A DNA stretch of 64,000 nucleotides from Sulfurimonas sp. (GTDB taxonomy: Bacteria; Campylobacterota; Campylobacteria; Campylobacterales; Sulfurimonadaceae), in assembly GCF_026196735.1 (NCBI RefSeq), contig NZ_JAPHUF010000012.1, forward strand, positions 434,001-498,000, given 5' to 3'. A program made the translations under genes and the position numbers. The notes beneath the pieces were generated by a model. It saw nothing but the letters and a program-made list of their open reading frames with translations, ran no database searches and was not told the DNA's origin. Shown piece after piece: positions 1 through 64,000 of the stretch (position 1 is its first letter; the number at the start of each line of letters is the position of its first letter).

Positions 1-837
1 ATCTCTCTTGGTGGATTTTTAGCACTGTTTATGGGCAATGTTATGAGTCTGTTTGGATTTCCTGAGGTCAACTGGATAATGGCTCTTTTAGTTATGCTTC
101 CCGCAGCCCTTGGACTTCCTCTTTCTGCTCTTCATCTAGGTCGTCCATTTTTGGCTCTAACTGCAATGAAAAACATAAAGACTTCATGGCTTTCCCGTGA
201 AGCACTGGCTCTTGGAGTTTTTGTACTGCTTATGAATATTGTTGTTGTTTTATACTTTTTAGAAGTTTCTCAGACAATAATACTTTTAGTTGAGATTTTA
301 ACATTGACATGTGGAGTTTTTGGAATCTATGCGCAAGCAATGATCTACCGTATAAAAGCTCGTCCGGCATGGGATAGAACTACAACAAATCTGAAATTTT
401 TTGCAACTCTGCATGTAGGAATATTTTTACTTGCTTTTGTGGCTGTTATTTTAGGAATGCTTAAAGTTGCTTTTCCGCTTATAGCACTGGCAATGTTAGG
501 CGCGATTTCACAGATGTTTTTTACATATGAAGATTTAAGAACACTAAAAAGTGAAACTAAAAATGAGTACCAGTTAAAAAGAACCGCAAGACTTTACGAT
601 GAGAACTTTAAAAATATAAAACTGTTTCGTTTTATATCTATAGCTTTAGGTGGAATTATTCTGCCTCTATTAGTTATTGTACTGCTTAGTTCAGCTTCTT
701 TTGCTGGAGCATCTTTAGTGATGTTTCTATCTTTAGTTCTTGTTTTTGCAAGTGAGATAAGTGATAGATTTTTATTTTATTCTACAGTTGTTCCTCTTGG
801 AATGGCGGGTGGATTTTTTGTAGGAAAACAACGATGA
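1..837 (+). CDS. DmsC-type membrane anchor subunit (5' end cut by window edge)
   Basis: The frame is open to base 1, so the gene begins upstream; the first in-window Met is at 31. About eight hydrophobic helices are visible. The segment LHLGRPFLALTAMKN followed by SWLSREALALG is characteristic of the DmsC/NrfD-like quinol-oxidising anchors of complex iron-sulfur molybdoenzymes. The stop (TGA 835-837) overlaps the ATG of the next gene (ATGA), so the two are translationally coupled. Its role would be to anchor the molybdoenzyme to the inner membrane and pass quinol electrons to it, normally through an FeS ferredoxin subunit that would lie off the left edge. DmsC proteins have roughly 290 residues, so only a short N-terminal part should be missing. 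Family assignment is fairly sure; partnership with nitrate reductase is inferred from coupling. Confidence 0.75.
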   Translation: MSLGGFLALFMGNVMSLFGFPEVNWIMALLVMLPAALGLPLSALHLGRPFLALTAMKNIKTSWLSREALALGVFVLLMNIVVVLYFLEVSQTIILLVEILTLTCGVFGIYAQAMIYRIKARPAWDRTTTNLKFFATLHVGIFLLAFVAVILGMLKVAFPLIALAMLGAISQMFFTYEDLRTLKSETKNEYQLKRTARLYDENFKNIKLFRFISIALGGIILPLLVIVLLSSASFAGASLVMFLSLVLVFASEISDRFLFYSTVVPLGMAGGFFVGKQR

Positions 838-3128
838 TTAGCAAATTAAAAGATTTTTTAGGTTTTGATATAAAAGCGGATAAGTATAAACTATCTTCAG
901 ATCCGCAGTTTGGAATGATAAGTGATGAGAAGAAACCGGACAAATGGGTTTTTTCTACATGTGGATATTGTGGAGTTGGTTGTGGGCTGTATATCGGTGT
1001 TAAGGACGATAAAGCAGTATATACAAAAGGCAATCCTAAGCATGATGTGAACATGGGAACTCTGTGTCCAAAAGGTTTGAGTGAGCATCAGCTTATAAAT
1101 TCACCCCAGAGAGTGACTACGCCGCTTATAAAAAAGGGCGGAGAGTTGGTTTATGCTTCTTGGGAAGATGCATATACAAAAGTATCTGATGAGTTTAAGC
1201 ACATAGCTAATGAGCACGGGTCTAAAGCAGTAGGTGTTATATCAAGCGGACAGCTTTTGACAGAGGAATTTTACACTTTAGGAAAGTTTGTTCAGCTTGG
1301 ACTTCAAACAAATAACTATGACGGAAACACAACTTTGTGTATGGCATCTGCTGTTATGGGCTACAAACAGTCACTTGGCTCAGATGGACCTGTCGGTTCT
1401 TATGAAGATTTTGAAAAAGCAAATACGATTATTTTAATAGGTGCAAACATCCCTGATAATCATCCTATTTTAAAACTACATATTGCTAAAAATAAGAAAA
1501 AGCCTAAGATAATCGTAATAGACCCAAGAGCATCCAAGACCTCCCAAATGGCTGACATGTACATTCCGATAAAGCCAAGAACCGATCTTGCACTGTTTAA
1601 CGGACTTGCATATATCATAATGGAACAAGGCTGGGAGGATGAGGGTTATATAAAAGCAAACACTAACGGATACAAAGAACTAAAAAAGCATCTACAAAAT
1701 TATCCGCCTGGGGAAGTGGCAAACATAACCGGCATAGATGTTAAAACACTTTATGAGATTGCCCGTCAGTTTGCAGCTCAAGATGCAGTTTTGTCTGCTT
1801 GGACTATGGGAGTGAACCAATCTTTTATGGGGACAGATACTGTAAGCGCAATTATAAACCTGCATCTTTTAACAGGACAAATTGGAAAAGAAGGAGCAGG
1901 TCCTTTTTCCATAACTGGGCAGTGTAATGCTATGGGCACGAGAGAGAGCGGTTTTACATCTTCACTTCCGGGATATAGAAACTTTGGTGACATGTCAAGC
2001 GCACAAGAATATGCGGATATAGTGAATGTACCTTTGGATATTGTCCCAACTGAGCGCGGATATAAATATGCAGAGATTATTGATGCGATTGACAGAGGAG
2101 AGATAAAAGCACTCTGGATAGTCGCTACAAACCCATTAGTCAGTTTTGTAAATCAGGAAAAACTTCGTAAAACTCTGGCAAAACTTGACATGTTAGTTGT
2201 GCAGGATGCTTTTATGTCAGATACGGCAGAGATAGCAGATGTTGTTTTTGCAGCAGCAACCTGGGGTGAAAAAGAGGGGACCTATACAAATAGTGAGAGA
2301 CGCTGTAACCGTGCCAATAAAGCGGTTGAACCTCTCTCTAATACAAAAAGTGACTTTGATATCATCGTTGATTTTTCAAAATATTTTGATGGTGTAAATG
2401 AACTTCTGTTTCCTTCATGGAGTAAACCCATAGATGCCTTTAATGAGTTTAAAAAGGTGACTAAAAATCAGCTTTGTGATTACTCAGGAATTACATATGA
2501 ACTCTTAGAAGAGCAGGGCGGAATTCAGTGGCCTTGTAACGAAGAGAGACCACTTGGCACAAAACGACTATATTCATCAGATATTCCGTTTAGAACAAAA
2601 GATCAAAAAGCAAACCTTCTGTGTTTAGATTGGTTTGCTATGGCAGAACCTGCCAACAAAGAGTTTCCCCTTATCTTAAATACAGGAAGAACGGTTGAGC
2701 AGTGGCACACAAGAACAAAAACCCGCTCAATCGAGATACTTGATAATCTTGCACCAGAAGCATGGGTAGATATAAATCCAAAAGATGCAAATAAATTAAA
2801 AGTAAAAAGTGGAGAGAGAATTTCACTCTCGTCTGCCAGAGGCATAGTCAGAGATGTAGTTGTTCGTGTAACTCAGAGTGTGGCACCCTCAAATGTATTT
2901 GTACCATTTCATTATAATACTCAGCTGATAAATACTTTGACGGCAGAGAGTTTTTGTCCAAAATCAGGCGAGCCAAACTTCAAGCAAACTGCGATTCAAC
3001 TGCATTCAGATGAGGTGCCAGAAGGTTTAAAATTTAAAGAAAATAAGATAAGCGGCGCCATTTCACATGTCAAAACAAAGTATGAAGGAATAGCTCTAAA
3101 AGAAAAGTTTGCAACAGATAGAGTCTAA
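834..3128 (+). CDS. nasA: Assimilatory-type nitrate reductase catalytic subunit (NasA/NarB family)
   Basis: A 764-residue molybdopterin oxidoreductase. Cys43, Cys46, Cys50 and Cys78 form the N-terminal [4Fe-4S] site (CGYCGVGC, then CPKG). Cys169 in TTLCMASAVMGYK is the expected Mo ligand, and that context is typical of NarB/NasA. The C-terminal dinucleotide-binding part has TGRTVEQWHTRTKT and VFVPFHYN. There is no twin-arginine leader, so it should be cytoplasmic and reduce nitrate to nitrite for assimilation. It is coupled to a DmsC-type anchor, which is not the textbook arrangement for a soluble assimilatory enzyme. nirA lies 2.6 kb downstream on the same strand. The stop overlaps the convergent HD-GYP gene by 4 bases. 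The family is secure; nitrate as substrate is likely but inferred. Confidence 0.8.
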   Translation: MISKLKDFLGFDIKADKYKLSSDPQFGMISDEKKPDKWVFSTCGYCGVGCGLYIGVKDDKAVYTKGNPKHDVNMGTLCPKGLSEHQLINSPQRVTTPLIKKGGELVYASWEDAYTKVSDEFKHIANEHGSKAVGVISSGQLLTEEFYTLGKFVQLGLQTNNYDGNTTLCMASAVMGYKQSLGSDGPVGSYEDFEKANTIILIGANIPDNHPILKLHIAKNKKKPKIIVIDPRASKTSQMADMYIPIKPRTDLALFNGLAYIIMEQGWEDEGYIKANTNGYKELKKHLQNYPPGEVANITGIDVKTLYEIARQFAAQDAVLSAWTMGVNQSFMGTDTVSAIINLHLLTGQIGKEGAGPFSITGQCNAMGTRESGFTSSLPGYRNFGDMSSAQEYADIVNVPLDIVPTERGYKYAEIIDAIDRGEIKALWIVATNPLVSFVNQEKLRKTLAKLDMLVVQDAFMSDTAEIADVVFAAATWGEKEGTYTNSERRCNRANKAVEPLSNTKSDFDIIVDFSKYFDGVNELLFPSWSKPIDAFNEFKKVTKNQLCDYSGITYELLEEQGGIQWPCNEERPLGTKRLYSSDIPFRTKDQKANLLCLDWFAMAEPANKEFPLILNTGRTVEQWHTRTKTRSIEILDNLAPEAWVDINPKDANKLKVKSGERISLSSARGIVRDVVVRVTQSVAPSNVFVPFHYNTQLINTLTAESFCPKSGEPNFKQTAIQLHSDEVPEGLKFKENKISGAISHVKTKYEGIALKEKFATDRV

Positions 3129-4405
3129 TCTAAAAAATATTTTTTTATTAGAGTATCGAGCTCTTTTTTCAGCTCTTCTTTTGTTTTTAATCTTGTCTCT
3201 TTATAGAGCTTTTCCGAAATTTTTATAAATATATCTAGCAACTCACCATCAAAGTGTTTATCATATCCATCTTTTAAAATCTCGATACTTTTTTCATAGT
3301 CAAAAGCTTCTTTATAGGGTCTTTTTGAAGTTAGAGCATCAAAAACATCGACAATAGCAAATACTCTAGCCGTAATTGGTATTTTTTTGCCTTTTATTTT
3401 ATTTGGATAACCGCTTCCGTCATATCTTTCATGGTGATATACAATTACATCTTTTGCGTCTTCCAGCCAGCTGTTATGGTTGATAAGTTCAACTCCTTTA
3501 AGTACATGTTCTCTCATTATCTCAAACTCTTTTTCATCTAAATTTCCACTTTTTAGAAGAATATTGTCGGATATTCCTATCTTTCCAACATCATGCAAAA
3601 AAGCCCCTTTTATCAGCATTTTAATGCTTTTATGGTCTAGGTTTATGCTCTGCGCAAACTTAATTGCATAAAGAGTCACTCTGTAGTTATGCTCGTTTGT
3701 GTCGCTGTCTCTAAGTGCAATTGCATTACCAAGTGTTGTAATCATCATAATATTACTAGACAACAACTCTAATCTATGGGCATTTAGTTTTTTATATGCA
3801 AAATAGATTAGAGGAAATATCAAAAAAGAGAAGAGTACAATGGTCAAGATTACAGTAGTTATGGTAGCAAAAACACCTCTTTTAAACCTGTTAAGAACGA
3901 TAGGCTCAACATATGATATACCTTCAAAATATCCAAGAAGTTTATCTGATTTGTATATTGGATAAAAAATTTGTATAAAGTTGTGTTTGTCTGAAACTTC
4001 GAAAAAATCATAGTTCATTTTTTTGGATGTTGGGAACTCATGATTAATAAAGTTATAGTGTTCTTGTATGAGGTTTAGTTTATCCGCGAACCTCTCTCCC
4101 GGAGCACTAAAAGCAAAAACTCCCTCTTTATTATTGTCATATATTTCTATTGTGATAAATCCAAGCTCTCTCATCAAAGATTTTACATCCTCTTTAAGTA
4201 TATTCATATCTGAGAGCTTTAGATTTTGGTTATATTTACTTAATTTTTTATCGACATTCATTTTTATACTATCTGCTAGAGATGTGTAAAAATTGTATTG
4301 TTGAAAGTTGATGATAGATACAGTGCTGATGACACTAATAACAATTACAGCAAATAAAGCTCTTTTAAAAAAGGAGCTAACAATGTTATTGTAAGTTGTT
4401 TGCAT
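3125..4405 (-). CDS. Membrane HD-GYP domain protein, probable c-di-GMP phosphodiesterase
   Basis: A 426-residue protein. TM1 spans about residues 14-34, an extracytoplasmic sensor region runs about 35-175, TM2 spans about 178-204, and an HD-GYP domain runs about 215-410. The metal-binding HD is His271-Asp272 (LHDVGK). The second signature HHERYDGSGYP lies at 324-334, followed by ARVFAIVDVFDALTS. The motif residues expected for an active phosphodiesterase are present. The periplasmic part resembles a single Cache/PDC-like sensor, but no ligand motif is recognisable. The start is ATG after GAGAAG. It lies convergent to nasA and divergent from the metallophosphoesterase, so it probably forms its own unit. 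c-di-GMP cleavage is inferred from the family. Confidence 0.85.
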   Translation of the reverse strand: MQTTYNNIVSSFFKRALFAVIVISVISTVSIINFQQYNFYTSLADSIKMNVDKKLSKYNQNLKLSDMNILKEDVKSLMRELGFITIEIYDNNKEGVFAFSAPGERFADKLNLIQEHYNFINHEFPTSKKMNYDFFEVSDKHNFIQIFYPIYKSDKLLGYFEGISYVEPIVLNRFKRGVFATITTVILTIVLFSFLIFPLIYFAYKKLNAHRLELLSSNIMMITTLGNAIALRDSDTNEHNYRVTLYAIKFAQSINLDHKSIKMLIKGAFLHDVGKIGISDNILLKSGNLDEKEFEIMREHVLKGVELINHNSWLEDAKDVIVYHHERYDGSGYPNKIKGKKIPITARVFAIVDVFDALTSKRPYKEAFDYEKSIEILKDGYDKHFDGELLDIFIKISEKLYKETRLKTKEELKKELDTLIKKYFLD

Positions 4406-4467
4406 TAAAACTTCTCATAAGTATAAATTTAGAAAAAATTTATTGTAGTTTGTTTAGGCTTAAAAGC

Positions 4468-4473
4468 TATAAT
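4468..4473 (+). promoter_or_regulatory. -10 box (TATAAT) six bases before the metallophosphoesterase ATG
   Basis: TATAAT is followed by six bases and then the ATG at 4480. This spacing puts the likely transcription start at or next to the A of the start codon, suggesting a leaderless or nearly leaderless mRNA. No clear Shine-Dalgarno sequence precedes the ATG. The -35 region is not recognisable, as is common in Campylobacterota sigma-70 promoters. Confidence 0.5.
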
Positions 4474-4479
4474 GCTTGT

Positions 4480-5595
4480 ATGAACTTCTCACTATTTGCA
4501 ATCGCCTTTTTAGGTGTTTTTAGTTTACTTAACATGTACATATCAAAAAGATTGATTTCTAAACTTGATATTAAGGATAGTACAAAACGCTACCTGAAAA
4601 TATTTCTGATAATTAACTTTATTGGGATTATAGGATATATGCTTGCACGCTATTATGTAAATATCCCGAGTTGGCTCTATTTTTTACTCTCTCTACCTAT
4701 CGGTATACTTTTTTTACTATTTTGTACAGCAATTATTTATGATATATCCAATGTTATATTACAAAAAACAGTCTTATCTAAAACAAGAAGAGAGTTTTTC
4801 AAAAAATCTTTAGATATAAGTTCCATGGCAGTAGCAACAACACTAAGTGCAAAAGCAACATATAATTCCAGATTTGTAGAACTTGAAAAAATAAATATTA
4901 AAATAAAAAACCTAAAACAATCATATAAAATAGTTCAATTAAGCGACATACATATTGGCGGTATTATAGATGCAGCGTTTATAAACGAAGTAGTCCAAAA
5001 AGTAAACAAACTCAAACCTGACATTGTAGTAATTACAGGTGATTTGATAGATATAAAAGTTCAAAATGCAACTAAGCCTCTTAATGAACTTAAAGGCTTG
5101 AAATCAAAATATGGAACATATTTTGTAGTCGGTAATCATGAGTACTTTCATGGTATAGATGAAATAATCAAGGCTGTAAAATCATTAGACATAAGAGTGT
5201 TAGAGAATGAAAATGTTTATATTGGAGAAGAAGGCAAAGGCTTTAATCTGGCAGGGGTTTATGATGTAATGGGTTACAGAGTAGGACACCATCTTCCTGA
5301 CCTTTCTAAAGCATTACAAAACACAAAAGAATCACCGACTGTTTTACTGGCTCACCAGCCAAGCTATATCCAAATGATAGAAGATAAGGTAGATTTACTG
5401 CTTAGCGGGCATACTCACGGTGGACAGATATACCCGTTTAGGTTTTTAGTTAAACTTCAACAGCCCTATGTCAGCGGACTGCACCAGCATAATGAAAATC
5501 TACAAATATATGTAAACAAAGGTACCGGCTTTTGGGGACCTCCAATGAGACTCGGTGCAAGCGCAGAGATTAGTGAGATAATTTTAGAAGCATAA
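4480..5595 (+). CDS. Membrane-anchored calcineurin-like metallophosphoesterase (YaeI/LpxG-like)
   Basis: The start is placed at ATG 4480 rather than the upstream in-frame codon at 4396. The extra residues are not hydrophobic-domain sequence and they overlap the start of the divergent gene; 371 residues result. Three hydrophobic helices lie in about residues 1-90. A twin-arginine-like stretch TRREFFKKSL follows at 102-111 with a hydrophobic run. The phosphoesterase domain then shows LSDIHIGG, TGDLID, GNHEYFHG, LLAHQPSY and SGHTHGGQIYPF, the complete dimetal motif set. YaeI/LpxG-type members act on UDP-diacylglucosamine or other membrane phosphodiesters; the substrate here is unknown. The Tat motif suggests the catalytic domain is exported, and tatB/tatC are in this window. 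Confidence 0.8.
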   Translation: MNFSLFAIAFLGVFSLLNMYISKRLISKLDIKDSTKRYLKIFLIINFIGIIGYMLARYYVNIPSWLYFLLSLPIGILFLLFCTAIIYDISNVILQKTVLSKTRREFFKKSLDISSMAVATTLSAKATYNSRFVELEKINIKIKNLKQSYKIVQLSDIHIGGIIDAAFINEVVQKVNKLKPDIVVITGDLIDIKVQNATKPLNELKGLKSKYGTYFVVGNHEYFHGIDEIIKAVKSLDIRVLENENVYIGEEGKGFNLAGVYDVMGYRVGHHLPDLSKALQNTKESPTVLLAHQPSYIQMIEDKVDLLLSGHTHGGQIYPFRFLVKLQQPYVSGLHQHNENLQIYVNKGTGFWGPPMRLGASAEISEIILEA

Positions 5596-5760
5596 ATATA
5601 CACCCCGCCACCTCCCTACATAATTACATTTACCGATAAAAATTAAACTTAGTACTGTCTGACACGGCATAATACTGTATAAATATTAAGCATATTTTTG
5701 TCTATTAATGATTAAAAAATAGATAAGATTGTAATATTAAACAGTTATTGGAGCTTTGAA

Positions 5761-7662
5761 ATGATAGAGTTACAAAAAGCACATAATATAAGAGCAAAAA
5801 AGCTTAATAAAATAGAACAAATTAAAGAGTTGAAAAATCCGCAAGAGGCATATGAAAAACTAAAAGAGTACGCTAAAAATGGATATGAGTCAATTCCTAA
5901 TGAAGATAAAAAATACTTTTTAAAATGTTTTGGCATCTACGATAGACCTGCTACACCTGAGAGATTTATGATCAAACTTCGTATACCGGGCGGACACTTA
6001 AACTCTGCTCAGGCAAAGGTTATAGGTGAATGCGCAAGAGATTACGGACAAGATTACATAGACCTTACTACAAGGTGTCAAGTAGAACTTAGATACTTGG
6101 ACATCAAAGATATACCTACTCTTTTAGAGAAGCTAAATGATGTGGGAATAGACTCTTACCAAACTGGTGTGGATAATTTTAGAAATATTTTAAATGATCC
6201 ACTTGACGAACTTGGTTTTGACAATATATTGCCATCACAGAAACTTCTTCTAAAACTTCAGGAGATGTTTTTGTACTCTCCAGATTGGATTTCTTCGCTT
6301 CCTAGAAAATTTAACACTGCTATAACAGGTTCTTTGTCAAACAGATGCAATATCTTTGGGCATGACTGCTGTTTCGTTTTAGCTCAAAAAGATGGTGTGT
6401 ATGGGTATAACATGTATCTTGGTGGCAAAGTAGGTAAAGTAGCTAAAAGTGCTGATATATTTTTGGCAAATGATGAAGAAGTCCAAAAGGCTTTTGCTTC
6501 TATAGCAGATATATTTAGAAGATTTGGTTTTAGAGACAACAGAAATAAAAATAGACTAGATTCACTTATCAGTGCAGTTGGTATGGATGAGATTACAAAA
6601 GCTATAAAAGAGAATGCCGGTGTTGATTTTGCAACCGCCGGAGAGACTATGACAAAGATAGATTTTTATGATCCCGACCAGGGAAAAGTGCAACTTCGTG
6701 ATGGGAGTTTTGCAGTTCATGTTGTAATTCCATCTGGAATTTTTTCAGGAAGTGCAATGATAGATGTTGCCAACTTAAGTGAGAGTTATGGAAGCAAAGA
6801 GATAAGGCTTGACATGGAACAGAGTCTGTATATACTTGGCGTAAAGAGTGTGCGCGCATTATTAAAAGAAAAATTTTTCGAGAAGTATAAGAGCGTAAAC
6901 ACTCCGTACTTTAATCATCTTATCGCTTGTGCAGGAACTGAGCATTGTCCTTTTGGAGTAATTGAGAATAAAAACGATGCCATTAATATGGCTGAGTATT
7001 TGAGCAACAGTGTACCTCTTGAGCATGGACGAGTTCGTATGTACTGGTCAGCGTGTGTAAAAGGCTGCGGCATCCATGGTTTGGGTGATATTGGCTTTGA
7101 GGGATGTAAAGTAAAAGTAAATGGTGAGACAGAAGGCGGAGTAAATATCTCTCTTGGTGGAAAGTTGACAAGTAACGGTGTAGAAGGACGCACTGTACTC
7201 AAGTCTGCCCCACTAATATATGCACATTATTATGTTGAGACACTTATGTTAGAGTATAAAAAACATAAAAGTGCAACCGAGAGTTTTGAGCAGTTTAATG
7301 ACAGGGTATTGAGTCAATATACATCTGCAAATATTGGCTTTATGATGAAACTTGGAGCCTATTTAAGAGAAAAAAATATAGATGTCGATTTCGGGTTTAA
7401 TGTTAAAACAAATACGGGTAAAAATGAAGAGTTTGAAGTGTTTGAATTGGGTCGAAGACTCTATTATGCATTAGCTAAAAAAGAGGCTTATTCAGCTTAC
7501 GATAGATTTACAAATGTTCTTAAAAATGAAAAGCTAGAAGACATTAGAGTACTTGTACCAAATATTGATGAAAATTTGGCACTTATGCTTGAGCTTATAT
7601 TAAATACGAAAGAGCAAAGCAGAGCAGAGGTGTTTTCCGAACTTAACTCTTTTCTTGATTAA
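5761..7662 (+). CDS. nirA: Siroheme nitrite reductase (ferredoxin-nitrite reductase, NirA-like)
   Basis: A 633-residue nitrite/sulfite reductase with two ferredoxin-like half domains. The siroheme/[4Fe-4S] ligands are Cys390 and Cys396 (CAGTEHC) and Cys432 and Cys436 (CVKGC). The siroheme-contact motifs TTRCQVELRY and GSLSNRCNIFG are also present. It should reduce nitrite to ammonium in the cytoplasm using ferredoxin, completing assimilation with NasA. Sulfite reductase is the main alternative; the nasA neighbourhood favours nitrite. The ATG is preceded by TTGGAG with good spacing. The 165-base gap upstream holds AT-rich promoter-like sequence (TATAAA near 5680) but no recognisable sigma-54 site. 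The protein extends about 100 residues beyond the core domains with an unremarkable helical tail. Confidence 0.8.
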   Translation: MIELQKAHNIRAKKLNKIEQIKELKNPQEAYEKLKEYAKNGYESIPNEDKKYFLKCFGIYDRPATPERFMIKLRIPGGHLNSAQAKVIGECARDYGQDYIDLTTRCQVELRYLDIKDIPTLLEKLNDVGIDSYQTGVDNFRNILNDPLDELGFDNILPSQKLLLKLQEMFLYSPDWISSLPRKFNTAITGSLSNRCNIFGHDCCFVLAQKDGVYGYNMYLGGKVGKVAKSADIFLANDEEVQKAFASIADIFRRFGFRDNRNKNRLDSLISAVGMDEITKAIKENAGVDFATAGETMTKIDFYDPDQGKVQLRDGSFAVHVVIPSGIFSGSAMIDVANLSESYGSKEIRLDMEQSLYILGVKSVRALLKEKFFEKYKSVNTPYFNHLIACAGTEHCPFGVIENKNDAINMAEYLSNSVPLEHGRVRMYWSACVKGCGIHGLGDIGFEGCKVKVNGETEGGVNISLGGKLTSNGVEGRTVLKSAPLIYAHYYVETLMLEYKKHKSATESFEQFNDRVLSQYTSANIGFMMKLGAYLREKNIDVDFGFNVKTNTGKNEEFEVFELGRRLYYALAKKEAYSAYDRFTNVLKNEKLEDIRVLVPNIDENLALMLELILNTKEQSRAEVFSELNSFLD

Positions 7663-7748
7663 GATAGCAAAAGATAGATTTGTTGAATTAGAATTAGTTT
7701 AAAATTATGATAGAATTATATTTATACAATATAAATCAGGGAATTGTA

Positions 7749-7976
7749 ATGCATAATCAAACAAGTTTAGAGATATTAAATGAAAAAGTATCAAACATTT
7801 TACAAAAATATAATTCATTAAAAGCTGAAACAGAGATGCTTCGTACGGAGTTGATAACACTTAAGGCTGAAAAAGAGATCAAAGATCAAGAGATTGAAAA
7901 ACTTATAGAACAAAATACTCAAAAAGATTTAGAAATAGAAGAGATTGTTGAAAAAATCGAAAGTATAATTGGATAA
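7749..7976 (+). CDS. Small coiled-coil protein, possibly ZapB-like
   Basis: The start is placed at ATG 7749 because CAGGGAA sits just upstream; an upstream in-frame codon at 7707 lacks a ribosome site. The 75-residue product is almost entirely heptad-patterned and rich in Glu, Lys, Leu and Ile from about residue 5 to 70. Length and composition resemble the cell-division coiled-coil protein ZapB. The next gene, five bases downstream, looks ZapA-like, which supports a divisome role. Coiled coils are easily mistaken for one another, so the name is only a suggestion. What is certain is a short, conserved-looking, well-initiated coding region. Confidence 0.6.
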   Translation: MHNQTSLEILNEKVSNILQKYNSLKAETEMLRTELITLKAEKEIKDQEIEKLIEQNTQKDLEIEEIVEKIESIIG

Positions 7977-7981
7977 GTCTG

Positions 7982-8200
7982 ATGAGTAAAAAGTTAGGCT
8001 TAAATATAGGTGGTCGTCGTTTTGATGTTGATGTAGAGGATAGTTTTGCTCCTTTTTTACAACAGCAGATGAAAAATGATTTTAATGTGGAAGGCAATAA
8101 TGATTTAAAAGTATTGCTTCAGGCATATGTTCGTAAGAATCATGAACTTTTCATGCAAGAACAAAAAATAGAAGAAATAACAAAGAAATTAGAAGAATAA
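7982..8200 (+). CDS. Small protein, possibly a short ZapA-like FtsZ-ring protein
   Basis: A 72-residue protein beginning KKLGLNIGGRRFDVDVED, which resembles the N-terminal beta-hairpin of ZapA, followed by a helix with LKVLLQAYVRKNHELFMQEQ and a short charged coiled coil. ZapA proteins are usually 90-110 residues, so this would be a compact version. It starts five bases after the coiled-coil gene and is probably co-transcribed with it; tRNA-Arg follows 64 bases later. The ZapA assignment rests on overall pattern and context only. Other small coiled-coil scaffold proteins would also fit. Confidence 0.6.
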   Translation: MSKKLGLNIGGRRFDVDVEDSFAPFLQQQMKNDFNVEGNNDLKVLLQAYVRKNHELFMQEQKIEEITKKLEE

Positions 8201-8233
8201 TCTCTGATTTAGTATAATGTAAGTTAAGAGTGA

Positions 8234-8239
8234 TATAAT
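8234..8239 (+). promoter_or_regulatory. -10 box (TATAAT) for tRNA-Arg
   Basis: TATAAT ends 25 bases before the mature tRNA 5' end, a plausible distance for a short precursor leader. A second TATAAT at 8213-8218 lies upstream and could be an alternative promoter. No consensus -35 is evident. Confidence 0.45.
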
Positions 8240-8264
8240 TTCATCCTCTAAATAGAGATGGTGT

Positions 8265-8341
8265 GCGCTCGTAGCTCAGCTGGATAGAGCACTGGTTTGC
8301 GGTACCAGCGGTCACATGTTCGAATCATGTCGGGCGCACCA
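8265..8341 (+). tRNA. tRNA-Arg, anticodon GCG
   Basis: A full cloverleaf can be drawn by hand. The acceptor GCGCTCG pairs with CGGGCGC through one G-U. The D arm is GCTC/GAGC, the anticodon stem CTGGT/ACCAG, the variable loop CGGTC, and the T arm ACATG/CATGT around TTCGAAT. Discriminator A is followed by an encoded CCA (8339-8341). The seven-base anticodon loop TTGCGGT puts GCG at positions 34-36, reading CGC and by wobble CGU. The arginine identity elements A20 and C35 are present. It stands alone, after the small coiled-coil genes. A34 (read as inosine) is the more usual base in this isoacceptor. Confidence 0.95.
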
Positions 8342-8426
8342 TTAAAACTAAAACTTCAATAATATTTCAAAACAAACTCATTATTAAACGATTTTCTTTG
8401 TACAATAAAAATCTATTTTTACCCTC

Positions 8427-8472
8427 TTATCGCTTAACTCGATAAAGCAGTTCCCTCCTAAAGGGATAGCTT
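8427..8472 (+). ncRNA. Tandem hairpins in the leader of the esterase-like gene (unknown structured RNA)
   Basis: Two adjacent stem-loops can be drawn. The first is TTATCG/CGATAA with a seven-base loop (8427-8445). The second is AAGC and TCCCT pairing with AGGGA and GCTT around CCTAA (8445-8472). A G-rich stretch (GTGGGGAG, 8473-8480) follows and could pair with CCC at 8422-8424. The element ends 44 bases before the ATG at 8517. It matches no riboswitch class I can recognise and has no T-run to make it a terminator for the tRNA. It may be a leader regulator or a processed 3' structure. Confidence 0.4.
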
Positions 8473-8516
8473 GTGGGGAGATTAGTGATTGAATTTCAGT
8501 AAAAGAAGGGTTGCAT

Positions 8517-9449
8517 ATGTCAATAATTATTAAATTTTTTTTAACGATGATTGCTATTGTGTATTCATTAAATGCGCAGCTTTACACACATAGTATTAAA
8601 CCCCAGTCACTTAAATCAGATAAATTGATGAATATAAAAATATTAGATACTGTAGCGGTAAAATTTGATGATTTTAACGGTATAGAATTTCATGAAATAT
8701 CTGCTCTTGCATATCAAAAAAACAAACTTTACGCCTTAAGCGACAGAGGTTACTTGTATCACTTAAATATAAAAATTAAAAAAAATAGAATCAAAAGTTT
8801 AAAACTAGTAAAAGCATTAGAGCTAAAACGAAAAAACTCTAAAAGGTTAAAAAAGAAACATAGAGATGCAGAGGGTATGGTTTTAGTAGATGAAGAGTTA
8901 TATATCTCTTTTGAGAGAAAACCAAGAGTCGATGTTTTTTCTCTTAATGGCAAAAAAATCAAAAAATATGAAATACAAAAAGAATTAAATAATATTGATA
9001 ATTACCAAACAAAAAACAAAGCTTTAGAGTCCATTGCGTATAGTAAAAAACATGGGATAGTAACTGCCCCTGAGATATCTTTACTTGGCAACGATGAGAA
9101 TCTACATGTAGTATATGCTAAAAACAAACAATACAAATTTAGAGCAACTTCTAAGTTGAGTGCAATGGAATTTATAGATGAGAACAGGCTTTTGACACTT
9201 GAGAGAAGTTTTAATGTACTAACCCGTCAGAGAGTTGTTACTCTAAATGAAATAGATTTAAGAAAGTCTCACAATGAAATCTCAAGAGCAAGGCTCTTAG
9301 CAGTTATGAGCAGCGACGATGGTTGGAACTTGGATAATTTTGAAGGTCTGACAAAGGTTGGTAAAAACAAGTTCCTAATGGTCAGTGACGATAGCGGAGG
9401 CTACTTTGATAAAACAGTATTTGTTCTCTTTAAAGTTTTGAGAGACTAA
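8517..9449 (+). CDS. Secreted esterase-like activity of phytase family protein
   Basis: The start is put at ATG 8517 because GAAGGG lies six bases upstream; an in-frame TTG at 8511 is too close to it. A hydrophobic signal peptide covers about residues 1-20, ending near LNAQL. The roughly 290-residue mature part has the pattern of the esterase-like/phytase-like propeller family: EISALAYQKNKLYALSDRG, DAEGMVLVDEELYISFER, ALESIAYS and DNFEGLTKVG. Such proteins are periplasmic or outer-membrane-associated six-bladed propellers of poorly defined activity. It is convergent with trpA (4-base overlap). The family call is from motifs; substrate unknown. Confidence 0.7.
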   Translation: MSIIIKFFLTMIAIVYSLNAQLYTHSIKPQSLKSDKLMNIKILDTVAVKFDDFNGIEFHEISALAYQKNKLYALSDRGYLYHLNIKIKKNRIKSLKLVKALELKRKNSKRLKKKHRDAEGMVLVDEELYISFERKPRVDVFSLNGKKIKKYEIQKELNNIDNYQTKNKALESIAYSKKHGIVTAPEISLLGNDENLHVVYAKNKQYKFRATSKLSAMEFIDENRLLTLERSFNVLTRQRVVTLNEIDLRKSHNEISRARLLAVMSSDDGWNLDNFEGLTKVGKNKFLMVSDDSGGYFDKTVFVLFKVLRD

Positions 9450-10186
9450 CTGTTTATTTCATCTTTTAATATTTTAGACAGTTCGCTACACTCTTTAATC
9501 TTCTGTGTATAGTTAAGATTTTCTTTTAACATGATATCTACGAAAGCACTACCGACTATTACGCCGTCAGCACCCTTTACTTTATCTTTTGCAGTTTTTT
9601 TATTAACACCAAAGCCGACATAAACAGGGGTTGAAGTGTGTTTTTTAATAGAGATGATAGACGGCTGCAGATCTTCAGCGCTTCCTGAACCAGTAATTCC
9701 GGTATAAGCTACCATATATACAAATTTTTTAGAGTTTTGTACAATCTTTTTGATTCTATCTTCGCTATCGGTTGGAGCTACAAAGCTGATATTTGACATG
9801 TTGTTTGAGTCAAACACTTCACTGTATGCTACAGCTTCTTCATGGGGCAGGTCAGGTATGATTAGACCATTAATGCCAATATCTCTTAAATGTGGAATTA
9901 ATTTATTCATGTTTTGTTGATAAAAGCTGTTGAAATAGCCCATTAGTAGCGTATCTACTTTAGGTGCCACTGCTTTAGAGATTTCTAAAACATCCTCAAA
10001 CTTAATCCCAAGCTTCAATGCCTCATGGCTCGCTTTTTCTATAAGAGGCCCGTCTGCAACAGGGTCGGAAAATGGCACACCAAGTTCAAGTGTATCAACG
10101 CCACTCTCCCCAAGTGCCAATGCCAAGTCAATGCTAAAGGATTTTTCCGGATAACCGGATGTTATGTATGCTACTAGTTTTTTCAT
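9446..10186 (-). CDS. trpA: Tryptophan synthase alpha subunit
   Basis: A 246-residue TIM barrel with the alpha-subunit active site: Glu34 in LELGVPFSDP and Asp45 in PVADGPLIE correspond to the catalytic Glu49 and Asp60 of the E. coli enzyme. IPDLPHEE, VAYTGITGSG and VGFGVNKK (phosphate binding) are present. It cleaves indole-3-glycerol phosphate to indole and glyceraldehyde-3-phosphate in complex with TrpB. No other trp gene is nearby, so the pathway is dispersed here. It lies two bases after the Hpt gene and is probably translated from the same transcript. Length is slightly below the usual 260-270. Confidence 0.95.
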   Translation of the reverse strand: MKKLVAYITSGYPEKSFSIDLALALGESGVDTLELGVPFSDPVADGPLIEKASHEALKLGIKFEDVLEISKAVAPKVDTLLMGYFNSFYQQNMNKLIPHLRDIGINGLIIPDLPHEEAVAYSEVFDSNNMSNISFVAPTDSEDRIKKIVQNSKKFVYMVAYTGITGSGSAEDLQPSIISIKKHTSTPVYVGFGVNKKTAKDKVKGADGVIVGSAFVDIMLKENLNYTQKIKECSELSKILKDEINS

Positions 10187-10188
10187 AT

Positions 10189-10593
10189 CTATGATTTTTC
10201 CAAGTCAGGTAATTTAAGTAGAGAATATTTTATGCGAGTAAGATCATTGTCAAGTTTCAAATCTTGATTCCATTGTTCGTACATATCACTGATGCTAAAC
10301 AACCAAGTTTCAGTCTCTTCATTTATACTTTCGTGATTAGTTCTTAACTCGTCTAGCATATCTTCAACAAAAGCAGAAAGTTTTGCCATTTGTGTGATTT
10401 TCAAAAAGCTTGAAGCTGATTTTATATTGTGAAAAACACGAAAAAGCTCGTTTACACTTTGGTCAAACATATTTGGTTTTGAAAGGTCGACTATCATCGT
10501 ATCCATCATGTCAACCATTATCGAGTAGTGGTCTAAAAATTCGTCAACTATTTCGTAATCAAAGTTGGAATCTAAATCACTTCTTACGCCCAT
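10189..10593 (-). CDS. Stand-alone Hpt (histidine phosphotransfer) protein
   Basis: A 134-residue all-helical protein. FRVFHNIKSASSFLKI matches the Hpt signature, with His55 as the phospho-accepting residue, followed by LSAFVEDMLDELR as the second helix of the bundle. There is no receiver or kinase domain, so it would shuttle phosphate between separate partners. The C-terminal 50 residues are Trp/Asp-rich and not typical of the minimal domain. ATG follows GGAGAAAT. trpA follows two bases later; the functional link is unclear. The nearest possible partners in the window are the orphan kinase at 23.2 kb and CheY. Confidence 0.7.
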   Translation of the reverse strand: MGVRSDLDSNFDYEIVDEFLDHYSIMVDMMDTMIVDLSKPNMFDQSVNELFRVFHNIKSASSFLKITQMAKLSAFVEDMLDELRTNHESINEETETWLFSISDMYEQWNQDLKLDNDLTRIKYSLLKLPDLEKS

Positions 10594-10671
10594 AATATAT
10601 TTCTCCTATATAGTTCTTATTATAGCAATTTTTAGTTAAAATACTTTCTATATAAATAAAAGAGTTCTAAA

Positions 10672-11463
10672 ATGATTAAAAAAATGACAATAACTTCTAT
10701 CAAAAAATCAAAAGGTGTGCAGCCTTTAGTGATGATAACTGCCTATGATGCACTTTTTGCAAAATTATTTGAGTCAAGTGCTGATATGATTTTGGTTGGC
10801 GACAGCTTAAATATGAGCTTTGCAGGTAAAAAGGACACTATTAGTGCCACGCTAGAGCAGATGATATATCATACAAATGCGGTTTGTATGGGTGCAAAAA
10901 ATAGTTTTGTAGTTTGTGATATGCCTTTTGGAACATACTCCAATAAAGATGATGCTCTCAAAAACGCAATAAAAGTTTTTCAAGAAACTCCTGCTGATGG
11001 CATTAAAGTAGAAGGCGGTGAAGATAAAGCTGAGATAATAAAGCATTTAACTTCCAACGGCATAGCTATATGCGGACATATCGGTCTGCTTCCTCAAGCT
11101 GTTCGTGGAGAGGGCGGTTATAAAGTAAAAGGCAAAACTCCCGCAGATGAGCTTCAACTTATAAAAGATGCACAAGCTGTGGAAGAAGCAGGAGCTTTTT
11201 GCATGGTAATTGAAGGAGTAAAAGCCGAAGTAGCGGCGGTAATTGCAAAAAGTGTAAATATTCCGGTTATTGGAATTGGCGCTGGAGTTAATGTTGACGG
11301 ACAGGTACTTGTCTTTTCTGACATGTTAGGATTTTTTGAAGAGTTTACACCTAAGTTTGTTAAAAAATATCTTGATGGCGCATCTTTAGTTAAAGAGGCA
11401 GTCAAAAACTATTCGGATGAAGTTAAAAGCAAAAAATTTCCAAAAGAGGAACATACCTACTAA
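10672..11463 (+). CDS. panB: 3-methyl-2-oxobutanoate hydroxymethyltransferase
   Basis: A 263-residue TIM-barrel enzyme of the first pantothenate step: ketoisovalerate plus methylene-tetrahydrofolate gives ketopantoate. Metal and substrate residues are in place: Asp44 (LVGDSLNM), Asp83 (VCDMPFG) and Glu114 (IKVEGGED). GHIGLLPQ and [14 protein letters not shown] are typical of PanB. The 3' end runs to within a few bases of ruvB and the two are probably co-transcribed. The Shine-Dalgarno sequence is weak. Length and motifs match the family well. Confidence 0.95.
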
Positions 11464-11476
11464 TGAGAAAATGCTA

Positions 11477-12490
11477 ATGGAACGACTTGTTGAAATAGAA
11501 AAATTTGAATCAGAAGAATCTACTGAGATGACTCTTCGCCCTGATGCTTGGGATGAATACATAGGGCAAGAACAAATCAAAAAAAATCTCAGTGTTTTTA
11601 TAGAAGCAAGCAAAAAAAGAAATGAGGCGCTTGATCATGTTTTGTTTTTTGGACCTCCAGGCCTTGGAAAAACCACTCTTGCGCTAATTATTGCAAATGA
11701 GATGAACACAAATATCAAAGTTACAGCAGCTCCTATGATAGAAAAAAGCGGAGACTTGGCTGCTTTGCTTACGAACCTAGAAGAGGGAGACATACTCTTT
11801 ATAGATGAGATTCATCGCCTCGCACCGGCAGTTGAAGAGATACTATACTCAGCTATGGAAGATTTTAGGATTGATATTATTATAGGCAGCGGCCCTGCAG
11901 CACAAACAGTTAAGATTGACTTGCCAAGATTTACTCTCATTGGTGCAACAACAAGAGCAGGAATGCTCTCAAATCCACTCAGAGATAGATTTGGAATGAA
12001 TTTCAGGATGCAGTTTTACAAGCATAATGAACTCGCAGAAATAATTTCTCAAGCATCGAGTAAATTAGATAAAGAAATAGTCCATGAAGCTTGTTATGAA
12101 ATAGCAAAAAGAAGCAGAGGGACTCCTCGTATTGCACTTCGTCTTTTACGCCGCGTTAGAGACTTTGCAGAGGTAGCAGAAGAATTTACAATAAACCATG
12201 ACCGCTCTAAGTATGCACTTGATGAGCTTGGGATTAATTCACATGGGTTTGATGAGATGGATATAAAACTGTTAAATCTATTGGTAGGTGCTAAGGGAAG
12301 AGCTATGGGACTTAGTACAATAGCAGCAGCTCTTAGTGAAGATGAGGGAACGGTTGAAGATGTTCTAGAGCCTTACCTTATTGCAAATGGTTACTTGGAG
12401 AGAACAGCAAAAGGCAGAAAAGCTACAAGAAATACATATGAGATTTTAAATATCCCGATTGAAAATACTGATGAAGGAAGTCTATTTTGA
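11477..12490 (+). CDS. ruvB: Holliday junction branch-migration ATPase RuvB
   Basis: The start is placed at ATG 11477 ([11 protein letters not shown]), which fits the usual RuvB N-terminus, rather than 11417 inside panB; 11471 is also possible. The product has about 337 residues. Walker A GPPGLGKT lies at 59-66, Walker B FIDEIH, sensor-1 IGATTRAG, the arginine finger region RDRFG, and a C-terminal winged helix with [13 protein letters not shown]. It drives branch migration with RuvA during recombination. The stop overlaps the next gene's TTG start by four bases. Confidence 0.95.
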
Positions 12491-13536
12491 AGCCACAATA
12501 TTTTGTTGCAATACTCTTTGGTGTATCTCTTTACTGGATGTATTTTCTGTATGCTCCATTTTTATTAGTTATGGCGATTGCTGCACTTTTAGCAGTTTCA
12601 ACTTCAGATATACAAACTTTTTTAGAAAAACTTTTTCGCTCCAAGTTTATAGCAGCACTTGCAGCGAGTTTTTTACTTGCAGTGCTGTTTTTTGCACCCC
12701 TTGGATATTTTTTAACCACATTAACTATAAAACTGAACTCTTTAGAAGCAGATACTTTTTTAAATATCAAAGCTTATATTGAAGGTTTTATTGAGACTCC
12801 ACCTGCTTATTTACAGTTTTTGAAGCCATACGCACTTAATCTCTTAGAAGAGTTTACCGCCAATAAATTCACATCATATATACTTTCAGTAACAGCAACG
12901 ATTGGAACATTTAGTGCCGGCTTTTTAAAGAATGCATTTTTAATTATTATATTTTACTTTTTTGCTCAGTATAACGGAGCATATATTATAGAGTTTATTA
13001 AGAGAGTTGTTCAGATATCAGTCAATGAGACAACCCTTATTATTAAAGAGATATCATCTGTGATGAGTGTGGTTTTTTACTCTATTATTGTAACTGCGAT
13101 GTTTGAAGGAGTTCTTTTTGGAATGGCAGTTTCATTTATGGGCTATAATGGACTTCTGTTTGGGATTATGTATGGATTTGCATCTTTGATACCGGTTGTT
13201 GGCGGTGTTTTGATGTGGCTTCCGTTTATGTTATTTGAATTTTACTCAGGTAATAACTCAAATGCAATTTTTATAGCACTTTATTCGATTATAGTTATAT
13301 CCATAATAGCAGATACATTTATAAAACCTTTAATAATTAAAGAGATAAACAGCAGACTTTTAAAAGAAGATGATACCAAAATTAATGAACTTGTCATTTT
13401 CTTTTCTATTATCGCAGGCTTAGCTACATTTGGCTTTTGGGGGATGATTTTAGGTCCGGCGATTACTGCCTTTTTTCTAACGATTATGAAAATTTTTGAA
13501 GAAAGAACTAAAGAGTGCAGTGAGAAAACCGGCTAA
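12487..13536 (+). CDS. AI-2E family permease
   Basis: A 349-residue inner-membrane protein with about eight hydrophobic helices and the late signature [17 protein letters not shown] plus [11 protein letters not shown], typical of the AI-2E (YdiK/TqsA/PerM) family. It starts at TTG 12487, sharing TTGA with the ruvB stop, which implies translational coupling. The next Met is 17 codons further in and would remove part of the first helix. Family members export or exchange diverse solutes; autoinducer-2 export is shown only for some. No substrate can be inferred. Confidence 0.8.
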
Positions 13537-13539
13537 ATC

Positions 13540-14424
13540 TTATTTCTTATAGATTTCCGGATATTCACTTTTGAATCTTCTGTGTACCCAAAACCAAAAT
13601 TTTGGTTCATCTAAGACAAGTTTATTTAGCCAATCAGCTTGAAGTTGAGTGGCTTTTTGTAAATCAGCTTGCTCATCATCTGTTTTTTCAACAGGAATTT
13701 CATCAAAGAGCATTAGGGTGTAGTTCTCTTCATCATCGGTTCTTATAGTTATAGGGATAATTGCAGCATTGTATTTTCTAGCAAGAAAAGCTGGAGTTGC
13801 AGTTTGACGAATTTTTTTCCCTAGAAAATCTACCTCTAAACCTTCTCTTTTATTAAGACTTGTATCTATTACTATACCGCAGCCTTCACCGTTTTTTATA
13901 AGTTTTATAAGCGGTTTTAAAACATTTCTCTTTTCTAAAGATTTATTTGAAAAGTGTGCCCGCGAATCTAACAGCCACTCTTCATATTGTTTGTTTTTCA
14001 TACTTTTATAAACGGCTGTGATGGGTTCTATAAAGGCTCCGATAGATGCACCACCCAACTCCCAAGCACTATAATGCGGAGTAACATATATAACTGCACG
14101 ACCGTCTTTGTGTGCTTTTTGTACAGCTTGGATATTTTGTATAGTTACTTTTTTTGCTAAATCTTCTTTACTCATATGTTTGATTTCTATAAGATGCAAA
14201 AAATTAAACAGTAAGTTTTTAAAACTATATTTAGTTATCTCTTTCTTTTCATCATCACTCATATTGCTGCCAAAAACAAAGTCAAGATTTTTGTAGGCTA
14301 TATTTCTATATCTTGAGGATGCATAGTAAGCAATAGTTGCAAGCATAGAAAAAAAGCCTTTTCTAAAGCTTTTAGGTAAAATCATTAAAATTTTTTCTAA
14401 TAGTAAGAATAGTTTAAAACCCAT
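13540..14424 (-). CDS. lpxL: Lipid A biosynthesis late acyltransferase (LpxL/HtrB family)
   Basis: A 294-residue protein with one N-terminal hydrophobic segment. The acyltransferase active-site motif HX4E is His117-Glu122 (HYSAWE). Further blocks are GIVIDTSLN, FLGKKIRQTATPAFLARK and a C-terminal PKFWFWVHRRFK typical of LpxL/LpxM. It adds a secondary fatty acid to Kdo2-lipid IVA on the cytoplasmic face of the inner membrane. Whether it is the LpxL or the LpxM/WaaM equivalent cannot be settled from sequence alone. It converges on the AI-2E gene with three bases between stops. Confidence 0.85.
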   Translation of the reverse strand: MGFKLFLLLEKILMILPKSFRKGFFSMLATIAYYASSRYRNIAYKNLDFVFGSNMSDDEKKEITKYSFKNLLFNFLHLIEIKHMSKEDLAKKVTIQNIQAVQKAHKDGRAVIYVTPHYSAWELGGASIGAFIEPITAVYKSMKNKQYEEWLLDSRAHFSNKSLEKRNVLKPLIKLIKNGEGCGIVIDTSLNKREGLEVDFLGKKIRQTATPAFLARKYNAAIIPITIRTDDEENYTLMLFDEIPVEKTDDEQADLQKATQLQADWLNKLVLDEPKFWFWVHRRFKSEYPEIYKK

Positions 14425-14519
14425 TGGTGAGATAACTCCTGTAATTGTGAGTGCGATTATATCAAATTGTAATTAAGCCTTTGGTATAATCACACTAAAT
14501 TATTTAAAAGGTAATGAAA

Positions 14520-15425
14520 ATGGTTGCATCTGATATTCAAAATTTTTCTGAGGGTCGAACAAAAGCTAGGGCGTATTTTTGTTATCTGTTTTCTAAAAAT
14601 ATTCCAAACAGGCTGCCATCTATATCCGAAGAGATGATTATGCCTCGTCTTTTAAAGATGAAGGCAGATCAACCAAACTGTGAAGGTGTCTATCTTCTAG
14701 ATTATCGTGGTGTGCAAATCACACCGACTTTTACTGCAAATAAGCAGATAGATGATGATGCAGGAAAGATTAGAGCTGATAGAGCTTATTATTATAGAGC
14801 TGTAAGAGAAAAGAGATGTACCATAACCGATCCATATCCATCTCTTATTACCGGCGAGTTGACAGTTACTGTATCTCAGCCGATTTTTGATGAAAGTAAC
14901 GAGCTTAAATATGTTGCATGTATGGATATGCCTATTGATGAAGTTATAAAAGTCTCTAAACAAAACAGCTCAGATATTTTTTACTCAAGATTATTTAAAT
15001 ACTCATACGGTATCTTTGCTTTTGCTCTAGTTGCAGTTTCCATATTGCTTTTTTTTAAAGGAATAGGCAGTTTTTTAACTTATGAAATAACACCTTCACA
15101 TTTTGCAATAAAAGATGTATTTGAAGCAACTATTCTTTTAACTCTGGCATTGGCAATTTTTGATCTTGCAAAAACCTTAATAGAAGAGGAGATAATAGGG
15201 CGAAATAAAGAACATAGCATTTCAGAACCGCATAAAACAATGGTCAGGTTTTTGGGTTCTATAATCATCGCACTTTCTATTGAAGCATTGATGCTGGTAT
15301 TTAAATTTGCTATAACGGACCCTGAAAAACTTATCTATGCCATGTATATAGTCGGCGGTGTTGCAATGCTGTTGGTAGGATTGGCGATTTATATAAAATT
15401 TACAAAATTAAAGATTGAAGAATGA
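14520..15425 (+). CDS. PDC/Cache-sensor membrane protein
   Basis: Two in-frame ATGs exist (14514, 14520). AAAAGG is only two bases from the first but eight from the second, so 14520 is preferred. TATAAT at 14485-14490 is a likely -10 box. Residues about 1-155 carry a PDC-type sensor fold (GVYLLDYRGVQITPT, RAYYYRAVREKRCTITDPYPS, VSQPIFDES). Four hydrophobic helices follow, and the C-terminus is a short basic tail. There is no kinase, GGDEF or chemotaxis domain, so how it signals is unclear. The sensor precedes the first TM segment without an obvious signal peptide, so its side of the membrane is uncertain. Stop overlaps hisH (ATGA). Confidence 0.7.
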   Translation: MVASDIQNFSEGRTKARAYFCYLFSKNIPNRLPSISEEMIMPRLLKMKADQPNCEGVYLLDYRGVQITPTFTANKQIDDDAGKIRADRAYYYRAVREKRCTITDPYPSLITGELTVTVSQPIFDESNELKYVACMDMPIDEVIKVSKQNSSDIFYSRLFKYSYGIFAFALVAVSILLFFKGIGSFLTYEITPSHFAIKDVFEATILLTLALAIFDLAKTLIEEEIIGRNKEHSISEPHKTMVRFLGSIIIALSIEALMLVFKFAITDPEKLIYAMYIVGGVAMLLVGLAIYIKFTKLKIEE

Positions 15426-16033
15426 TAGCAATTGTTGATTACAATATGGGAAATTTGGCAAGTGTACAAAATGCATTTGCCAAACTAGGTGAAGAGACGG
15501 TGGTTGAGAGTGACCCGCAAAAGTTTAAAGATTATGATAAATTAATACTTCCCGGTGTTGGAGCTTTTGGCGATGCAATGGAGCATTTAAGAGAGCGAAA
15601 TATGATAGAAGCTTTGAAGGAGTATGCTAAAAGCGGAAAATACATGTTAGGCATCTGTCTTGGTATGCAGCTGCTTTTTGAGAGTAGCGAAGAGTTTGGT
15701 AATCATGAAGGCTTAGGTTTAATTAAAGGCAGTGTGACTGCTTTTGATACAACTAAATTCAGTGAACCGCTTAAAGTTCCACATATGGGCTGGAACAGGA
15801 TGTTTACCGAGAATCACCCGCTTTTTGAAAACTTAGATGAGGAACATTACTTATATTTTGTACACACATATCATGTTAATTGTGCAAATAAAGAAGACAT
15901 TGTAGGGCGTACAGAATATGGATATGAGTTTACATCAGCTGTAGCTCATGAAAATGTTATGGGCATTCAGCCTCACCCTGAAAAAAGCCATGAAAATGGA
16001 CTTAAAATACTAGAAAATTTTATAAAACTATAG
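15422..16033 (+). CDS. hisH: Imidazole glycerol phosphate synthase, glutaminase subunit
   Basis: A 203-residue class I glutamine amidotransferase. The catalytic triad is Cys79 ([10 protein letters not shown]), His185 and Glu187 (GIQPHPEKS). The oxyanion region [11 protein letters not shown] is present. With HisF it supplies ammonia for imidazole-glycerol phosphate formation in histidine synthesis. ATG overlaps the PDC protein stop, and hisA follows 16 bases later, so the three are likely one operon; hisF is not in the window. Length and motifs are normal. Confidence 0.95.
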
Positions 16034-16049
16034 AAAAAGGATTTACACT

Positions 16050-16760
16050 TTGACTTTATACCCAGCAATAGATTTAAAAGACGGAAAAGCAGTTAGACTT
16101 ACAAAAGGTTTGATGGATAGTGCAAAGATTTACTCAGACGAACCTTGGACTCTTGTGAAAAAGTTTGAAGAGATGGGAGCGGAGTGGGTACATTTAGTTG
16201 ACTTAAACGGTGCATTTGCAGGTGAGCCTAAAAATTTGGAGCAGATAATTAAAATACGCCAAAACTGTAATGTAAAACTTGAACTTGGCGGTGGAATCCG
16301 TGATGAAGCTACAATTAAAAAAATGCTTGATATTGGAATAGACAGAATCATACTTGGCTCAATCGCAGTTAAAGATGCACAATTTGTAAGAGATATGGCT
16401 GCAAAATACCCAATAGCAGTTGGAATTGATGCAATTGACGGTTTTGTAGCGGTTGAAGGCTGGGGCGAAGTTAGTAACATGAGGGCAACAGATTTGGCAA
16501 GAGAATTTGCAAATGCCGGAGTTGAAGCAATTATTTGTACCGATGTAGGTAAAGATGGAACACTCAGCGGTGTAAATGTAGAGTTTACTGTAGACATTGC
16601 AGAGACAAGTGGAATAAGCACTATTGCCAGTGGCGGAGTTAAGGATGAGAATGATATAAAAGCTCTTATCGCCACAAATAAGGTGGATGGCGTGATAATA
16701 GGCAAAGCATATTACGAAGGTACTTTAGACTTACCAAAGATGTTTAAGCTGTTAAGTTAA
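16050..16760 (+). CDS. hisA: Phosphoribosylformimino-AICAR ribotide isomerase
   Basis: A 236-residue beta/alpha barrel starting at TTG 16050, nine bases after AAAAAGG. It begins [17 protein letters not shown], with the catalytic Asp8, and carries [14 protein letters not shown] and [12 protein letters not shown] (second catalytic Asp), ending in IIGKAYYEG. It catalyses the Amadori isomerisation of ProFAR in histidine synthesis. The TTG start is required because no ATG occurs before conserved sequence. Confidence 0.95.
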
Positions 16761-16841
16761 GCACTACTTAATCATAAAATAAATAAAATTTAGGTATTAT
16801 TGCTTACTAAATTTTGCAAAATATAAAGAAAAGGATTTCGT

Positions 16842-17216
16842 TTGAAATTACTTGTTGTTGATGACAGTTCAACTATGCGTCGTATTATTAAAAATACTCT
16901 TGCTAGACTTGGACATAAAGATATTTTAGAAGGTGCTGACGGCCTTGAAGGATGGAGTGAGCTAGACGCAAATCCAGATATTGACATGTTAATAACCGAC
17001 TGGAATATGCCTGAGATGAATGGACTCGAACTTGTTTTAAAAGTTCGTTCTGATGAGCGCTTTAAAGATTTACCTATCATTATGGTAACAACTGAGGGTG
17101 GTAAAGCAGAAGTTATAACGGCTCTCAAAGCAGGTGTTAACAACTATATAGTAAAACCATTTACACCACAAGTTTTAAAAGAAAAACTTGGTGCTGTTAT
17201 GGGCATTGAGGTGTAA
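16842..17216 (+). CDS. cheY: Chemotaxis response regulator CheY
   Basis: A 124-residue single receiver domain, started by TTG 16842 with AAAGGA upstream. Acidic pocket Asp7-Asp8, phospho-acceptor Asp53 (ITDWNMPEMNG), switch Thr (MVTTEGG), Tyr102 and Lys105 (NYIVKPF) are all in place. Phosphorylated CheY binds the flagellar switch. The stop shares one base with the prmA ATG (TAATG). The cheY-prmA-ftsH-psd-like order is one I know from Campylobacter, which supports CheY rather than a generic receiver. Confidence 0.9.
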   Translation: MKLLVVDDSSTMRRIIKNTLARLGHKDILEGADGLEGWSELDANPDIDMLITDWNMPEMNGLELVLKVRSDERFKDLPIIMVTTEGGKAEVITALKAGVNNYIVKPFTPQVLKEKLGAVMGIEV

Positions 17217-18049
17217 TGCAAGAGCATTACTTTGAACTAGTAGTCAAATTATCTTCTCATCATTTACTCTTTTCAGATTTTTTGTCAGACACTTTACCGG
17301 TAGGTTTTGAAGAAACTGATGATGGTTTTATCATTAGAAGCGAGGAAGAACTTGACACTATAGTTTGGGGACTTGAACAGTTTGCAGAGGCATTACAAAA
17401 AGCCCTTGGCCAAGAAATAGAACTAGAGTGTACTCAAACAAAACTAAAAAATAGTGACTGGGTAGCAGAGTATCAAAACAGTATTCAGCCGCTGCAAGTA
17501 GATAAGTTTTACATCCATCCGACTTGGAATGAGCCAAGTAAAGATTTAATAAATATAGCAATAGACCCTGCACTTGCGTTTGGAACAGGACATCACCCAA
17601 CAACGGCATCATCATTAAGAGCAATAGCAAAATATGTGAAAAAAGATGATAAAGTTTTAGATGTTGGATGTGGAAGCGGAATACTCGGAGTGGGAGCATT
17701 AAAGCTAGGAGCATCAGTTGATGCATGTGACACAGACAGAGTTTGTGTTGATAACACAAGGGTTAATGCAGAGCTAAATTCAGTTGAGTTTGATAATCTT
17801 TGGGAAGGTTCATGCAGCTTGGCAAATAGTAGTTATGATATAGTTGTAGCAAACATTGTAGCAGATGTGTTAACTTTTATCGCCAATGATTTAAAGAGCG
17901 TTTTAAAAGATAATGGGATATTAGTACTATCAGGCATACTAGATAAGTATGAAGAAAAAGTTTTGAAATTTTACAAAGATTTTGAAATTATAGAAAAAAT
18001 AGCCCAAGATGAATGGGTTACATTAATATTAAAACAGGATAAAAAATAG
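17216..18049 (+). CDS. prmA: Ribosomal protein L11 methyltransferase
   Basis: A 277-residue class I SAM methyltransferase. The SAM-binding loop is LDVGCGSGILGVGALKLGA, preceded by DPALAFGTGHHPTT, which is diagnostic of PrmA, and followed by VVANIVADVL. The N-terminal substrate domain (about 1-60) is shorter than in E. coli. It methylates L11 in the cytoplasm. The gene is coupled to cheY and followed two bases later by ftsH. Confidence 0.95.
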   Translation: MQEHYFELVVKLSSHHLLFSDFLSDTLPVGFEETDDGFIIRSEEELDTIVWGLEQFAEALQKALGQEIELECTQTKLKNSDWVAEYQNSIQPLQVDKFYIHPTWNEPSKDLINIAIDPALAFGTGHHPTTASSLRAIAKYVKKDDKVLDVGCGSGILGVGALKLGASVDACDTDRVCVDNTRVNAELNSVEFDNLWEGSCSLANSSYDIVVANIVADVLTFIANDLKSVLKDNGILVLSGILDKYEEKVLKFYKDFEIIEKIAQDEWVTLILKQDKK

Positions 18050-18051
18050 AT

Positions 18052-20091
18052 ATGCAAAAAAAAGACGATAACAATCAAGATAATAATTTTTTTAATAAAA
18101 ATCCATTAATTACATTTGCAATATTTTCAGTTGTAATTATAGTGCTCTTTAAAACACTTATAGGTGATGCGGACAATCAAAATGGAGCTCTTGGCGGTAC
18201 TAATAAAAAAATTCAAAAAGTTAGTTATTCAGAACTTAAATCTTTGGTAGCATCGAAGAGTCTAAAGAAAGTAGATATCGGACAGAGTTACATTAGAGCT
18301 TATTCATCTGATAGTGCAACTGTTTATACTACTAGAATTGTTCCAAATGATACAAATTTAATACAAGAGTTGGATAAGCAAGGTATCGAGTACACCGGTT
18401 TTAGTGAAACAAACTGGTTTACAGAGATGTTTGGATGGTTGTTTCCATTTTTAATTATTATTGGAATATGGATGTTCTTTGCAGGACGCATGCAAAAAAG
18501 TATGGGTGGCGGTATTCTTGGTATGGGCAATGCAAAGAAGATGATCAACTCTGAAAAACCAAAAACAAAATTTGATGATGTCGCAGGTGTTGAAGAAGCA
18601 AAAGAAGAAGTTCAAGAGATAGTAGACTTTTTAAAATATCCCGGCCGCTATGTTGAAATAGGTGCAAAGATTCCAAAGGGTGTTCTTTTAGTGGGTAGCC
18701 CCGGTACAGGTAAGACACTTCTTGCAAAAGCGGTTGCAGGAGAGGCTGATGTTCCTTTTTTCTCTGTAAGCGGTTCTAGTTTTATTGAAATGTTTGTCGG
18801 TGTTGGTGCTGCGAGAGTGCGTGACCTTTTTGAACAAGCAAAAAAAGATGCTCCTAGTATCATCTTTATTGATGAGATTGATGCAATTGGTAAGAGTCGT
18901 GCGGCAGGTGCGCAGATGGGTGGTAACGATGAGAGAGAACAGACTCTTAATCAACTACTAGCTGAGATGGATGGTTTTGGTACTGATACACCTGTTATTA
19001 TTTTAGCTGCAACTAATAGACCTGAAGTTCTTGATGCCGCACTACTTCGTCCCGGTCGTTTTGATAGACAAGTTTTGGTTGACAAACCAGATTTTGAAGG
19101 GCGTGTAAAAATTTTAAAGGTACATGTTAGAGGCGTAAAAATGGACGATGATGTGGAACTTGAAGAAGTTGCTCGTCTAACGGCAGGACTTGCCGGTGCC
19201 GATTTGGCAAATGTTGTAAATGAAGCGGCTCTGTTGGCCGGAAGAAAAAGCCAAAAGACTGTAAAACAAAAAGATCTTTATGAAGCAGTAGAACGCGCAT
19301 TGGCAGGACTGGCTAAAAAATCTCGTCGTATAAATCCTAAAGAGAAAAAAATAGTTGCATACCATGAAAGTGGCCATGCTTTACTAGCAGAGACAACTGA
19401 TGGCGCTAAAAAAGTTTCAAAAGTTTCTATTGTTCCTCGTGGTCTAGCTGCTCTTGGGTATACACTAAATACTCCTGAAGAGAACAAATTTATGATGCAA
19501 AAGAATGAGATGTTAGCAGAAGTGGATGTTCTTCTTGGAGGCCGTGCTGCAGAAGAAGTATTTATCGGTGAAATCTCAACCGGTGCCGGAAACGACCTTG
19601 AGCGTGCAACTGATATCATTAAATCAATGGTTCAGACTTATGGAATGAGTGATGTTGCCGGATTGATGGTTCTTGAAAAAAGCAGACAATCATTTATTGG
19701 AGGTTATCAACAAGCTACTCGCGAGTATAGTGATAAGATGGCAGAAGATATGGATGAGTTTATAAAATCATCACTTCAAGAGAGATACAAAGCAGTAGTA
19801 AAAAGACTTGAAGAGTACAGAGGCGCTATAGAAGATATGGTCAAGCTTCTTTATAAAAAAGAGAATATTACAGGTGAAGAAGTAAGAGATATAATTATTA
19901 ACTTTGAAAAAGCTAATGGCATGAAATCTAAAGTTAAAATTGTTGTTAATGATATAGAAGAAGAACTCAAAGCAGATGCAAAAATGTCTGATGACAATAA
20001 AGACTCAGATGAAGAATCCAAAGCAGATGCAAAAACACCTGAGGACAATATAGACTCAGAAGAAGAGGCAAACAAAGAAGATGAAAAATAA
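18052..20091 (+). CDS. ftsH: ATP-dependent zinc metalloprotease FtsH
   Basis: A 679-residue protein with two TM helices (about 17-37 and 127-147) around a periplasmic domain. The AAA ATPase has Walker A GSPGTGKT at 215-222, Walker B with DEIDA at 274-278, and second region of homology [18 protein letters not shown]. The M41 protease zinc motif HESGH is at 438-442. It degrades membrane and short-lived soluble proteins. The last about 40 residues form an acidic tail with two near-repeats beginning KADAK, absent from minimal FtsH. The stop region overlaps the next gene by 11 bases. Confidence 0.95.
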
Positions 20092-20734
20092 TCTATTACC
20101 AATAGCTAAACAAGGCTGGGGATACACATTAGGCGCAATTTTATTTTTTATTATTTTTGCCATTTTAGATTTAGGTTTTTTACAATTTCTTGCATTTATA
20201 GCAACGGCGTTTTTTGTTTTTGTATTTAGAAATCCAGAAAGAGAACATCCTTACTATCAAGAAAACAGTGTTGTTAGCCCTGTTGACGGAGTAGTCTCTT
20301 CAATAGATGAATTTAAAAATGATGAATATGCTTATAGACTTGAAATAAATAGTACCTATTTAAATGTATCTCAGTTGAGAGTACCATTTTCATCAACACT
20401 TCATAGTATAGAGAAACAAAACGGAGCAAGACTCTCAAGATTTTCTTCTTTATCAAAAAGTATTAATGAAAATACAGAGTTAACATTTATTGACAAAAAT
20501 TCTAACCGTCTAAAAATTATACATAGACTAAAACAGAGTTTTATGGGCATAGACATAAAAGCATTAAAATCCCAAAAATTATATCAGGGTTCAAGATACG
20601 GTCTTATGATAAATGGTGTTACAACCTTGTATTTACCTAAAAACTTTAGGTTGAATGTAAATGTAGGCTCTGAACTTGTAGCATCAGAGACATTAGTGGG
20701 TTACTTTACTAAAGAAGATAAAACTACTAAATAG
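20081..20734 (+). CDS. Phosphatidylserine decarboxylase-like membrane protein lacking catalytic residues
   Basis: A 217-residue protein with two N-terminal TM helices (about 15-48), then FRNPEREHP and VVSPVDGVVSSID, which match the short-type phosphatidylserine decarboxylases. Two active-site features are changed. The conserved DVHVNRxP block reads LNVSQLRVP, so its His is Ser. The pyruvoyl-forming FGSR block reads NGVT after GSRYGLMI, so the self-cleaving Ser is Val. A GSR occurs at 170-172, but at the position normally occupied by GER. It is therefore probably a non-catalytic relative. It is coupled to ftsH (11-base overlap); Campylobacter, from memory, has a similar gene in the same place. 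Role unknown. Confidence 0.7.
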   Translation: MKNNLLPIAKQGWGYTLGAILFFIIFAILDLGFLQFLAFIATAFFVFVFRNPEREHPYYQENSVVSPVDGVVSSIDEFKNDEYAYRLEINSTYLNVSQLRVPFSSTLHSIEKQNGARLSRFSSLSKSINENTELTFIDKNSNRLKIIHRLKQSFMGIDIKALKSQKLYQGSRYGLMINGVTTLYLPKNFRLNVNVGSELVASETLVGYFTKEDKTTK

Positions 20735-23057
20735 TTGATTGAGTTTTTTCAAATAGTAGTTTATCCAAATCAATATCAAAGTTAAAATATTCAGAATTAA
20801 AATTCTTTTTATGTATTCTTGAGAGTTGAATAACAGCACCCTTGTTGTTTTTAATCTCAAGATAAAGAAGCCCTAAAGCATATCTGCTCTCTAAGAAATT
20901 AGAATCTTTCATTTTAGATAATTCTAGTAGTGCTATCGCATTTGCATGATGATTTGCTGCTGTAGAAGCAACAGCACCCATAAATAAAGTATATGGGTCT
21001 CTTACCTTCAGATCATCAATAAGACTATTGTATAGAGTATAAGATTCTTCAAATGCACCATCATACAGAGAAGCTAGAGCTAGTGCACTTGTTATTTCAT
21101 GTGTAGGCTCTGTTGTTGATTCCAGTACCTCTCTTAACTGCTTTCGTAAATGATATAGCTTTCCTATGATTAGGTTTTGTTGAGTATACAGATATCTTGT
21201 GATATGTGGACCAAAATACAGATCGTCGAAATTAAAGTTTTGAACTTTTAAATACTTCATGACTTCCTGTGCATATTTTTTTGGTTTTAATTCATAAAAG
21301 TGAGCATCTATGTAGACTAAATGAGGCAATATCTCATTTGGAAGCAGTATAGAAAGTTTTTTAGAAGATTGTTTAGCAGCATCTAAGTTGTTTTGTTTTA
21401 GAGCTATTATAGTGTCTAAAACCAAATAAAGAGGCCTCTCTTTATAGTTGTTTTCAAGCCAGCTTGAAGTTGCAAGTATATTGTCTTGGCTTAAATAAAA
21501 TAGTGTCTTATAAAGCTCAATGTCTTCGCTGTTTTCTTCATGAGACAAAGAGTCTTTTATTATAGATATGAATTTGGTATTTACATTATCGGTTAGCTGA
21601 GAGGTCATAATAGCATACACTCCTGATAGATAATTCTTTGAATCAAGATTGTATGAGCGTAAAAAATGTTTATGCGCATCTTGCATATTACCCATTTGAG
21701 CATATGTAAGAGCCAAGTTGTAGTGCAGTATAGAATGTTTAGGCTGTATGTTTACTAACTCGGCTAACATTAAGTTTGCTTCTCTTGTTTTAAAAGATAA
21801 CGCTTTTTTTATAGCTTGTACAATTCCTATGTTTACATTTGAAGATGAGGCACTCTTTTTTAAGTATGTTTTAGCAGAATTTACATTATCAATAAAAATA
21901 TTTGCATTTCCTTTGCGAATATAACTAATAGTCTGGTTGGCATTAAATATTTTATAAGGGGAGAAATAAAATATTTTTTGATAGTTTATTTTTTTACTTT
22001 GACTGACTACATCTCTATAGCGTTTTTGAGCTTCATCAATATTAAATAGGGAGTCTTTTAGTTTTACTGTTATTGGATATGGTTTATAAGCCTCTTCGCC
22101 AAACATATCTGTCGCATTATCTATCTCTTTAGCTCCCTCTTGTACCTGACCGGCTTTTATATTTATATATCCTAACGCAACTTGAGATTTTATTGGTTCA
22201 ATATTTTTTATTATAGCGCTCTTAAAATACTTTTTAGATAATGTTAAATCTCCAACCCTTGCATATAAAAGTCCTAGAGAAAAATCATCTGCTTTATTTT
22301 TATTGATTTCTATATTTTCTATAGCGCTATAATTATTTTCAAACAGGGCATTTATTTTTGCACTTATATTATTTTGAATATTCATGTACTCTTGTGTTGT
22401 TGGATTTTTTAATGCACTAAGTGCTTCAAGGTAATTACCCTTGTAGTAATTAATTAGAGTATAGTAATATGAATATAAAGGGGACTGTCTCTCCTGAGGA
22501 AGGTAAGCGTATGCTAAGTCTATATAGTATTTAAAACCCTCTTCGTTTTTTAAATGTAGTGAGCAAACAGCAGCGTTGATGGCACTGACACATCTTTTTT
22601 CATTATTTAGTATCGCTTTTTGAAATGACTGTAGTGCCATTTCATACTGTGCATCTTTAATCTGTGCAACACCAAGGTTGTATGATGAGACCGCTTCACT
22701 ATAAAATGCAATTTTTTCAAAAAGAGAAAGTGCTTCGTCTTTTGAGCCTGTTGAGTATAGATAATTAGCCTTTGCTATCATATTTTCTATTTTACTCGGC
22801 TCAATATGTTTTTGTGCCTCTTCTTTGAGTCTGTCCTCTATGTAATTTGTAGACATTATTTTTTTGCTAGGAGTGCTTGGTAAAATAAAAAATACTATCA
22901 CTACAATCAAAATTAAAGCAACCGCTGCTCCTATAAATAGTAAAGGTTTTTTATTTGAAGACTTTTCATCTAGTATCGATTCATCTGAAGAAGCATCAGT
23001 ATAGGCAGCATCACTGTCTTCAATAATGATTATTTCTTCTTCTAAGCCCTCTGACAT
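20727..23057 (-). CDS. Large TPR-repeat membrane protein (possibly PflB-like)
   Basis: A 776-residue protein with an acidic cytoplasmic N-terminus (EEEIIIIEDSD), one TM helix at about 38-60, and a long helical-repeat region with TPR-type patterns: SSYNLGVAQIKDAQYEMAL, HYNLALTYAQMGNMQDAHK and SRYALGLLYLEIKNNKGA. The repeat part should lie in the periplasm. An acidic tail, one TM helix and periplasmic TPRs resemble PflB of Campylobacter and Helicobacter, a flagellar motor scaffold. I cannot confirm that, and other TPR scaffolds are possible. A -10 box (23081-23086) and AAGG precede the ATG. The stop overlaps the psd-like gene by eight bases. Confidence 0.65.
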   Translation of the reverse strand: MSEGLEEEIIIIEDSDAAYTDASSDESILDEKSSNKKPLLFIGAAVALILIVVIVFFILPSTPSKKIMSTNYIEDRLKEEAQKHIEPSKIENMIAKANYLYSTGSKDEALSLFEKIAFYSEAVSSYNLGVAQIKDAQYEMALQSFQKAILNNEKRCVSAINAAVCSLHLKNEEGFKYYIDLAYAYLPQERQSPLYSYYYTLINYYKGNYLEALSALKNPTTQEYMNIQNNISAKINALFENNYSAIENIEINKNKADDFSLGLLYARVGDLTLSKKYFKSAIIKNIEPIKSQVALGYINIKAGQVQEGAKEIDNATDMFGEEAYKPYPITVKLKDSLFNIDEAQKRYRDVVSQSKKINYQKIFYFSPYKIFNANQTISYIRKGNANIFIDNVNSAKTYLKKSASSSNVNIGIVQAIKKALSFKTREANLMLAELVNIQPKHSILHYNLALTYAQMGNMQDAHKHFLRSYNLDSKNYLSGVYAIMTSQLTDNVNTKFISIIKDSLSHEENSEDIELYKTLFYLSQDNILATSSWLENNYKERPLYLVLDTIIALKQNNLDAAKQSSKKLSILLPNEILPHLVYIDAHFYELKPKKYAQEVMKYLKVQNFNFDDLYFGPHITRYLYTQQNLIIGKLYHLRKQLREVLESTTEPTHEITSALALASLYDGAFEESYTLYNSLIDDLKVRDPYTLFMGAVASTAANHHANAIALLELSKMKDSNFLESRYALGLLYLEIKNNKGAVIQLSRIHKKNFNSEYFNFDIDLDKLLFEKTQSTI

Positions 23058-23080
23058 TATCTACCTTAAATATATTTTGT

Positions 23081-23137
23081 ATTATATAGCAAAAAAAGTG
23101 CCAATATACAGGCACTTCTATGTTGTGTTGTATTATA
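23081..23137 (-). promoter_or_regulatory. Two minus-strand -10 boxes flanking a terminator ahead of the TPR gene
   Basis: On the minus strand TATAAT occurs at 23137-23132 and again at 23086-23081. The upstream box would start a transcript near 23125 that meets the hairpin-T terminator within about 35 bases. The downstream box lies after the terminator and can serve the TPR gene directly. The layout suggests attenuation or a very short RNA. Confidence 0.4.
23091..23117 (-). terminator. Rho-independent terminator in the leader of the TPR gene
   Basis: On the minus strand a seven-base-pair perfect stem (AAGTGCC/GGCACTT, loop 23103-23110) runs into seven Ts. No annotated minus-strand gene lies upstream of it, because the neighbouring histidine kinase gene is on the plus strand. 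Confidence 0.65.
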
Positions 23138-23233
23138 CTATACATGATTAGTTACTTTAGAAAAGTTTCTTTTGTAATAAGCTTTAAAAATGTATACTTC
23201 TTTAAATACTAAATTTTCAACCAAAAGGTTACT

Positions 23234-24532
23234 GTGTATAAAAAACAAAATTCTTTTTATACTGATTTTTTTGTAAGTGGTCATGATTTTGACAAGAGTG
23301 AAGTGCTTTTAAAATTCCAATATCAGGTGCTAAATACAGTTTTAGTTGTAATGGCGGTATTTACTTTTATTTTTGCTTTTTTAAGTTCTTTGGGTCTTAA
23401 TCCACTTGGTGAAATACAAACAGTAGTCAATTATCTTTTGGTCGTTAGTGCCATTGTACTAATTATTAGACTGCGGGGACCAAAAACGCGCTATCTTCAA
23501 ACTGCATATTTTATGTATGGGGCGGCATTTGTTGATTTTTTATCTGCACTAATGTTTGTGCCGCACGATGAGTTTCGTATGATCTGGTTTTATTTGCTAG
23601 TATTTGCCGCCTACATCACAGGAGGTGTCCGTGCGGGTAATATTATTACTGTAGTGTCAATTATAACTATCCTTGCTACTAACCTTTTTTATGAACTTAA
23701 TCTATCTCAGACAGCTGTTGTCAGTTCAATTTTAGGACTGATTATAACGGGACTTTTTATTCGTGCATATACTAAAAAGATTGTTGACTTTGAGAAAGAG
23801 ATTACAGAGCATGAAAGTCTTATGATAGCACAGTCTCGTTTTGCTGCGATGGGTGAGATGATGAGTATGATTGCTCATCAATGGCGTCAACCTTTATCTA
23901 CAACAACGCTTATGATTACAGAGACAAGAATAAAGTTTATGCTCGCCGGTAAAGAACCAAATGAGTATGATAAGACACTCGATAATATTTCTGACACTAT
24001 GATGTATCTCTCAGAGACAATAGATGACTTTCAATCTTATTTTAAACCTCAAAAAACTTCCCAGAGTATATTTATTGGTGAAATATTAGAGCGTGTAAAA
24101 AATTTGATAGAAACACGACTCTCTTTAGCTAAAGTAAAACTACATATAAAGCAGTGCGAGAACGAACCTATAGAAATATATGTAAATGAACTTGTTCAGG
24201 TGTTGATAAATATTCTTAACAATGCTATTGACATATTAGAAGAAAGAAATGTTACCAAGCGTCACATCTGGATCAATGTTAGTTGTGATGAAAATAATGT
24301 ATATGTTACTGTAGAGGATAATGCCGGTGGAATAGAGACTGAGATAATGGATAAGGTTTTTGAGCCATACTTTAGTCACAAGTCTAAAAATGGCACGGGC
24401 TTAGGATTATATATGGCAAAAATGATTATAGAAAAACATATGAATGGAAATGTAGGCGTTGGTAACACTACAAAGGGTGCTTTATTTAGTATTGTTTTGC
24501 CAAAAAAAACAGTAAATACACCCCCACTGTAA
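23234..24532 (+). CDS. Orphan membrane sensor histidine kinase
   Basis: A 432-residue protein started by GTG 23234 after AAAAGG. Six hydrophobic helices lie in about residues 33-177, with no large extracytoplasmic loop. A DHp helix follows with His215 in MIAHQWRQPL, the variant H-box frequent in Campylobacterota kinases. The ATPase domain has NILNNAIDILE (N box), VEDNAGGI (G1), FEPYFSHK (F box) and GTGLGLYMAK (G2). No response regulator is adjacent. The sensory signal is probably membrane-intrinsic. Hpt-dependent or CheY-like partners are possible but unproven. Confidence 0.85.
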   Translation: MYKKQNSFYTDFFVSGHDFDKSEVLLKFQYQVLNTVLVVMAVFTFIFAFLSSLGLNPLGEIQTVVNYLLVVSAIVLIIRLRGPKTRYLQTAYFMYGAAFVDFLSALMFVPHDEFRMIWFYLLVFAAYITGGVRAGNIITVVSIITILATNLFYELNLSQTAVVSSILGLIITGLFIRAYTKKIVDFEKEITEHESLMIAQSRFAAMGEMMSMIAHQWRQPLSTTTLMITETRIKFMLAGKEPNEYDKTLDNISDTMMYLSETIDDFQSYFKPQKTSQSIFIGEILERVKNLIETRLSLAKVKLHIKQCENEPIEIYVNELVQVLINILNNAIDILEERNVTKRHIWINVSCDENNVYVTVEDNAGGIETEIMDKVFEPYFSHKSKNGTGLGLYMAKMIIEKHMNGNVGVGNTTKGALFSIVLPKKTVNTPPL

Positions 24533-24571
24533 AGTATTTAGTGAGTAGCTGCTATATTTTTTTCTTATAAT

Positions 24572-24589
24572 ACTTGATGTTCGTCAAGT
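24572..24589 (+). terminator. Hairpin after the histidine kinase gene
   Basis: ACTTGA and TCAAGT form a perfect six-pair stem, extendable by a wobble and one more pair, followed by TTTAATT. It lies 40 bases after the stop. A TATAAT overlaps it just upstream (24566-24571), so the site may combine the end of one unit with the start of the cytochrome unit. Confidence 0.4.
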
Positions 24590-24645
24590 TTAATTATCAT
24601 TTAATATACTATGATTTTCCTTATCTAAATTTCAAAGGATGTTAA

Positions 24646-24933
24646 ATGAAGAAAATTGTTACTGGGATTGTTGTTGCTTTAACTGCAACTACTACTTTAA
24701 TGGCTGGCGTAAATGCAGCTGCTTGTACAGGTTGTCACGGTGCTGATTGGAGCAAAAAAGCTCTAGGTAAGTCTTTAAATGTTGCTGAGATGACTAAAGC
24801 AGATATTGCTGCTGCACTTATTGGTTACAAAGATGGTTCATATGGTAGAGAAATGAAGGGAATGATGAAAGGTCAAGTTGCAAAATACTCTGACGCTGAT
24901 TTAGAAGCTTTCGCACAAACTATCGGTAAATAA
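24646..24933 (+). CDS. Class I c-type cytochrome (cytochrome c553-like), periplasmic
   Basis: A 95-residue precursor. A signal peptide covers about residues 1-25 (cleavage near VNA-A). The heme site is Cys27-Cys30-His31 (CTGCH). The distal Met ligand is one of the methionines in EMKGMMKG. The mature protein of about 71 residues matches the small monoheme cytochrome c553 of Campylobacterota, which carries electrons between quinol oxidases/bc1 and terminal reductases or oxidases. AAAGGATGTTAA precedes the ATG. It appears monocistronic and ends with a strong stem-loop. Confidence 0.9.
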   Translation: MKKIVTGIVVALTATTTLMAGVNAAACTGCHGADWSKKALGKSLNVAEMTKADIAAALIGYKDGSYGREMKGMMKGQVAKYSDADLEAFAQTIGK

Positions 24934-24941
24934 TTTTACTC

Positions 24942-24963
24942 GAATTGCCTTTTGTGGCAATTC
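24942..24963 (+). terminator. Stem-loop after the cytochrome c gene
   Basis: A perfect eight-pair stem GAATTGCC/GGCAATTC with a six-base loop begins nine bases after the stop. It lacks a downstream T-run on the plus strand, so it may protect the mRNA 3' end rather than terminate by itself. Confidence 0.5.
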
Positions 24964-25119
24964 AAAACTCCTCCGCAATATTTAAAATCTAAACTTAATA
25001 AATCTAAATTTTACTTAACATAAAACTTTTAAAATTTATGACTATCAATAAACATAAATGTTAAGATTCAAAATGACTTCTACATGTCACAATTTTTCAA
25101 AATAAAAAGGATTGAAAGT

Positions 25120-25422
25120 ATGCAATACTTACTACAAGTAGATTTTCCACATAATGGACCGTTTGGTGACGAATTAACTACAGCAATGAGCGAGCTAGCA
25201 AAAGACATAGCGACTGAGTCAGGACTAATTTCTAAGTTATGGACAGAAAATGAAAGTGAAAAAGAAGCAGGTGGAATTTATCTTTTTAATAACTTAGAAG
25301 ATGCAGAGCGTTATTTAAAAAAACACACTGATCGTTTAACATCATTTGGATATGAAAATATTCGAGGTAAAATTTTTCTTGTTAATGAAGCATTGAGTAA
25401 GCTATCTCTTCCTAAGCATTAA
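25120..25422 (+). CDS. ydhR: YdhR family putative monooxygenase
   Basis: The start is put at ATG 25120 (MQYLLQVDFPHNGPFGDE), which lines up with the YdhR N-terminus as I know it, rather than an upstream in-frame codon at 25084. The product has 100 residues. LWTENESEKEAGGIYLFN, YLKKHTDRL and KIFLVNEALS are YdhR signatures. YdhR is a dimeric ferredoxin-like-fold protein related to small heme/flavin-free monooxygenases; its physiological substrate is not known. An eight-base inverted repeat (CTTAACAT 25014-25021, ATGTTAAG 25058-25065) lies upstream and could be regulatory. Confidence 0.85.
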   Translation: MQYLLQVDFPHNGPFGDELTTAMSELAKDIATESGLISKLWTENESEKEAGGIYLFNNLEDAERYLKKHTDRLTSFGYENIRGKIFLVNEALSKLSLPKH

Positions 25423-25540
25423 TTTAATAGTAAAATTACATCAATTAGGTAGTTGATTCTAGCTATTTACTAAAAATAATCTATAAAAATATAAGGAATT
25501 AAAAGAAAAAATGAAGTAAAATAGATAAAAGGAAAGAATC

Positions 25541-25582
25541 ATGTCAATAGTGCTTAATAAAATATTTAAAGTATTCGCTTGA
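25541..25582 (+). other. 13-codon leader ORF coupled to the exchanger gene
   Basis: ATG 25541 has a strong Shine-Dalgarno sequence (AAAGGAAAG) and opens 13 codons ending at TGA 25580-25582. That stop overlaps the TTG start of the exchanger (TTGA). The exchanger TTG has no ribosome site of its own, so translation probably depends on the leader. A sequencing frameshift joining the two frames is the alternative. Confidence 0.5.
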
Positions 25583-26616
25583 CAGATTTTGCTAATTGGC
25601 CTTTGGCTTTTATAGTAACGGCTTTTGCTATGCTTGCAGCGATTATCGGATGGTTTGGTGTGAAGATGACCAAAACTGCTCGTGACCTTGCCCACAGTAC
25701 CGGTCTGGGAGAAGCACTTATGGGGGCATTGTTTATTGGAGCATCAACATCTTTATCCGGTATAACATTGTCTGTATCAGCAGCATCTGCAGGATACGCA
25801 GAGCTGGCTGTAAGTAATGGTTTGGGAGGTATCGCTGCTCAAACCGCATTTCTTGCCTTAGCAGATATTGCTTACCGGCGTGCAAATTTGGAGCATGCGG
25901 CTGCATCAGCTGAAAATTTATTTATGTCGGCTTTTCTTCTTGCCTTGTTGTGCATCCATGCAGTAGCACTGTCGTTTCCGGTTGTTAGTATCTTTGGCAT
26001 ACATCCTGCTACAATAATTTTGGTGATCTTTTATCTCTTTGGTATACATCTTTTAGCTAGGACGCACGACATGCCGATGTGGCTCCCTAGAAAGACGAAA
26101 GATACACCGCTAGAACCTTCGAATCAGAGTCGCAGTGAAAACCGTCACCTTTGGAGACTCTGGCTAAACTTCGCCGGCTATGCAGCTATTGTTGCTTTGG
26201 CCGGTTGGTCTTTATCTCAGCTAGCAGTACCTCTGGGAGAAAAAACCGGTTTATCACACGGTGTCGTCGGAGGTGTATTTACTGCTGTCTCCACATCAAT
26301 TCCTGAACTTGTAGTAGCCATTACCGCAGTTCGTATGGGAGCTTTAAATTTAGCGGTTGGTGATATTATCGGCGGTAATGCATTCGATACTCTTTTTATT
26401 GCTGCATCTGATGTTGCTTATCGAGAAGGCTCAATCTACGCTGTTATGACAAATATTGAGCAGTTTTGGCTGGCTAACTCTATGCTGATGACAAGCGTGC
26501 TTCTTTTGGGTCTTATATATCGTCAACGCTATGGACCGGGGAATATCGGCTTGGAAAGCGTTACTCTTCTCGTGTTGTACTTTGGTGGAGTGGTAATTAT
26601 ATCTATAGTTGGATAG
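25579..26616 (+). CDS. Sodium/calcium exchanger family (CaCA) membrane protein
   Basis: A 345-residue protein with about ten hydrophobic helices in two halves joined by a charged loop (about 165-190). The second alpha-repeat is canonical: STSIPELVVAITAVRMG with Glu243, then GDIIGGNAFDTL. The first repeat reads STSLSGITLSVSAASAG, so Gly61 replaces the usual acidic residue and the GN motif is lost. The TTG start is coupled to a leader ORF. Codon use and base composition look richer in G and C than the neighbours, hinting at a different origin. The ion carried is uncertain, and the asymmetric repeats make ordinary Ca2+ exchange doubtful. Confidence 0.7.
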   Translation: MTDFANWPLAFIVTAFAMLAAIIGWFGVKMTKTARDLAHSTGLGEALMGALFIGASTSLSGITLSVSAASAGYAELAVSNGLGGIAAQTAFLALADIAYRRANLEHAAASAENLFMSAFLLALLCIHAVALSFPVVSIFGIHPATIILVIFYLFGIHLLARTHDMPMWLPRKTKDTPLEPSNQSRSENRHLWRLWLNFAGYAAIVALAGWSLSQLAVPLGEKTGLSHGVVGGVFTAVSTSIPELVVAITAVRMGALNLAVGDIIGGNAFDTLFIAASDVAYREGSIYAVMTNIEQFWLANSMLMTSVLLLGLIYRQRYGPGNIGLESVTLLVLYFGGVVIISIVG

Positions 26617-26639
26617 TGCAACTTGTGCCGATAAAAAGA

Positions 26640-27887
26640 TTAGAAAATATAAGGTTTTAAAACTTCAGGAATCGTTATGCTTCCATCTTCGTTTTGATTA
26701 TTTTCCATGATAGCTACAAGAGTTCTGCCAACGGCTAAAGCAGAGCCGTTTAGTGTGTGCACAAAAGAGTTTTTCTTACCGTCTTTGTAACGGATTTTAG
26801 CTCGTCTTGCTTGAAATTCTCTAGTGTTAGAGATAGAGCTTATTTCACGGTATGTATTTTGCCCAGGTAACCAAACTTCAATATCAACTGTGTATGCTGC
26901 ACTGAAACCCAAGTCTCCTGTACAAAGTGTTACAAGGCGGTGAGGAAGTTCAAGTGCAGTTAAAATATCAGATGCACATGTAACCATATCATTGAAAATC
27001 TCTTCACTCTGCTGGGGTTTTGCAATTGATACGAGTTCAACTTTATGAAACTGGTGTTGTCTAATCATACCTCTTGTATCACGCCCGGCTGCACCTGCTT
27101 CTTTTCTAAAACATGATGTGTATGCTGTCATTTTTATAGGCAGCTTATCTTCACTTAGTATCTCATCTTGGAAAAGATTAGTTAAAGGAACTTCGGCAGT
27201 TGGGATTAAAAACAGCTCTTGGTCTTGCATTTTGTATAAATCATCTTCAAATTTTGGAAGTTGTCCTGTGCCTTCTAGTGCGGCTCTGTTGACAAGTGCC
27301 GGAACGCTAACCTCGTCAAAGCCTCTTTTAGAGTTAAAGTTAAGCATAAAGTTAATAAGTGCACGCTCAAGTTTCGCACCCATGCCAAAAGAGACACTAA
27401 AGCGGCTAGTCGCAAGTTTTACACCTCGTTCAAAGTCAATCCAACCATTTTGCTCGGCAAGCTCCCAATGTTCTTTAGGAGTAAAGCCAAACTCTTTTGG
27501 AGTAAGAACTTTTTTTATCTCTACATTGTCATCTTCATCTTCACCATCTGGAACACTGTCGTCTGGCATATTTGGAATTGCCATTGCAAGAGTTTCTAAC
27601 TCCTCTTGTGCAGTTCTTTGAATATCTAGAGCCTCTGTTATTTTGATTTTATTTGCATCGACTTTAGCTTTAAGTTCACTAATGTCTTTGCCTTCTCTTT
27701 TATAGATACCAAAATCTTTACTCATAGAGTTTTGAGCTGCTTGAAGTGTTTCAAATTCTGTCTTTGCAAGTTTTAATTTTTCATTTTTTTCTTTTAAAGT
27801 CTTTATAAGTGTCGTATCAACACCTTTGCGAGCCAGCTTTGCGCTAATAGCATCAAAATCTTTTTGTAATAGTTTTAAATCAATCAT
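26640..27887 (-). CDS. serS: Seryl-tRNA synthetase
   Basis: A 415-residue class II aminoacyl-tRNA synthetase. The N-terminal coiled-coil arm (about 25-105) contacts the tRNA long variable arm. The core carries [23 protein letters not shown], the motif 2 region [19 protein letters not shown] and motif 3 near [17 protein letters not shown]. It charges tRNA-Ser in the cytoplasm. It is transcribed divergently from the PAS-GGDEF-EAL gene across 133 AT-rich bases. Confidence 0.97.
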
Positions 27888-28020
27888 AATATTCCCAGTA
27901 AATAATTATCGTGATTATATCAAAATATAATAAAGCAAAGCTACTTAATAAGTTTAAATATTTTGTGATAAAAATATGATAAAATACAAAATAAAATATG
28001 ATATTTGAAAGACTTTATAA

Positions 28021-30459
28021 ATGGATTTACCACAAGAGATGCTTAAAAATGAAATGATTCTTGATTCACTAGAGCAGAATATTTTTATTAAAGATGTTAA
28101 CTCTGTATTTCTTTATGTAAACGCTTCTCTTGCTGATTTTATGGGTTTGAATGCGTCTGAAATAATAGGTAAAAATGATTATGATTTTTTTCCTAAAGAA
28201 TTAGCACAAAAATATCGTAGTGATGATGCAGAGCTTTTTGGCAGCCAAAAGTCTATCAATGTTGAAGAAGAGATTTTTGTAGATAATAAAAAAAGAATTA
28301 TACGAACTATTAAAAAACCACTATATGTAGATGGCAAGATTATAGCTTTAATCGGTCTTTTTTGGGATATCACAAAAGAAAAAGAACAAGAGCTTAAATT
28401 TAAAAAACTTCAATCAGGACTAAATAAAGCACAACAGCTTGCCAACATAGGTCATTGGGAATTAGACTTGGTAAATAACAGCTTATATTGGTCTGATGAG
28501 GTTTACCGTATTTTTGGTCTTGAACCGCAGGAGTTCGGCGCTACATATGAAGCTTTTTTAAATTATATTCATCCTGATGACCTTGAGCTGGTTAATGATA
28601 GTTATACAAATTCATTTGAGAAAAAGCATGGATATCATGTTGAACATCGTATTATCCGTAAAAATGGTGAAATCGGCTTTGTTGAAGAGAGATGCGAACA
28701 TGAGTTTGATAAAGATGGAAATCCAATAAGATCAATTGGCACAGTCCATGATATAACTAAACAAAAAATTGCACAGAATGAACTTCTTTTAGCCTCTGCA
28801 GTTTTTGAGAAAATGAGTGACGGTGTACTTATCACGGATGCAAATGAGCAAATTATTACCATAAATAGTGCATTTACTAAAATATCTGGATATGACATTG
28901 AAGAGATTATAGGTAAAAAACCAAATATGTTAAGCTCTGGATGGCATGATGATATCTTTTATGGAGCGTTGTGGCATGATGTTAATAAAAAGGGTCACTG
29001 GGAAGGCGAGATTATTGATCGTAAAAAAAATGGAGAATTATATACAGCAGAGTCAAGAATAATTGCTTTGCGTAACGATGATGGAATATTGACAAACTAT
29101 ATCTCTATAATAAGCGACATAAGTGAGAAAAAACAGCAAGAAGAGCTGATTCATAATCTTGCTTACTTCGATTCTCTTACAGAACTTCCAAACAGAGTCT
29201 TGTTTGAAGAGCGTTTTGTTAGCAGAATACCGACACTTAAACGCAATAATAAAAAAGCTGCTTTAATTTTCATAGATATGGATAATTTTAAAAATATAAA
29301 TGATACTCTTGGACATCTCACAGGGGATAAATTTCTGGTAGAAGTTTCAAAAACCATCCAAGGAGTCATTCGTGAAGAAGATACTTTTGCAAGACTCGGC
29401 GGAGATGAGTTTACAATTATGCTAGAGGGTATAGACTCGGCTATAGATGTGGTTCCTGTCGTAGAAAAGATTATCAATTCATTTAATAAACCAATATTAG
29501 TCGATGGTAAAAAACTTTATACCGGGGCTAGTATCGGTATAAGTATTTATCCTGATGATGCTACAAGTTATGAAGAACTCGTTAAAATGGCTGATACAGC
29601 GATGTACCAAGTAAAAGATAGTGGAAAAAACAGCTATAAATTTTACTCTCAATCAATGAATGATAAGATAACTGAACGATTGTTAATAGAAAATGATTTG
29701 CGCAATGCAATCAATAATAACGAGCTTTTTTTAGAGTATCAACCGCAAATAAGTCTTGAGACAAAGTCTGTGTATGGGATGGAAGCACTCGTGCGATGGA
29801 ATCACCCAGAAATAGGGCTTATTAGACCTGATCAATTTATAGGTATATCTGAAGAGACCGGACAGATATCAAAGATAGGGCTTTGGGTAGCAAAACAAGC
29901 TATAAGTGATACTAAAAAATTACATGAAACCGGGCAAAAGTTAATTGTGTCTATTAATGTATCAAGCAAACAGTTAGAAGATGAATCTTTCGTGGATGAT
30001 ATATGTAATATCGCTGATGAAATTGGTTTAGATAAAAGTTATATTGATTTGGAGATTACAGAGAGTCATCTAATGAATAACATAGAGATATCATTAGTTA
30101 TATTAAAAGAGCTAGATGCTAAAGGTTTTAAGCTGTCTATTGATGATTTTGGAACAGGTTATTCATCTTTAAGTTATCTTAAAAAACTGCCTGTAAAGAC
30201 TATAAAAATAGATCGTAGTTTTGTACTCGATATTGATACAGATGAGGACGACCGTTCAATTGTTGGTACAATTATAGCAATGGCTAGAGCTTTAGGTAAA
30301 GATGTCATAGCTGAAGGGTCTGAAACACAAGAACATGTTGACACCTTAAAGTTTTTACATTGCCGTAAGGTACAAGGTTATTTCTTCAGCAGACCATTTC
30401 CTATCGAGAAATTTAAAGAGTTTATTCGTGATTTTAAATGTGAAGATAAATCAGTATAG
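28021..30459 (+). CDS. PAS-PAS-PAS-GGDEF-EAL c-di-GMP turnover protein
   Basis: An 812-residue soluble protein with no TM helix. Three PAS domains lie at about 10-120, 138-248 and 257-370; the second has the PAS_3/PAC pattern with RIIRKNGEIGFVEE. The GGDEF domain (about 380-545) has an intact GGDEF at 460-464 and an upstream RxxD inhibitory site (REED, 451-454). The EAL domain (about 560-805) has EAL at 588-590, plus SINVSSKQL, DDFGTGYSS, KIDRSFV and an ESE-type loop. Both active sites look complete, so it may be bifunctional or switch with its PAS ligands. It is probably monocistronic and convergent with metF. Confidence 0.9.
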   Translation: MDLPQEMLKNEMILDSLEQNIFIKDVNSVFLYVNASLADFMGLNASEIIGKNDYDFFPKELAQKYRSDDAELFGSQKSINVEEEIFVDNKKRIIRTIKKPLYVDGKIIALIGLFWDITKEKEQELKFKKLQSGLNKAQQLANIGHWELDLVNNSLYWSDEVYRIFGLEPQEFGATYEAFLNYIHPDDLELVNDSYTNSFEKKHGYHVEHRIIRKNGEIGFVEERCEHEFDKDGNPIRSIGTVHDITKQKIAQNELLLASAVFEKMSDGVLITDANEQIITINSAFTKISGYDIEEIIGKKPNMLSSGWHDDIFYGALWHDVNKKGHWEGEIIDRKKNGELYTAESRIIALRNDDGILTNYISIISDISEKKQQEELIHNLAYFDSLTELPNRVLFEERFVSRIPTLKRNNKKAALIFIDMDNFKNINDTLGHLTGDKFLVEVSKTIQGVIREEDTFARLGGDEFTIMLEGIDSAIDVVPVVEKIINSFNKPILVDGKKLYTGASIGISIYPDDATSYEELVKMADTAMYQVKDSGKNSYKFYSQSMNDKITERLLIENDLRNAINNNELFLEYQPQISLETKSVYGMEALVRWNHPEIGLIRPDQFIGISEETGQISKIGLWVAKQAISDTKKLHETGQKLIVSINVSSKQLEDESFVDDICNIADEIGLDKSYIDLEITESHLMNNIEISLVILKELDAKGFKLSIDDFGTGYSSLSYLKKLPVKTIKIDRSFVLDIDTDEDDRSIVGTIIAMARALGKDVIAEGSETQEHVDTLKFLHCRKVQGYFFSRPFPIEKFKEFIRDFKCEDKSV

Positions 30460-30466
30460 ATTTTAT

Positions 30467-31378
30467 CTATACTAATATATCTTTAGCTATTTGAAACTGA
30501 TTTGCTGTCATTAGGTGGATTTTTGGATGAATCTCTTTTAAATCATCAAAAAGTTTTTTGCTTAGTTCAAATCCAACTCTGTACTCTTCCTCGGCTCCTT
30601 TTTCATTTGCAACTCTAAGAGCTTCTATCCAATGAATGGGAACATTTATCCCTGGTACATGTGCAGAAAGAAATTGAGCAGTACGAAGTTTTGTAATGGG
30701 AAAAATACCCAATACAAGTTCAGCACTTTTATTTTCATTACAACACTCTTTGTTTGCCAAGTCACAAAGTTCTAGAAGTTGCTTAGCGCTCTGGTTATCA
30801 TAAACCGGTTGAGTTATGATGCCCAAAGCACCGTGTTTTATCTTTTTTTGCATCTTCTTTTGAAGTGTTTTAGGGTTTTTTGCATAAGAGTTCACTACAG
30901 CAAAAGGATAAAGTGTTTCAGGCTTAACGCTTAGAGGTTTTCCCGCATAATCCATACCATGATTAAAAGCAGATATAATCTCTAGTAAAAGTGTGCTGTC
31001 AGCTTCAAATACACCCTTTGCATGAGGTTGGTCAGATATAGTTGCCGGATCACCGGTAAGTGCTAAAATAGCTCTTATGTCTACTTCATTAGCACCAAGA
31101 AGGTCAGACTGAAGGGCAATTTTATTTCTGTCTCTCATACTCATGGTCGCAATAACGGGTTTGTTAAATCTCTCTTGTAACATTTTTGCAGCAAAGAGAG
31201 AATTGTACTTTAGTTTTGCTAAAGGATTATCCGTAGTACTAAAGCCATCTACTAATTTATCCAGTCCTAATTCTGCTATTTTATCTATTATTGGAGAAAA
31301 AACAGGAGAGTGTCCCGGTGTAGTCTCAAGTGTGATATATATATCGTTTTTTAATTTATTTATTAGTTCATCAAACAA
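30467..31378 (-). CDS. metF: Methylenetetrahydrofolate reductase family protein
   Basis: A 303-residue TIM-barrel protein. It starts at TTG 31378 with AGGA six bases upstream. ITLETTPGHSP replaces the usual EFFPP-type opening; ALTGDP, GALGIITQPVYDN and ILGIFP-like LGIFPIT follow the MetF fold. It would make 5-methyl-THF for methionine synthesis. The N-terminal substrate motif is more divergent than in E. coli MetF, so it could be a second-type MTHFR or a paralogue. No met gene is adjacent; serB is divergent. Confidence 0.7.
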   Translation of the reverse strand: MFDELINKLKNDIYITLETTPGHSPVFSPIIDKIAELGLDKLVDGFSTTDNPLAKLKYNSLFAAKMLQERFNKPVIATMSMRDRNKIALQSDLLGANEVDIRAILALTGDPATISDQPHAKGVFEADSTLLLEIISAFNHGMDYAGKPLSVKPETLYPFAVVNSYAKNPKTLQKKMQKKIKHGALGIITQPVYDNQSAKQLLELCDLANKECCNENKSAELVLGIFPITKLRTAQFLSAHVPGINVPIHWIEALRVANEKGAEEEYRVGFELSKKLFDDLKEIHPKIHLMTANQFQIAKDILV

Positions 31379-31432
31379 AAATCATCCTAAGTGGGTATAA
31401 TTGCGACATTATAACTAAAGTGAGTAATATAC

Positions 31433-32056
31433 ATGTTGAAATTAGCTGTTTTTGATTTTGATTCTACGCTTATGGATGGCGAGACTATTGATTTTTTTGC
31501 CGAGGAGCTTGGTATCGGTGAAAAAGTTGCCGCGATAACAGAAGAGGCTATGAGCGGTAGACTTGATTTTTTTGAATCTCTTCAGCAGAGAGTTGGACTT
31601 TTAAAAGGTCTAGATTATAGTGTAGTGGAAAAAATCAGCCACAATCTTCCTTACATGCCCGGTGCTGTTGAAACGATAGCAGAGCTTAAAAAAAGGGGCA
31701 TGACAGTGGTATGTTTTAGCGGCGGTTTTAGAACGGCGACTACTCATGCAAAAGATATTTTAGGGTATGATGCAGATTTTTCAAACGCTCTACATGTAAA
31801 AGATGGAAAACTTACCGGTCTTGTTGGTGGAGATATGATGTTTAACTTCTCAAAAGGCGACATGTTGACTAGACTTCAAAGTATTTTAGGCGTTAGTGAA
31901 GAGGAGACTTTAGTGTGTGGTGATGGTGCAAATGATTTAAGTATGTTTGCTCATGCTGGAACTAGAGTCGCTTTTTGCGCAAGAGAGATTTTGGCAAAAG
32001 AAGCAAATATAATTATAGAAGAAAAAGATTTAACAAAAATATTAGAAAAGATATAG
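31433..32056 (+). CDS. serB: Phosphoserine phosphatase
   Basis: A 207-residue HAD-family enzyme without the N-terminal ACT domain. The nucleophile motif FDFDSTLMDG lies at the N-terminus, motif II FSGGFR, Lys in FSKGDML, and motif IV CGDGANDLSMF. It dephosphorylates phosphoserine in serine synthesis. TATAAT near 31396 is a likely -10 box. It is followed ten bases later by a small unknown gene in the same direction. Confidence 0.9.
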   Translation: MLKLAVFDFDSTLMDGETIDFFAEELGIGEKVAAITEEAMSGRLDFFESLQQRVGLLKGLDYSVVEKISHNLPYMPGAVETIAELKKRGMTVVCFSGGFRTATTHAKDILGYDADFSNALHVKDGKLTGLVGGDMMFNFSKGDMLTRLQSILGVSEEETLVCGDGANDLSMFAHAGTRVAFCAREILAKEANIIIEEKDLTKILEKI

Positions 32057-32065
32057 GGAGAAAAT

Positions 32066-32380
32066 GTGTTAGAGAACTCAGTTTGGAGACAGTATAACAG
32101 CGAGAATAATTTCAGGCAAATGTGTGCAAGATTTTGTAAGATGGATATAGCAAGTCTTATAGAAGATGATAAAATTCTTTATGCTGTTTTAAAAGCTAAA
32201 CTTACAAAAAAAGAGTTGAGACTTTTTGCTATGGATAGCGCTCAATTAGACAATGATGAGATTAAAGCTGCTTTTGAGTATAGTGATGAAGATTTAGAAA
32301 AAGCAAAATTTAAATTATATAAAAAGTTAAAGCAAGACAAGGTGCGCCTTGATTTTAGAGCATCTAGCATTGAAGAATAA
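32066..32380 (+). CDS. Conserved-looking small protein of unknown function
   Basis: A 104-residue protein started by GTG 32066 after AGGGAGA. I do not recognise the family. It is helical and charged, with Cys residues in MCARFCKMD. The segment from LTKKELRLFAMD to KLYKKLKQDK has the spacing of a helix-turn-helix such as sigma region 4, but without the conserved residues, so this is only a resemblance. It sits ten bases after serB and is probably co-transcribed. It converges on the OmpA-like gene with one base between stops. Confidence 0.6.
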   Translation: MLENSVWRQYNSENNFRQMCARFCKMDIASLIEDDKILYAVLKAKLTKKELRLFAMDSAQLDNDEIKAAFEYSDEDLEKAKFKLYKKLKQDKVRLDFRASSIEE

Positions 32381-32381
32381 A

Positions 32382-34094
32382 CTACTTTAGAATAATCTTA
32401 AAAGAGACCCTTCTTGATTTCTCTCTATCTTCTTTCTCATTAAACATCTGTTTTTTTGAGAAGCCAAGACCGCTTCCTTTTACCACATTTGAAAGCCACT
32501 CTTTAGTAATGCTGTCTTGATTTTTAAATATAAATGCAAGTGTGCTATATGATCGGTTCATAGATAGTTTTTCATTTTTTAAAAACGAATTTGTAAAGTC
32601 AGTTGTACCCCATTCGCTTGAAGTATGTCCACTGACTTCGAGGGTGTTTATATGCTCTTTATTTACATGTAGAAGCGGTAAAAGCTTTTTACTAAAGTCT
32701 TGTAAAAATATTTTTTGTTCACTGTTTAGTTCATATTGTCCAGTTTTAAAATACAAAGACTCGTCAATAAAACTAATCGATAAATCTTCTTTAATAGTGA
32801 TTGATTTATTAGCTATTTCTTCTTTAAAAACTTCAGTTAACTTTTTATACATACTAGCAGAATTGGGAGCTATCTGCATCATTGAGATATCTCTGTTTAG
32901 TTGCACAATCCACATGTTAGATTCTTGAGATTCATTATTTGTATATACACCAACTGCCGCAGCTTGGGAGTTGTGAAGTATTGTTACAGCGTTAAATACA
33001 TCGTAGTTCTCATCACCATAATGTTCTTGTCTTAGCATATTTAGATTATTGTCCAGCTGCATAACAAGACCATCTGTGTTGAAAGTATCTTTAACATAAC
33101 CAACACCGATTAGTTTAGAATCTGAGTACTCTTTGATATCTTTTAATGCACTGCTGTATGTTGTATGAATAATTTTATCATTTAAAATATTTCTTTGTAA
33201 ATCAAATTTGATAAGTCTTATCTGTTCTTTATCTATTTCATCTTGCTGTGACAAAGAAGCAATAAAATTACCATCTCTTAATTTTATAACTTTATATGGA
33301 GTAACATATTTTTCATTTTTGTAGTGTTTTAGCCAAATCTTATCGCCATTTTGCGTGACTCTCATCAATGTAATATTTTTAAACTTATCATAATTTGTCT
33401 GGCTTAGAACAACTATAGAGCCGTCATTGGCTTCAACTGCGTCAATCCCCGTATCATCATACTCTGTTCCATATTTTTTGCTCCAAAGTTTAGTGCCATC
33501 TTTTGAAAATCTACTGATATATATATCTTTTAAGCCAAGACCGGTTTCAAATAAATTATCATTATATGATCTTGTTGTCACGGATGAGCCGATTGCTAAG
33601 ACTCCGCCATCTCGAAGTAGTATAAGATTTTGCATTATATTATTGTTGTCTGTTCCAAATGTTCTTGTAAAGATTATATTTCCATTTGAGTCCAGCTTTA
33701 AAATAAGTAAAGAACCATCTAGCGTATAACCACCTATAAAGTAACCGTTTGCTGGTGTTTTTACTACAGCTACTGCTTCGTTAAAATTTGAAAGATTAAC
33801 AGATTTTCTAAGAGTAACTTCTGCTTTGTTGTTTAGTTTTATAAGATGAACTTGAGAGCCGACGGTGTTAGAAAGACTTGCTAAATAATCAAAAGCATTT
33901 GAGTAAGTAGAGCCTGTTTTTTGTGAGGAAGTTTTATAGTTTTTAGTAAATCCAACAGCTGTTATAGAACGATCATAATCTTGTGCAACATCAAGCAGTG
34001 CATCATTAAATGGTTCATTTATTACAACAGAGAAGTCAGTTGTTTTTGCATAAAGTGAAGCAGTTAGTAGAATAATGGCTAAAATATAGTTCAT
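32382..34094 (-). CDS. Beta-propeller protein with C-terminal OmpA-like domain
   Basis: A 570-residue secreted protein. Residues 1-17 are a signal peptide (MNYILAIILLTASLYA). About 30-405 holds propeller-type repeats of the form LDSNGNIIFTRTFGTD, FSKDGTKLWSKKYGTE and VTQNGDKIWLKHY. About 430-570 is an OmpA/MotB-type peptidoglycan-binding domain with VSGHTSSEWGT, KLSMNRSYS and a final KSRRVSFKI. It should sit in the periplasm or outer membrane bound to peptidoglycan. The minus-strand TATAAT at 34167-34162 is a likely -10 box. A propeller joined to OmpA is an uncommon layout and the ligand is unknown. Confidence 0.75.
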   Translation of the reverse strand: MNYILAIILLTASLYAKTTDFSVVINEPFNDALLDVAQDYDRSITAVGFTKNYKTSSQKTGSTYSNAFDYLASLSNTVGSQVHLIKLNNKAEVTLRKSVNLSNFNEAVAVVKTPANGYFIGGYTLDGSLLILKLDSNGNIIFTRTFGTDNNNIMQNLILLRDGGVLAIGSSVTTRSYNDNLFETGLGLKDIYISRFSKDGTKLWSKKYGTEYDDTGIDAVEANDGSIVVLSQTNYDKFKNITLMRVTQNGDKIWLKHYKNEKYVTPYKVIKLRDGNFIASLSQQDEIDKEQIRLIKFDLQRNILNDKIIHTTYSSALKDIKEYSDSKLIGVGYVKDTFNTDGLVMQLDNNLNMLRQEHYGDENYDVFNAVTILHNSQAAAVGVYTNNESQESNMWIVQLNRDISMMQIAPNSASMYKKLTEVFKEEIANKSITIKEDLSISFIDESLYFKTGQYELNSEQKIFLQDFSKKLLPLLHVNKEHINTLEVSGHTSSEWGTTDFTNSFLKNEKLSMNRSYSTLAFIFKNQDSITKEWLSNVVKGSGLGFSKKQMFNEKEDREKSRRVSFKIILK

Positions 34095-34235
34095 ATGAAT
34101 ACTTTTTTACTACTCTTATAGCAATAAATATTCCTAAACTTTGGAATGAAAATCATACAAGATTATATAGATATTTTGTAGGTTTGAATTGTAAGATAAA
34201 ACATGTTTCAGTTAATGATTTAGAATTTAAAATAT

Positions 34236-34268
34236 AAAAAAGCAAGAAAACAGGAAACTTGCTTTTTT
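34236..34268 (-). terminator. Rho-independent terminator after the outer-membrane protein gene
   Basis: A perfect 11-pair inverted repeat (AAAAAAGCAAG/CTTGCTTTTTT) with an 11-base loop lies ten bases after the stop on the minus strand. It reads as a terminator in both directions. Confidence 0.85.
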
Positions 34269-34277
34269 AGTTTTTTG

Positions 34278-34898
34278 TTAAAATTTGTAGTTCACACCAA
34301 CATAAGCTCTTGTCATGTTTTCTAGCTCAAGATAAGCACTTGCATTTGTTAAAACAACATTATCATAAGTACCAGATACAGTTGGAGTAGTAGGTTTTGA
34401 ATCCATATCAGAATAAGAAACACCTACTTCAAGTTCAATGTTTTTATTTATACTATATAACAAACCAGCTTGAATTCCATACATAATGCTACTATCGTCA
34501 AAACCAAGAGCTTCATAATCACTTTGTCCTATATGTGCTCCAACATAAACATTCATATCATTATTAACATCTATTAGATAATCATAATTCAATGTCATAA
34601 TATCCAACTCAGTTTTTATACCTTCCATATCTGGTTCAAGCTGTGTATAATATGCATAAATACGGTGTGTTTTATCTAATATTACACCAGCCTTAATACC
34701 AACTGATGCATCCGAATCATCTGCACTAGCAGAAAGATTTGAATAATCAACTCCATCAATTGTAGCTGTACCAGTAAACCCAACTTTTGTATCTACTTTT
34801 GCACTAGTAGCATCTAATCCTACAAATACTTGTGTATCTAACGCCATTACTGAAGTTCCTGCTATTAATAAAGCAGTTGCAAGTAAACTTTTTTTCAT
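34278..34898 (-). CDS. Outer-membrane beta-barrel protein
   Basis: A 206-residue precursor with signal peptide 1-19 (cleavage near VMA-L). The mature part has alternating amphipathic strands such as HRIYAYYTQLEP, MNVYVGAHIGQ, IELEVGVSYSD and ends YVGVNYKF with the C-terminal Phe used for outer-membrane insertion. It looks like an eight-stranded OmpW/OmpA-type barrel without a peptidoglycan domain. Function unknown. AAAGG precedes the ATG and a terminator follows. Its promoter region carries a perfect 18-bp palindrome shared with the divergent XRE regulator. Confidence 0.75.
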   Translation of the reverse strand: MKKSLLATALLIAGTSVMALDTQVFVGLDATSAKVDTKVGFTGTATIDGVDYSNLSASADDSDASVGIKAGVILDKTHRIYAYYTQLEPDMEGIKTELDIMTLNYDYLIDVNNDMNVYVGAHIGQSDYEALGFDDSSIMYGIQAGLLYSINKNIELEVGVSYSDMDSKPTTPTVSGTYDNVVLTNASAYLELENMTRAYVGVNYKF

Positions 34899-34920
34899 TT
34901 TAAACCTTTAAGAATTTTCT

Positions 34921-34938
34921 AACTAGTAATTACTAGTT
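34921..34938. promoter_or_regulatory. 18-bp perfect palindrome, candidate operator for the XRE regulator
   Basis: AACTAGTAATTACTAGTT is its own reverse complement. It lies between the divergent barrel gene (start 34898) and XRE gene (start 34996). A minus-strand -10 box (TATACT, 34953-34948) lies ten bases from it, so the palindrome would overlap the transcription start of the barrel gene. A dimeric repressor bound here would block that promoter. The assignment to the XRE protein is inferred from position. Confidence 0.6.
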
Positions 34939-34995
34939 GATAGAAATAGTATAACACTCTAAAATGCAATTCACTAATATTTAGGTGGATTTATA

Positions 34996-35265
34996 ATGCG
35001 AAGCATTGAAGAGTTACCATTAGAAACAATGAATAACTTTCATAAACAAATTGGGTTAAATGTTAAAAAATATAGAAATAAGAAAGGCTATACTCAACTT
35101 CAATTATCACAAGCTCTTGGTCATAAATCTGTTGGTTTAGTATCTCAAGCAGAGTTGTACCTTAAAAAACAGCATTTCAATCTTGAACACTTATATAAAA
35201 TAGCATTTATTTTGGAATGCGATATATCAGATTTAATCCCTCAAACATTGCAAAATAAATCTTAA
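34996..35265 (+). CDS. XRE-family DNA-binding regulator
   Basis: An 89-residue protein with one helix-turn-helix of the Cro/C1 type (about residues 20-82): LNVKKYRNKKGYTQLQLSQAL, with LEHLYKIAFILECDISDLI at the end. The recognition helix region reads SVGLVSQAELYL. AGGTGG precedes the ATG by eight bases. There is no effector domain. It is divergent from the barrel gene and probably controls it through the 18-bp palindrome. A toxin-antitoxin role is unlikely because no partner gene adjoins it. Confidence 0.8.
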   Translation: MRSIEELPLETMNNFHKQIGLNVKKYRNKKGYTQLQLSQALGHKSVGLVSQAELYLKKQHFNLEHLYKIAFILECDISDLIPQTLQNKS

Positions 35266-35434
35266 ATTATCTCTATATAAATAAAATAGTAGTTGTATTA
35301 ATACACAAAAGGTCGTGTAATTAAATACTTGGTTACATATAGTTATAGCGATGATAAATTGAATGTATCTATAAAAGTAGTAGGAAAGTTTGAAAAGTAG
35401 TTGTTGGTATAAGTCCCCAATTAAGGAGACTAAT

Positions 35435-35453
35435 AAAACCTATCTTAGGTTTT
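35435..35453 (-). terminator. Hairpin at the end of the rpsF-ssb-rpsR operon
   Basis: AAAACCTA/TAGGTTTT forms a perfect eight-pair stem with a three-base loop on the minus strand, and it includes the last codons and stop of rpsR. T-rich sequence at the 3' arm suits termination. Confidence 0.55.
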
Positions 35454-35703
35454 CAAATGGTGCAGTTACAACTGCTTTACGAGTAACAGTATATGGAACT
35501 AATGCCGCAGCACGAGCTCTTTTGATAACTGTTGATATCATGTCTTGGTGACGCTTACAGTTACCTGTTAAACGACGAGGCATGATTTTATATCTTTCTG
35601 AAAGTGAAAAGCGTAATGCTCCCACATCTTTGTAATCCATAAAATCTACTTTTGCTTCACAATATTTACAAAATCTTTTTTTGTATTTTCTTCTTTCTGC
35701 CAT
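35440..35703 (-). CDS. rpsR: 30S ribosomal protein S18
   Basis: An 87-residue basic protein. The zinc-ribbon type is seen: CKYC near residue 13 and CKRH near 50, with [19 protein letters not shown] and PRRLTGNC typical of S18. It binds 16S rRNA together with S6. It is last in the rpsF-ssb-rpsR operon, 24 bases after ssb. Confidence 0.97.
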
Positions 35704-35727
35704 GTTATTTCCTTTTGTTATTTATTT

Positions 35728-36258
35728 CTAAAATGGAATTTCATCTTCATCAATGTCGATTACTGGAACAGAGTTACTACTTGGCATCTGCTGACTTTGT
35801 GTGTTAGCTTGATACTGTTGAGCAGCTGGCTTTTGGTAGCTTTGCGGCTGTTGATAACTTTGCTGTTGTTGAGGTTGATTCTGTCCGTCTTGACCTTGAG
35901 GTGCTTGGTAATTGTTACCGCCGCCTTGGTTGTCACTTTTAGAATCAAGCATTTGCATAGTCTCTACAACTACAGAGTGCTTAGAGCGCTTCTGTCCATT
36001 TTGGTCTACCCATTGGTCAAAGTTAAGTCTACCTTCTACTAGGATTTTACTCCCTTTACGAAGATATTGGTTAGCAATCTCTGCACTTCTTGCAAAGAAT
36101 GTAATATCTACAAAACAAACTTCCTCTTTTTTCTCACCATTGCTAGTGAATTTACGGCTTGTTGCAATAGCAGTATTTGCTATGCCCATTCCGCCTTGAG
36201 AGTATCTAAGTTCAATATCGCGAGTTAAGTTTCCAACCAAAATAACTTTGTTATACAT
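35728..36258 (-). CDS. ssb: Single-stranded DNA-binding protein
   Basis: A 176-residue SSB. The OB fold covers about 1-108 (MYNKVILVGNLTRDIELRYS, GSKILVEGRLNFDQWVDQNG). A long Gln-rich linker (QPQQQQSYQQPQSYQ) leads to the acidic tip DEDEIPF that recruits repair and replication partners. It is placed between rpsF and rpsR as in many bacteria. Confidence 0.97.
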   Translation of the reverse strand: MYNKVILVGNLTRDIELRYSQGGMGIANTAIATSRKFTSNGEKKEEVCFVDITFFARSAEIANQYLRKGSKILVEGRLNFDQWVDQNGQKRSKHSVVVETMQMLDSKSDNQGGGNNYQAPQGQDGQNQPQQQQSYQQPQSYQKPAAQQYQANTQSQQMPSSNSVPVIDIDEDEIPF

Positions 36259-36290
36259 GAATTTTCCTTATTTGTTTAGGCTGTTGCCAA

Positions 36291-36737
36291 TTACTCTGCT
36301 GCTGGTGCTACAGCTTCTTCAGCTGCTGCTTCTGCAACCGGTGCTTCTGCTTGTGCAGCTGGTGCTTCAGTTTTTACTTCTTCTTTTGCAGGTGTTTCAG
36401 ATTTTTTCTGAGCTTTTTGCACTAGTTTATTGAAAGCGATAACTTCACGGTTTGTATCATATTTGATAGTTACAAAACGAAGAAGATCTTCGTTGATACG
36501 AAATCGTCTTTCAATCTCTGTAATTGCTGAAGGAGCAACTGTGTAATAAATAACATGGAAATAACCACGCTCATTTTTATCAATTGGGTATGCTAATTTT
36601 CTCATTCCCATTGCGTCTGTTACAGCGATTTCGCCGCCATTTGAAGTAATAATATCTTCGATAGCTTTAACGCTAGCTTGAATTTCTTCTGCTGTTAATG
36701 TTGGTTTTACGATTACTAGGTTTTCGTAATTTCTCAT
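36291..36737 (-). CDS. rpsF: 30S ribosomal protein S6
   Basis: A 148-residue protein. The S6 core (MRNYENLVIVKPTLT, MGMRKLAYPIDKNERGYFHV, RFRINEDLLRFVTIK) covers about 1-105. An Ala/Glu/Pro-rich tail follows, longer than in E. coli. GGGAGA lies nine bases upstream of the ATG. First gene of the operon, with a structured leader of about 110 bases. Confidence 0.97.
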   Translation of the reverse strand: MRNYENLVIVKPTLTAEEIQASVKAIEDIITSNGGEIAVTDAMGMRKLAYPIDKNERGYFHVIYYTVAPSAITEIERRFRINEDLLRFVTIKYDTNREVIAFNKLVQKAQKKSETPAKEEVKTEAPAAQAEAPVAEAAAEEAVAPAAE

Positions 36738-36791
36738 AGAGTATAATCTCCCTTTGGTATTTTGCCCATTACTAAATAGTGCAAGGCTTTT

Positions 36792-36849
36792 GTTTCCCTT
36801 TCGGATATAGACATATCATCAAAATTTAATGATACAAAGAGAAAGGAAC
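36792..36849 (-). promoter_or_regulatory. Structured rpsF leader, candidate S6:S18 autoregulatory element
   Basis: On the minus strand GTTCCTTTC pairs with GAAAGGGAAAC (with bulges) around an inner hairpin TATCAT/ATGATA. An asymmetric internal loop ends in CCG next to GAAAGG. A CCG in an asymmetric loop is the feature I associate with the S6:S18-binding leader of rpsF operons. A -10 box TATAAT lies at 36860-36855, so the element is inside the 5' UTR. Confidence 0.45.
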
Positions 36850-36854
36850 TCGGG

Positions 36855-36860
36855 ATTATA
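36855..36860 (-). promoter_or_regulatory. -10 box (TATAAT) of the rpsF operon
   Basis: TATAAT on the minus strand about 118 bases ahead of the rpsF ATG. A weak TTACTG lies 17 bases further upstream. Confidence 0.5.
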
Positions 36861-37015
36861 CAAAAACTATACTTAATCAGTAATTATAATTTAATTTATG
36901 TCTTGGTTAAAGTTAAAGCTTGAGTTAGATGGATACAAAAAATAGTATGTCAATATGCAATGTAATTGCGTCTGTTTTTTATTTTAGATATAGTTTTATA
37001 ATCAATGGAGAAAGA

Positions 37016-38038
37016 ATGCCAAAAAGAAAAAATAGTAAGTCAAAAAAAAGTTCAAATATTTTATTATATACAGCGTGGTCATTAGCAATAGTCGCAGCAA
37101 TGCTTGTGGCACTTGTTGGAGGATATTATATAGGTTATGAACATGCCAAAAAAGATATATCGAGTAAAGATCAAAGTAAAGAGAAAAAAAGACTCTCTAT
37201 GCTTAAAAAGCTTGAAGAAGCAAGCCTTAAAAAAGAAAAAGATGTAAGCGACAGATTAAAAGATGTACTTAAAAAGAGAAATACAGAGACTCTAACAGAT
37301 GGCGAAAAGGCTTCAAGCCTGATAGGTGCTGCACATGAGTATGATATCAGCACTTTACCAAAAGCACCAAAGCGAGATATTAAAATAACCTCTAGCAAAC
37401 CAAAACTTGCAATTATTTTGGATGATGTGAGTGTAAAGTCACATGTCAATGCGATAAAAAGCCTGAATTTGCCTATTACAATGTCTTTTCTGCCTCCAAG
37501 CGAGTTTAGACCAAATTCTCATATTTTAGCGGCAAAAGAAAATTTTTATATGGTTCATTTACCAATGGAAGCTGAAAATTTCACAAAAGAAGAACCGTTT
37601 ACTTTGAGAATTAAAGATTCTCAAAAAGAGATAAGCCAAAGAATTGAAAAAATAAAAAAACTGTTTCCGAAGGTGCAATATATAAATAATCACACCGGCA
37701 GTAAATTTACATCAGATGAGTTGGCAGTTAATAAACTTATTTATGCATTGCAAAAACAACATATAAACTTTATAGACAGCAGAACTATCGCAACAACCAA
37801 GGTTCCTGCCGTCATGAAAAATTATGGAATGAAATATATGGCAAGAGATGTTTTTATAGACCATGAAATGGACAAAGCGTATATAAAATCACAGATTAAA
37901 AAAGCTGTTAAAATTGCCAAAGCTCATGGAAGTGCTATAGCTATCGGACATCCACATGCTAACACCATAATGGCTCTAAGTGAATCAAAAAAACTGTTTA
38001 AAGATGTAGAACTAGTGCTGGTAAACAGGCTTTATTAA
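37016..38038 (+). CDS. Divergent polysaccharide deacetylase (YibQ-type)
   Basis: The start is placed at ATG 37016 (MPKRKNSK) because GGAGAAAG is immediately upstream; an in-frame start at 36929 lacks one. The 340-residue product has a basic N-terminus, a TM anchor at about 19-42, a charged coiled segment, and a catalytic region from about 130 on: KPKLAIILDDV, FLPPSEFRPNS, MVHLPMEA, NNHTGSKFTSD and AIGHPHANT. These are the landmarks of the divergent polysaccharide deacetylase family. Its substrate is not established. The periplasmic domain is anchored in the inner membrane. dprA follows one base after the stop. Confidence 0.8.
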   Translation: MPKRKNSKSKKSSNILLYTAWSLAIVAAMLVALVGGYYIGYEHAKKDISSKDQSKEKKRLSMLKKLEEASLKKEKDVSDRLKDVLKKRNTETLTDGEKASSLIGAAHEYDISTLPKAPKRDIKITSSKPKLAIILDDVSVKSHVNAIKSLNLPITMSFLPPSEFRPNSHILAAKENFYMVHLPMEAENFTKEEPFTLRIKDSQKEISQRIEKIKKLFPKVQYINNHTGSKFTSDELAVNKLIYALQKQHINFIDSRTIATTKVPAVMKNYGMKYMARDVFIDHEMDKAYIKSQIKKAVKIAKAHGSAIAIGHPHANTIMALSESKKLFKDVELVLVNRLY

Positions 38039-38039
38039 A

Positions 38040-38816
38040 ATGAATATAGTTCAAGAGAAAATCACTGAACTCTCATCAATGAAAAATTACCCTGATGAAC
38101 TTTTTTATGATGGCAATCTTGAACTTTTAAAAAGAGTAAAAATATCAATAGTAGGAAGCAGAAAACCATCTAAATACTCCCGTTTAATGATTCAAAAACT
38201 CTCATCTTCTTTGTCAAAAGCCGGAGTTTGTATCGTAAGCGGAGGTGCTATGGGAATTGATGCCGTAGCTCACTCGGGAGCGGGCGCATCAAACACTATA
38301 GCTGTACTTCCATGTGGGGTCAATGTAAGGTATCCCTTAGTAAACAAAAACCTTTTAAACGATATACAAAAGAGTGGTCTATTGCTTAGTCAATTTGATG
38401 CAGATTTTAAAGTCACTTCTTGGAGTTTTGTAGTTAGAAATGAGCTTGTTGTTGCTCTTGGAGATGTGCTGGTTGTGGGAGAAGCCGAGTTAAATAGCGG
38501 AACCATGAGAAGTGTAGAATTTGCACTAAAAATGCAAAAAGAGATTTTTGTACTTCCGCAGAGACTAGGCGAGAGTGAAGCAACTAATAGGTTGGTAAAA
38601 GAGAACAAAGCAAAAGTGATTTATGATATCGATGAGTTTGTTTCAAGGTTTACAACATGTAATGATGAGCTACATGTAGAAGATGAATTTTTAAATTATT
38701 GCAGTACAAATCCAACTTACGATGAGGCTTTAAAGAAATTTCCAGATAAGATTTTTGAAGCTGAATTAAGCGGTGAAATTATTATTCAAAATGGAAGGAT
38801 ATTATCTAACCTATAA
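38040..38816 (+). CDS. dprA: DNA processing protein DprA
   Basis: A 258-residue protein with the DprA Rossmann core: ISIVGSRKPSKYS, VSGGAMGIDAVAHSGA, IAVLPCGVNVRYP, and VVGEAELNSGTMRSVEFAL. It loads RecA onto incoming single-stranded DNA in transformation. The C-terminal winged-helix region is short. Natural competence cannot be concluded from this gene alone, but comF is also in the window. Its stop overlaps that of queA. Confidence 0.9.
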   Translation: MNIVQEKITELSSMKNYPDELFYDGNLELLKRVKISIVGSRKPSKYSRLMIQKLSSSLSKAGVCIVSGGAMGIDAVAHSGAGASNTIAVLPCGVNVRYPLVNKNLLNDIQKSGLLLSQFDADFKVTSWSFVVRNELVVALGDVLVVGEAELNSGTMRSVEFALKMQKEIFVLPQRLGESEATNRLVKENKAKVIYDIDEFVSRFTTCNDELHVEDEFLNYCSTNPTYDEALKKFPDKIFEAELSGEIIIQNGRILSNL

Positions 38817-39839
38817 TATTAACATTGCATCACCATAAGAGTAAAACCTGTATTTATTCTCAATGGCTATTTTATAAAGTTCTTGAGCCTTATCTACACC
38901 TACAAAAGATGCTACGAGCATCAGCAAGGTTGATTTTGGCAAGTGAAAATTTGTAAGCAGATGATTGACTCTTAGCGGTTTGTTATTTGGGTGTAAAAAG
39001 AGGTTTGCTTCTCCTCTTTGTTTGTCCTTATGTCTTGCGTAAAATTCTATGGTTCTTGTTGATGTTGTTCCAACGCTGAGTATGGGTATATCGGAGTCAA
39101 GCAGTTTTTTGGCTTTGTCTGATATGTCATAATACTCAGAGTGCATTGGATGGTCAGTTATAGTTTCACACTCAACGGGTTTGAATGTACCGCTTCCTAC
39201 ATGTAGAGTCACATAAGCATGTGGATGTTTGTCACAGATTCGTTTGTGTTGTTCATCTGTAAAGTGTAAAGAGGCGGTTGGTGCAGCGACCGCACCGGCA
39301 TTTTGAGCAAATACACTCTGGTACTCGCTTTCATCATCTTTGTTATCTTCTCTTTGTATATATGGCGGCAGAGGAACATGCCCGATTTTATCTAAAACAG
39401 GTAAAACATCTTCAAATCTTGCAAGTTTTTTATCAATATAAAAATGCACAACTCTGCTTCCGTCATCGTTTAACTCTTGTACAACTGCAACTAAGTTTTC
39501 ATCAAAAATAACTTCACTGCCAATTTTCACTTTTCCTCTAATATAAACATTTACATCATGTGCATTTAGGGCTCTGTTTATCAAAAGTTCGATTTTACCG
39601 CCACTTGGTTTTTTACCAAATAGTCTGGCTTTTATAACTTTTGTATCGTTAAATATCAGAGCACAACCTTGGGGGATAAAAGTTTCTAAATCAGAAAATA
39701 TTGCATGTGTTATTTCATCTGTTTTACGATTGTAGACTAAAAGTTTTGCAGAGTCTCTTGGAGAGGCTGGATGTGTTGCTATGAGTTCACTTGGAAGCGT
39801 AAAGTCATAGCTTGATGTAAGAAGTTCTTTATTTGTCAC
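38811..39839 (-). CDS. queA: tRNA preQ1(34) S-adenosylmethionine ribosyltransferase-isomerase
   Basis: A 342-residue enzyme of queuosine synthesis. Family blocks are seen: YDFTLPSELIATHPASPRD at the N-terminus, LIFNDTKVIKARL, GHVPLPPYIQRED, AAPTASLHFT, and LLTNFHLPKSTLLMLVAAF-like with YGDAMLIL at the end. It transfers and rearranges the ribosyl of SAM to form epoxyqueuosine in tRNA wobble positions. It is last in the tatB-tatC-queA run, 18 bases after tatC. Confidence 0.95.
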   Translation of the reverse strand: MTNKELLTSSYDFTLPSELIATHPASPRDSAKLLVYNRKTDEITHAIFSDLETFIPQGCALIFNDTKVIKARLFGKKPSGGKIELLINRALNAHDVNVYIRGKVKIGSEVIFDENLVAVVQELNDDGSRVVHFYIDKKLARFEDVLPVLDKIGHVPLPPYIQREDNKDDESEYQSVFAQNAGAVAAPTASLHFTDEQHKRICDKHPHAYVTLHVGSGTFKPVECETITDHPMHSEYYDISDKAKKLLDSDIPILSVGTTSTRTIEFYARHKDKQRGEANLFLHPNNKPLRVNHLLTNFHLPKSTLLMLVASFVGVDKAQELYKIAIENKYRFYSYGDAMLIL

Positions 39840-39857
39840 TGTCGTTTAGTTATTAAA

Positions 39858-40679
39858 CTAATCTTGCTTAGATTCTTGGAGTCTATTGACTTCTGAATCT
39901 TCTTTGGATTCGTTGTCATCTTCTTCATCTTCTTCTTCAAGCGGAGGAGCCGGATTTACCAATCTTACTATAAGTATAGAAAATCCATAAAGAATAATAA
40001 GCGGTCCGGCCATAAGTAGTTGAGTTAAAACATCCGGAGGAGTTAAAAGTGCCGCAACAATGAAGATTATAATTACTGCATACTTGAAAAAATCTCTCAT
40101 CATTCTGTCGTCAATCATACCAAGAAGTGCTAAAAAGTATGCAAATATAGGTAGCTCAAAAGCTATACCAAATCCGAACATAATCTTTGTAAAAAAGCCG
40201 ACATAATCTTCTATGTTTATAAGAGGAGTAAACTTGAAACTACCAAAGGTAATGAGAAAATCAAACCCAAATGGGGTAACAATATAGTAAGCAAATAAAA
40301 CACCAACCCCAAACATTGTTGTTCCGCCAAGAATAAAAGGGATAATCATCTTTTTTTCATTTGCGTAAAGTGCCGGAGCTATAAACATCCAAATTTGAGC
40401 AAGTATAATAGGTAGAGCCCCTATGATAGCAGCAAAAAATGAAACTTTAAGAGCAACAAAGAATGCTCCTCCAACCTGAGAAGTTGTCACCATACCATCA
40501 GCAGCATGAACAGACTTTTTACCTACCTCTGCAAGTGCAACATTTAGCGGTTCTACCATCCATGCTAAAATAATTTCATGAAAGTAAAACATTACAAAAA
40601 ACATAACAATAAGACTGGCAACCGAGATAGCTAATCTTTTTCTTAGTTCAATTAAGTGTGGTTTTATATCATCAAACAT
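39858..40679 (-). CDS. tatC: Sec-independent translocase subunit TatC
   Basis: A 273-residue inner-membrane protein with six TM helices. HLIELRKRLAISV is the conserved N-terminal block that contacts the twin-arginine motif; FGFGIAFELPIFAYFLA and DVLTQLLMAGPLIILYG follow. An acidic C-terminal tail (LEEEDEEDDNE) is cytoplasmic. It overlaps tatB by eight bases. It would export folded proteins, with the metallophosphoesterase at 4.5 kb a candidate substrate. Confidence 0.97.
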   Translation of the reverse strand: MFDDIKPHLIELRKRLAISVASLIVMFFVMFYFHEIILAWMVEPLNVALAEVGKKSVHAADGMVTTSQVGGAFFVALKVSFFAAIIGALPIILAQIWMFIAPALYANEKKMIIPFILGGTTMFGVGVLFAYYIVTPFGFDFLITFGSFKFTPLINIEDYVGFFTKIMFGFGIAFELPIFAYFLALLGMIDDRMMRDFFKYAVIIIFIVAALLTPPDVLTQLLMAGPLIILYGFSILIVRLVNPAPPLEEEDEEDDNESKEDSEVNRLQESKQD

Positions 40680-41100
40680 CTTTGTTGTCTTCTTCTGTTT
40701 TATTGGCTATTTCACTCTTTTTTTTCTTTTTAAGAGTTACTTCATCTGGTTTATTTTTTGGTGAGTCTGTGTCTTTTTTAGGTTTATCGAAGAATCCATC
40801 ATCTTCAAATGTGTCATCTTCAAGTGAAGTTAGTTTTGCAGCCATCTGTTTTACATCAGTTGCACTTTTTATTTGATCACCGGCATGAAGCAACTCTTTT
40901 TTATATGCGAGAGCTTCCTCTTTTATATCTTTAACATTTAACTCTTCTTCTAAAGATTCTTTCATAGTTCCAAGAGTGTTTTTAGCACTTCTAAAAAACT
41001 TTGCTATTTCTACCATAGCACTTGGCAGCTTATCTGGACCAAGAAATAAAATGGCGATAACAGCAATAATCATTATCTCGGTAAAACCCATACCAAACAT
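40672..41100 (-). CDS. tatB: Sec-independent translocase subunit TatB
   Basis: A 142-residue protein with one N-terminal TM helix (about 2-20) starting MFGMGFTEIMII. Glu8 and the FLGPDKLP hinge, with Gly-Pro instead of TatA's Phe-Gly, mark it as TatB. An amphipathic helix and a charged cytoplasmic tail rich in Lys/Asp follow. TatA is not in the window. Coupled to tatC by an eight-base overlap. Confidence 0.9.
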   Translation of the reverse strand: MFGMGFTEIMIIAVIAILFLGPDKLPSAMVEIAKFFRSAKNTLGTMKESLEEELNVKDIKEEALAYKKELLHAGDQIKSATDVKQMAAKLTSLEDDTFEDDGFFDKPKKDTDSPKNKPDEVTLKKKKKSEIANKTEEDNKDV

Positions 41101-41154
41101 AAAATATCCTCTAATTTATAATAAAAATAAGATTCTATCTAAAGAATAATTAAA

Positions 41155-42207
41155 CTATGATATAAACAGAGCAATCTCGTCTGCTAAAAGATAGTCATCA
41201 TTATAAAAAGTATCATTTTTTAAAGTTAGTTTTTTTTCTTTGACTAATAGTTGGGCTTTTTTTAACTCGTCTTTATTTAAAATATCTCCCTTTATTCCAA
41301 CGCAAGAGCGAAGACCTAGAAAAATTTGTTCAATTTTTTTGTCTTCTTCGCTTAAGATTTCAGTTTTAATATCAAGAGGATTTTTTATATAATCTTCCAC
41401 AATGCCTGTCGGGTAAAATCTCTTTAAATCAAGTTTTCCGACTGCACCGCTTCCTAAACCGATATAGTCTTTATACTTCCAGTAACCAAGGTTGTGTATG
41501 CTTTGATATGTTCCAAAATTACTGATCTCGTATTGCATAAACTTATGCTCTTTGATAGTGTTAAAAAGCCATGTAGTCAACTCAAGAGTCTCTTTTGACA
41601 TGTAAGGCTTTGACTCAAATGGAGTTCCCTCTTCAATGGTTAAAGCATAAGCACTGAGATGATTTATAGGCAGAGAAAAAGCAGTGTTTATATCCTTTTG
41701 TAAAAGCTCTTTTGTATCACCTAAAGTAGCGTATATCAGATCTAGTGAGATGTTTTCAAAACCAAGCTTTTTTGCATTTAAAACCGCTTCTCTTGCCTGT
41801 TCTTTAGTATGAGCGCGGTTAAGAAGTTTGAGTTTGTCTTTATCAAAACTCTGCACCCCAAAACTTATGCGATTGACACCAAGCTTTTGCATTTCCTTTA
41901 GCCATTGTAAAGTTGCACTGTTTGGATTTGCCTCACTTGTAATCTCAATCCCCTCAGCTAAGTAAGGTTTTAACATGTCAAATAAAGGTTTATAAAGTAT
42001 TGGTTCTACGGTGGACGGTGTTCCTCCGCCAATAAACAGAGACTCTATCTCTTGATGCTTCGTATCAAATCTCTTTAGCTCGTAATTCAGCTGAGTTATT
42101 ATGGCTGACATGTACTCTTCTTTTAGATGAAATTTATCAACATATGAGTTAAAAGCACAGTATGAGCATTTGGAGTCACAAAAAGGTATATGTATATATA
42201 GTAGCAT
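41155..42207 (-). CDS. hemW: HemW-like radical SAM heme chaperone
   Basis: A 350-residue radical SAM protein. The cluster Cys are 10, 14 and 17 (CDSKCSYC) in LLYIHIPFC. GGGTPSTV, ITSEANP, GVQSFDKDKLKLLNR and HNLGYWKYKDYIGLGSGA are typical of HemW/HemN-like proteins. It lacks the extra N-terminal region of true HemN (coproporphyrinogen dehydrogenase). The role is heme trafficking to respiratory enzymes, from family knowledge. It lies 54 bases before tatB and may share its transcript. Confidence 0.88.
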   Translation of the reverse strand: MLLYIHIPFCDSKCSYCAFNSYVDKFHLKEEYMSAIITQLNYELKRFDTKHQEIESLFIGGGTPSTVEPILYKPLFDMLKPYLAEGIEITSEANPNSATLQWLKEMQKLGVNRISFGVQSFDKDKLKLLNRAHTKEQAREAVLNAKKLGFENISLDLIYATLGDTKELLQKDINTAFSLPINHLSAYALTIEEGTPFESKPYMSKETLELTTWLFNTIKEHKFMQYEISNFGTYQSIHNLGYWKYKDYIGLGSGAVGKLDLKRFYPTGIVEDYIKNPLDIKTEILSEEDKKIEQIFLGLRSCVGIKGDILNKDELKKAQLLVKEKKLTLKNDTFYNDDYLLADEIALFIS

Positions 42208-42327
42208 TGTGAAATTATAGCCATTTAGTAATTAATAATGATAATACAAACAATTTTTAAGTTATATATGATAAAGTTAATATAAAGTTTTATTATATTT
42301 TATACTTACTGTGAGTGGAGAGCTTAT

Positions 42328-43689
42328 TTGTTAGAATTCGATAAATGTATAGATAAATTAAAAAACATATATATCAATGGCAGCGATACCAAAAAAAATA
42401 AAATCATCAAAGTATTAAATAAACTATCTGTTGATGTTGCTGATGAGGATGACCTTGTTCTAAGCCTGAACGGGATAGATATTATAACAATGCTGCCTAA
42501 CAGAGAAGCGCTTTTAAGCGACCTTCAAGTGCAAAAAGATGAATCAATGTTAATGTTTCTTCATAATAATCAAATGGCTGCATTACAAGAGCTTTATGGA
42601 ATGGAAATAGTAAAAAAGATTATTATTGATAAAGCACAAAAATTAGAAAATATTGTGTCAAATGAAGAAGTTAGTGTCTACCATATAAACATACAAAAGT
42701 TTGCTATATTGGTAAAGAAAAAGTCACTATTTGATAAATATTTGTCAGTTCTTGAGTATTCAATATTCAACAATATTGATGATTTTATGTATAAGTCTGA
42801 TGATGGCGAGAGGATTATATCGGATTTTACGGTAGGAATAGCATACGGCAAGGATGAGCTGTTTAATCATGCCAATATCGCACTTCAAGAAGCTATTGTA
42901 GCCAAAAAAAAATATAATATTTTTAAGAGTGATGAATACTCTAAAGAGGTAAGTAAAGCTGCACTACAAAGGCTTGATGTATATAAAAATGCTCTTCATA
43001 GCGGAAGTATAGTTCCATATTTTCAACCAATATTTGATATAGAAAATAATTCTATTTTGAAGTATGAAGCACTTGCAAGAATAATAACACAAGATGGTGA
43101 AGTAGTTACACCGGATAAATTTTTAACATCCGCCATAGAAGATAAGACTTTTGAGTTTTTTACAAGACAGATGATGCAAAAAGTCTTTAATATTTACGAT
43201 AAAACACATGTAGAAATCTCCATAAACATAACATATGAAAATATCAACTCTGCGGATATGCTTGGTTATATTAAAAATAGACTAGATAAATATGGTGGAG
43301 ATAGAATCACATTTGAGATAGTAGAAACACAAGAGATACAAGACTATAATGTACTTAAAGATTTTATAGTTATGGTAAAGATGTATGGAGCTAAAGTGTC
43401 TATAGACGATTTTGGTTCAGGGTATTCAAACTTTACAAATATAATCAGATTAAATATCGATTTTATCAAGATAGACGGCACCCTTATACAAGAGTTATTT
43501 GAAGATGCAAAAGTGCGTCATATGGTAGAAGGGTTGATAAAATATTCAAAAAATATAAATGTTAAAACAATTGCAGAGTTTGTAAGCTCCAAAGAACTCT
43601 CAGATGAGGTCAAACGAATGGGTGTTGATTATGTCCAAGGTTACCATCATGGCAAACCAAAAAGTGCTAAGTTTTACGGCTTAGAATAA
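42328..43689 (+). CDS. Degenerate GGDEF plus active-looking EAL protein
   Basis: A 453-residue soluble protein started by TTG 42328 with GTGGAGAG upstream. The N-terminal part (about 50-200) has the GGDEF fold outline but no GG(D/E)EF motif, so it cannot be a cyclase. The EAL domain (about 215-450) is complete: EAL at 247-249, SINITYENI, TFEIVETQEI, SIDDFGSGYSNF, FIKIDG, TIAEFV and VQGYHHG. It should hydrolyse c-di-GMP, perhaps with the degenerate GGDEF as a GTP sensor. The EAL part closely resembles that of the Cache-GGDEF-EAL gene at 55.5 kb, so the two are probably paralogues. Confidence 0.85.
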   Translation: MLEFDKCIDKLKNIYINGSDTKKNKIIKVLNKLSVDVADEDDLVLSLNGIDIITMLPNREALLSDLQVQKDESMLMFLHNNQMAALQELYGMEIVKKIIIDKAQKLENIVSNEEVSVYHINIQKFAILVKKKSLFDKYLSVLEYSIFNNIDDFMYKSDDGERIISDFTVGIAYGKDELFNHANIALQEAIVAKKKYNIFKSDEYSKEVSKAALQRLDVYKNALHSGSIVPYFQPIFDIENNSILKYEALARIITQDGEVVTPDKFLTSAIEDKTFEFFTRQMMQKVFNIYDKTHVEISINITYENINSADMLGYIKNRLDKYGGDRITFEIVETQEIQDYNVLKDFIVMVKMYGAKVSIDDFGSGYSNFTNIIRLNIDFIKIDGTLIQELFEDAKVRHMVEGLIKYSKNINVKTIAEFVSSKELSDEVKRMGVDYVQGYHHGKPKSAKFYGLE

Positions 43690-43694
43690 ATGGA

Positions 43695-44810
43695 TTATTT
43701 AGTTAATCCACTTAAAGTTTTAATGATTTCATCCATTTTATGGTTCATCTGATTTACTTCTTCACTTACATCATTTACTTCTTTAGCATTTGATGTCAGC
43801 GAAGAAGCACTGTCTGCAATCGACTGAATTAAAACATTTGTAGTTGTAGTAGTTTCAGCCAAACTTTTTTGTGTGCGCTCTGCAAGTTTTCTTACTTCAT
43901 CTGCAACAACAGCAAATCCGCGACCATGTTCACCTGCTCTTGCTGCTTCGATAGCTGCATTTAGAGCCAATAGATTTGTCTGCTCTGCAATATCTCCAAT
44001 AGTTGCTAAAATCTCTTTAGTCTCATTGGCATTTGTAACAAGACTTTGAAGACTATCAACCATCTCGTTTTCTCTCTCAGAAACATTATGTATGCGATTA
44101 ACTGTAGAACTTATCATATCTTTAAGCTCAATAATCGTAGTGTCGGTAATATCGCTGATAGTATCGTTTAATTTATTTGAAGTTTCTTGAATATGAGCTT
44201 GAGTGTCTTTATTTGTCTGTTGCATATTTTGAAGTGATTCACCAAGAGAGTTGATGTTGTTAAGTAAGTCTGCCATTTTTGCTTCAACATGAACTTCACT
44301 TCTTGAATTGAAATCTCCTTTAGAGAAGTTTTGAAGGGTATTGATTGCAACATCAAGGTTTTTTTCTGATGATGCCAGCATATTGTTCATGCTGTTTCTT
44401 AGAACATGAACATATGGTGTTTTAGAGTCTGCTGAAACTCTACATGTATAGTGTCCTTTTGAAACTTTGTCAGCTAAAAGAACCATCTCCCCTGCAACTT
44501 TTGTATCTTCAATTACAGACTCTTGGTAGCTTGTAACAATTTTGTTGAAGTTTATTTCTGCAATATCAGTAGAGTTTTCGTTGATACTTACTTTATTTCT
44601 ATTAAACTCCATCATATCTATTAGCTCTAATCTTTTGTTGTTTAATAAATCTGAGTTACTTGAAACTGCTTTTAGATTCATAGCAATTGTGACCAAAAAA
44701 GCCACTATTGCTAAAGCAGCATGAATTATTGTAGAGTCGGTAAAAAACAGTGATGCTAGTAAAACAACAAAAACTATTGAAATTGTGATATTTTTTTGTA
44801 AAGTATTCAT
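43695..44810 (-). CDS. cetA: CetA-type energy-taxis transducer (MCP without sensor domain)
   Basis: A 371-residue protein. Two TM helices (about 8-23 and 28-46) are separated by a very short periplasmic turn, so it has no periplasmic ligand domain. A HAMP-like region and the signalling hairpin follow, with the kinase-contact tip [19 protein letters not shown] and [16 protein letters not shown] at about 276-315. This fits CetA of Campylobacter, which takes its signal from the separate PAS protein CetB. cetB ends ten bases upstream on the same strand. AGGGA precedes the ATG. Signals go to CheA/CheW, not in this window. Confidence 0.8.
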
Positions 44811-44820
44811 ACTATTGTCC

Positions 44821-45204
44821 CTAATTTAATGTTTTATAAAGTGCTTGAGCTTCTGTTATTTCTTCTTCAGAAGGCTTTCTTCTACACGACATGTAAGTTT
44901 TTTCTTTTGTTGCTTCATCATACATTGGATAAACAGTTGCATATACCCAGTAGTAACCGCCGTCTTTAGTGCGGTTTTTTACATATCCGTCCCAGACTTT
45001 ACCACTTTTTACAGTTTCCCATAAAGATTTAAAAGCAGCTTTTGGCATGTCTGGATGTCTAACAATATTATGTTGTTTGCCGACTAGTTCATCAAGCGAA
45101 TATCCGGCAACTTTGCAAAAGTCATCATTTGCAAACAAAATAATGCCTTTTTCATTCGTTTGTGAAACTAAAAAATCGTCAGATTTTAATTTGTATTCAG
45201 TCAT
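44821..45204 (-). CDS. cetB: CetB-type PAS protein (Aer sensor half)
   Basis: A 127-residue single PAS domain with the Aer pattern: [34 protein letters not shown] and [19 protein letters not shown], ending YMSCRRKPS. In Aer and CetB this domain binds FAD and reports redox state. It has no membrane segment, and the MCP half is encoded by the next gene. Together they form a split Aer. The divergent rppH shares a 230-base AT-rich intergenic region in which I see promoters but no further gene. Confidence 0.8.
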
Positions 45205-45400
45205 AATAAGTATCTTCCTATCATAGTTTAGTAAATAAAGTTTTGTACTATAAAAAAATTAGCATTAAATTGTCTTTATATTATGTAATTAAAAATAATA
45301 TATGACTTGAAATGAATTATTTTATACATGTTGTTAATACTACAGTAAATTTGCTTTATATAATTAATAATAAATTATTTTATTTTAATCGCACATTCTG

Positions 45401-45406
45401 TATAAT
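45401..45406 (+). promoter_or_regulatory. -10 box (TATAAT) of the rppH-lysC-hobA-holB-folP run
   Basis: TATAAT followed by CCCCC, 28 bases before the rppH ATG. The long AT-rich stretch upstream fits the periodic A/T pattern of Campylobacterota promoters that lack a -35 box. Confidence 0.5.
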
Positions 45407-45434
45407 CCCCCAACTATATAATGAAGTGAAACTG

Positions 45435-45905
45435 ATGAGCGAAAAAGATTTGTACCGTCCTAATGTTGCGATGATAATTGTTTCAAATAATTATCCACAA
45501 AAAAAAGAGATTTTTTTGGCGCACAGGAATGACTTAGCCGATGTTTGGCAGTTTCCTCAGGGTGGTATAGATGACGGTGAAGAAGTTCATGAAGCACTTT
45601 TTCGTGAACTTGAAGAAGAGATAGGCACGGATGAAGTAGAAGTCGTTGCTGAGTATCCGGAGTGGATAACTTACGATTTTCCTCACAAAATTGCTAAAAC
45701 AATGAAGCCGTTTATAGGACAACAGCAGAGATATTTTTTAGTTAAGTTAAAAAAAAGTGCAAAGATAAATATTGAGACAGAATATCCGGAGTTTAGTGAT
45801 TATAAATTTGTCAGTGTTGATGAAGTTTTAACTCTAAGTGCGAGTTTCAAAAAAGAAGTGTATAAGAGTGTTATAAAATATTTTAAAGATGAGGGACTAT
45901 TGTAG
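45435..45905 (+). CDS. rppH: RNA pyrophosphohydrolase (Nudix)
   Basis: The start is placed at ATG 45435 (MSEKDLYRPNVAMII), because the upstream in-frame codons carry no family sequence and include the promoter. The 156-residue product has a perfect Nudix box beginning GGIDDGEEVHEALF and ending RELEEEIG. FPHKIAKTMKPFIGQQQRYF is typical of RppH. It removes pyrophosphate from mRNA 5' ends to start decay. First gene of a five-gene run; lysC begins directly after its stop. Confidence 0.93.
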   Translation: MSEKDLYRPNVAMIIVSNNYPQKKEIFLAHRNDLADVWQFPQGGIDDGEEVHEALFRELEEEIGTDEVEVVAEYPEWITYDFPHKIAKTMKPFIGQQQRYFLVKLKKSAKINIETEYPEFSDYKFVSVDEVLTLSASFKKEVYKSVIKYFKDEGLL

Positions 45906-47117
45906 ATGTTAATAGTGCAAAAATTTGGCGGGACAAGTGTTGGTGATTTGGACCGCATTCAGAATGTTGCAAACCGCGTAAGTGCGACAAGAAAAGCTGG
46001 TAATGATGTGGTAGTAGTTGTTTCTGCCATGAGCGGAGAGACAAATAAACTGGTTGGTTATGCTGAACACTTCTCTAAAAATGCAAGCAGGGCTGAGATG
46101 GATATGCTTCTTAGTTCGGGAGAGAGAGTAACTGCCTCACTTCTTTCGATAGCACTTAATGAGATGGGTTTCCCTGCTATTGCGATGACGGGTAGAAAAG
46201 CCGGCATAGTTACTGACAGTGTTCATACAAAGGCTCGTATAGAAGGCATAAACCCTGAGGTTATGAACAATGCAATAAAAGAGGGCAAGATTATTGTAGT
46301 GGCCGGTTTTCAAGGTGTAAATGAAAAAGGTGATGTTACAACTCTCGGTCGCGGAGGAAGTGACTTGTCTGCTGTAGCAATTGCAGGAGCGATAGAAGCA
46401 GACCTTTGCGAGATATATACAGATGTTAGTGGAATTTTTACAACTGATCCTCGTATTGAACCAAAAGCTAAAAAACTTGACTATATCTCTTATGATGAGA
46501 TGTTAGAGCTTTCTTCATTGGGTGCGAAAGTTCTTCAAAACCGCTCGGTAGAATTGGCAAAAAAATTAAATGTAAATCTAGTAACAAGAACAAGCTTTTC
46601 AGATGAAGAGGGAACATTAATAACGAAGGAAGAAAACATCATGGAAAAACCACTAGTAAGCGGAATAGCATTAGACAAAAATCAGGCTCGTATCTCTTTA
46701 ATGGGTGTCTATGACAGACCCGGAATAGCATCCGAGATTTTTACAAAACTTTCAGACAATGATGTTAATGTAGATATGATTATTCAAAATAAATCTCATG
46801 ACGGCACTACAAACATTGACTTTACAGTGCCTGTAGGTGACTTGAATGATGCAAAATCAGTTGTGGACACTTTTGTAAGCAGCGGAGATATTAAGGCTGA
46901 TTCTTATAATGAAAATATTTGTAAGGTGTCAGTGGTTGGTGTCGGAATGAAATCTCATACCGGTGTTGCGGCAAAGGCATTCTCAGCAATGGCTAGCGAA
47001 AATATCAATATAAATATGATTTCAACTTCAGAGATTAAAGTATCAATGGTGATTGATATAAAATATGCAGAATTAGCAGTAAGAAGTCTTCATAACGCAT
47101 ATGAGTTAGACAAGTAA
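45906..47117 (+). CDS. lysC: Aspartate kinase
   Basis: A 403-residue enzyme. KFGGTSVGDLDRI opens the kinase domain, followed by GRGGSDLSAVAIA and EIYTDVSGIFTTDPR. Two ACT domains make up about 250-403 and would bind lysine or threonine. An internal in-frame ATG at 46641 has GAAGGAAG upstream, so a separate 158-residue beta subunit may be made, as in alpha2beta2 aspartokinases. It phosphorylates aspartate for lysine, methionine, threonine and diaminopimelate. The rppH-lysC-hobA order is lineage-typical. Confidence 0.96.
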   Translation: MLIVQKFGGTSVGDLDRIQNVANRVSATRKAGNDVVVVVSAMSGETNKLVGYAEHFSKNASRAEMDMLLSSGERVTASLLSIALNEMGFPAIAMTGRKAGIVTDSVHTKARIEGINPEVMNNAIKEGKIIVVAGFQGVNEKGDVTTLGRGGSDLSAVAIAGAIEADLCEIYTDVSGIFTTDPRIEPKAKKLDYISYDEMLELSSLGAKVLQNRSVELAKKLNVNLVTRTSFSDEEGTLITKEENIMEKPLVSGIALDKNQARISLMGVYDRPGIASEIFTKLSDNDVNVDMIIQNKSHDGTTNIDFTVPVGDLNDAKSVVDTFVSSGDIKADSYNENICKVSVVGVGMKSHTGVAAKAFSAMASENININMISTSEIKVSMVIDIKYAELAVRSLHNAYELDK

Positions 47118-47124
47118 TCGATTT

Positions 47125-47682
47125 ATGGATGAAATACAAAATTTTGCACAGTGGAGCCTAGATGCCATCAGAGAAGAGGGTGGCAGTTTTAGTTGGCTAG
47201 AAGAGCAAAGATTTGATTGGACAACTACAACTTCACAGGCTCTAGAGCAGATTTTAAACGGTAAAACGATTATTTTAATTACAGACAAAAAAAGAAAATG
47301 GTTAGAAAAGTACATACTTTCTAATCTAAACAGCGAGAAACTTGAACGCCCTTTACTCCCAATCATAAGTATAGATTGTATGTACCAACACTATGACGGT
47401 GTAACCGGCGGAGAGATGATTGATGTTGTCGAAGATATGATTTCATTGTCACATAAAGAAAATTGTTTTTTTTGGTATATCGGTAAGGGCGATGACAAAA
47501 GAGCAGATATAGCAAAAAGAAAAGATACAAGTTATTTTTGGATATTTGATGAAGACTATTTAAACGCATTCAATTTAAAATCCTATGACAAATCATTAGA
47601 TATAAAACTGCTTCAGCTTTATCGTCTTTTTGACGCATCTTTAAATGCCGCAATGTTTGGAGAGGTAGATGTTAATTCATGA
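47125..47682 (+). CDS. hobA: HobA, DnaA-binding replication initiation regulator
   Basis: A 185-residue protein with a SIS-like fold outline. Length, start (MDEIQNFAQWSLDAIREEG) and context fit HobA of Helicobacter, which tetramerises and promotes assembly of DnaA on oriC. I recognise WTTTTSQALEQILNGK and FWYIGKGDDKRADIAKR as family-like. It lies between lysC and holB, the same order as in H. pylori. HobA is restricted to Campylobacterota, so it is a strong taxonomic marker. The 3' end overlaps holB by 14 bases. Confidence 0.85.
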   Translation: MDEIQNFAQWSLDAIREEGGSFSWLEEQRFDWTTTTSQALEQILNGKTIILITDKKRKWLEKYILSNLNSEKLERPLLPIISIDCMYQHYDGVTGGEMIDVVEDMISLSHKENCFFWYIGKGDDKRADIAKRKDTSYFWIFDEDYLNAFNLKSYDKSLDIKLLQLYRLFDASLNAAMFGEVDVNS

Positions 47683-48298
47683 TTCAAGAAAGAGTCATAT
47701 TTTAATCTCTACAGAGATTGAATCAGAATTTGAGAGATTACTTGATGAGCTAAAGCCAAACCGTGTTGTAGGATTTATAGAAGAAGATTTTAAAATTGAG
47801 CATGCAAAAGCTGTAGTGGCAGAGTCTTATATAAGCGAATCTCAAACAAAGTACATAGTTATCGGCTCTTCTAGCTTTACCAATGTAGCGCAAAATTCAC
47901 TTTTAAAAGTTTTAGAAGAACCTCCGCAAAATATAGAATTTATAATTATCTCACCTACAAAATCAAATCTTCTTCCTACTGTTCGTTCTCGTTTGCCTAT
48001 TGTAAAAGGTGAGGTTACACACGCAATACAAAAAGTTGAATTAAACCTAGCTAGGATTGATTATGCTGAAGTGTTCGCCTTTTTAAAAGCAAATGCCAGA
48101 ATCAAAAAATCTGAAGCAAAAGAGCTTGTTGAAGCACTTTATCATAGAGCCACTGTAGTAGATATGCTCATTCTTTCTGATGAACAACTAGATAATTTTG
48201 ATAAGGCATACAGACTTATAGAACTAAATTCAAGACCTCAGAGTGTATTGGCCATGATACTTATGAGTTTTGTTGGAGACAAAAATGCAGGTAATTAA
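47669..48298 (+). CDS. holB: DNA polymerase III delta-prime subunit
   Basis: A 209-residue, short-type HolB as found in Campylobacterota, compared with about 330 in E. coli. YIVIGSSSFTNVAQNSLLKVLEEPPQNIEFIII is the conserved AAA-like block (sensor region); VRSRLPIV follows. The Walker A and zinc-binding parts of longer homologues are missing, which is normal for this subunit in the group. It is part of the clamp loader. Overlaps hobA at the start and folP at the end. Confidence 0.88.
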   Translation: MLIHDSRKSHILISTEIESEFERLLDELKPNRVVGFIEEDFKIEHAKAVVAESYISESQTKYIVIGSSSFTNVAQNSLLKVLEEPPQNIEFIIISPTKSNLLPTVRSRLPIVKGEVTHAIQKVELNLARIDYAEVFAFLKANARIKKSEAKELVEALYHRATVVDMLILSDEQLDNFDKAYRLIELNSRPQSVLAMILMSFVGDKNAGN

Positions 48299-49427
48299 AC
48301 TATCTAACTCTATTGATGCAAAAAAGTATTTAAAAGAGCTTGGCGTTGATGACGGCGGGATTAAAATACTTTCTTTAAAAGCTTATACACATATTGTTTA
48401 TATAAAAGATTTACATGTAGGCGGGGCAAATATTTTAAAACAAGATGCCTTAAGTATAGGTGCAGACTTGGCTGTGCCTCGCGGAACTGTTATAGCAAAA
48501 ACTCCACATGTGGACTGTATCTTAATAGCTACAACTTCACAGTTGCAAAAACTCAGCAAAAAAGAGTTGGCTCAGCCATTTGGATTAAAAGAGCTGGCAA
48601 CAAAGCTTCAAGATATGCTCCGTGTCAAAAAGCCTTCACATGTAGAAATAATGGGTGTGATAAATGCCAACAATGACAGCTTCTTTAGTGGTTCAAGGTT
48701 TAATGACAAAGATGCAATAAATAAAATCCAGCAGATGATAGAAGATGGTGCAGATATCATAGATATAGGCGGTGTCTCATCAGCCCCTAACTCTGTACAT
48801 GTAGATAAAAATGAAGAGCTTGAAAGATTAAGACCAATACTTGAAGTAATTAAAAAAGAAAAACTATATAAAAAAGTGAAGTTTAGTATTGATAGTTACC
48901 AGCCAAATGTAATAGAGTCTGCACTCAAGAGCGGTTTTGAAGTTGTCAATGATATAACAGGTTTACAAAATGATGAAGTAAGTAAACTCTGCGCCAGCAA
49001 TGGGGCAAGAGCTGTAATTATGCATATGCAGGGAACTCCACAGACAATGCAGGATAACCCAGAATATGAAAATGTTTTAAGTGATATTTACTCATTTTTC
49101 GAGAGTAGAATCGCAAAGGCAGAATTACTTGGTGTAAAAGATATAGTTCTTGATGTGGGCATTGGTTTTGGAAAAACACTAGAGCACAATCTTTTACTTA
49201 TCAAAAATCTAGAGCACTTTTTAACTCTTGGTAAGCCGCTGCTTATAGGCGCTTCTAGAAAATCAATGATAGACAAGATTTCATCTTCACCCGCAGATGA
49301 AAGACTAGCAGGAAGCTTAGCTCTGCATTTAGAAGCAGCAAACAATGGAGCTTCAATACTTAGAGTTCATGATGTAAAAGAGCATGTTCAGGCTTTAAAA
49401 ATTAAAAAAGCTTTGGATAAAATTTAA
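48285..49427 (+). CDS. folP: Dihydropteroate synthase
   Basis: The start is placed at ATG 48285 because TTGGAGAC lies seven bases upstream; an in-frame TTG at 48270 is in the ribosome-site region. The 380-residue product has an extra N-terminal domain of about 115 residues, a feature of the Helicobacter/Campylobacter enzyme. The TIM barrel then carries IMGVINANNDSFF, DIIDIGGVSSAP, VVNDITGLQ, LDVGIGFGKTLEHN and GASRKSMID. It condenses pABA with the pterin diphosphate. Overlaps holB by 14 bases. Confidence 0.93.
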   Translation: MQVIKLSNSIDAKKYLKELGVDDGGIKILSLKAYTHIVYIKDLHVGGANILKQDALSIGADLAVPRGTVIAKTPHVDCILIATTSQLQKLSKKELAQPFGLKELATKLQDMLRVKKPSHVEIMGVINANNDSFFSGSRFNDKDAINKIQQMIEDGADIIDIGGVSSAPNSVHVDKNEELERLRPILEVIKKEKLYKKVKFSIDSYQPNVIESALKSGFEVVNDITGLQNDEVSKLCASNGARAVIMHMQGTPQTMQDNPEYENVLSDIYSFFESRIAKAELLGVKDIVLDVGIGFGKTLEHNLLLIKNLEHFLTLGKPLLIGASRKSMIDKISSSPADERLAGSLALHLEAANNGASILRVHDVKEHVQALKIKKALDKI

Positions 49428-49438
49428 TAAGGTGTATT

Positions 49439-50773
49439 ATGAAATTTCCAACAATAGGTGAAATAGCAACAACATCAGTAGTATCAATAGATGTTAAAAG
49501 CTCAATCACAGATGCAATAGATATGATGCTTGAACATAACCACAGAAATATAATAGTTATAGATGAGGGTGAATTTCGTATTTTAACAATTGTTGATGTC
49601 TTAAATATTCAAACTAAAAAGATAGACTTAAGCACTCAACTAAAAGATTTAAAACTGCCTGCAGTTCCCGCAATATACAAGCATAAAAATGTTTTAGATA
49701 CTTTGGAATACTTAAGTGATAATGTAGATTATTTATGTGTTATTAATGATGATGACTCACTTTACGGATTTATTACTCATACTGATATTACCAGCAATAT
49801 TGACCCTGATACTTTGATGAATAATTTTCGTCTCCAAGATTTTTTAAAACTCGGTAAAAGGATGAAGTGGGTAAGTAAAGATGAAAAGACATCTGACTTG
49901 ATAAATGAAATGGTTCATAACTCATATGACAATGTTATAATTGTTGAAGATTCAAAGCCTGTAGGTATTTTTACTACAAAAGATGTAATGAAGCTAATCA
50001 AAAATAATAAAGAGTTAGACTTGCCCATCAGCAAATACATGTCAACACCTGTAGATACCATAACCAGAGGTGCCTCTGTAAAGGAAGCCTTATCTTTTGT
50101 AAATGAAAAACATTACAAAAGGGCTGTTGTTGTAGATGAAGATGGCAATTTGTCTGGGATAATCGCACAAAAAGAACTTATCTCTTTAACCTATTCAGGG
50201 TGGGCAGAAATCATGAAAGAGTACCATGAGGAACTTAATGAAATCAATGCAAAGCTTGAGAATAAAAACAAAGAATACGAGACTAGAGCTTCTACGGACG
50301 CTCTAACAGGGCTATATAACAGATTTAAGTTTTCAGAACTTTATAATTCATCTTACACATCTATGGTTCAAAGACATAATGACATGTCATTGATTATATT
50401 GGATATAGACCACTTTAAAAATGTTAATGACACATATGGACATAATGTCGGAGATAATGTACTTATACAAGTTTCGCAAACACTATTAAAAACTTTAAGA
50501 AATATAGATATAGTGTGTAGATGGGGAGGTGAGGAGTTTATTATACTGCTTCCAACCGCAAACTTAGGCCAAGCAACTCTATTGGCAGAGAAATTGAGAA
50601 CTTACATAGAAAAATTAGAAATAGATGTGGTTAAAAAGATAACTTCTAGTTTTGGAGTCTCACAAGTATATGAGGGCGATGATATGAAAACAGTCATCAA
50701 TAGAGCAGACAAAGCACTCTATTTAGCTAAGAATTCAGGGAGAAATTGCGTTAAAACCGAGAAAGATTTGTAA
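49439..50773 (+). CDS. CBS-domain GGDEF diguanylate cyclase
   Basis: A 444-residue soluble protein. Two CBS pairs fill residues about 1-255 and would bind adenine nucleotides. A short linker coiled coil (about 258-282) leads to a GGDEF domain with GGEEF at 363-367. Its RxxD inhibitory site is RNID at 354-357. It should synthesise c-di-GMP in response to ATP/AMP or S-adenosyl ligands; the ligand is an inference from the CBS class. It lies 11 bases after folP and is possibly co-transcribed. A hairpin closes the region before dnaK. Confidence 0.88.
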   Translation: MKFPTIGEIATTSVVSIDVKSSITDAIDMMLEHNHRNIIVIDEGEFRILTIVDVLNIQTKKIDLSTQLKDLKLPAVPAIYKHKNVLDTLEYLSDNVDYLCVINDDDSLYGFITHTDITSNIDPDTLMNNFRLQDFLKLGKRMKWVSKDEKTSDLINEMVHNSYDNVIIVEDSKPVGIFTTKDVMKLIKNNKELDLPISKYMSTPVDTITRGASVKEALSFVNEKHYKRAVVVDEDGNLSGIIAQKELISLTYSGWAEIMKEYHEELNEINAKLENKNKEYETRASTDALTGLYNRFKFSELYNSSYTSMVQRHNDMSLIILDIDHFKNVNDTYGHNVGDNVLIQVSQTLLKTLRNIDIVCRWGGEEFIILLPTANLGQATLLAEKLRTYIEKLEIDVVKKITSSFGVSQVYEGDDMKTVINRADKALYLAKNSGRNCVKTEKDL

Positions 50774-50802
50774 AGTCTACCCTCCAACTGAGGTGTAGAC
50801 TT
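50773..50802. terminator. Bidirectional hairpin between the CBS-GGDEF gene and dnaK
   Basis: AAGTCTAC/GTAGACTT (eight pairs) continues into CCTC/GAGG (four pairs) with one bulged T and a CAACT loop, starting at the stop codon. It sits between convergent genes. Its 5' arm shares GTCTACCCTCC with the hairpin at 63552-63597. Confidence 0.65.
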
Positions 50803-50819
50803 ATAGGATAGAGTAAGTT

Positions 50820-52706
50820 TTACTCTATCTCAGCGTCGATAACATCGTCATCAACTTTTTTCTTCTTTTGGTCAGCTTCACCAGCTTCGCCGCCTTCTTC
50901 TTTTTTGTACATTTGCTCAGCCATTTTATGAGAAGCTTCTGTTAATGCTTTTACTTTTTCTTCAATTTGCTCTTTAGTTGCAGACTCATCTTTTAGAGTG
51001 TCTTTAAGCTCAGTGATTGCAGTTTCAATTTTTGCTTTTTCTTCTGCTTCGATTTTATCACCAACTTCAGTTAATGATTTTTCACTTTGAGCGATTAGAG
51101 CGTCAGCTTGGTTTCTTAAATCAACCATTGCTTTTCTCTCTTCGTCTTCAGCTTTATGTGCTTCAGCATCTTGAACCATTTTGTTAATCTCTTCTTCACT
51201 TAACCCTGATGAACCGGAAATTGTGATTGATTGAGATTTGCCAGTACCTTTATCAGTTGAGCTAACAGTTAAAATACCATTTGCATCGATATCAAAAGTT
51301 ACTTCAATTTGAGGTACACCTCTTGGAGCAGCTGGAATATCGCCAAGTTCAAATAGACCTAAAGATTTATTGTCTTTTGCAAATTCTCTCTCACCTTGAA
51401 CAACTGAGATTGAAACAGCCGGTTGGTTGTCCTCTGCAGTTGAGAAAATTTGAGATTTTTTAACAGGTATAGTAGTACCTTTTTCAATAATCTTAGTCGC
51501 AACACCGCCTAGAGTCTCAATACCAAGAGATAATGGAGTAACATCTAAAAGAAGAACATCTTTTACATCTCCTCTTAGTACACCACCTTGAATAGCAGCA
51601 CCGGCAGCAACAACTTCATCAGGGTTAACACCTTTATGTAAAGTTTTACCGTCGAAGTATTTAGATACCGCATCTTGAGCAGCTGGAACACGAGTAGAAC
51701 CACCAACCATGATAATCTCTTTGATTTCATTAGCATCTAAGTCAGCTTCTTTCATTGCTACTTTGATATGATCAATCGTCTCATCAATTAACTTAGAAAT
51801 CATACCCTCAAATTTAGCACGAGTAAGTTTTACAACTAAATGTTGTGGTCCAGCTTCTGTCATAGTGATAAACGGTAAGTTAATCTCAGTTTCAGTAGAT
51901 GAACTTAACTCTTTTTTAGCATTTTCAGCTGCATCTTTTAGTCTTTGAAGAGCCATTTTGTCATTTTTAAGATCAATACCATGAGAGTTTTTAAACTCAG
52001 CATTTAAGAAATCGACAATTTTGTTGTCAAAATCATCACCACCCAAGAATGCATTACCGTCAGTTGAAAGAACTTCAAAAGTACCGTCAGAAATCTCTAA
52101 AACAGTAACATCAAATGTTCCACCACCAAGGTCATATACTAGTACATTCTCTTCAGCTTTGCTATCTAGTCCGTAAGCAAGTGCAGAAGCAGTTGGCTCA
52201 TTGATAATTCTTAAAACATTAAGACCGGCAATTGTACCTGCATCTTTTGTTGCTTTTCTTTGTGCATCATTGAAGTAAGCCGGAACGGTAATAACTGCAT
52301 CAGTTACAGTTGAACCTAAATAGCTCTCAGCATCTTCTTTTAGTTTTGTAAGAATCTTAGCTGAAATCTCTTGAGGCGTGTAAATCTTACCTGCAACATC
52401 AACAGCAGCCGAACCATCTTTATCTACGATGTTATATGTAACTTTATCGTGTGCAGCCTTAGCATTTTCCTCATTCATCATAAGACCCATAATTCTCTTG
52501 ATAGAAGAGATTGTTTTTTCAGGGTTTGTGATTGCTTGACGCTTTGCCGGGTCACCAACTAAAACATCACCTTTATCTGTAAAAGCTACAACTGAAGGAG
52601 TTGTGTTTTTACCCTCTGCATTTGGGATGATTTTCGCTTCACCACCTTCGTAAACTGCTACACATGAATTTGTTGTTCCTAAATCTATACCTATTACTTT
52701 ACTCAT
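50820..52706 (-). CDS. dnaK: Molecular chaperone DnaK (Hsp70)
   Basis: A 628-residue Hsp70. [30 protein letters not shown], and [12 protein letters not shown] are the nucleotide-binding motifs; [16 protein letters not shown] marks the linker-substrate boundary. The C-terminus ends [10 protein letters not shown]. It folds and protects proteins with DnaJ and GrpE. AAGGA precedes the ATG and grpE is 49 bases upstream on the same strand. No dnaJ or hrcA is adjacent. Confidence 0.98.
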
Positions 52707-52755
52707 TATTTTATTCCTTATTTTTATTATTTAATATTTGTTTGTTCTGTACGAA

Positions 52756-53319
52756 TTACTTCGCTACTATAACCATTGCTTCACGCAAAGGTCTGTTCTT
52801 GTATCTGTATCCCGTTTGAAATGTCTGTACTATCTGACCACTTTCAACATCTTCACTCTCAACACTTTGAACAGCATTGTGAATATTTGGGTCAAACGGC
52901 TCATCGTGAGCAACCATCGTTACACCATGTTTCTCTAGCGATGTTGTAAATTGCTTAAGAGTTAACTCAATTCCTTCATTTAGCTTGTTTAAATGCTCTT
53001 GCGGATCAGCTACTGTCGCAGTAGAAGTAAGTGCCATTTGAAGCGCATCCATAACAGGAATCATATCTTTTGCAAATTTCTCATTTGAGTATTCAACTGC
53101 TGTGTATTTTTCGCGTTCAAGTCTTTTTTTGATATTATCAAAATCAGCATGTACACGAGCATACTTCTCTTTTAACTCTGTTAATTCATTTTGAAGTAAG
53201 TCAAGCTCGTTTTCCACAGCCTCTGAATCAGCCTCAGCTTCTTCATCACTTATTTCTACTTTTTCCTCTTCATTTTCTAGAGGTTTGTTTTGTAATTCTT
53301 CATCATTTTGATTTGACAT
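52756..53319 (-). CDS. grpE: Nucleotide exchange factor GrpE
   Basis: A 187-residue protein with an acidic N-terminal coiled coil, LKEKYARVHADFDNIKKRLE, and the C-terminal signature HNAVQSVES, TFQTGYRYKNRPLREAMVIV. It exchanges nucleotide on DnaK. Transcribed from a consensus sigma-70 promoter. hrcA, which usually precedes grpE in this lineage, is missing upstream; the next gene is on the other strand. Confidence 0.96.
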   Translation of the reverse strand: MSNQNDEELQNKPLENEEEKVEISDEEAEADSEAVENELDLLQNELTELKEKYARVHADFDNIKKRLEREKYTAVEYSNEKFAKDMIPVMDALQMALTSTATVADPQEHLNKLNEGIELTLKQFTTSLEKHGVTMVAHDEPFDPNIHNAVQSVESEDVESGQIVQTFQTGYRYKNRPLREAMVIVAK

Positions 53320-53357
53320 AATAATTAAATTAACTCCTTTTTTTAAAAGATATCAGT

Positions 53358-53386
53358 ATTATACACATTGAGTGTAACAATGTCAA
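53358..53386 (-). promoter_or_regulatory. Consensus sigma-70 promoter of grpE-dnaK with a dyad in its spacer
   Basis: On the minus strand TTGACA (53386-53381) and TATAAT (53363-53358) are separated by exactly 17 bases. Inside the spacer are inverted repeats TACAC-N5-GTGTA (53362-53376) and ACATTG-N7-CAATGT (53365-53383). It is not the CIRCE sequence bound by HrcA, but it is placed where a repressor would occlude RNA polymerase. Confidence 0.75.
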
Positions 53387-53501
53387 GCTTTAGTTGAGTA
53401 ATTTTAGTAAAAAGAGTTGAGTCTTTATATATCAAGTTTGAAATTTGGCAAAAAAAAGCAAATTATAGTATCATATCAGTATATATGTATTTGGAGATTT
53501 T

Positions 53502-55511
53502 ATGAAGTATTTAGCTTGGTTTAGCGGTGTTTTAGTTACTTTAGTTGCTGTTGTATATGTAGTTATATTTACATCTTTGGGCAATGGATTGCTTAAGCCT
53601 ATTGTAGAAGACAAGATACAACAACAGACAAAACTAGATAGCAAACTTACAACATTTACTCTTAATATGAGTTCTTTTGAGGTACTTCTAGAGCTAAATG
53701 CAAACAATAGTGTTTTAATAAAGGGGAATTACTCTCTGTTTTCACAAGCCTTTGATGTAGCATATAGAGTTAGGCTTGATAATTTAGAGAGTTTAAAAGA
53801 GCTTAGCGATTTACCGCTTCAAGGAAAACTTTATACAGATGGAAAAGTTAAAGGTGACATGTCGTTTATGGAAGTTGACGGCAAAAGTGATGTAGGAGAG
53901 GGTGATACAACTTATCATGTTGAGCTGACTGACTTAAATCCTACTTCTATAATTGCTGAGGTAAAAAATGCAAAATTGTCATCTCTTTTGTATTTGGGAG
54001 CTCAAAGTCAATACGCGAGTGCAGATATAAATCTAGATGTAAACTTTAAAAACATTAATCCGGGTAAACTCGATGGAGATATACTACTAATAACTAAAAA
54101 TGCTAAAATTGATTCACAATTAATGAAAAAAGATTTTAATGTAACTATCCCAAATACATCTTTTGCTATGAAACTCGATGCTAAATTAAAAGGTAATGAT
54201 GTAGACTATAGCTATGATTTAAGCTCAAAGCTCTTTAGTATACTATCATCCGGAAATGTAAAACCTGAACCTCTTCAAACAGATATAACATACTCTTTAA
54301 ACATAAAAGAGCTTGCTCTGCTGAAACCTGTCATAGGTGCAGACCTCAGAGGAGCATTTAAGCTTAATGGAACAGTTAAAGGGAGCAAGGAAAAACTTAT
54401 AGTAAAGGGCAAAAGTGATTTGGCTGAATCAGATACAAAATTTGAAGCCGTGTTAAAAGATTTTGCTCCAAAGAGCATTGTAGCTAGTGTTAAAAATCTA
54501 AAATTAAAAAAACTACTATATATGATAAAACAGCCACATTATACAGATGGAATTTTATTTTTAAATGCTGACATAACCAATGCAGCCGTTGGAAGTTTAA
54601 AAGGAAAAGTACAAACAGATATAAAAAACGGTTTATTGAATTCTAAATATATAACAAAATTGGCTGGGTTTGAATCTTTGATGCCACGAACAACTTTTAA
54701 TTCTACAACAACAACTATCTTAAATAAAAATCTATTGGATACAAAAGTAGATTTTAATTCAAACCTTGTAGATTTAGATATTAAAAAAGCTAGCTATAAC
54801 CTAAAAGACAGCTCACTTAAAAGTGATTATTTGGCTACAGTTGCAAATCTTGACAAGCTTTTTTTCGTTACTCAGCGGCGCATGAAAGGTGACTTGAGTG
54901 TTAATGGCGAACTTGTAAAAATAAAAGATTTGGATTTAACAATCCACACTAAAATTGCCGGAGGCAATGTTGATGCTAAGCTTCATAATGATGATTTTCA
55001 TGCTGAGTTTAAATCAGTTAGCACCAAAGAGCTGCTAGGCATGTTTATTTATCCTGAGATTTTTCAAGCAAACCTTGATGGCAAGTTAAATTATAATTTA
55101 GCACAGAGCAAGGGTGTATTTAGCGGGCATGTTATTGATGGAAATTTTGTTAATAACAATACATTTAATCTTATAAAACAGTATACGAAATTTGACATGT
55201 ACAGAGAAAGTTTTAATGGAGATATTGCTGCAGAAATAAATAAAGAAAAAATTCTTGCTTCACTTGATTTTCGTTCAAAACAAGCTTCTGTAAAAACAAC
55301 AAATGCAAAAATAAATACAAAAACTAAAATGATAGATTCTGATGTAACAATTCAAGCAAAGAAAAACACTGTAACGGCAAATATAATTGGAGACATAAAT
55401 GCTCCAAAAGTTAAAGTAGATTTGGAAAAATTGATGAAGTCAAAAGCCGGAGATGCCTTGAAAAAAGAGATAAACAAGGGGATAGACAAACTATTTAAAA
55501 AGTTTTTTTAG
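53502..55511 (+). CDS. AsmA-like membrane protein with three internal repeats
   Basis: A 669-residue protein with one N-terminal TM helix (about 5-24) and a long beta-rich periplasmic part, as in AsmA/TamB-like proteins. Three similar blocks begin near residues 105 (LPLQGKLYTDGKVKG), 281 (DLRGAFKLNGTVKG) and 459 (RRMKGDLSVNGELVK). Each continues through a GKSD/D-rich turn to an SI-A-VKN-KL-LLY pattern. The period is about 177 residues. AsmA superfamily proteins form grooves that move phospholipids between membranes. No close named homologue is recognised. It is convergent with the Cache-GGDEF-EAL gene. Confidence 0.7.
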   Translation: MKYLAWFSGVLVTLVAVVYVVIFTSLGNGLLKPIVEDKIQQQTKLDSKLTTFTLNMSSFEVLLELNANNSVLIKGNYSLFSQAFDVAYRVRLDNLESLKELSDLPLQGKLYTDGKVKGDMSFMEVDGKSDVGEGDTTYHVELTDLNPTSIIAEVKNAKLSSLLYLGAQSQYASADINLDVNFKNINPGKLDGDILLITKNAKIDSQLMKKDFNVTIPNTSFAMKLDAKLKGNDVDYSYDLSSKLFSILSSGNVKPEPLQTDITYSLNIKELALLKPVIGADLRGAFKLNGTVKGSKEKLIVKGKSDLAESDTKFEAVLKDFAPKSIVASVKNLKLKKLLYMIKQPHYTDGILFLNADITNAAVGSLKGKVQTDIKNGLLNSKYITKLAGFESLMPRTTFNSTTTTILNKNLLDTKVDFNSNLVDLDIKKASYNLKDSSLKSDYLATVANLDKLFFVTQRRMKGDLSVNGELVKIKDLDLTIHTKIAGGNVDAKLHNDDFHAEFKSVSTKELLGMFIYPEIFQANLDGKLNYNLAQSKGVFSGHVIDGNFVNNNTFNLIKQYTKFDMYRESFNGDIAAEINKEKILASLDFRSKQASVKTTNAKINTKTKMIDSDVTIQAKKNTVTANIIGDINAPKVKVDLEKLMKSKAGDALKKEINKGIDKLFKKFF

Positions 55512-55515
55512 CTCG

Positions 55516-57420
55516 CTAAAATAGTTCATGAACCTCAAGCAGAGTAGATTTTGGCTCAGCAATGTAATAACCTTGCAGATAATCTATGTCTAGTTCTAGT
55601 AACTTATCAAAAACTTCTTTTGAGTGAACAAACTCTGCAATAGTTTGCATATTGGCTTGATGTGCGAAATGTATAATGCTTTTTACGACTTTAAAGTCTT
55701 TGTCGTTAGTATCGATGTTTTTTATCAGTGAACCATCGATTTTAAGATAGTTTGCTTCAATATCTATAATAGTTTTAAAGTTAGAGTACCCACTTCCAAA
55801 ATCATCAATTGAAACTTTTGCTTTAAGTGAATGCAGCAGCTTTATTTTCTCTTTAAATAGTTTAATGTTGTCTATTTCATCACTCTCTAGTATTTCAAAA
55901 GTAACACGAGACGCAAGATGAGGGTTGCTGCCTAAATGTGAAATAATAGTGTTTTCAATATCAGGGTTTATAAGGTCGGAGAAATTTATATTAATACTTA
56001 CATGTTTTTCATTATGTTTAAATTTTTCAAAGACAAGCAATAAAATTGTTTGTGTTAATTTATAGTATATATTTGTATGTCTTAATTGAGGTAAAAACTG
56101 CAAAGGAGATATAATACTGCCGTCTTTTGCGATAATCCTTACTAAGGCTTCATAATTTTTAATAGTATTGTAGTTGTTACAATATATAGGTTGATAGTAG
56201 CATGTTATACGGTTTTCATTAAGGGCTTGCTTGACAAAACCTATATTTTTAGATGAAGAGGATATGTCGTTTTGTGATTTTTCATCATAGCAAACAATTT
56301 GATTCCTTCCATTCTTTTTTGCAATATAGAGCATTCTATCAGCAATTTTAATGGCTTCTTGCATGTTTTTTTCTAAAGCCGGATGTTTATGCAGACCAAT
56401 AGAAACATTTACTTTTATTTCATTTGTATCGTATACAAATGTTTGTTTAGATAGGTTGTCTTTTAGTCTTTCGCATATGCTAAAGGTAGATGAATCTTTA
56501 TGTCTATTGTTGATTAAGAGTAAAAACTCCTCCCCACCGTATCTTATGAGTATATCACTGTCTCTAATTGATTTTTTAAATACTTTAGCTGCCTGAGCTA
56601 GTATATAGTCACCTGCTTTATGTCCATAAGTGTCATTTATAACTTTGAATTTGTCTAAGTCAAGCATCGCTATACTATAATGACTTAGATTAAGCATAGA
56701 TGATATCTCTTCTAAATAGTTTCTGTTAAATGTTCGTGTAAGCGGGTCTGTAAATATTTTTTTTCTTGTTACAAAGTAGTGAAAAAGTTGCATTACTGTC
56801 ATAATCATTAATAATATTAAAGAAATTATCAAAACCATAAAGAATGTCTCAAGAGGCTTAATAGATTCTAGTATGATTTCTTGAATATTAGTTGTTATAT
56901 CAATACTAAAGAGGCCAACAACAGTGTCATTGGCGATTATAGGATATAGATATGTCAAATATAAATTTTCCATATCATGTTGTTTTATGACTTGAGGTTT
57001 TTTTATTCTATAAATAGTACGATACTCAGAATTGGTAACATCAAGTTTTTGGTAAAAGTTAGCTTTATCGGTTTTTGAAGCATCTAGCAAAAATCTAAAT
57101 CTATCTCTTTCATCTTTGTACAAAATATATGCATATTTAACATTTGAAGTCAGCATTAAAGAGATTATATGTTCGTAATCTTCTCTTGTACTCTTATTTT
57201 CAAATAGATATAACAGGTCTTTGGAATTTTTTATCTCAGAGTAATCAAGTATATCTTTTTCTATATTTTCTAGTACATGTGATATCTGTTCAACTTGATG
57301 TTTTTCAATACGATTGAAAATGTCTTCTTTGGCTTCTTTTATATTATCATAAACATAGATAAAAAATATACCAAGCAAAAACAGAAGCAAAAATAAGAAA
57401 AGCTCCTTTTTCTTTACCAT
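55516..57420 (-). CDS. Membrane Cache-GGDEF-EAL c-di-GMP enzyme
   Basis: A 634-residue protein. TM1 lies at about 6-24, a periplasmic Cache/PDC-like sensor at about 25-190, and TM2 at about 193-215. GGDEF (about 222-380) has GGEEF at 295-299 and an RxxD site (RDSD, 286-289). EAL (about 395-634) has EAL at 424-426 plus SININFSDL, SIDDFGSGYSNF, YLKIDGSLI and TIAEFV. Both activities look intact. It is the last gene of the set receptor-periplasmic protein-enzyme and overlaps the middle gene by seven bases. Its periplasmic domain is the natural docking site for the middle protein. Confidence 0.88.
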   Translation of the reverse strand: MVKKKELFLFLLLFLLGIFFIYVYDNIKEAKEDIFNRIEKHQVEQISHVLENIEKDILDYSEIKNSKDLLYLFENKSTREDYEHIISLMLTSNVKYAYILYKDERDRFRFLLDASKTDKANFYQKLDVTNSEYRTIYRIKKPQVIKQHDMENLYLTYLYPIIANDTVVGLFSIDITTNIQEIILESIKPLETFFMVLIISLILLMIMTVMQLFHYFVTRKKIFTDPLTRTFNRNYLEEISSMLNLSHYSIAMLDLDKFKVINDTYGHKAGDYILAQAAKVFKKSIRDSDILIRYGGEEFLLLINNRHKDSSTFSICERLKDNLSKQTFVYDTNEIKVNVSIGLHKHPALEKNMQEAIKIADRMLYIAKKNGRNQIVCYDEKSQNDISSSSKNIGFVKQALNENRITCYYQPIYCNNYNTIKNYEALVRIIAKDGSIISPLQFLPQLRHTNIYYKLTQTILLLVFEKFKHNEKHVSININFSDLINPDIENTIISHLGSNPHLASRVTFEILESDEIDNIKLFKEKIKLLHSLKAKVSIDDFGSGYSNFKTIIDIEANYLKIDGSLIKNIDTNDKDFKVVKSIIHFAHQANMQTIAEFVHSKEVFDKLLELDIDYLQGYYIAEPKSTLLEVHELF

Positions 57421-57842
57421 ACTCTTTCCTCTAGGTATGGCTCAAGATCTTTAGAGATTTTAATTAACTGTGATTTTATCCTCGGCTCTATAAGTACAAT
57501 ATTTGGTCTTCCTTTTTTCCAAAATAGCGCACCAAAACTTTGAGGAACATGGCTTAGAGAGTTATAGTTTAATACAAATATATGTTTTGAGCTACACTCT
57601 TTTTCAAGTTTTCTTTTATCTTGTAATATTATTACCGTTGCATCTTCACAGATATTTGTCGTTAAAAGGACATTGTGTTTTTTAAGCTCAGCTAAAAGAT
57701 TTTTATTGTCGCTCCATACCACTATATTTTTATCTAGATGAATATTTGTAATAATGGTTTCTAAAATCTTTACCTGCAGATGATTTGTTTCAGATGCAAG
57801 CAGTACAAGACTTGAAAATAACAGAGTTATTATTGCTTTCAT
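57414..57842 (-). CDS. Secreted small periplasmic protein, YfiR-like by context
   Basis: A 142-residue precursor with signal peptide 1-16 (MKAIITLLFSSLVLLA). The mature part alternates strands and helices with Cys at 63 and 82 (ICED, KECSSK), and ends FGALFWKKGRPNIVLIEPRI and ISKDLEPYLEERVW. The late segment, with a strand then N/IVLIEPRIK and a terminal helix, resembles the layout of YfiR (DUF4154), the periplasmic inhibitor of the diguanylate cyclase YfiN. Sequence identity is not evident to me, so the name is by analogy. ATG abuts the receptor stop and the 3' end overlaps the enzyme gene by seven bases. Confidence 0.55.
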   Translation of the reverse strand: MKAIITLLFSSLVLLASETNHLQVKILETIITNIHLDKNIVVWSDNKNLLAELKKHNVLLTTNICEDATVIILQDKRKLEKECSSKHIFVLNYNSLSHVPQSFGALFWKKGRPNIVLIEPRIKSQLIKISKDLEPYLEERVW

Positions 57843-59720
57843 TTAAAAAGTGTACTCCATTGTAAGAATAACTCTTCTGTCTGTTGCTGATACCTTAATA
57901 TCTCCCATAGGAGTCTCTGACGCTCTGTCAAAAATATTTTCTGCTTTTAGTTTTAGTTCTATTTTCTTGTTCAACTTGTATATTGCTCCAAGCGAGTAGT
58001 CAAATCCTTCTTTAATATCCACACCTTCTAGACTTGTGTATTTTGAATGATAAAGCAGTTCGTTGTAAATATCAAATTTTCCAATGGTGTTGAAAAGCTG
58101 GATAGAACCACCTTGCTTTGGGCTATAGTAATTATCTCTAAATTGTCTGTAAATCTCCATTTTTATTTTATTGTCTATGTTGAGCTTGTGCTCCATATTT
58201 GCAAAAATAAATTTAAAACTCTTCTCTTGAGCACTGTTTACATAGATACTCTCAGATGGATCTGTTGCATTCATATCAAAAATAATTGCGTTGTCTGTCG
58301 TATTTTTGCCAAATCCAAATCCAAAAACGCTATCTTTGAGTTTATAGATAATTTCCGCAGTTGTTGTAAGCGACTCTGCACTTTGTAAATCAGGGTTAAT
58401 GTTGTAGTTTGGTGAAAAAGTTGTTTGCAAAAATGTCGGATACATATAACTCTGCATAGCAAAAAGTTTAAAGGTCCATTTTTCATCAAGAAGTGCTACA
58501 TAACCGGCTCTAAGTATATGTTCTGTTGAGGACTTGTTGAAGCTATTTTTATAAAAGTCTATTTTTGCGCTAAGAGATATCAGGTGATTCTCATTTATAT
58601 TGTATAGGTTCTCTGCAAAAAACATGTATATATCTAAATCTTTTGGACCCCAGTTCCTTGCATAATCAACACCGTCTACTTTGTATTCGTCGATACCGAA
58701 TTTTTGATGTTTAAATTGCGCTCCCAAAAATAGCTCATTATTTGCGTTTATAAACCTTTTTTCTATGATTGCGCTATAAACTTGAGTAGATATTTCAGTG
58801 TTAAGCTGTTTTGGAAAAGGAGCTGTTGTTCCCGGCAGCGGTATGCCTATGTCATCCTTGTCGTAAAGTTCAAATTTTTCATAAGATGAAGTAAGCATTA
58901 TTTTTAGATTATTCTCAAAATATTTGGTAATATGCGTGTATATATCGTTAGTTTGCGTATCTCCATCGACGGTAGCCATGCCTATCCCGCTAAAAATGTC
59001 GTATTTTTCTTTAATTGCGCCTATTTCGATATCATAGTCATCTTTTTTTGAAAATTTAAAATAGAATTGACCTCTTTCACCGTCTCTTGAGAGTTCTGAA
59101 TTGTTTGAGGTATAGTTTTTGTAATAGTTTTTCTTTAAATCAACATTTGTCAAATATGAGTACTCGTCAAAAACTTTTGCATCAACTCCCTGCATTGTTA
59201 CGCTTCCAAATGAATCAACAGAGGCTTGAATGGATGTGCTGTTTTCACGAGATGGGTCTTTAGTGAAAAGTTTTATAAGGAGTGTTCCCGGTTCGTTACC
59301 AAATGTTACTGAATTTCCCGCCTGATAGATTTCTATATAGTCGATAAAATATAGACCCATTCTTCCATATTGCACCAAAACATTACCAAGTGTTGCAGAG
59401 TTTAATTCATGAGAATTTATGTAAAGTTTTGCGGGGTGAGATGACATCTGTGTTTGACCGCTTCTTACAAGTGTAGTCATACCGTTTTTTCTTGGTTGAA
59501 GCGTAAAAAACCTTAAAGTTTTTAAAACATCGTTTAGTGTGTAAGCCTGCATTTTATCGAGTTCTGAGCGTGTTATTACTCTGATGTGCCCAGCACTCTC
59601 TTTTTTTGTGTGATGGTAAAGCTCCTCTGCACTTTTATACTCTTTTAACAGATCATCGAGAGAAAGCTTTTGAGAAAACGCAAGTGTAGACAATAGTAAG
59701 ACAAGAGTAACTATTCTCAT
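57843..59720 (-). CDS. TonB-receptor-like outer-membrane barrel with plug domain
   Basis: The start is ATG 59720, eight bases after AAGG; an in-frame TTG at 59723 precedes it. The 625-residue precursor has a signal peptide 1-16 (LLLSTLAFS), a plug-like domain about 20-160 (IRVITRSELDKM, LNDVLKTLRFF, FIDYIEIYQAGNSVTFGNEP), and then an amphipathic beta barrel ending VILTMEYTF with terminal Phe. A TonB box is not obvious. It is probably the outer-membrane sensor or transporter of the c-di-GMP set. Minus-strand TATAAT ahead of AAGG is a likely -10. Substrate unknown. Confidence 0.75.
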   Translation of the reverse strand: MRIVTLVLLLSTLAFSQKLSLDDLLKEYKSAEELYHHTKKESAGHIRVITRSELDKMQAYTLNDVLKTLRFFTLQPRKNGMTTLVRSGQTQMSSHPAKLYINSHELNSATLGNVLVQYGRMGLYFIDYIEIYQAGNSVTFGNEPGTLLIKLFTKDPSRENSTSIQASVDSFGSVTMQGVDAKVFDEYSYLTNVDLKKNYYKNYTSNNSELSRDGERGQFYFKFSKKDDYDIEIGAIKEKYDIFSGIGMATVDGDTQTNDIYTHITKYFENNLKIMLTSSYEKFELYDKDDIGIPLPGTTAPFPKQLNTEISTQVYSAIIEKRFINANNELFLGAQFKHQKFGIDEYKVDGVDYARNWGPKDLDIYMFFAENLYNINENHLISLSAKIDFYKNSFNKSSTEHILRAGYVALLDEKWTFKLFAMQSYMYPTFLQTTFSPNYNINPDLQSAESLTTTAEIIYKLKDSVFGFGFGKNTTDNAIIFDMNATDPSESIYVNSAQEKSFKFIFANMEHKLNIDNKIKMEIYRQFRDNYYSPKQGGSIQLFNTIGKFDIYNELLYHSKYTSLEGVDIKEGFDYSLGAIYKLNKKIELKLKAENIFDRASETPMGDIKVSATDRRVILTMEYTF

Positions 59721-59775
59721 CAAGCGTACCTTAATTATAATAAATATTTATATCTGTAGTATAATGAATGGCTAC

Positions 59776-60351
59776 TTAGTTTAAACTTGCATCGGCTAAA
59801 GTTATGCAAAATAATGTATTTTTGTTGTTGTTTTGCATTGTTTTAATTGCACTGTTTAATGTTAAGCCTGTCGTAATTATGTCATCAACTAAAATAACTT
59901 CATTCGTATCAATATCTTTGAGTTGAAACTCTCTTGGATTAAGGAGTCTAAATTCTCTGCTTTTTCCCGAATATGATACTCTGTTTTTGGCTCTGAGCTT
60001 ATTAAACTTGGGTATTATACATTTATTTTTAAGTGCTTTGTTTAAAACAGCTGTATGTGAGTAGCCGTTGTGGGCATAATCATCAACTGCAATAGAAGTT
60101 ATGATGTCCGGATAACTAAACTCATCAGCAAAGAATTTTAGAGAATTTTTTGCAAGGATAGAGTAGATGTAGTAGCCAAGGTCTGTGTGTTTTGTATGTA
60201 GAAGAGTTTTAATATCTCTGTACTTGTAAAAAGATATGACCTCAATGTTGTTTAGAATTTTTCGTTTGTAAATTGAGGGAGTTAAAAAAGTTGTTTGACA
60301 TGTAGAGCAGATATGTGTGAGTGAAAAGCTCTCACACATCAAACATTTCAC
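59776..60351 (-). CDS. comF: ComF family phosphoribosyltransferase-like protein
   Basis: A 191-residue protein started by GTG 60351, three bases after the lepA stop. An N-terminal zinc ribbon uses Cys3/Cys6 (CLMC) and Cys15/Cys18 (CSTC). The PRTase domain has the PRPP loop VILVDDIITTGLTL. ComF is needed for late steps of DNA uptake in transformation, where studied. Together with dprA it hints at competence. Length is slightly short for ComF but the domains are complete. Confidence 0.85.
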   Translation of the reverse strand: MKCLMCESFSLTHICSTCQTTFLTPSIYKRKILNNIEVISFYKYRDIKTLLHTKHTDLGYYIYSILAKNSLKFFADEFSYPDIITSIAVDDYAHNGYSHTAVLNKALKNKCIIPKFNKLRAKNRVSYSGKSREFRLLNPREFQLKDIDTNEVILVDDIITTGLTLNSAIKTMQNNNKNTLFCITLADASLN

Positions 60352-60354
60352 TTT

Positions 60355-62145
60355 TTAATCCATCTTTAAAACTGACATAAAGGCTTCTTGCGGAAGCTGT
60401 ACTTTTCCTATGCTTTTCATTCTTTTCTTGCCGGCTTTTTGTTTTTCTAGTAGTTTTCTTTTACGAGTGATATCACCACCGTAACATTTTGCAGTAACAT
60501 TTTTACCCATTGACTTTACAGTCTCTCTTGCAATAACCTGAGAACCTAAAGATGCTTGAACAGCTACTTCAAAAAGTTGACGAGGTATTATCTCTTTCAT
60601 GTTTTTAACCAAAACACGACCACGAGAGAGAGCTTGATTGCGTGGAACAACAATACTTAGTGCATCAACAACTTCTCCGGCAACTTTTACATCAAGCTTA
60701 ACAAGGTCGCCAACTCTAAAATCTATAGGGTCATAATCAAATGAAGCATAACCTTTAGAGATTGATTTTAGTGTATCGTAAAAATCAACCACTATCTCAT
60801 TCATTGGTATTTCATACTCAAGCATAACTCTATCTTCATTAAGATAAGTCATTTTTGTTTGAATTCCACGCTTACTTATCAAAAGAGTTATTATATTACC
60901 AAGGTATTGGCTAGGAGTGATTACAGTAGCTTTAACATAAGGCTCTTCAATCCTGTCAATCTTGTTTACTTCTGGAAGTTCAGAAGGATTTTGAACATTG
61001 ATTTTTTCACCGTTGTTAAGATAAACTTGATAGATAACTGATGGAGCAGAAGCTATCAAATCTAGGTTGAATTCACGCTCTAGTCTCTCTTTTACAACTT
61101 CCATATGAAGCATGCCAAGAAACCCTACACGAAAACCAAAACCAAGAGCTAGAGATGTCTCTGGCTCGTAGGACAAAGAGCTGTCATTTAGTCTCAGTTT
61201 ATCAAGGGCATCACGCAGATTTTCAAATTCATCTGTATCTATTGGGTAAATACCGGCAAAAACAAATGGTTTTGCCGGCTCATAAGTTCCAACCGGCTCC
61301 GTCGCAGGATTTTTAGCATCCGTAATAGTATCACCGACATTTATAACCGCAACTTCTTTTAGTCCAAGAACAACAATCCCAATCTCGCCACACTCTATAG
61401 TTTGAGTTTTGATTTTTTTCATAGGGTGTGGATACATCAAGTCAAGTATATGATGCTCTTGACCATTACTCATAAGCTTGATATTTTGCCCTTTTTTAAC
61501 CTGACCGTCAAATACACGAACAAGTGCAAGCGCACCTAAATATTGGTCAAACCAAGAGTCATAAATAATTGCTTTTGTTGTAGCTTCAGGGTCGCCAACA
61601 GGAGCAGGCACCCTGTCAACAATTGCGTCAATAAGCTCGCGTATGCCAACACCTGTTTTTGCAGAAACTAAACAGGCATCTGTCGCGTCAATCCCGATAC
61701 TTGTCTCTATCTCTTCTGCAACTTTCATTGGATCAGCAGCAGGGAGGTCGATTTTGTTTATAACAGGAATAAGTTCCAAGTCATTATCTAACGCTAGATA
61801 AACATTTGCAATTGTTTGAGCTTCAACACCTTGAGCAGCATCTACAATAAGTAGTGCGCCATCACTAGAAGCTAGTGACTTGCTAACTTCGTATGAAAAA
61901 TCAACATGGCCCGGAGTATCTATAAGATTTAAAATATAGTGTTGGCCGTCTTTTACATAATCAAGTCTAACACTTTGAGCTTTGATAGTGATACCGCGTT
62001 CTTGTTCGATATCCATAGTATCCATCATCTGGGTACCCAACTCTCTCTCAGTTACAGAGCCACACTCTTGGATAATTCTATCTGCTAGGGTACTTTTACC
62101 ATGGTCAATGTGTGCAATGATAGAAAAGTTTCTGATATTTTTCAA
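60355..62145 (-). CDS. lepA: Elongation factor 4 (LepA)
   Basis: A 596-residue translational GTPase. [14 protein letters not shown] is the P-loop, ERGITIKAQ the switch [14 protein letters not shown]3, and [11 protein letters not shown]4. The C-terminal LepA-specific part includes [20 protein letters not shown]. It back-translocates or remodels ribosomes. Lies 14 bases after prs and just before comF on the same strand. Confidence 0.98.
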
Positions 62146-62159
62146 TTAATTACCTCTAA

Positions 62160-63086
62160 TTATTCAAAAAGTGAGTTAACACTCTCGTTGTGATAAACCC
62201 TGCGTATTACTTCGGCAAAAAGAGGTGCCACAGATAAAACCACAATATTTTTGTGTGGTTTTGATACTAAAGTGTTTGTAATTATAAGCTCATCCAGCTC
62301 GCCATTTTCCAAATTATCATAAGCTTTTCCACTTAAGACACCGTGAGTAGCACAAGCCATAACTGATGCTGCACCTTTGTTTTTGAGTGCAGTTGCAGCT
62401 TTAACCATAGTTCCGGCAGTATCTACCATGTCATCAATCATGATTACATTTTTACCATTGACATCACCGATGATATTCATAACTTCGCTCTCATTTGCTT
62501 TTTCACGACGCTTATCAACGATAACCATCTCTAGACCCATTCTTTTTGCAAAGTATCTAGCACGAGCTACGCCACCGATATCCGGAGAAGCGATAATAGG
62601 GTTTTTAAGGTTTTTGCTTTTTATGTAGGTCTCAAATGTTATTGAGCCATAAAGATTGTCAACAGGAATATTGAAAAAACCTTGAATTTGACCGGCATGA
62701 AGGTCGATTGTAACCACTCTGTCTATACCTGCTGTTTCGTACATGTCAGCAACAAGTCTTGCAGTAATAGGTACACGAGGTGCCGCTTTTCTGTCTTGTC
62801 TTGCATATCCGTAGTAAGGAACAACGGCAGTTATGCTTGAAGCAGATGAACGACGAAGGGCATCCGTCATGATTAAAAGTTCCATTAAGTTATCGTTTGA
62901 GGGTGATCCGGTTGATTGAACAATAAAAACATCACGACCACGAACACTTTCAGAGATTTGAACTGAAATCTCACCATCACTAAACTTTTTAATATCAGCT
63001 TTAGCTAATGGAGCATCTAAAATCTGACAAATCTCTTTTGCAAACTCTGTACTTGCAGAACCTGCAAAAATCTTATAACCACGCAT
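62160..63086 (-). CDS. prs: Ribose-phosphate pyrophosphokinase
   Basis: The start is placed at ATG 63086 (MRGYKIFAGSAS) since AAGAAGG lies six bases upstream; an in-frame codon at 63125 adds a non-family extension. The 308-residue enzyme has FSDGEISVQISESVRG, VVPYYGYARQDRK, TIDLHAGQIQGFF and the PRPP loop MIDDMVDTAGTMVKA. It makes PRPP for nucleotide, His and Trp synthesis. First gene of prs-lepA-comF. Confidence 0.97.
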   Translation of the reverse strand: MRGYKIFAGSASTEFAKEICQILDAPLAKADIKKFSDGEISVQISESVRGRDVFIVQSTGSPSNDNLMELLIMTDALRRSSASSITAVVPYYGYARQDRKAAPRVPITARLVADMYETAGIDRVVTIDLHAGQIQGFFNIPVDNLYGSITFETYIKSKNLKNPIIASPDIGGVARARYFAKRMGLEMVIVDKRREKANESEVMNIIGDVNGKNVIMIDDMVDTAGTMVKAATALKNKGAASVMACATHGVLSGKAYDNLENGELDELIITNTLVSKPHKNIVVLSVAPLFAEVIRRVYHNESVNSLFE

Positions 63087-63160
63087 GGAATACCTTCTTG
63101 GAAAAATTGATAAGGAATTATACAAAAATAGTGCTGAGAAGTTGTTAAAGATAAATGTAT

Positions 63161-63514
63161 TTAAAAAGTTATGACTTTGGTATCGTCACTTTGTAGCGCC
63201 TCTGTCAGCATTTCTCCTGTATGGGTAAGTTCTATGCCTAAATCTGCGAGCTTGTCTGAAACACCATAATCATCGCTGCAAACAACACAGGCATTAAATT
63301 TTACACCTGTTTCTTGAACAATTTTGAGCTGTTTTTGCAGCTCATCATCATGAGCTAAAAGTTTAGCAGATGGACCCCATATCATTATAGTTGCTTCATC
63401 CCAATAAGAGCGAGGAAGCATAACCGAACCATAGAGTAAAATAAGTTTTTTAGCAACTTCTTTTTCGCCGCTTGACCATACTATTAAAAGTTTGTTTTTG
63501 ATTGTTTTTTTCAT
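63161..63514 (-). CDS. DsrE family protein
   Basis: A 117-residue protein with the DsrE/DsrF-like flavodoxin-type outline: LLIVWSSGEKEVAKKLILLY, ATIMIWGPSAKLLA, GVKFNACVVCSDDYGVSDKL and a final ELTHTGEMLTEAL. Two Cys in ACVVCSDD could carry sulfur in DsrE-type transfer, but partner tusA/dsrF genes are absent. A -10 box sits six bases before the ATG, so the mRNA may be leaderless. It precedes prs by 74 bases. Confidence 0.75.
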   Translation of the reverse strand: MKKTIKNKLLIVWSSGEKEVAKKLILLYGSVMLPRSYWDEATIMIWGPSAKLLAHDDELQKQLKIVQETGVKFNACVVCSDDYGVSDKLADLGIELTHTGEMLTEALQSDDTKVITF

Positions 63515-63520
63515 GTTGTA

Positions 63521-63526
63521 ATTATA
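63521..63526 (-). promoter_or_regulatory. -10 box (TATAAT) six bases before the DsrE gene ATG
   Basis: Minus-strand TATAAT, then six bases (TACAAC-like spacing), then ATG at 63514. This repeats the spacing seen at the metallophosphoesterase gene and suggests a leaderless transcript. Confidence 0.5.
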
Positions 63527-63551
63527 TTGTTTTTTTTAGTAACTTTGATTG

Positions 63552-63597
63552 TGTAACTGTATCTTTTAGTCGGAGGGTAGACAAAGATACAGTTACA
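63552..63597. terminator. Long hairpin between the small gene and the DsrE gene
   Basis: A perfect 15-pair inverted repeat (TGTAACTGTATCTTT/AAAGATACAGTTACA) encloses 16 bases that add a GTC/GAC pairing and an eight-base loop GGAGGGTA. It begins about 22 bases after the small gene stop on the minus strand. It could end that transcript and isolate it from the DsrE promoter. No long T-run follows. Confidence 0.6.
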
Positions 63598-63618
63598 AGT
63601 TCTTTAAAGACCGAAGGA

Positions 63619-63726
63619 TCAGCCTCCTCCATCGTCAAAGGTCATACTTATCTTTACCATATGCAAAAAAAGCTTGTTCTGGTCAATTTTAGGACAATGT
63701 GCAGTAAAAATATCAATACAGTTCAT
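63619..63726 (-). CDS. 35-codon small gene of unknown function
   Basis: ATG 63726 has a clean Shine-Dalgarno AAGGA six bases upstream and a promoter-like TATAAT further up. The 35-residue product starts MNCIDIFTAHCPKIDQ, has Cys3 and Cys11, a central KLFLHMVKI helix-prone segment, and ends MTFDDGGG before TGA. I do not recognise it. The gene is bounded by a 15-pair hairpin downstream and a six-pair hairpin (63746-63761) in its leader. It could be a small regulatory or modified peptide, or the main product of a small structured RNA. Confidence 0.5.
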   Translation of the reverse strand: MNCIDIFTAHCPKIDQNKLFLHMVKISMTFDDGGG

Positions 63727-63745
63727 GTTATATCCTTGAGTGTTA

Positions 63746-63761
63746 AAGTACAGCAGTACTT
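63746..63761 (-). promoter_or_regulatory. Leader hairpin upstream of the small gene
   Basis: AAGTAC-AGCA-GTACTT is a perfect six-pair stem with a four-base loop, 19 bases before the small gene ATG and within its predicted 5' UTR. Confidence 0.4.
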
Positions 63762-63793
63762 AGATGTTTAAACAAAGAAAAAGTGTGACGACG

Positions 63794-63799
63794 ATTATA
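63794..63799 (-). promoter_or_regulatory. -10 box (TATAAT) of the small gene
   Basis: TATAAT on the minus strand about 67 bases ahead of the small gene ATG, preceded by T-rich sequence (CTTTTTGCTTTA) and a weak TTGTGA. Confidence 0.4.
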
Positions 63800-63840
63800 T
63801 AAAGCAAAAAGTGTTCACAAAAAAAACTTATTTATGATGG

Positions 63841-64000
63841 CTACTCTATGGTGTTGGATACTTTAAAATTAATTTCACTCTTGGTGCATATATCTTCTTT
63901 TAGGCATTTGTTTAGAAGTTTTTTGTAACTTCCGGTTTTCTCGTAAATGTATACTCCATCAACTCTCTCTTCGGAGAGACTTTTTATGGGTAAAATTGCT
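63841..64000 (-). CDS. C-terminal part of an unidentified gene (cut by window edge)
   Basis: A minus-strand frame enters from the right edge and stops with TAG at 63843-63841, giving at least 52 residues. The visible part includes ERVDGVYIYEKTGSYK and NKCLKEDICTKSEINF. It is not low-complexity and its codon use resembles the neighbours, so it is probably real. No family is recognised. The intergenic gap to the small gene promoter is about 40 bases. Confidence 0.55.
   Translation of the reverse strand, partial: AILPIKSLSEERVDGVYIYEKTGSYKKLLNKCLKEDICTKSEINFKVSNTIE

Follow-up and report, generated by a model that had tools for sequence, protein, structure and literature searches.

A TonB-receptor-like protein, a small periplasmic protein of YfiR-like predicted fold and a c-di-GMP enzyme encoded together in a relative of Sulfurimonas: a candidate outside-in relay

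In our judgement, it is for the most part unknown by what means cues from outside the outer membrane reach those c-di-GMP enzymes that have periplasmic domains. TonB-type receptors can act as signallers across the envelope, as in the FecA-FecR-FecI system, which works via a sigma/anti-sigma pair. According to one report, this system is present in Campylobacterota (PMC9239204). In the YfiB-YfiR-YfiN system (YfiBNR, also AwsXRO/TpbB), as described in two papers, YfiR represses YfiN via the periplasmic domain of YfiN and YfiB sequesters YfiR at the outer membrane (PMC3375315, PMC4887326). In the main text of a 2022 review of inputs to c-di-GMP signalling, a term search finds TonB, YfiR and 'outer membrane' nowhere (PMC8846402).

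Here we describe a three-gene locus from a bacterium related to Sulfurimonas, found within a 64,000-nucleotide stretch of DNA (the window). All three ORFs lie on the minus strand, with the following features:

57843..59720, minus strand: TonB-dependent-receptor-like outer-membrane protein, with signal peptide (by eye), plug and C-terminal Phe; the ORF may begin at TTG 59723
59295..59606, minus strand: plug domain PF07715 of the receptor (profile match)
59589..59651, minus strand: conserved N-terminal segment of the receptor, leading up to the plug and entering it (consensus of the family, LLxxYxxxxxLSxxTKxExAG)
57414..57842, minus strand: 142 amino acid secreted periplasmic protein of YfiR-like predicted fold, in no Pfam/NCBIfam family (ORF, profile searches, structure model)
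57498..57533, minus strand: residues G104-I115 of the small protein, its best-conserved motif (family alignment)
57594..57650, minus strand: stretch from Cys65 to Cys83 of the small protein (cysteine co-occurrence)
55516..57420, minus strand: 634 amino acid inner-membrane sensor enzyme, in which a periplasmic domain flanked by hydrophobic helices (by eye and model) precedes GGDEF and EAL
56851..57342, minus strand: periplasmic sensor domain, probably a single Cache/PDC (weak family-level profile matches, model)
56299..56754, minus strand: GGDEF domain with GGEEF and RxxD (profile match, motifs)
55552..56232, minus strand: EAL domain with catalytic motifs (profile match, motifs)

An earlier note, made from the sequence alone, had called the three genes tightly coupled, and they are: the receptor stop extends to 57843 and the small-protein ATG begins at 57842 (a gap of 0), and the small protein (57842-57414) and the enzyme (57420-55516) overlap by 7 bases. 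The first in-frame start of the receptor is the TTG at 59723; the ATG at 59720, from which that note counted the gene, is the next codon. Neither flanking ORF (53502-55511 and 59776-60351) matches OmpA. No OmpA/Pal-type lipoprotein of the YfiB kind was found in the operon, where the TonB-type receptor holds that place. There are 33 promoter-like matches, where shuffled sequence gives 23.6 (SD 4.6), and three terminator-like ones, where it gives 1.7 (SD 1.5); neither count enters the argument.

What the trio has in common with YfiBNR is a part in the outer membrane, a small protein in the periplasm whose predicted fold is similar, and a c-di-GMP enzyme in the inner membrane that carries a periplasmic sensor domain, all encoded together. 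The differences lie in the outer part (a TonB-type barrel rather than an OmpA/Pal-like lipoprotein), in the enzyme's sensor (a Cache-like domain, with no HAMP or CHASE8 match in the window, rather than PAS-HAMP), in the output (GGDEF-EAL or kinase rather than GGDEF) and in the small protein, which unlike YfiR shows no DUF4154 match by sequence. We propose, with a probability of about 0.62, that the trio is an envelope-spanning outside-in relay resembling YfiBNR, with the TonB-type receptor in the place of YfiB. The barrel, in which no strict match to a TonB box is seen, would sense a ligand at the outer membrane, and occupancy by that ligand would decide whether the periplasmic face of the receptor, through its conserved N-terminal segment and plug, holds or releases the soluble YfiR-fold protein. 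Once free, the small protein would bind the Cache-like periplasmic domain of the enzyme and so set its balance between diguanylate cyclase and phosphodiesterase. We infer the direct contacts, the control by ligand, inhibition rather than activation and the c-di-GMP outcome.

The earlier note had staked its proposal in part on the three genes being conserved together, and a co-occurrence survey of 298 genomes of the order finds that they are. The sensor domain is encoded directly downstream in 113 of 125 small-protein places, and the small protein directly upstream in 113 of 119 sensor places; 99 genomes hold both, three the small protein only, four the sensor only and 192 neither. Eighty of the 125 small-protein places were fetched for close inspection. 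A receptor lies directly upstream of the small protein in 85 of the 86 closely inspected members, and in 70 of these 85 the two genes overlap by 1 to 28 bases. (L106, one of 87 loci, was left out because its open frame of 44 amino acids fell below the limit of 60; L100, at 83 amino acids, is counted among the 86 members and is not in the 85-row small-protein alignment.) Co-occurrence of small protein, sensor and receptor exceeds chance; a Fisher test on the 298-genome survey takes no account of relatedness and carries no weight here. The output domain is another matter: 79 enzymes divide into 53 GGDEF-EAL, 17 GGDEF, six kinase and three undecided, with nine changes of output on the tree, and the constant part is therefore receptor, small protein and sensor, to which exchanged output domains are joined. 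The exceptions are four receptor-small protein pairs that precede a HAD-like hydrolase (L069, L071, L072, L099), an orphan (L104), a kinase whose sensor part differs (L112), a receptor-small protein pair for which no sensor was found (L172) and two sensors for which no small protein was found (L168, L170).

In profile searches the window receptor, the TonB-receptor-like outer component, scores barely above the cut-off for Plug PF07715 (24.3 against 23.9 bits) and gives a partial match, far under the cut-off, to a vitamin-B12 receptor model (37.7 against 599.7 bits). Among the 78 of 85 receptors longer than 550 amino acids, which make up the receptor alignment, Plug is matched in 71 (E ≤ 0.01) and the barrel PF00593 in 14, the window receptor not being one of the latter. 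A strict TonB-box pattern matches none of the 78 and a loose pattern one, although such a pattern would miss divergent boxes. The absence of a strict match is suggestive of a signalling role, but this is a weak test because two of three sibling receptors of the same genome also fail the strict pattern, which the third matches. The conserved N-terminal segment is in the position expected of a TonB box, and may serve as a docking site.

The GGDEF and EAL sites of the window enzyme, said from the outset to be complete, do look so: the domains score 120.8 and 191.4 bits, respectively, and the motifs RDSD (residue 286), GGEEF (295), EAL (424), DDFG (539) and KIDG (560) are all intact. The periplasmic Cache domain proposed in the earlier note fares less clearly, with weak matches at the level of the family but none in the enzyme encoded in the window, either as a whole (E ≤ 1) or as the isolated sensor domain. 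MCP-like_PDC_1 is weakly matched in 11 and dCache_1 in three of 80 enzymes (E ≤ 0.1), and in nine and six, respectively, of 40 isolated sensor domains. A profile from the sensor-domain alignment (the domain of the window enzyme plus 39 of the other 77) finds chemoreceptor or kinase sensor domains as four of its best five PDB matches (E 0.02-0.6), and the enzyme model shows in this region a long helix followed by b-b-a-b-b-b. The domain is thus probably a single Cache/PDC, if weakly supported. VIA alignment of the whole enzyme model (mean pLDDT 66) was uninformative on the periplasmic domain, its rows being filled by GGDEF structures. The window enzyme matches neither CHASE8 nor HAMP at E ≤ 1, and both are absent from the 25 listed of the 68 families matched by 80 enzymes.

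The structure model of the small protein (pLDDT 79) supports a YfiR-like predicted fold. VIA comparison gives YfiR (4yna) as the best match (Z 9.4, 3.2 Å over 118 residues) and as eight of the nine best rows; Foldseek, weak when taken alone, places YfiR at rank 30 (E 0.36) and finds nothing at E ≤ 0.001. Cys65 and Cys83 are jointly present or jointly absent in 79 of 85 family members, and are likely to form a disulfide. The small protein has no DUF4154 match at E ≤ 1, there is no PF13689 match in the whole genome at the same threshold, and DUF4154 is absent from the 25 listed of the 48 families matched by 85 relatives. Profile-profile comparison of 81 of the 85 small-protein rows (four over-long rows dropped) with 18 YfiR-family rows (L126 omitted, L125 trimmed to 200 residues) gave a probability of 90.8 (E 1.2e-6), a match that proved to be produced by the signal peptides: with these removed the probability fell to 4.9, and 200 column-shuffled profiles reach 8.7. 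We have therefore withdrawn the argument for sequence homology, leaving the analogy with YfiBNR to rest on predicted fold and gene slot. Nothing useful came from comparing the family alignment with E. coli YfiR alone or from sequence searches of the PDB, and the small protein had no plasmid match at E ≤ 0.1.

As to the slot, at seven of 18 Campylobacterota places a DUF4154 protein is flanked by a receptor on one side and by a GGDEF or GGDEF-EAL enzyme on the other, four of the seven scoring over the Pfam cut-off. In Pseudoalteromonas (NZ_CP013139) the neighbours of a Pfam-confirmed DUF4154 protein are a TonB receptor on one side and a CHASE8-HAMP-GGDEF-EAL enzyme on the other, and in two Sphingobium (NZ_CP013071, AP027331) a YfiR-like protein, identified by tblastn or annotation, has the same position with respect to a TonB receptor and a CHASE8-kinase-receiver enzyme; plasmid match H3 of the YfiR-like locus search lacked annotation and was left out. 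The Pseudoalteromonas and Sphingobium loci share the gene order of the trio and have a similar variety of output (GGDEF-EAL, or kinase with receiver), but differ in that CHASE8 can be recognised, as can DUF4154 in the scanned Pseudoalteromonas locus, and in belonging to other bacterial classes. We found no paper on TonB receptor-YfiR-family-CHASE8 loci in the literature searched, and no such trio in the portions available of work on PA2072, HmrABCX and Pseudoalteromonas wrinkled variants.

Other readings of the trio deserve consideration. The receptor might be no more than a feeder, importing a ligand that the small protein captures and presents to the Cache-like domain, much as LuxP presents its ligand to LuxQ. 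We regard this as unlikely, if worth taking seriously: the small protein resembles half a periplasmic binding protein, with 3lft, 3lkv and 8wgl as structural neighbours after YfiR, and two TonB_C matches in the genome exceed the cut-off. Against it stand the missing strict TonB-box match (with the reservation already made about sibling receptors) and the motif G104-I115, which aligns, by eye only, with a region of YfiR reported to bind both YfiN and YfiB (PMC4887326). The neighbour list, covering lengths, strands and four domain searches only, also contains no constant fourth gene.

Shared transcription could explain the operon with no protein relay at all, an uptake receptor and a c-di-GMP enzyme simply being regulated jointly. 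This seems to us very improbable given that the small protein and the sensor, found in 26 and 24 of 81 genera, respectively, are nearly always adjacent, that output domains are exchanged among trios and that, elsewhere in the phylum, a YfiR-family domain is fused to GGDEF (L147) or shares a single open frame with a kinase (L126). Still harder to credit is a flow of information from inside to out, in which cytoplasmic c-di-GMP would set the state of the sensor and, via the small protein, gate the receptor, after the logic of LapD-LapG, where c-di-GMP exerts inside-out control through the degenerate receptor LapD. A GGDEF domain with an RxxD site, together with an EAL domain, can bind c-di-GMP, and the window enzyme carries RxxD and EAL motifs. 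Unlike degenerate LapD, however, 70 of 80 enzymes have GGEEF or GGDEF intact, seven of the other ten being kinases, and outputs consisting of a kinase or of GGDEF alone fit such a scheme poorly.

The outside-in relay that we favour would differ from FecA-FecR-FecI: a soluble protein of the periplasm would link its TonB-type receptor to a kinase or second-messenger enzyme, where the Fec system has a sigma/anti-sigma pair. More tentatively, and at somewhat less than even odds, TonB-type receptors that have given up transport may constitute a class of surface sensors that is widespread and as yet undescribed, with a diffusible protein of YfiR fold carrying their signal to interchangeable outputs in the inner membrane, whether c-di-GMP enzymes or histidine kinases. 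On this view YfiBNR would be a special case, in which a Pal-like lipoprotein replaced the receptor, and the Campylobacterota family the most diverged branch. If correct, these proposals would show concretely how, in a group of Campylobacterota, a ligand outside the cell could act on c-di-GMP, suggest a reason why YfiR-family proteins often adjoin TonB-type receptors in this phylum and make the origin of YfiBNR testable.

The earlier note had described three tightly coupled genes, and an ORF check places all of them at the positions it gave, with receptor and small-protein frames abutting and small-protein and enzyme frames overlapping by 7 bases. The locus reads as follows:

59720/59723-57843, minus strand: TonB-type receptor
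57842-57414, minus strand: secreted small protein
57420-55516, minus strand: sensor enzyme, in the inner membrane
59776-60351, minus strand, upstream of the trio: phosphoribosyltransferase-domain gene (Pfam)
60355-62145, minus strand, upstream of the trio: LepA-like gene (name by eye)

A convergent 669-amino acid ORF downstream of the trio has no Pfam match. The window's genome is 2.19 Mb in size, and the relatives that come from named contigs are Sulfurimonas MAGs. Elsewhere in the window (49439-50773, plus strand) lies a gene whose product combines GGDEF with CBS domains (matched over four stretches), adjoined by dnaK- and grpE-like genes (names by eye).

That the trio is conserved as a unit was borne out in a sample of 298 genomes of the order, covering 81 genera. 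Searches located the small protein at 125 places (102/298 genomes, 26/81 genera) and the N-terminal sensor part of the enzyme at 119 (103/298 genomes, 24/81 genera); the two lie directly beside each other, in the same order, in 113 of the 125 small-protein places and 113 of the 119 sensor places. Both occur together in 99 of the 298 genomes and neither in 192. A close look was taken at 87 loci (80 of the 125 places, six Sulfurimonas loci and the window), 86 of which yielded a small protein. A homologous receptor lies directly upstream of it in 85/86 and a homologous sensor enzyme directly downstream in 79/86, with one more enzyme (locus L088) recognised by eye. Receptor and small-protein genes most commonly overlap by 4, 13, 28 or 1 bases or not at all, and small-protein and enzyme genes by 4, 7 and 1 bases.

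Twelve small proteins had no sensor match beside them, and for three (L115, L173, L175) a profile recovered it, truncated at contig ends in L173 and L175. At L167 the order is altered to sensor enzyme, receptor, small protein (3538-7971); at L174 no sensor was found within the 341 bases remaining on the contig, and at L172 the receptor is present and the sensor was not found. The small protein of L112 lies beside a kinase whose sensor part is unlike, and that of L104 is an orphan adjoining flagellar-motor-like genes (names by eye). In L069, L071, L072 and L099 a HAD-like hydrolase (name by eye) follows the receptor-small protein pair in the enzyme's place. The genomes concerned, G139, G093 (two pairs) and G040, each encode a complete trio elsewhere (L092, L096 and L080), and these pairs may feed that other enzyme, with two receptors possibly serving one enzyme. 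Conversely, six sensors had no small-protein match: in L166 and L171 a profile finds the small protein, L167 is the locus with altered order, the sensor of L169 is cut at a contig end (with the small protein, L175, at the end of another contig of the same genome), and in L168 and L170 no small protein was found. Long open frames starting with receiver-like sequence (by eye) in L166, L168, L171 and L178 are possible cognate response regulators.

The window enzyme carries GGDEF and EAL domains with the motifs GGEEF, RDSD, EAL, DDFG and KIDG, so that, as the earlier note held, its catalytic motifs are intact. The Cache domain proposed for its periplasmic part fared less clearly: a Cache/PDC domain is likely, though weakly supported. 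Residues D103, R109, D113, P160 and D174 of the sensor domain are nearly invariant. Among 79 enzymes the output is GGDEF-EAL in 53, GGDEF in 17, a kinase in 6 and undecided in 3; with L112 added (n=80), Pfam finds GGDEF in 72, EAL in 53, and HisKA and HATPase_c in 7 each. Of these 80, 70 carry GGEEF or GGDEF and seven are kinases; the motif is missing from the remaining three, including L079, which is only 112 amino acids long. In a quick tree built from the small protein and the sensor together, output type requires nine changes, and the kinase type one. Thus receptor, small protein and sensor form the constant unit, and the output domain is exchangeable.

The plug of the window receptor scores just above the Pfam cut-off, and the match to the B12-receptor model is partial and far under cut-off. 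A search for the TonB box in 78 receptors gave 0/78 with a strict pattern and 1/78 with a loose one, a result that is suggestive only, because two sibling receptors in the same genome also miss the strict pattern; another sibling has DSISVTA. Where the box would lie, the receptors have a common pattern, LLxxY...LSxxTKxExAG; residues G45 and M58 are invariant there. TonB_C matches occur in the window's genome.

The earlier note had likened the periplasmic protein to YfiR, and here predicted fold and sequence part company. For the window protein no curated family scores over cut-off, and a sequence search of solved structures gave nothing at a meaningful E-value; an apparent profile match to YfiR was caused by signal peptides and does not support sequence homology. 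The predicted fold does support the likeness. For a model built from seven sequences (pLDDT 79, pTM 0.73), the top VIA-align match is YfiR (4yna, Z 9.4, 3.2 Å over 118 residues), which fills eight of the best nine rows; 3lft (8.6) and 3lkv (8.2) also rank high, and both are named as structural neighbours of YfiR in the YfiR paper (PMC4655355). Foldseek alone places YfiR at rank 30 (E 0.36). The best-conserved stretch is residues 104-115, with G104, W108, K110, R112 and P113 each present in at least 81 of 85 proteins. Cys65 and Cys83 (small shifts allowed) are mostly both present (54/85) or both absent (25/85), with one alone in 6/85, which suggests a disulfide; in YfiR, by comparison, disulfides are known (PMC4655355).

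Proteins of the YfiR family itself (DUF4154) occupy the same gene slot at some loci elsewhere. At E<=0.01, a search of 200 Campylobacterota genomes detected them in 16, at 18 places in all, and 13 of these matches exceed the cut-off; in an alignment of 16 such proteins (without L147 and L148) and E. coli YfiR, a direct Pfam scan finds DUF4154 at E<=0.01 in 16 of 17. All 18 places were inspected, 17 recognised in the neighbourhood view and L148 from separate searches. Seven have receptor, DUF4154 and GGDEF or GGDEF-EAL genes directly adjoining (L143, L149, L152 and L154, which pass the DUF4154 cut-off, and L156, L158 and L159, which miss it). At L147 a 514-amino acid DUF4154-GGDEF fusion (2248-3792, plus strand) lies directly downstream of a TonB-type receptor, suggesting a direct YfiR-to-cyclase link. 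In L142, L144, L145 and L146 a TonB-type receptor of 764-801 amino acids lies directly downstream of DUF4154, with a GGDEF gene directly upstream in L142; this gives a second layout for these partners. L157 has only the upstream receptor; in L150, L151 and L153 GGDEF follows DUF4154 and no receptor was recognised; L155 has a kinase upstream, and in L126/L148 one open frame holds the DUF4154 match and a histidine kinase. A plasmid search with YfiR matched four records, three of them annotated. One Pseudoalteromonas locus encodes TonB receptor, DUF4154 and CHASE8-HAMP-GGDEF-EAL, and two Sphingobium loci encode TonB receptor, YfiR-like protein and CHASE8-kinase-receiver. Of two further Pseudoalteromonas plasmids, one has the receptor listed in two pieces and the other an IS30 gene in the receptor's place, and an incomplete gene table lists no enzyme-position gene on either.

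A modular YfiR-YfiN core with varied outputs, including GGDEF-EAL and kinases, has already been described, mostly without YfiB in distant lineages, in a section that names no receptor (Malone et al. 2012, PMC3375315). In the open-access literature searched, outside which subscription papers mostly lie, we found neither a TonB-type receptor-YfiR link nor the trio family. The main rival to a relay switch is a binding-protein model of the small protein. For the relay, the contacts between the proteins, the ligand and the sign of control are putative. By analogy with YfiBNR, in which periplasmic YfiR stands between outer-membrane YfiB and the cyclase YfiN, the sensor domain of the enzyme is probably regulated by the small protein, and the small protein in turn by the receptor.
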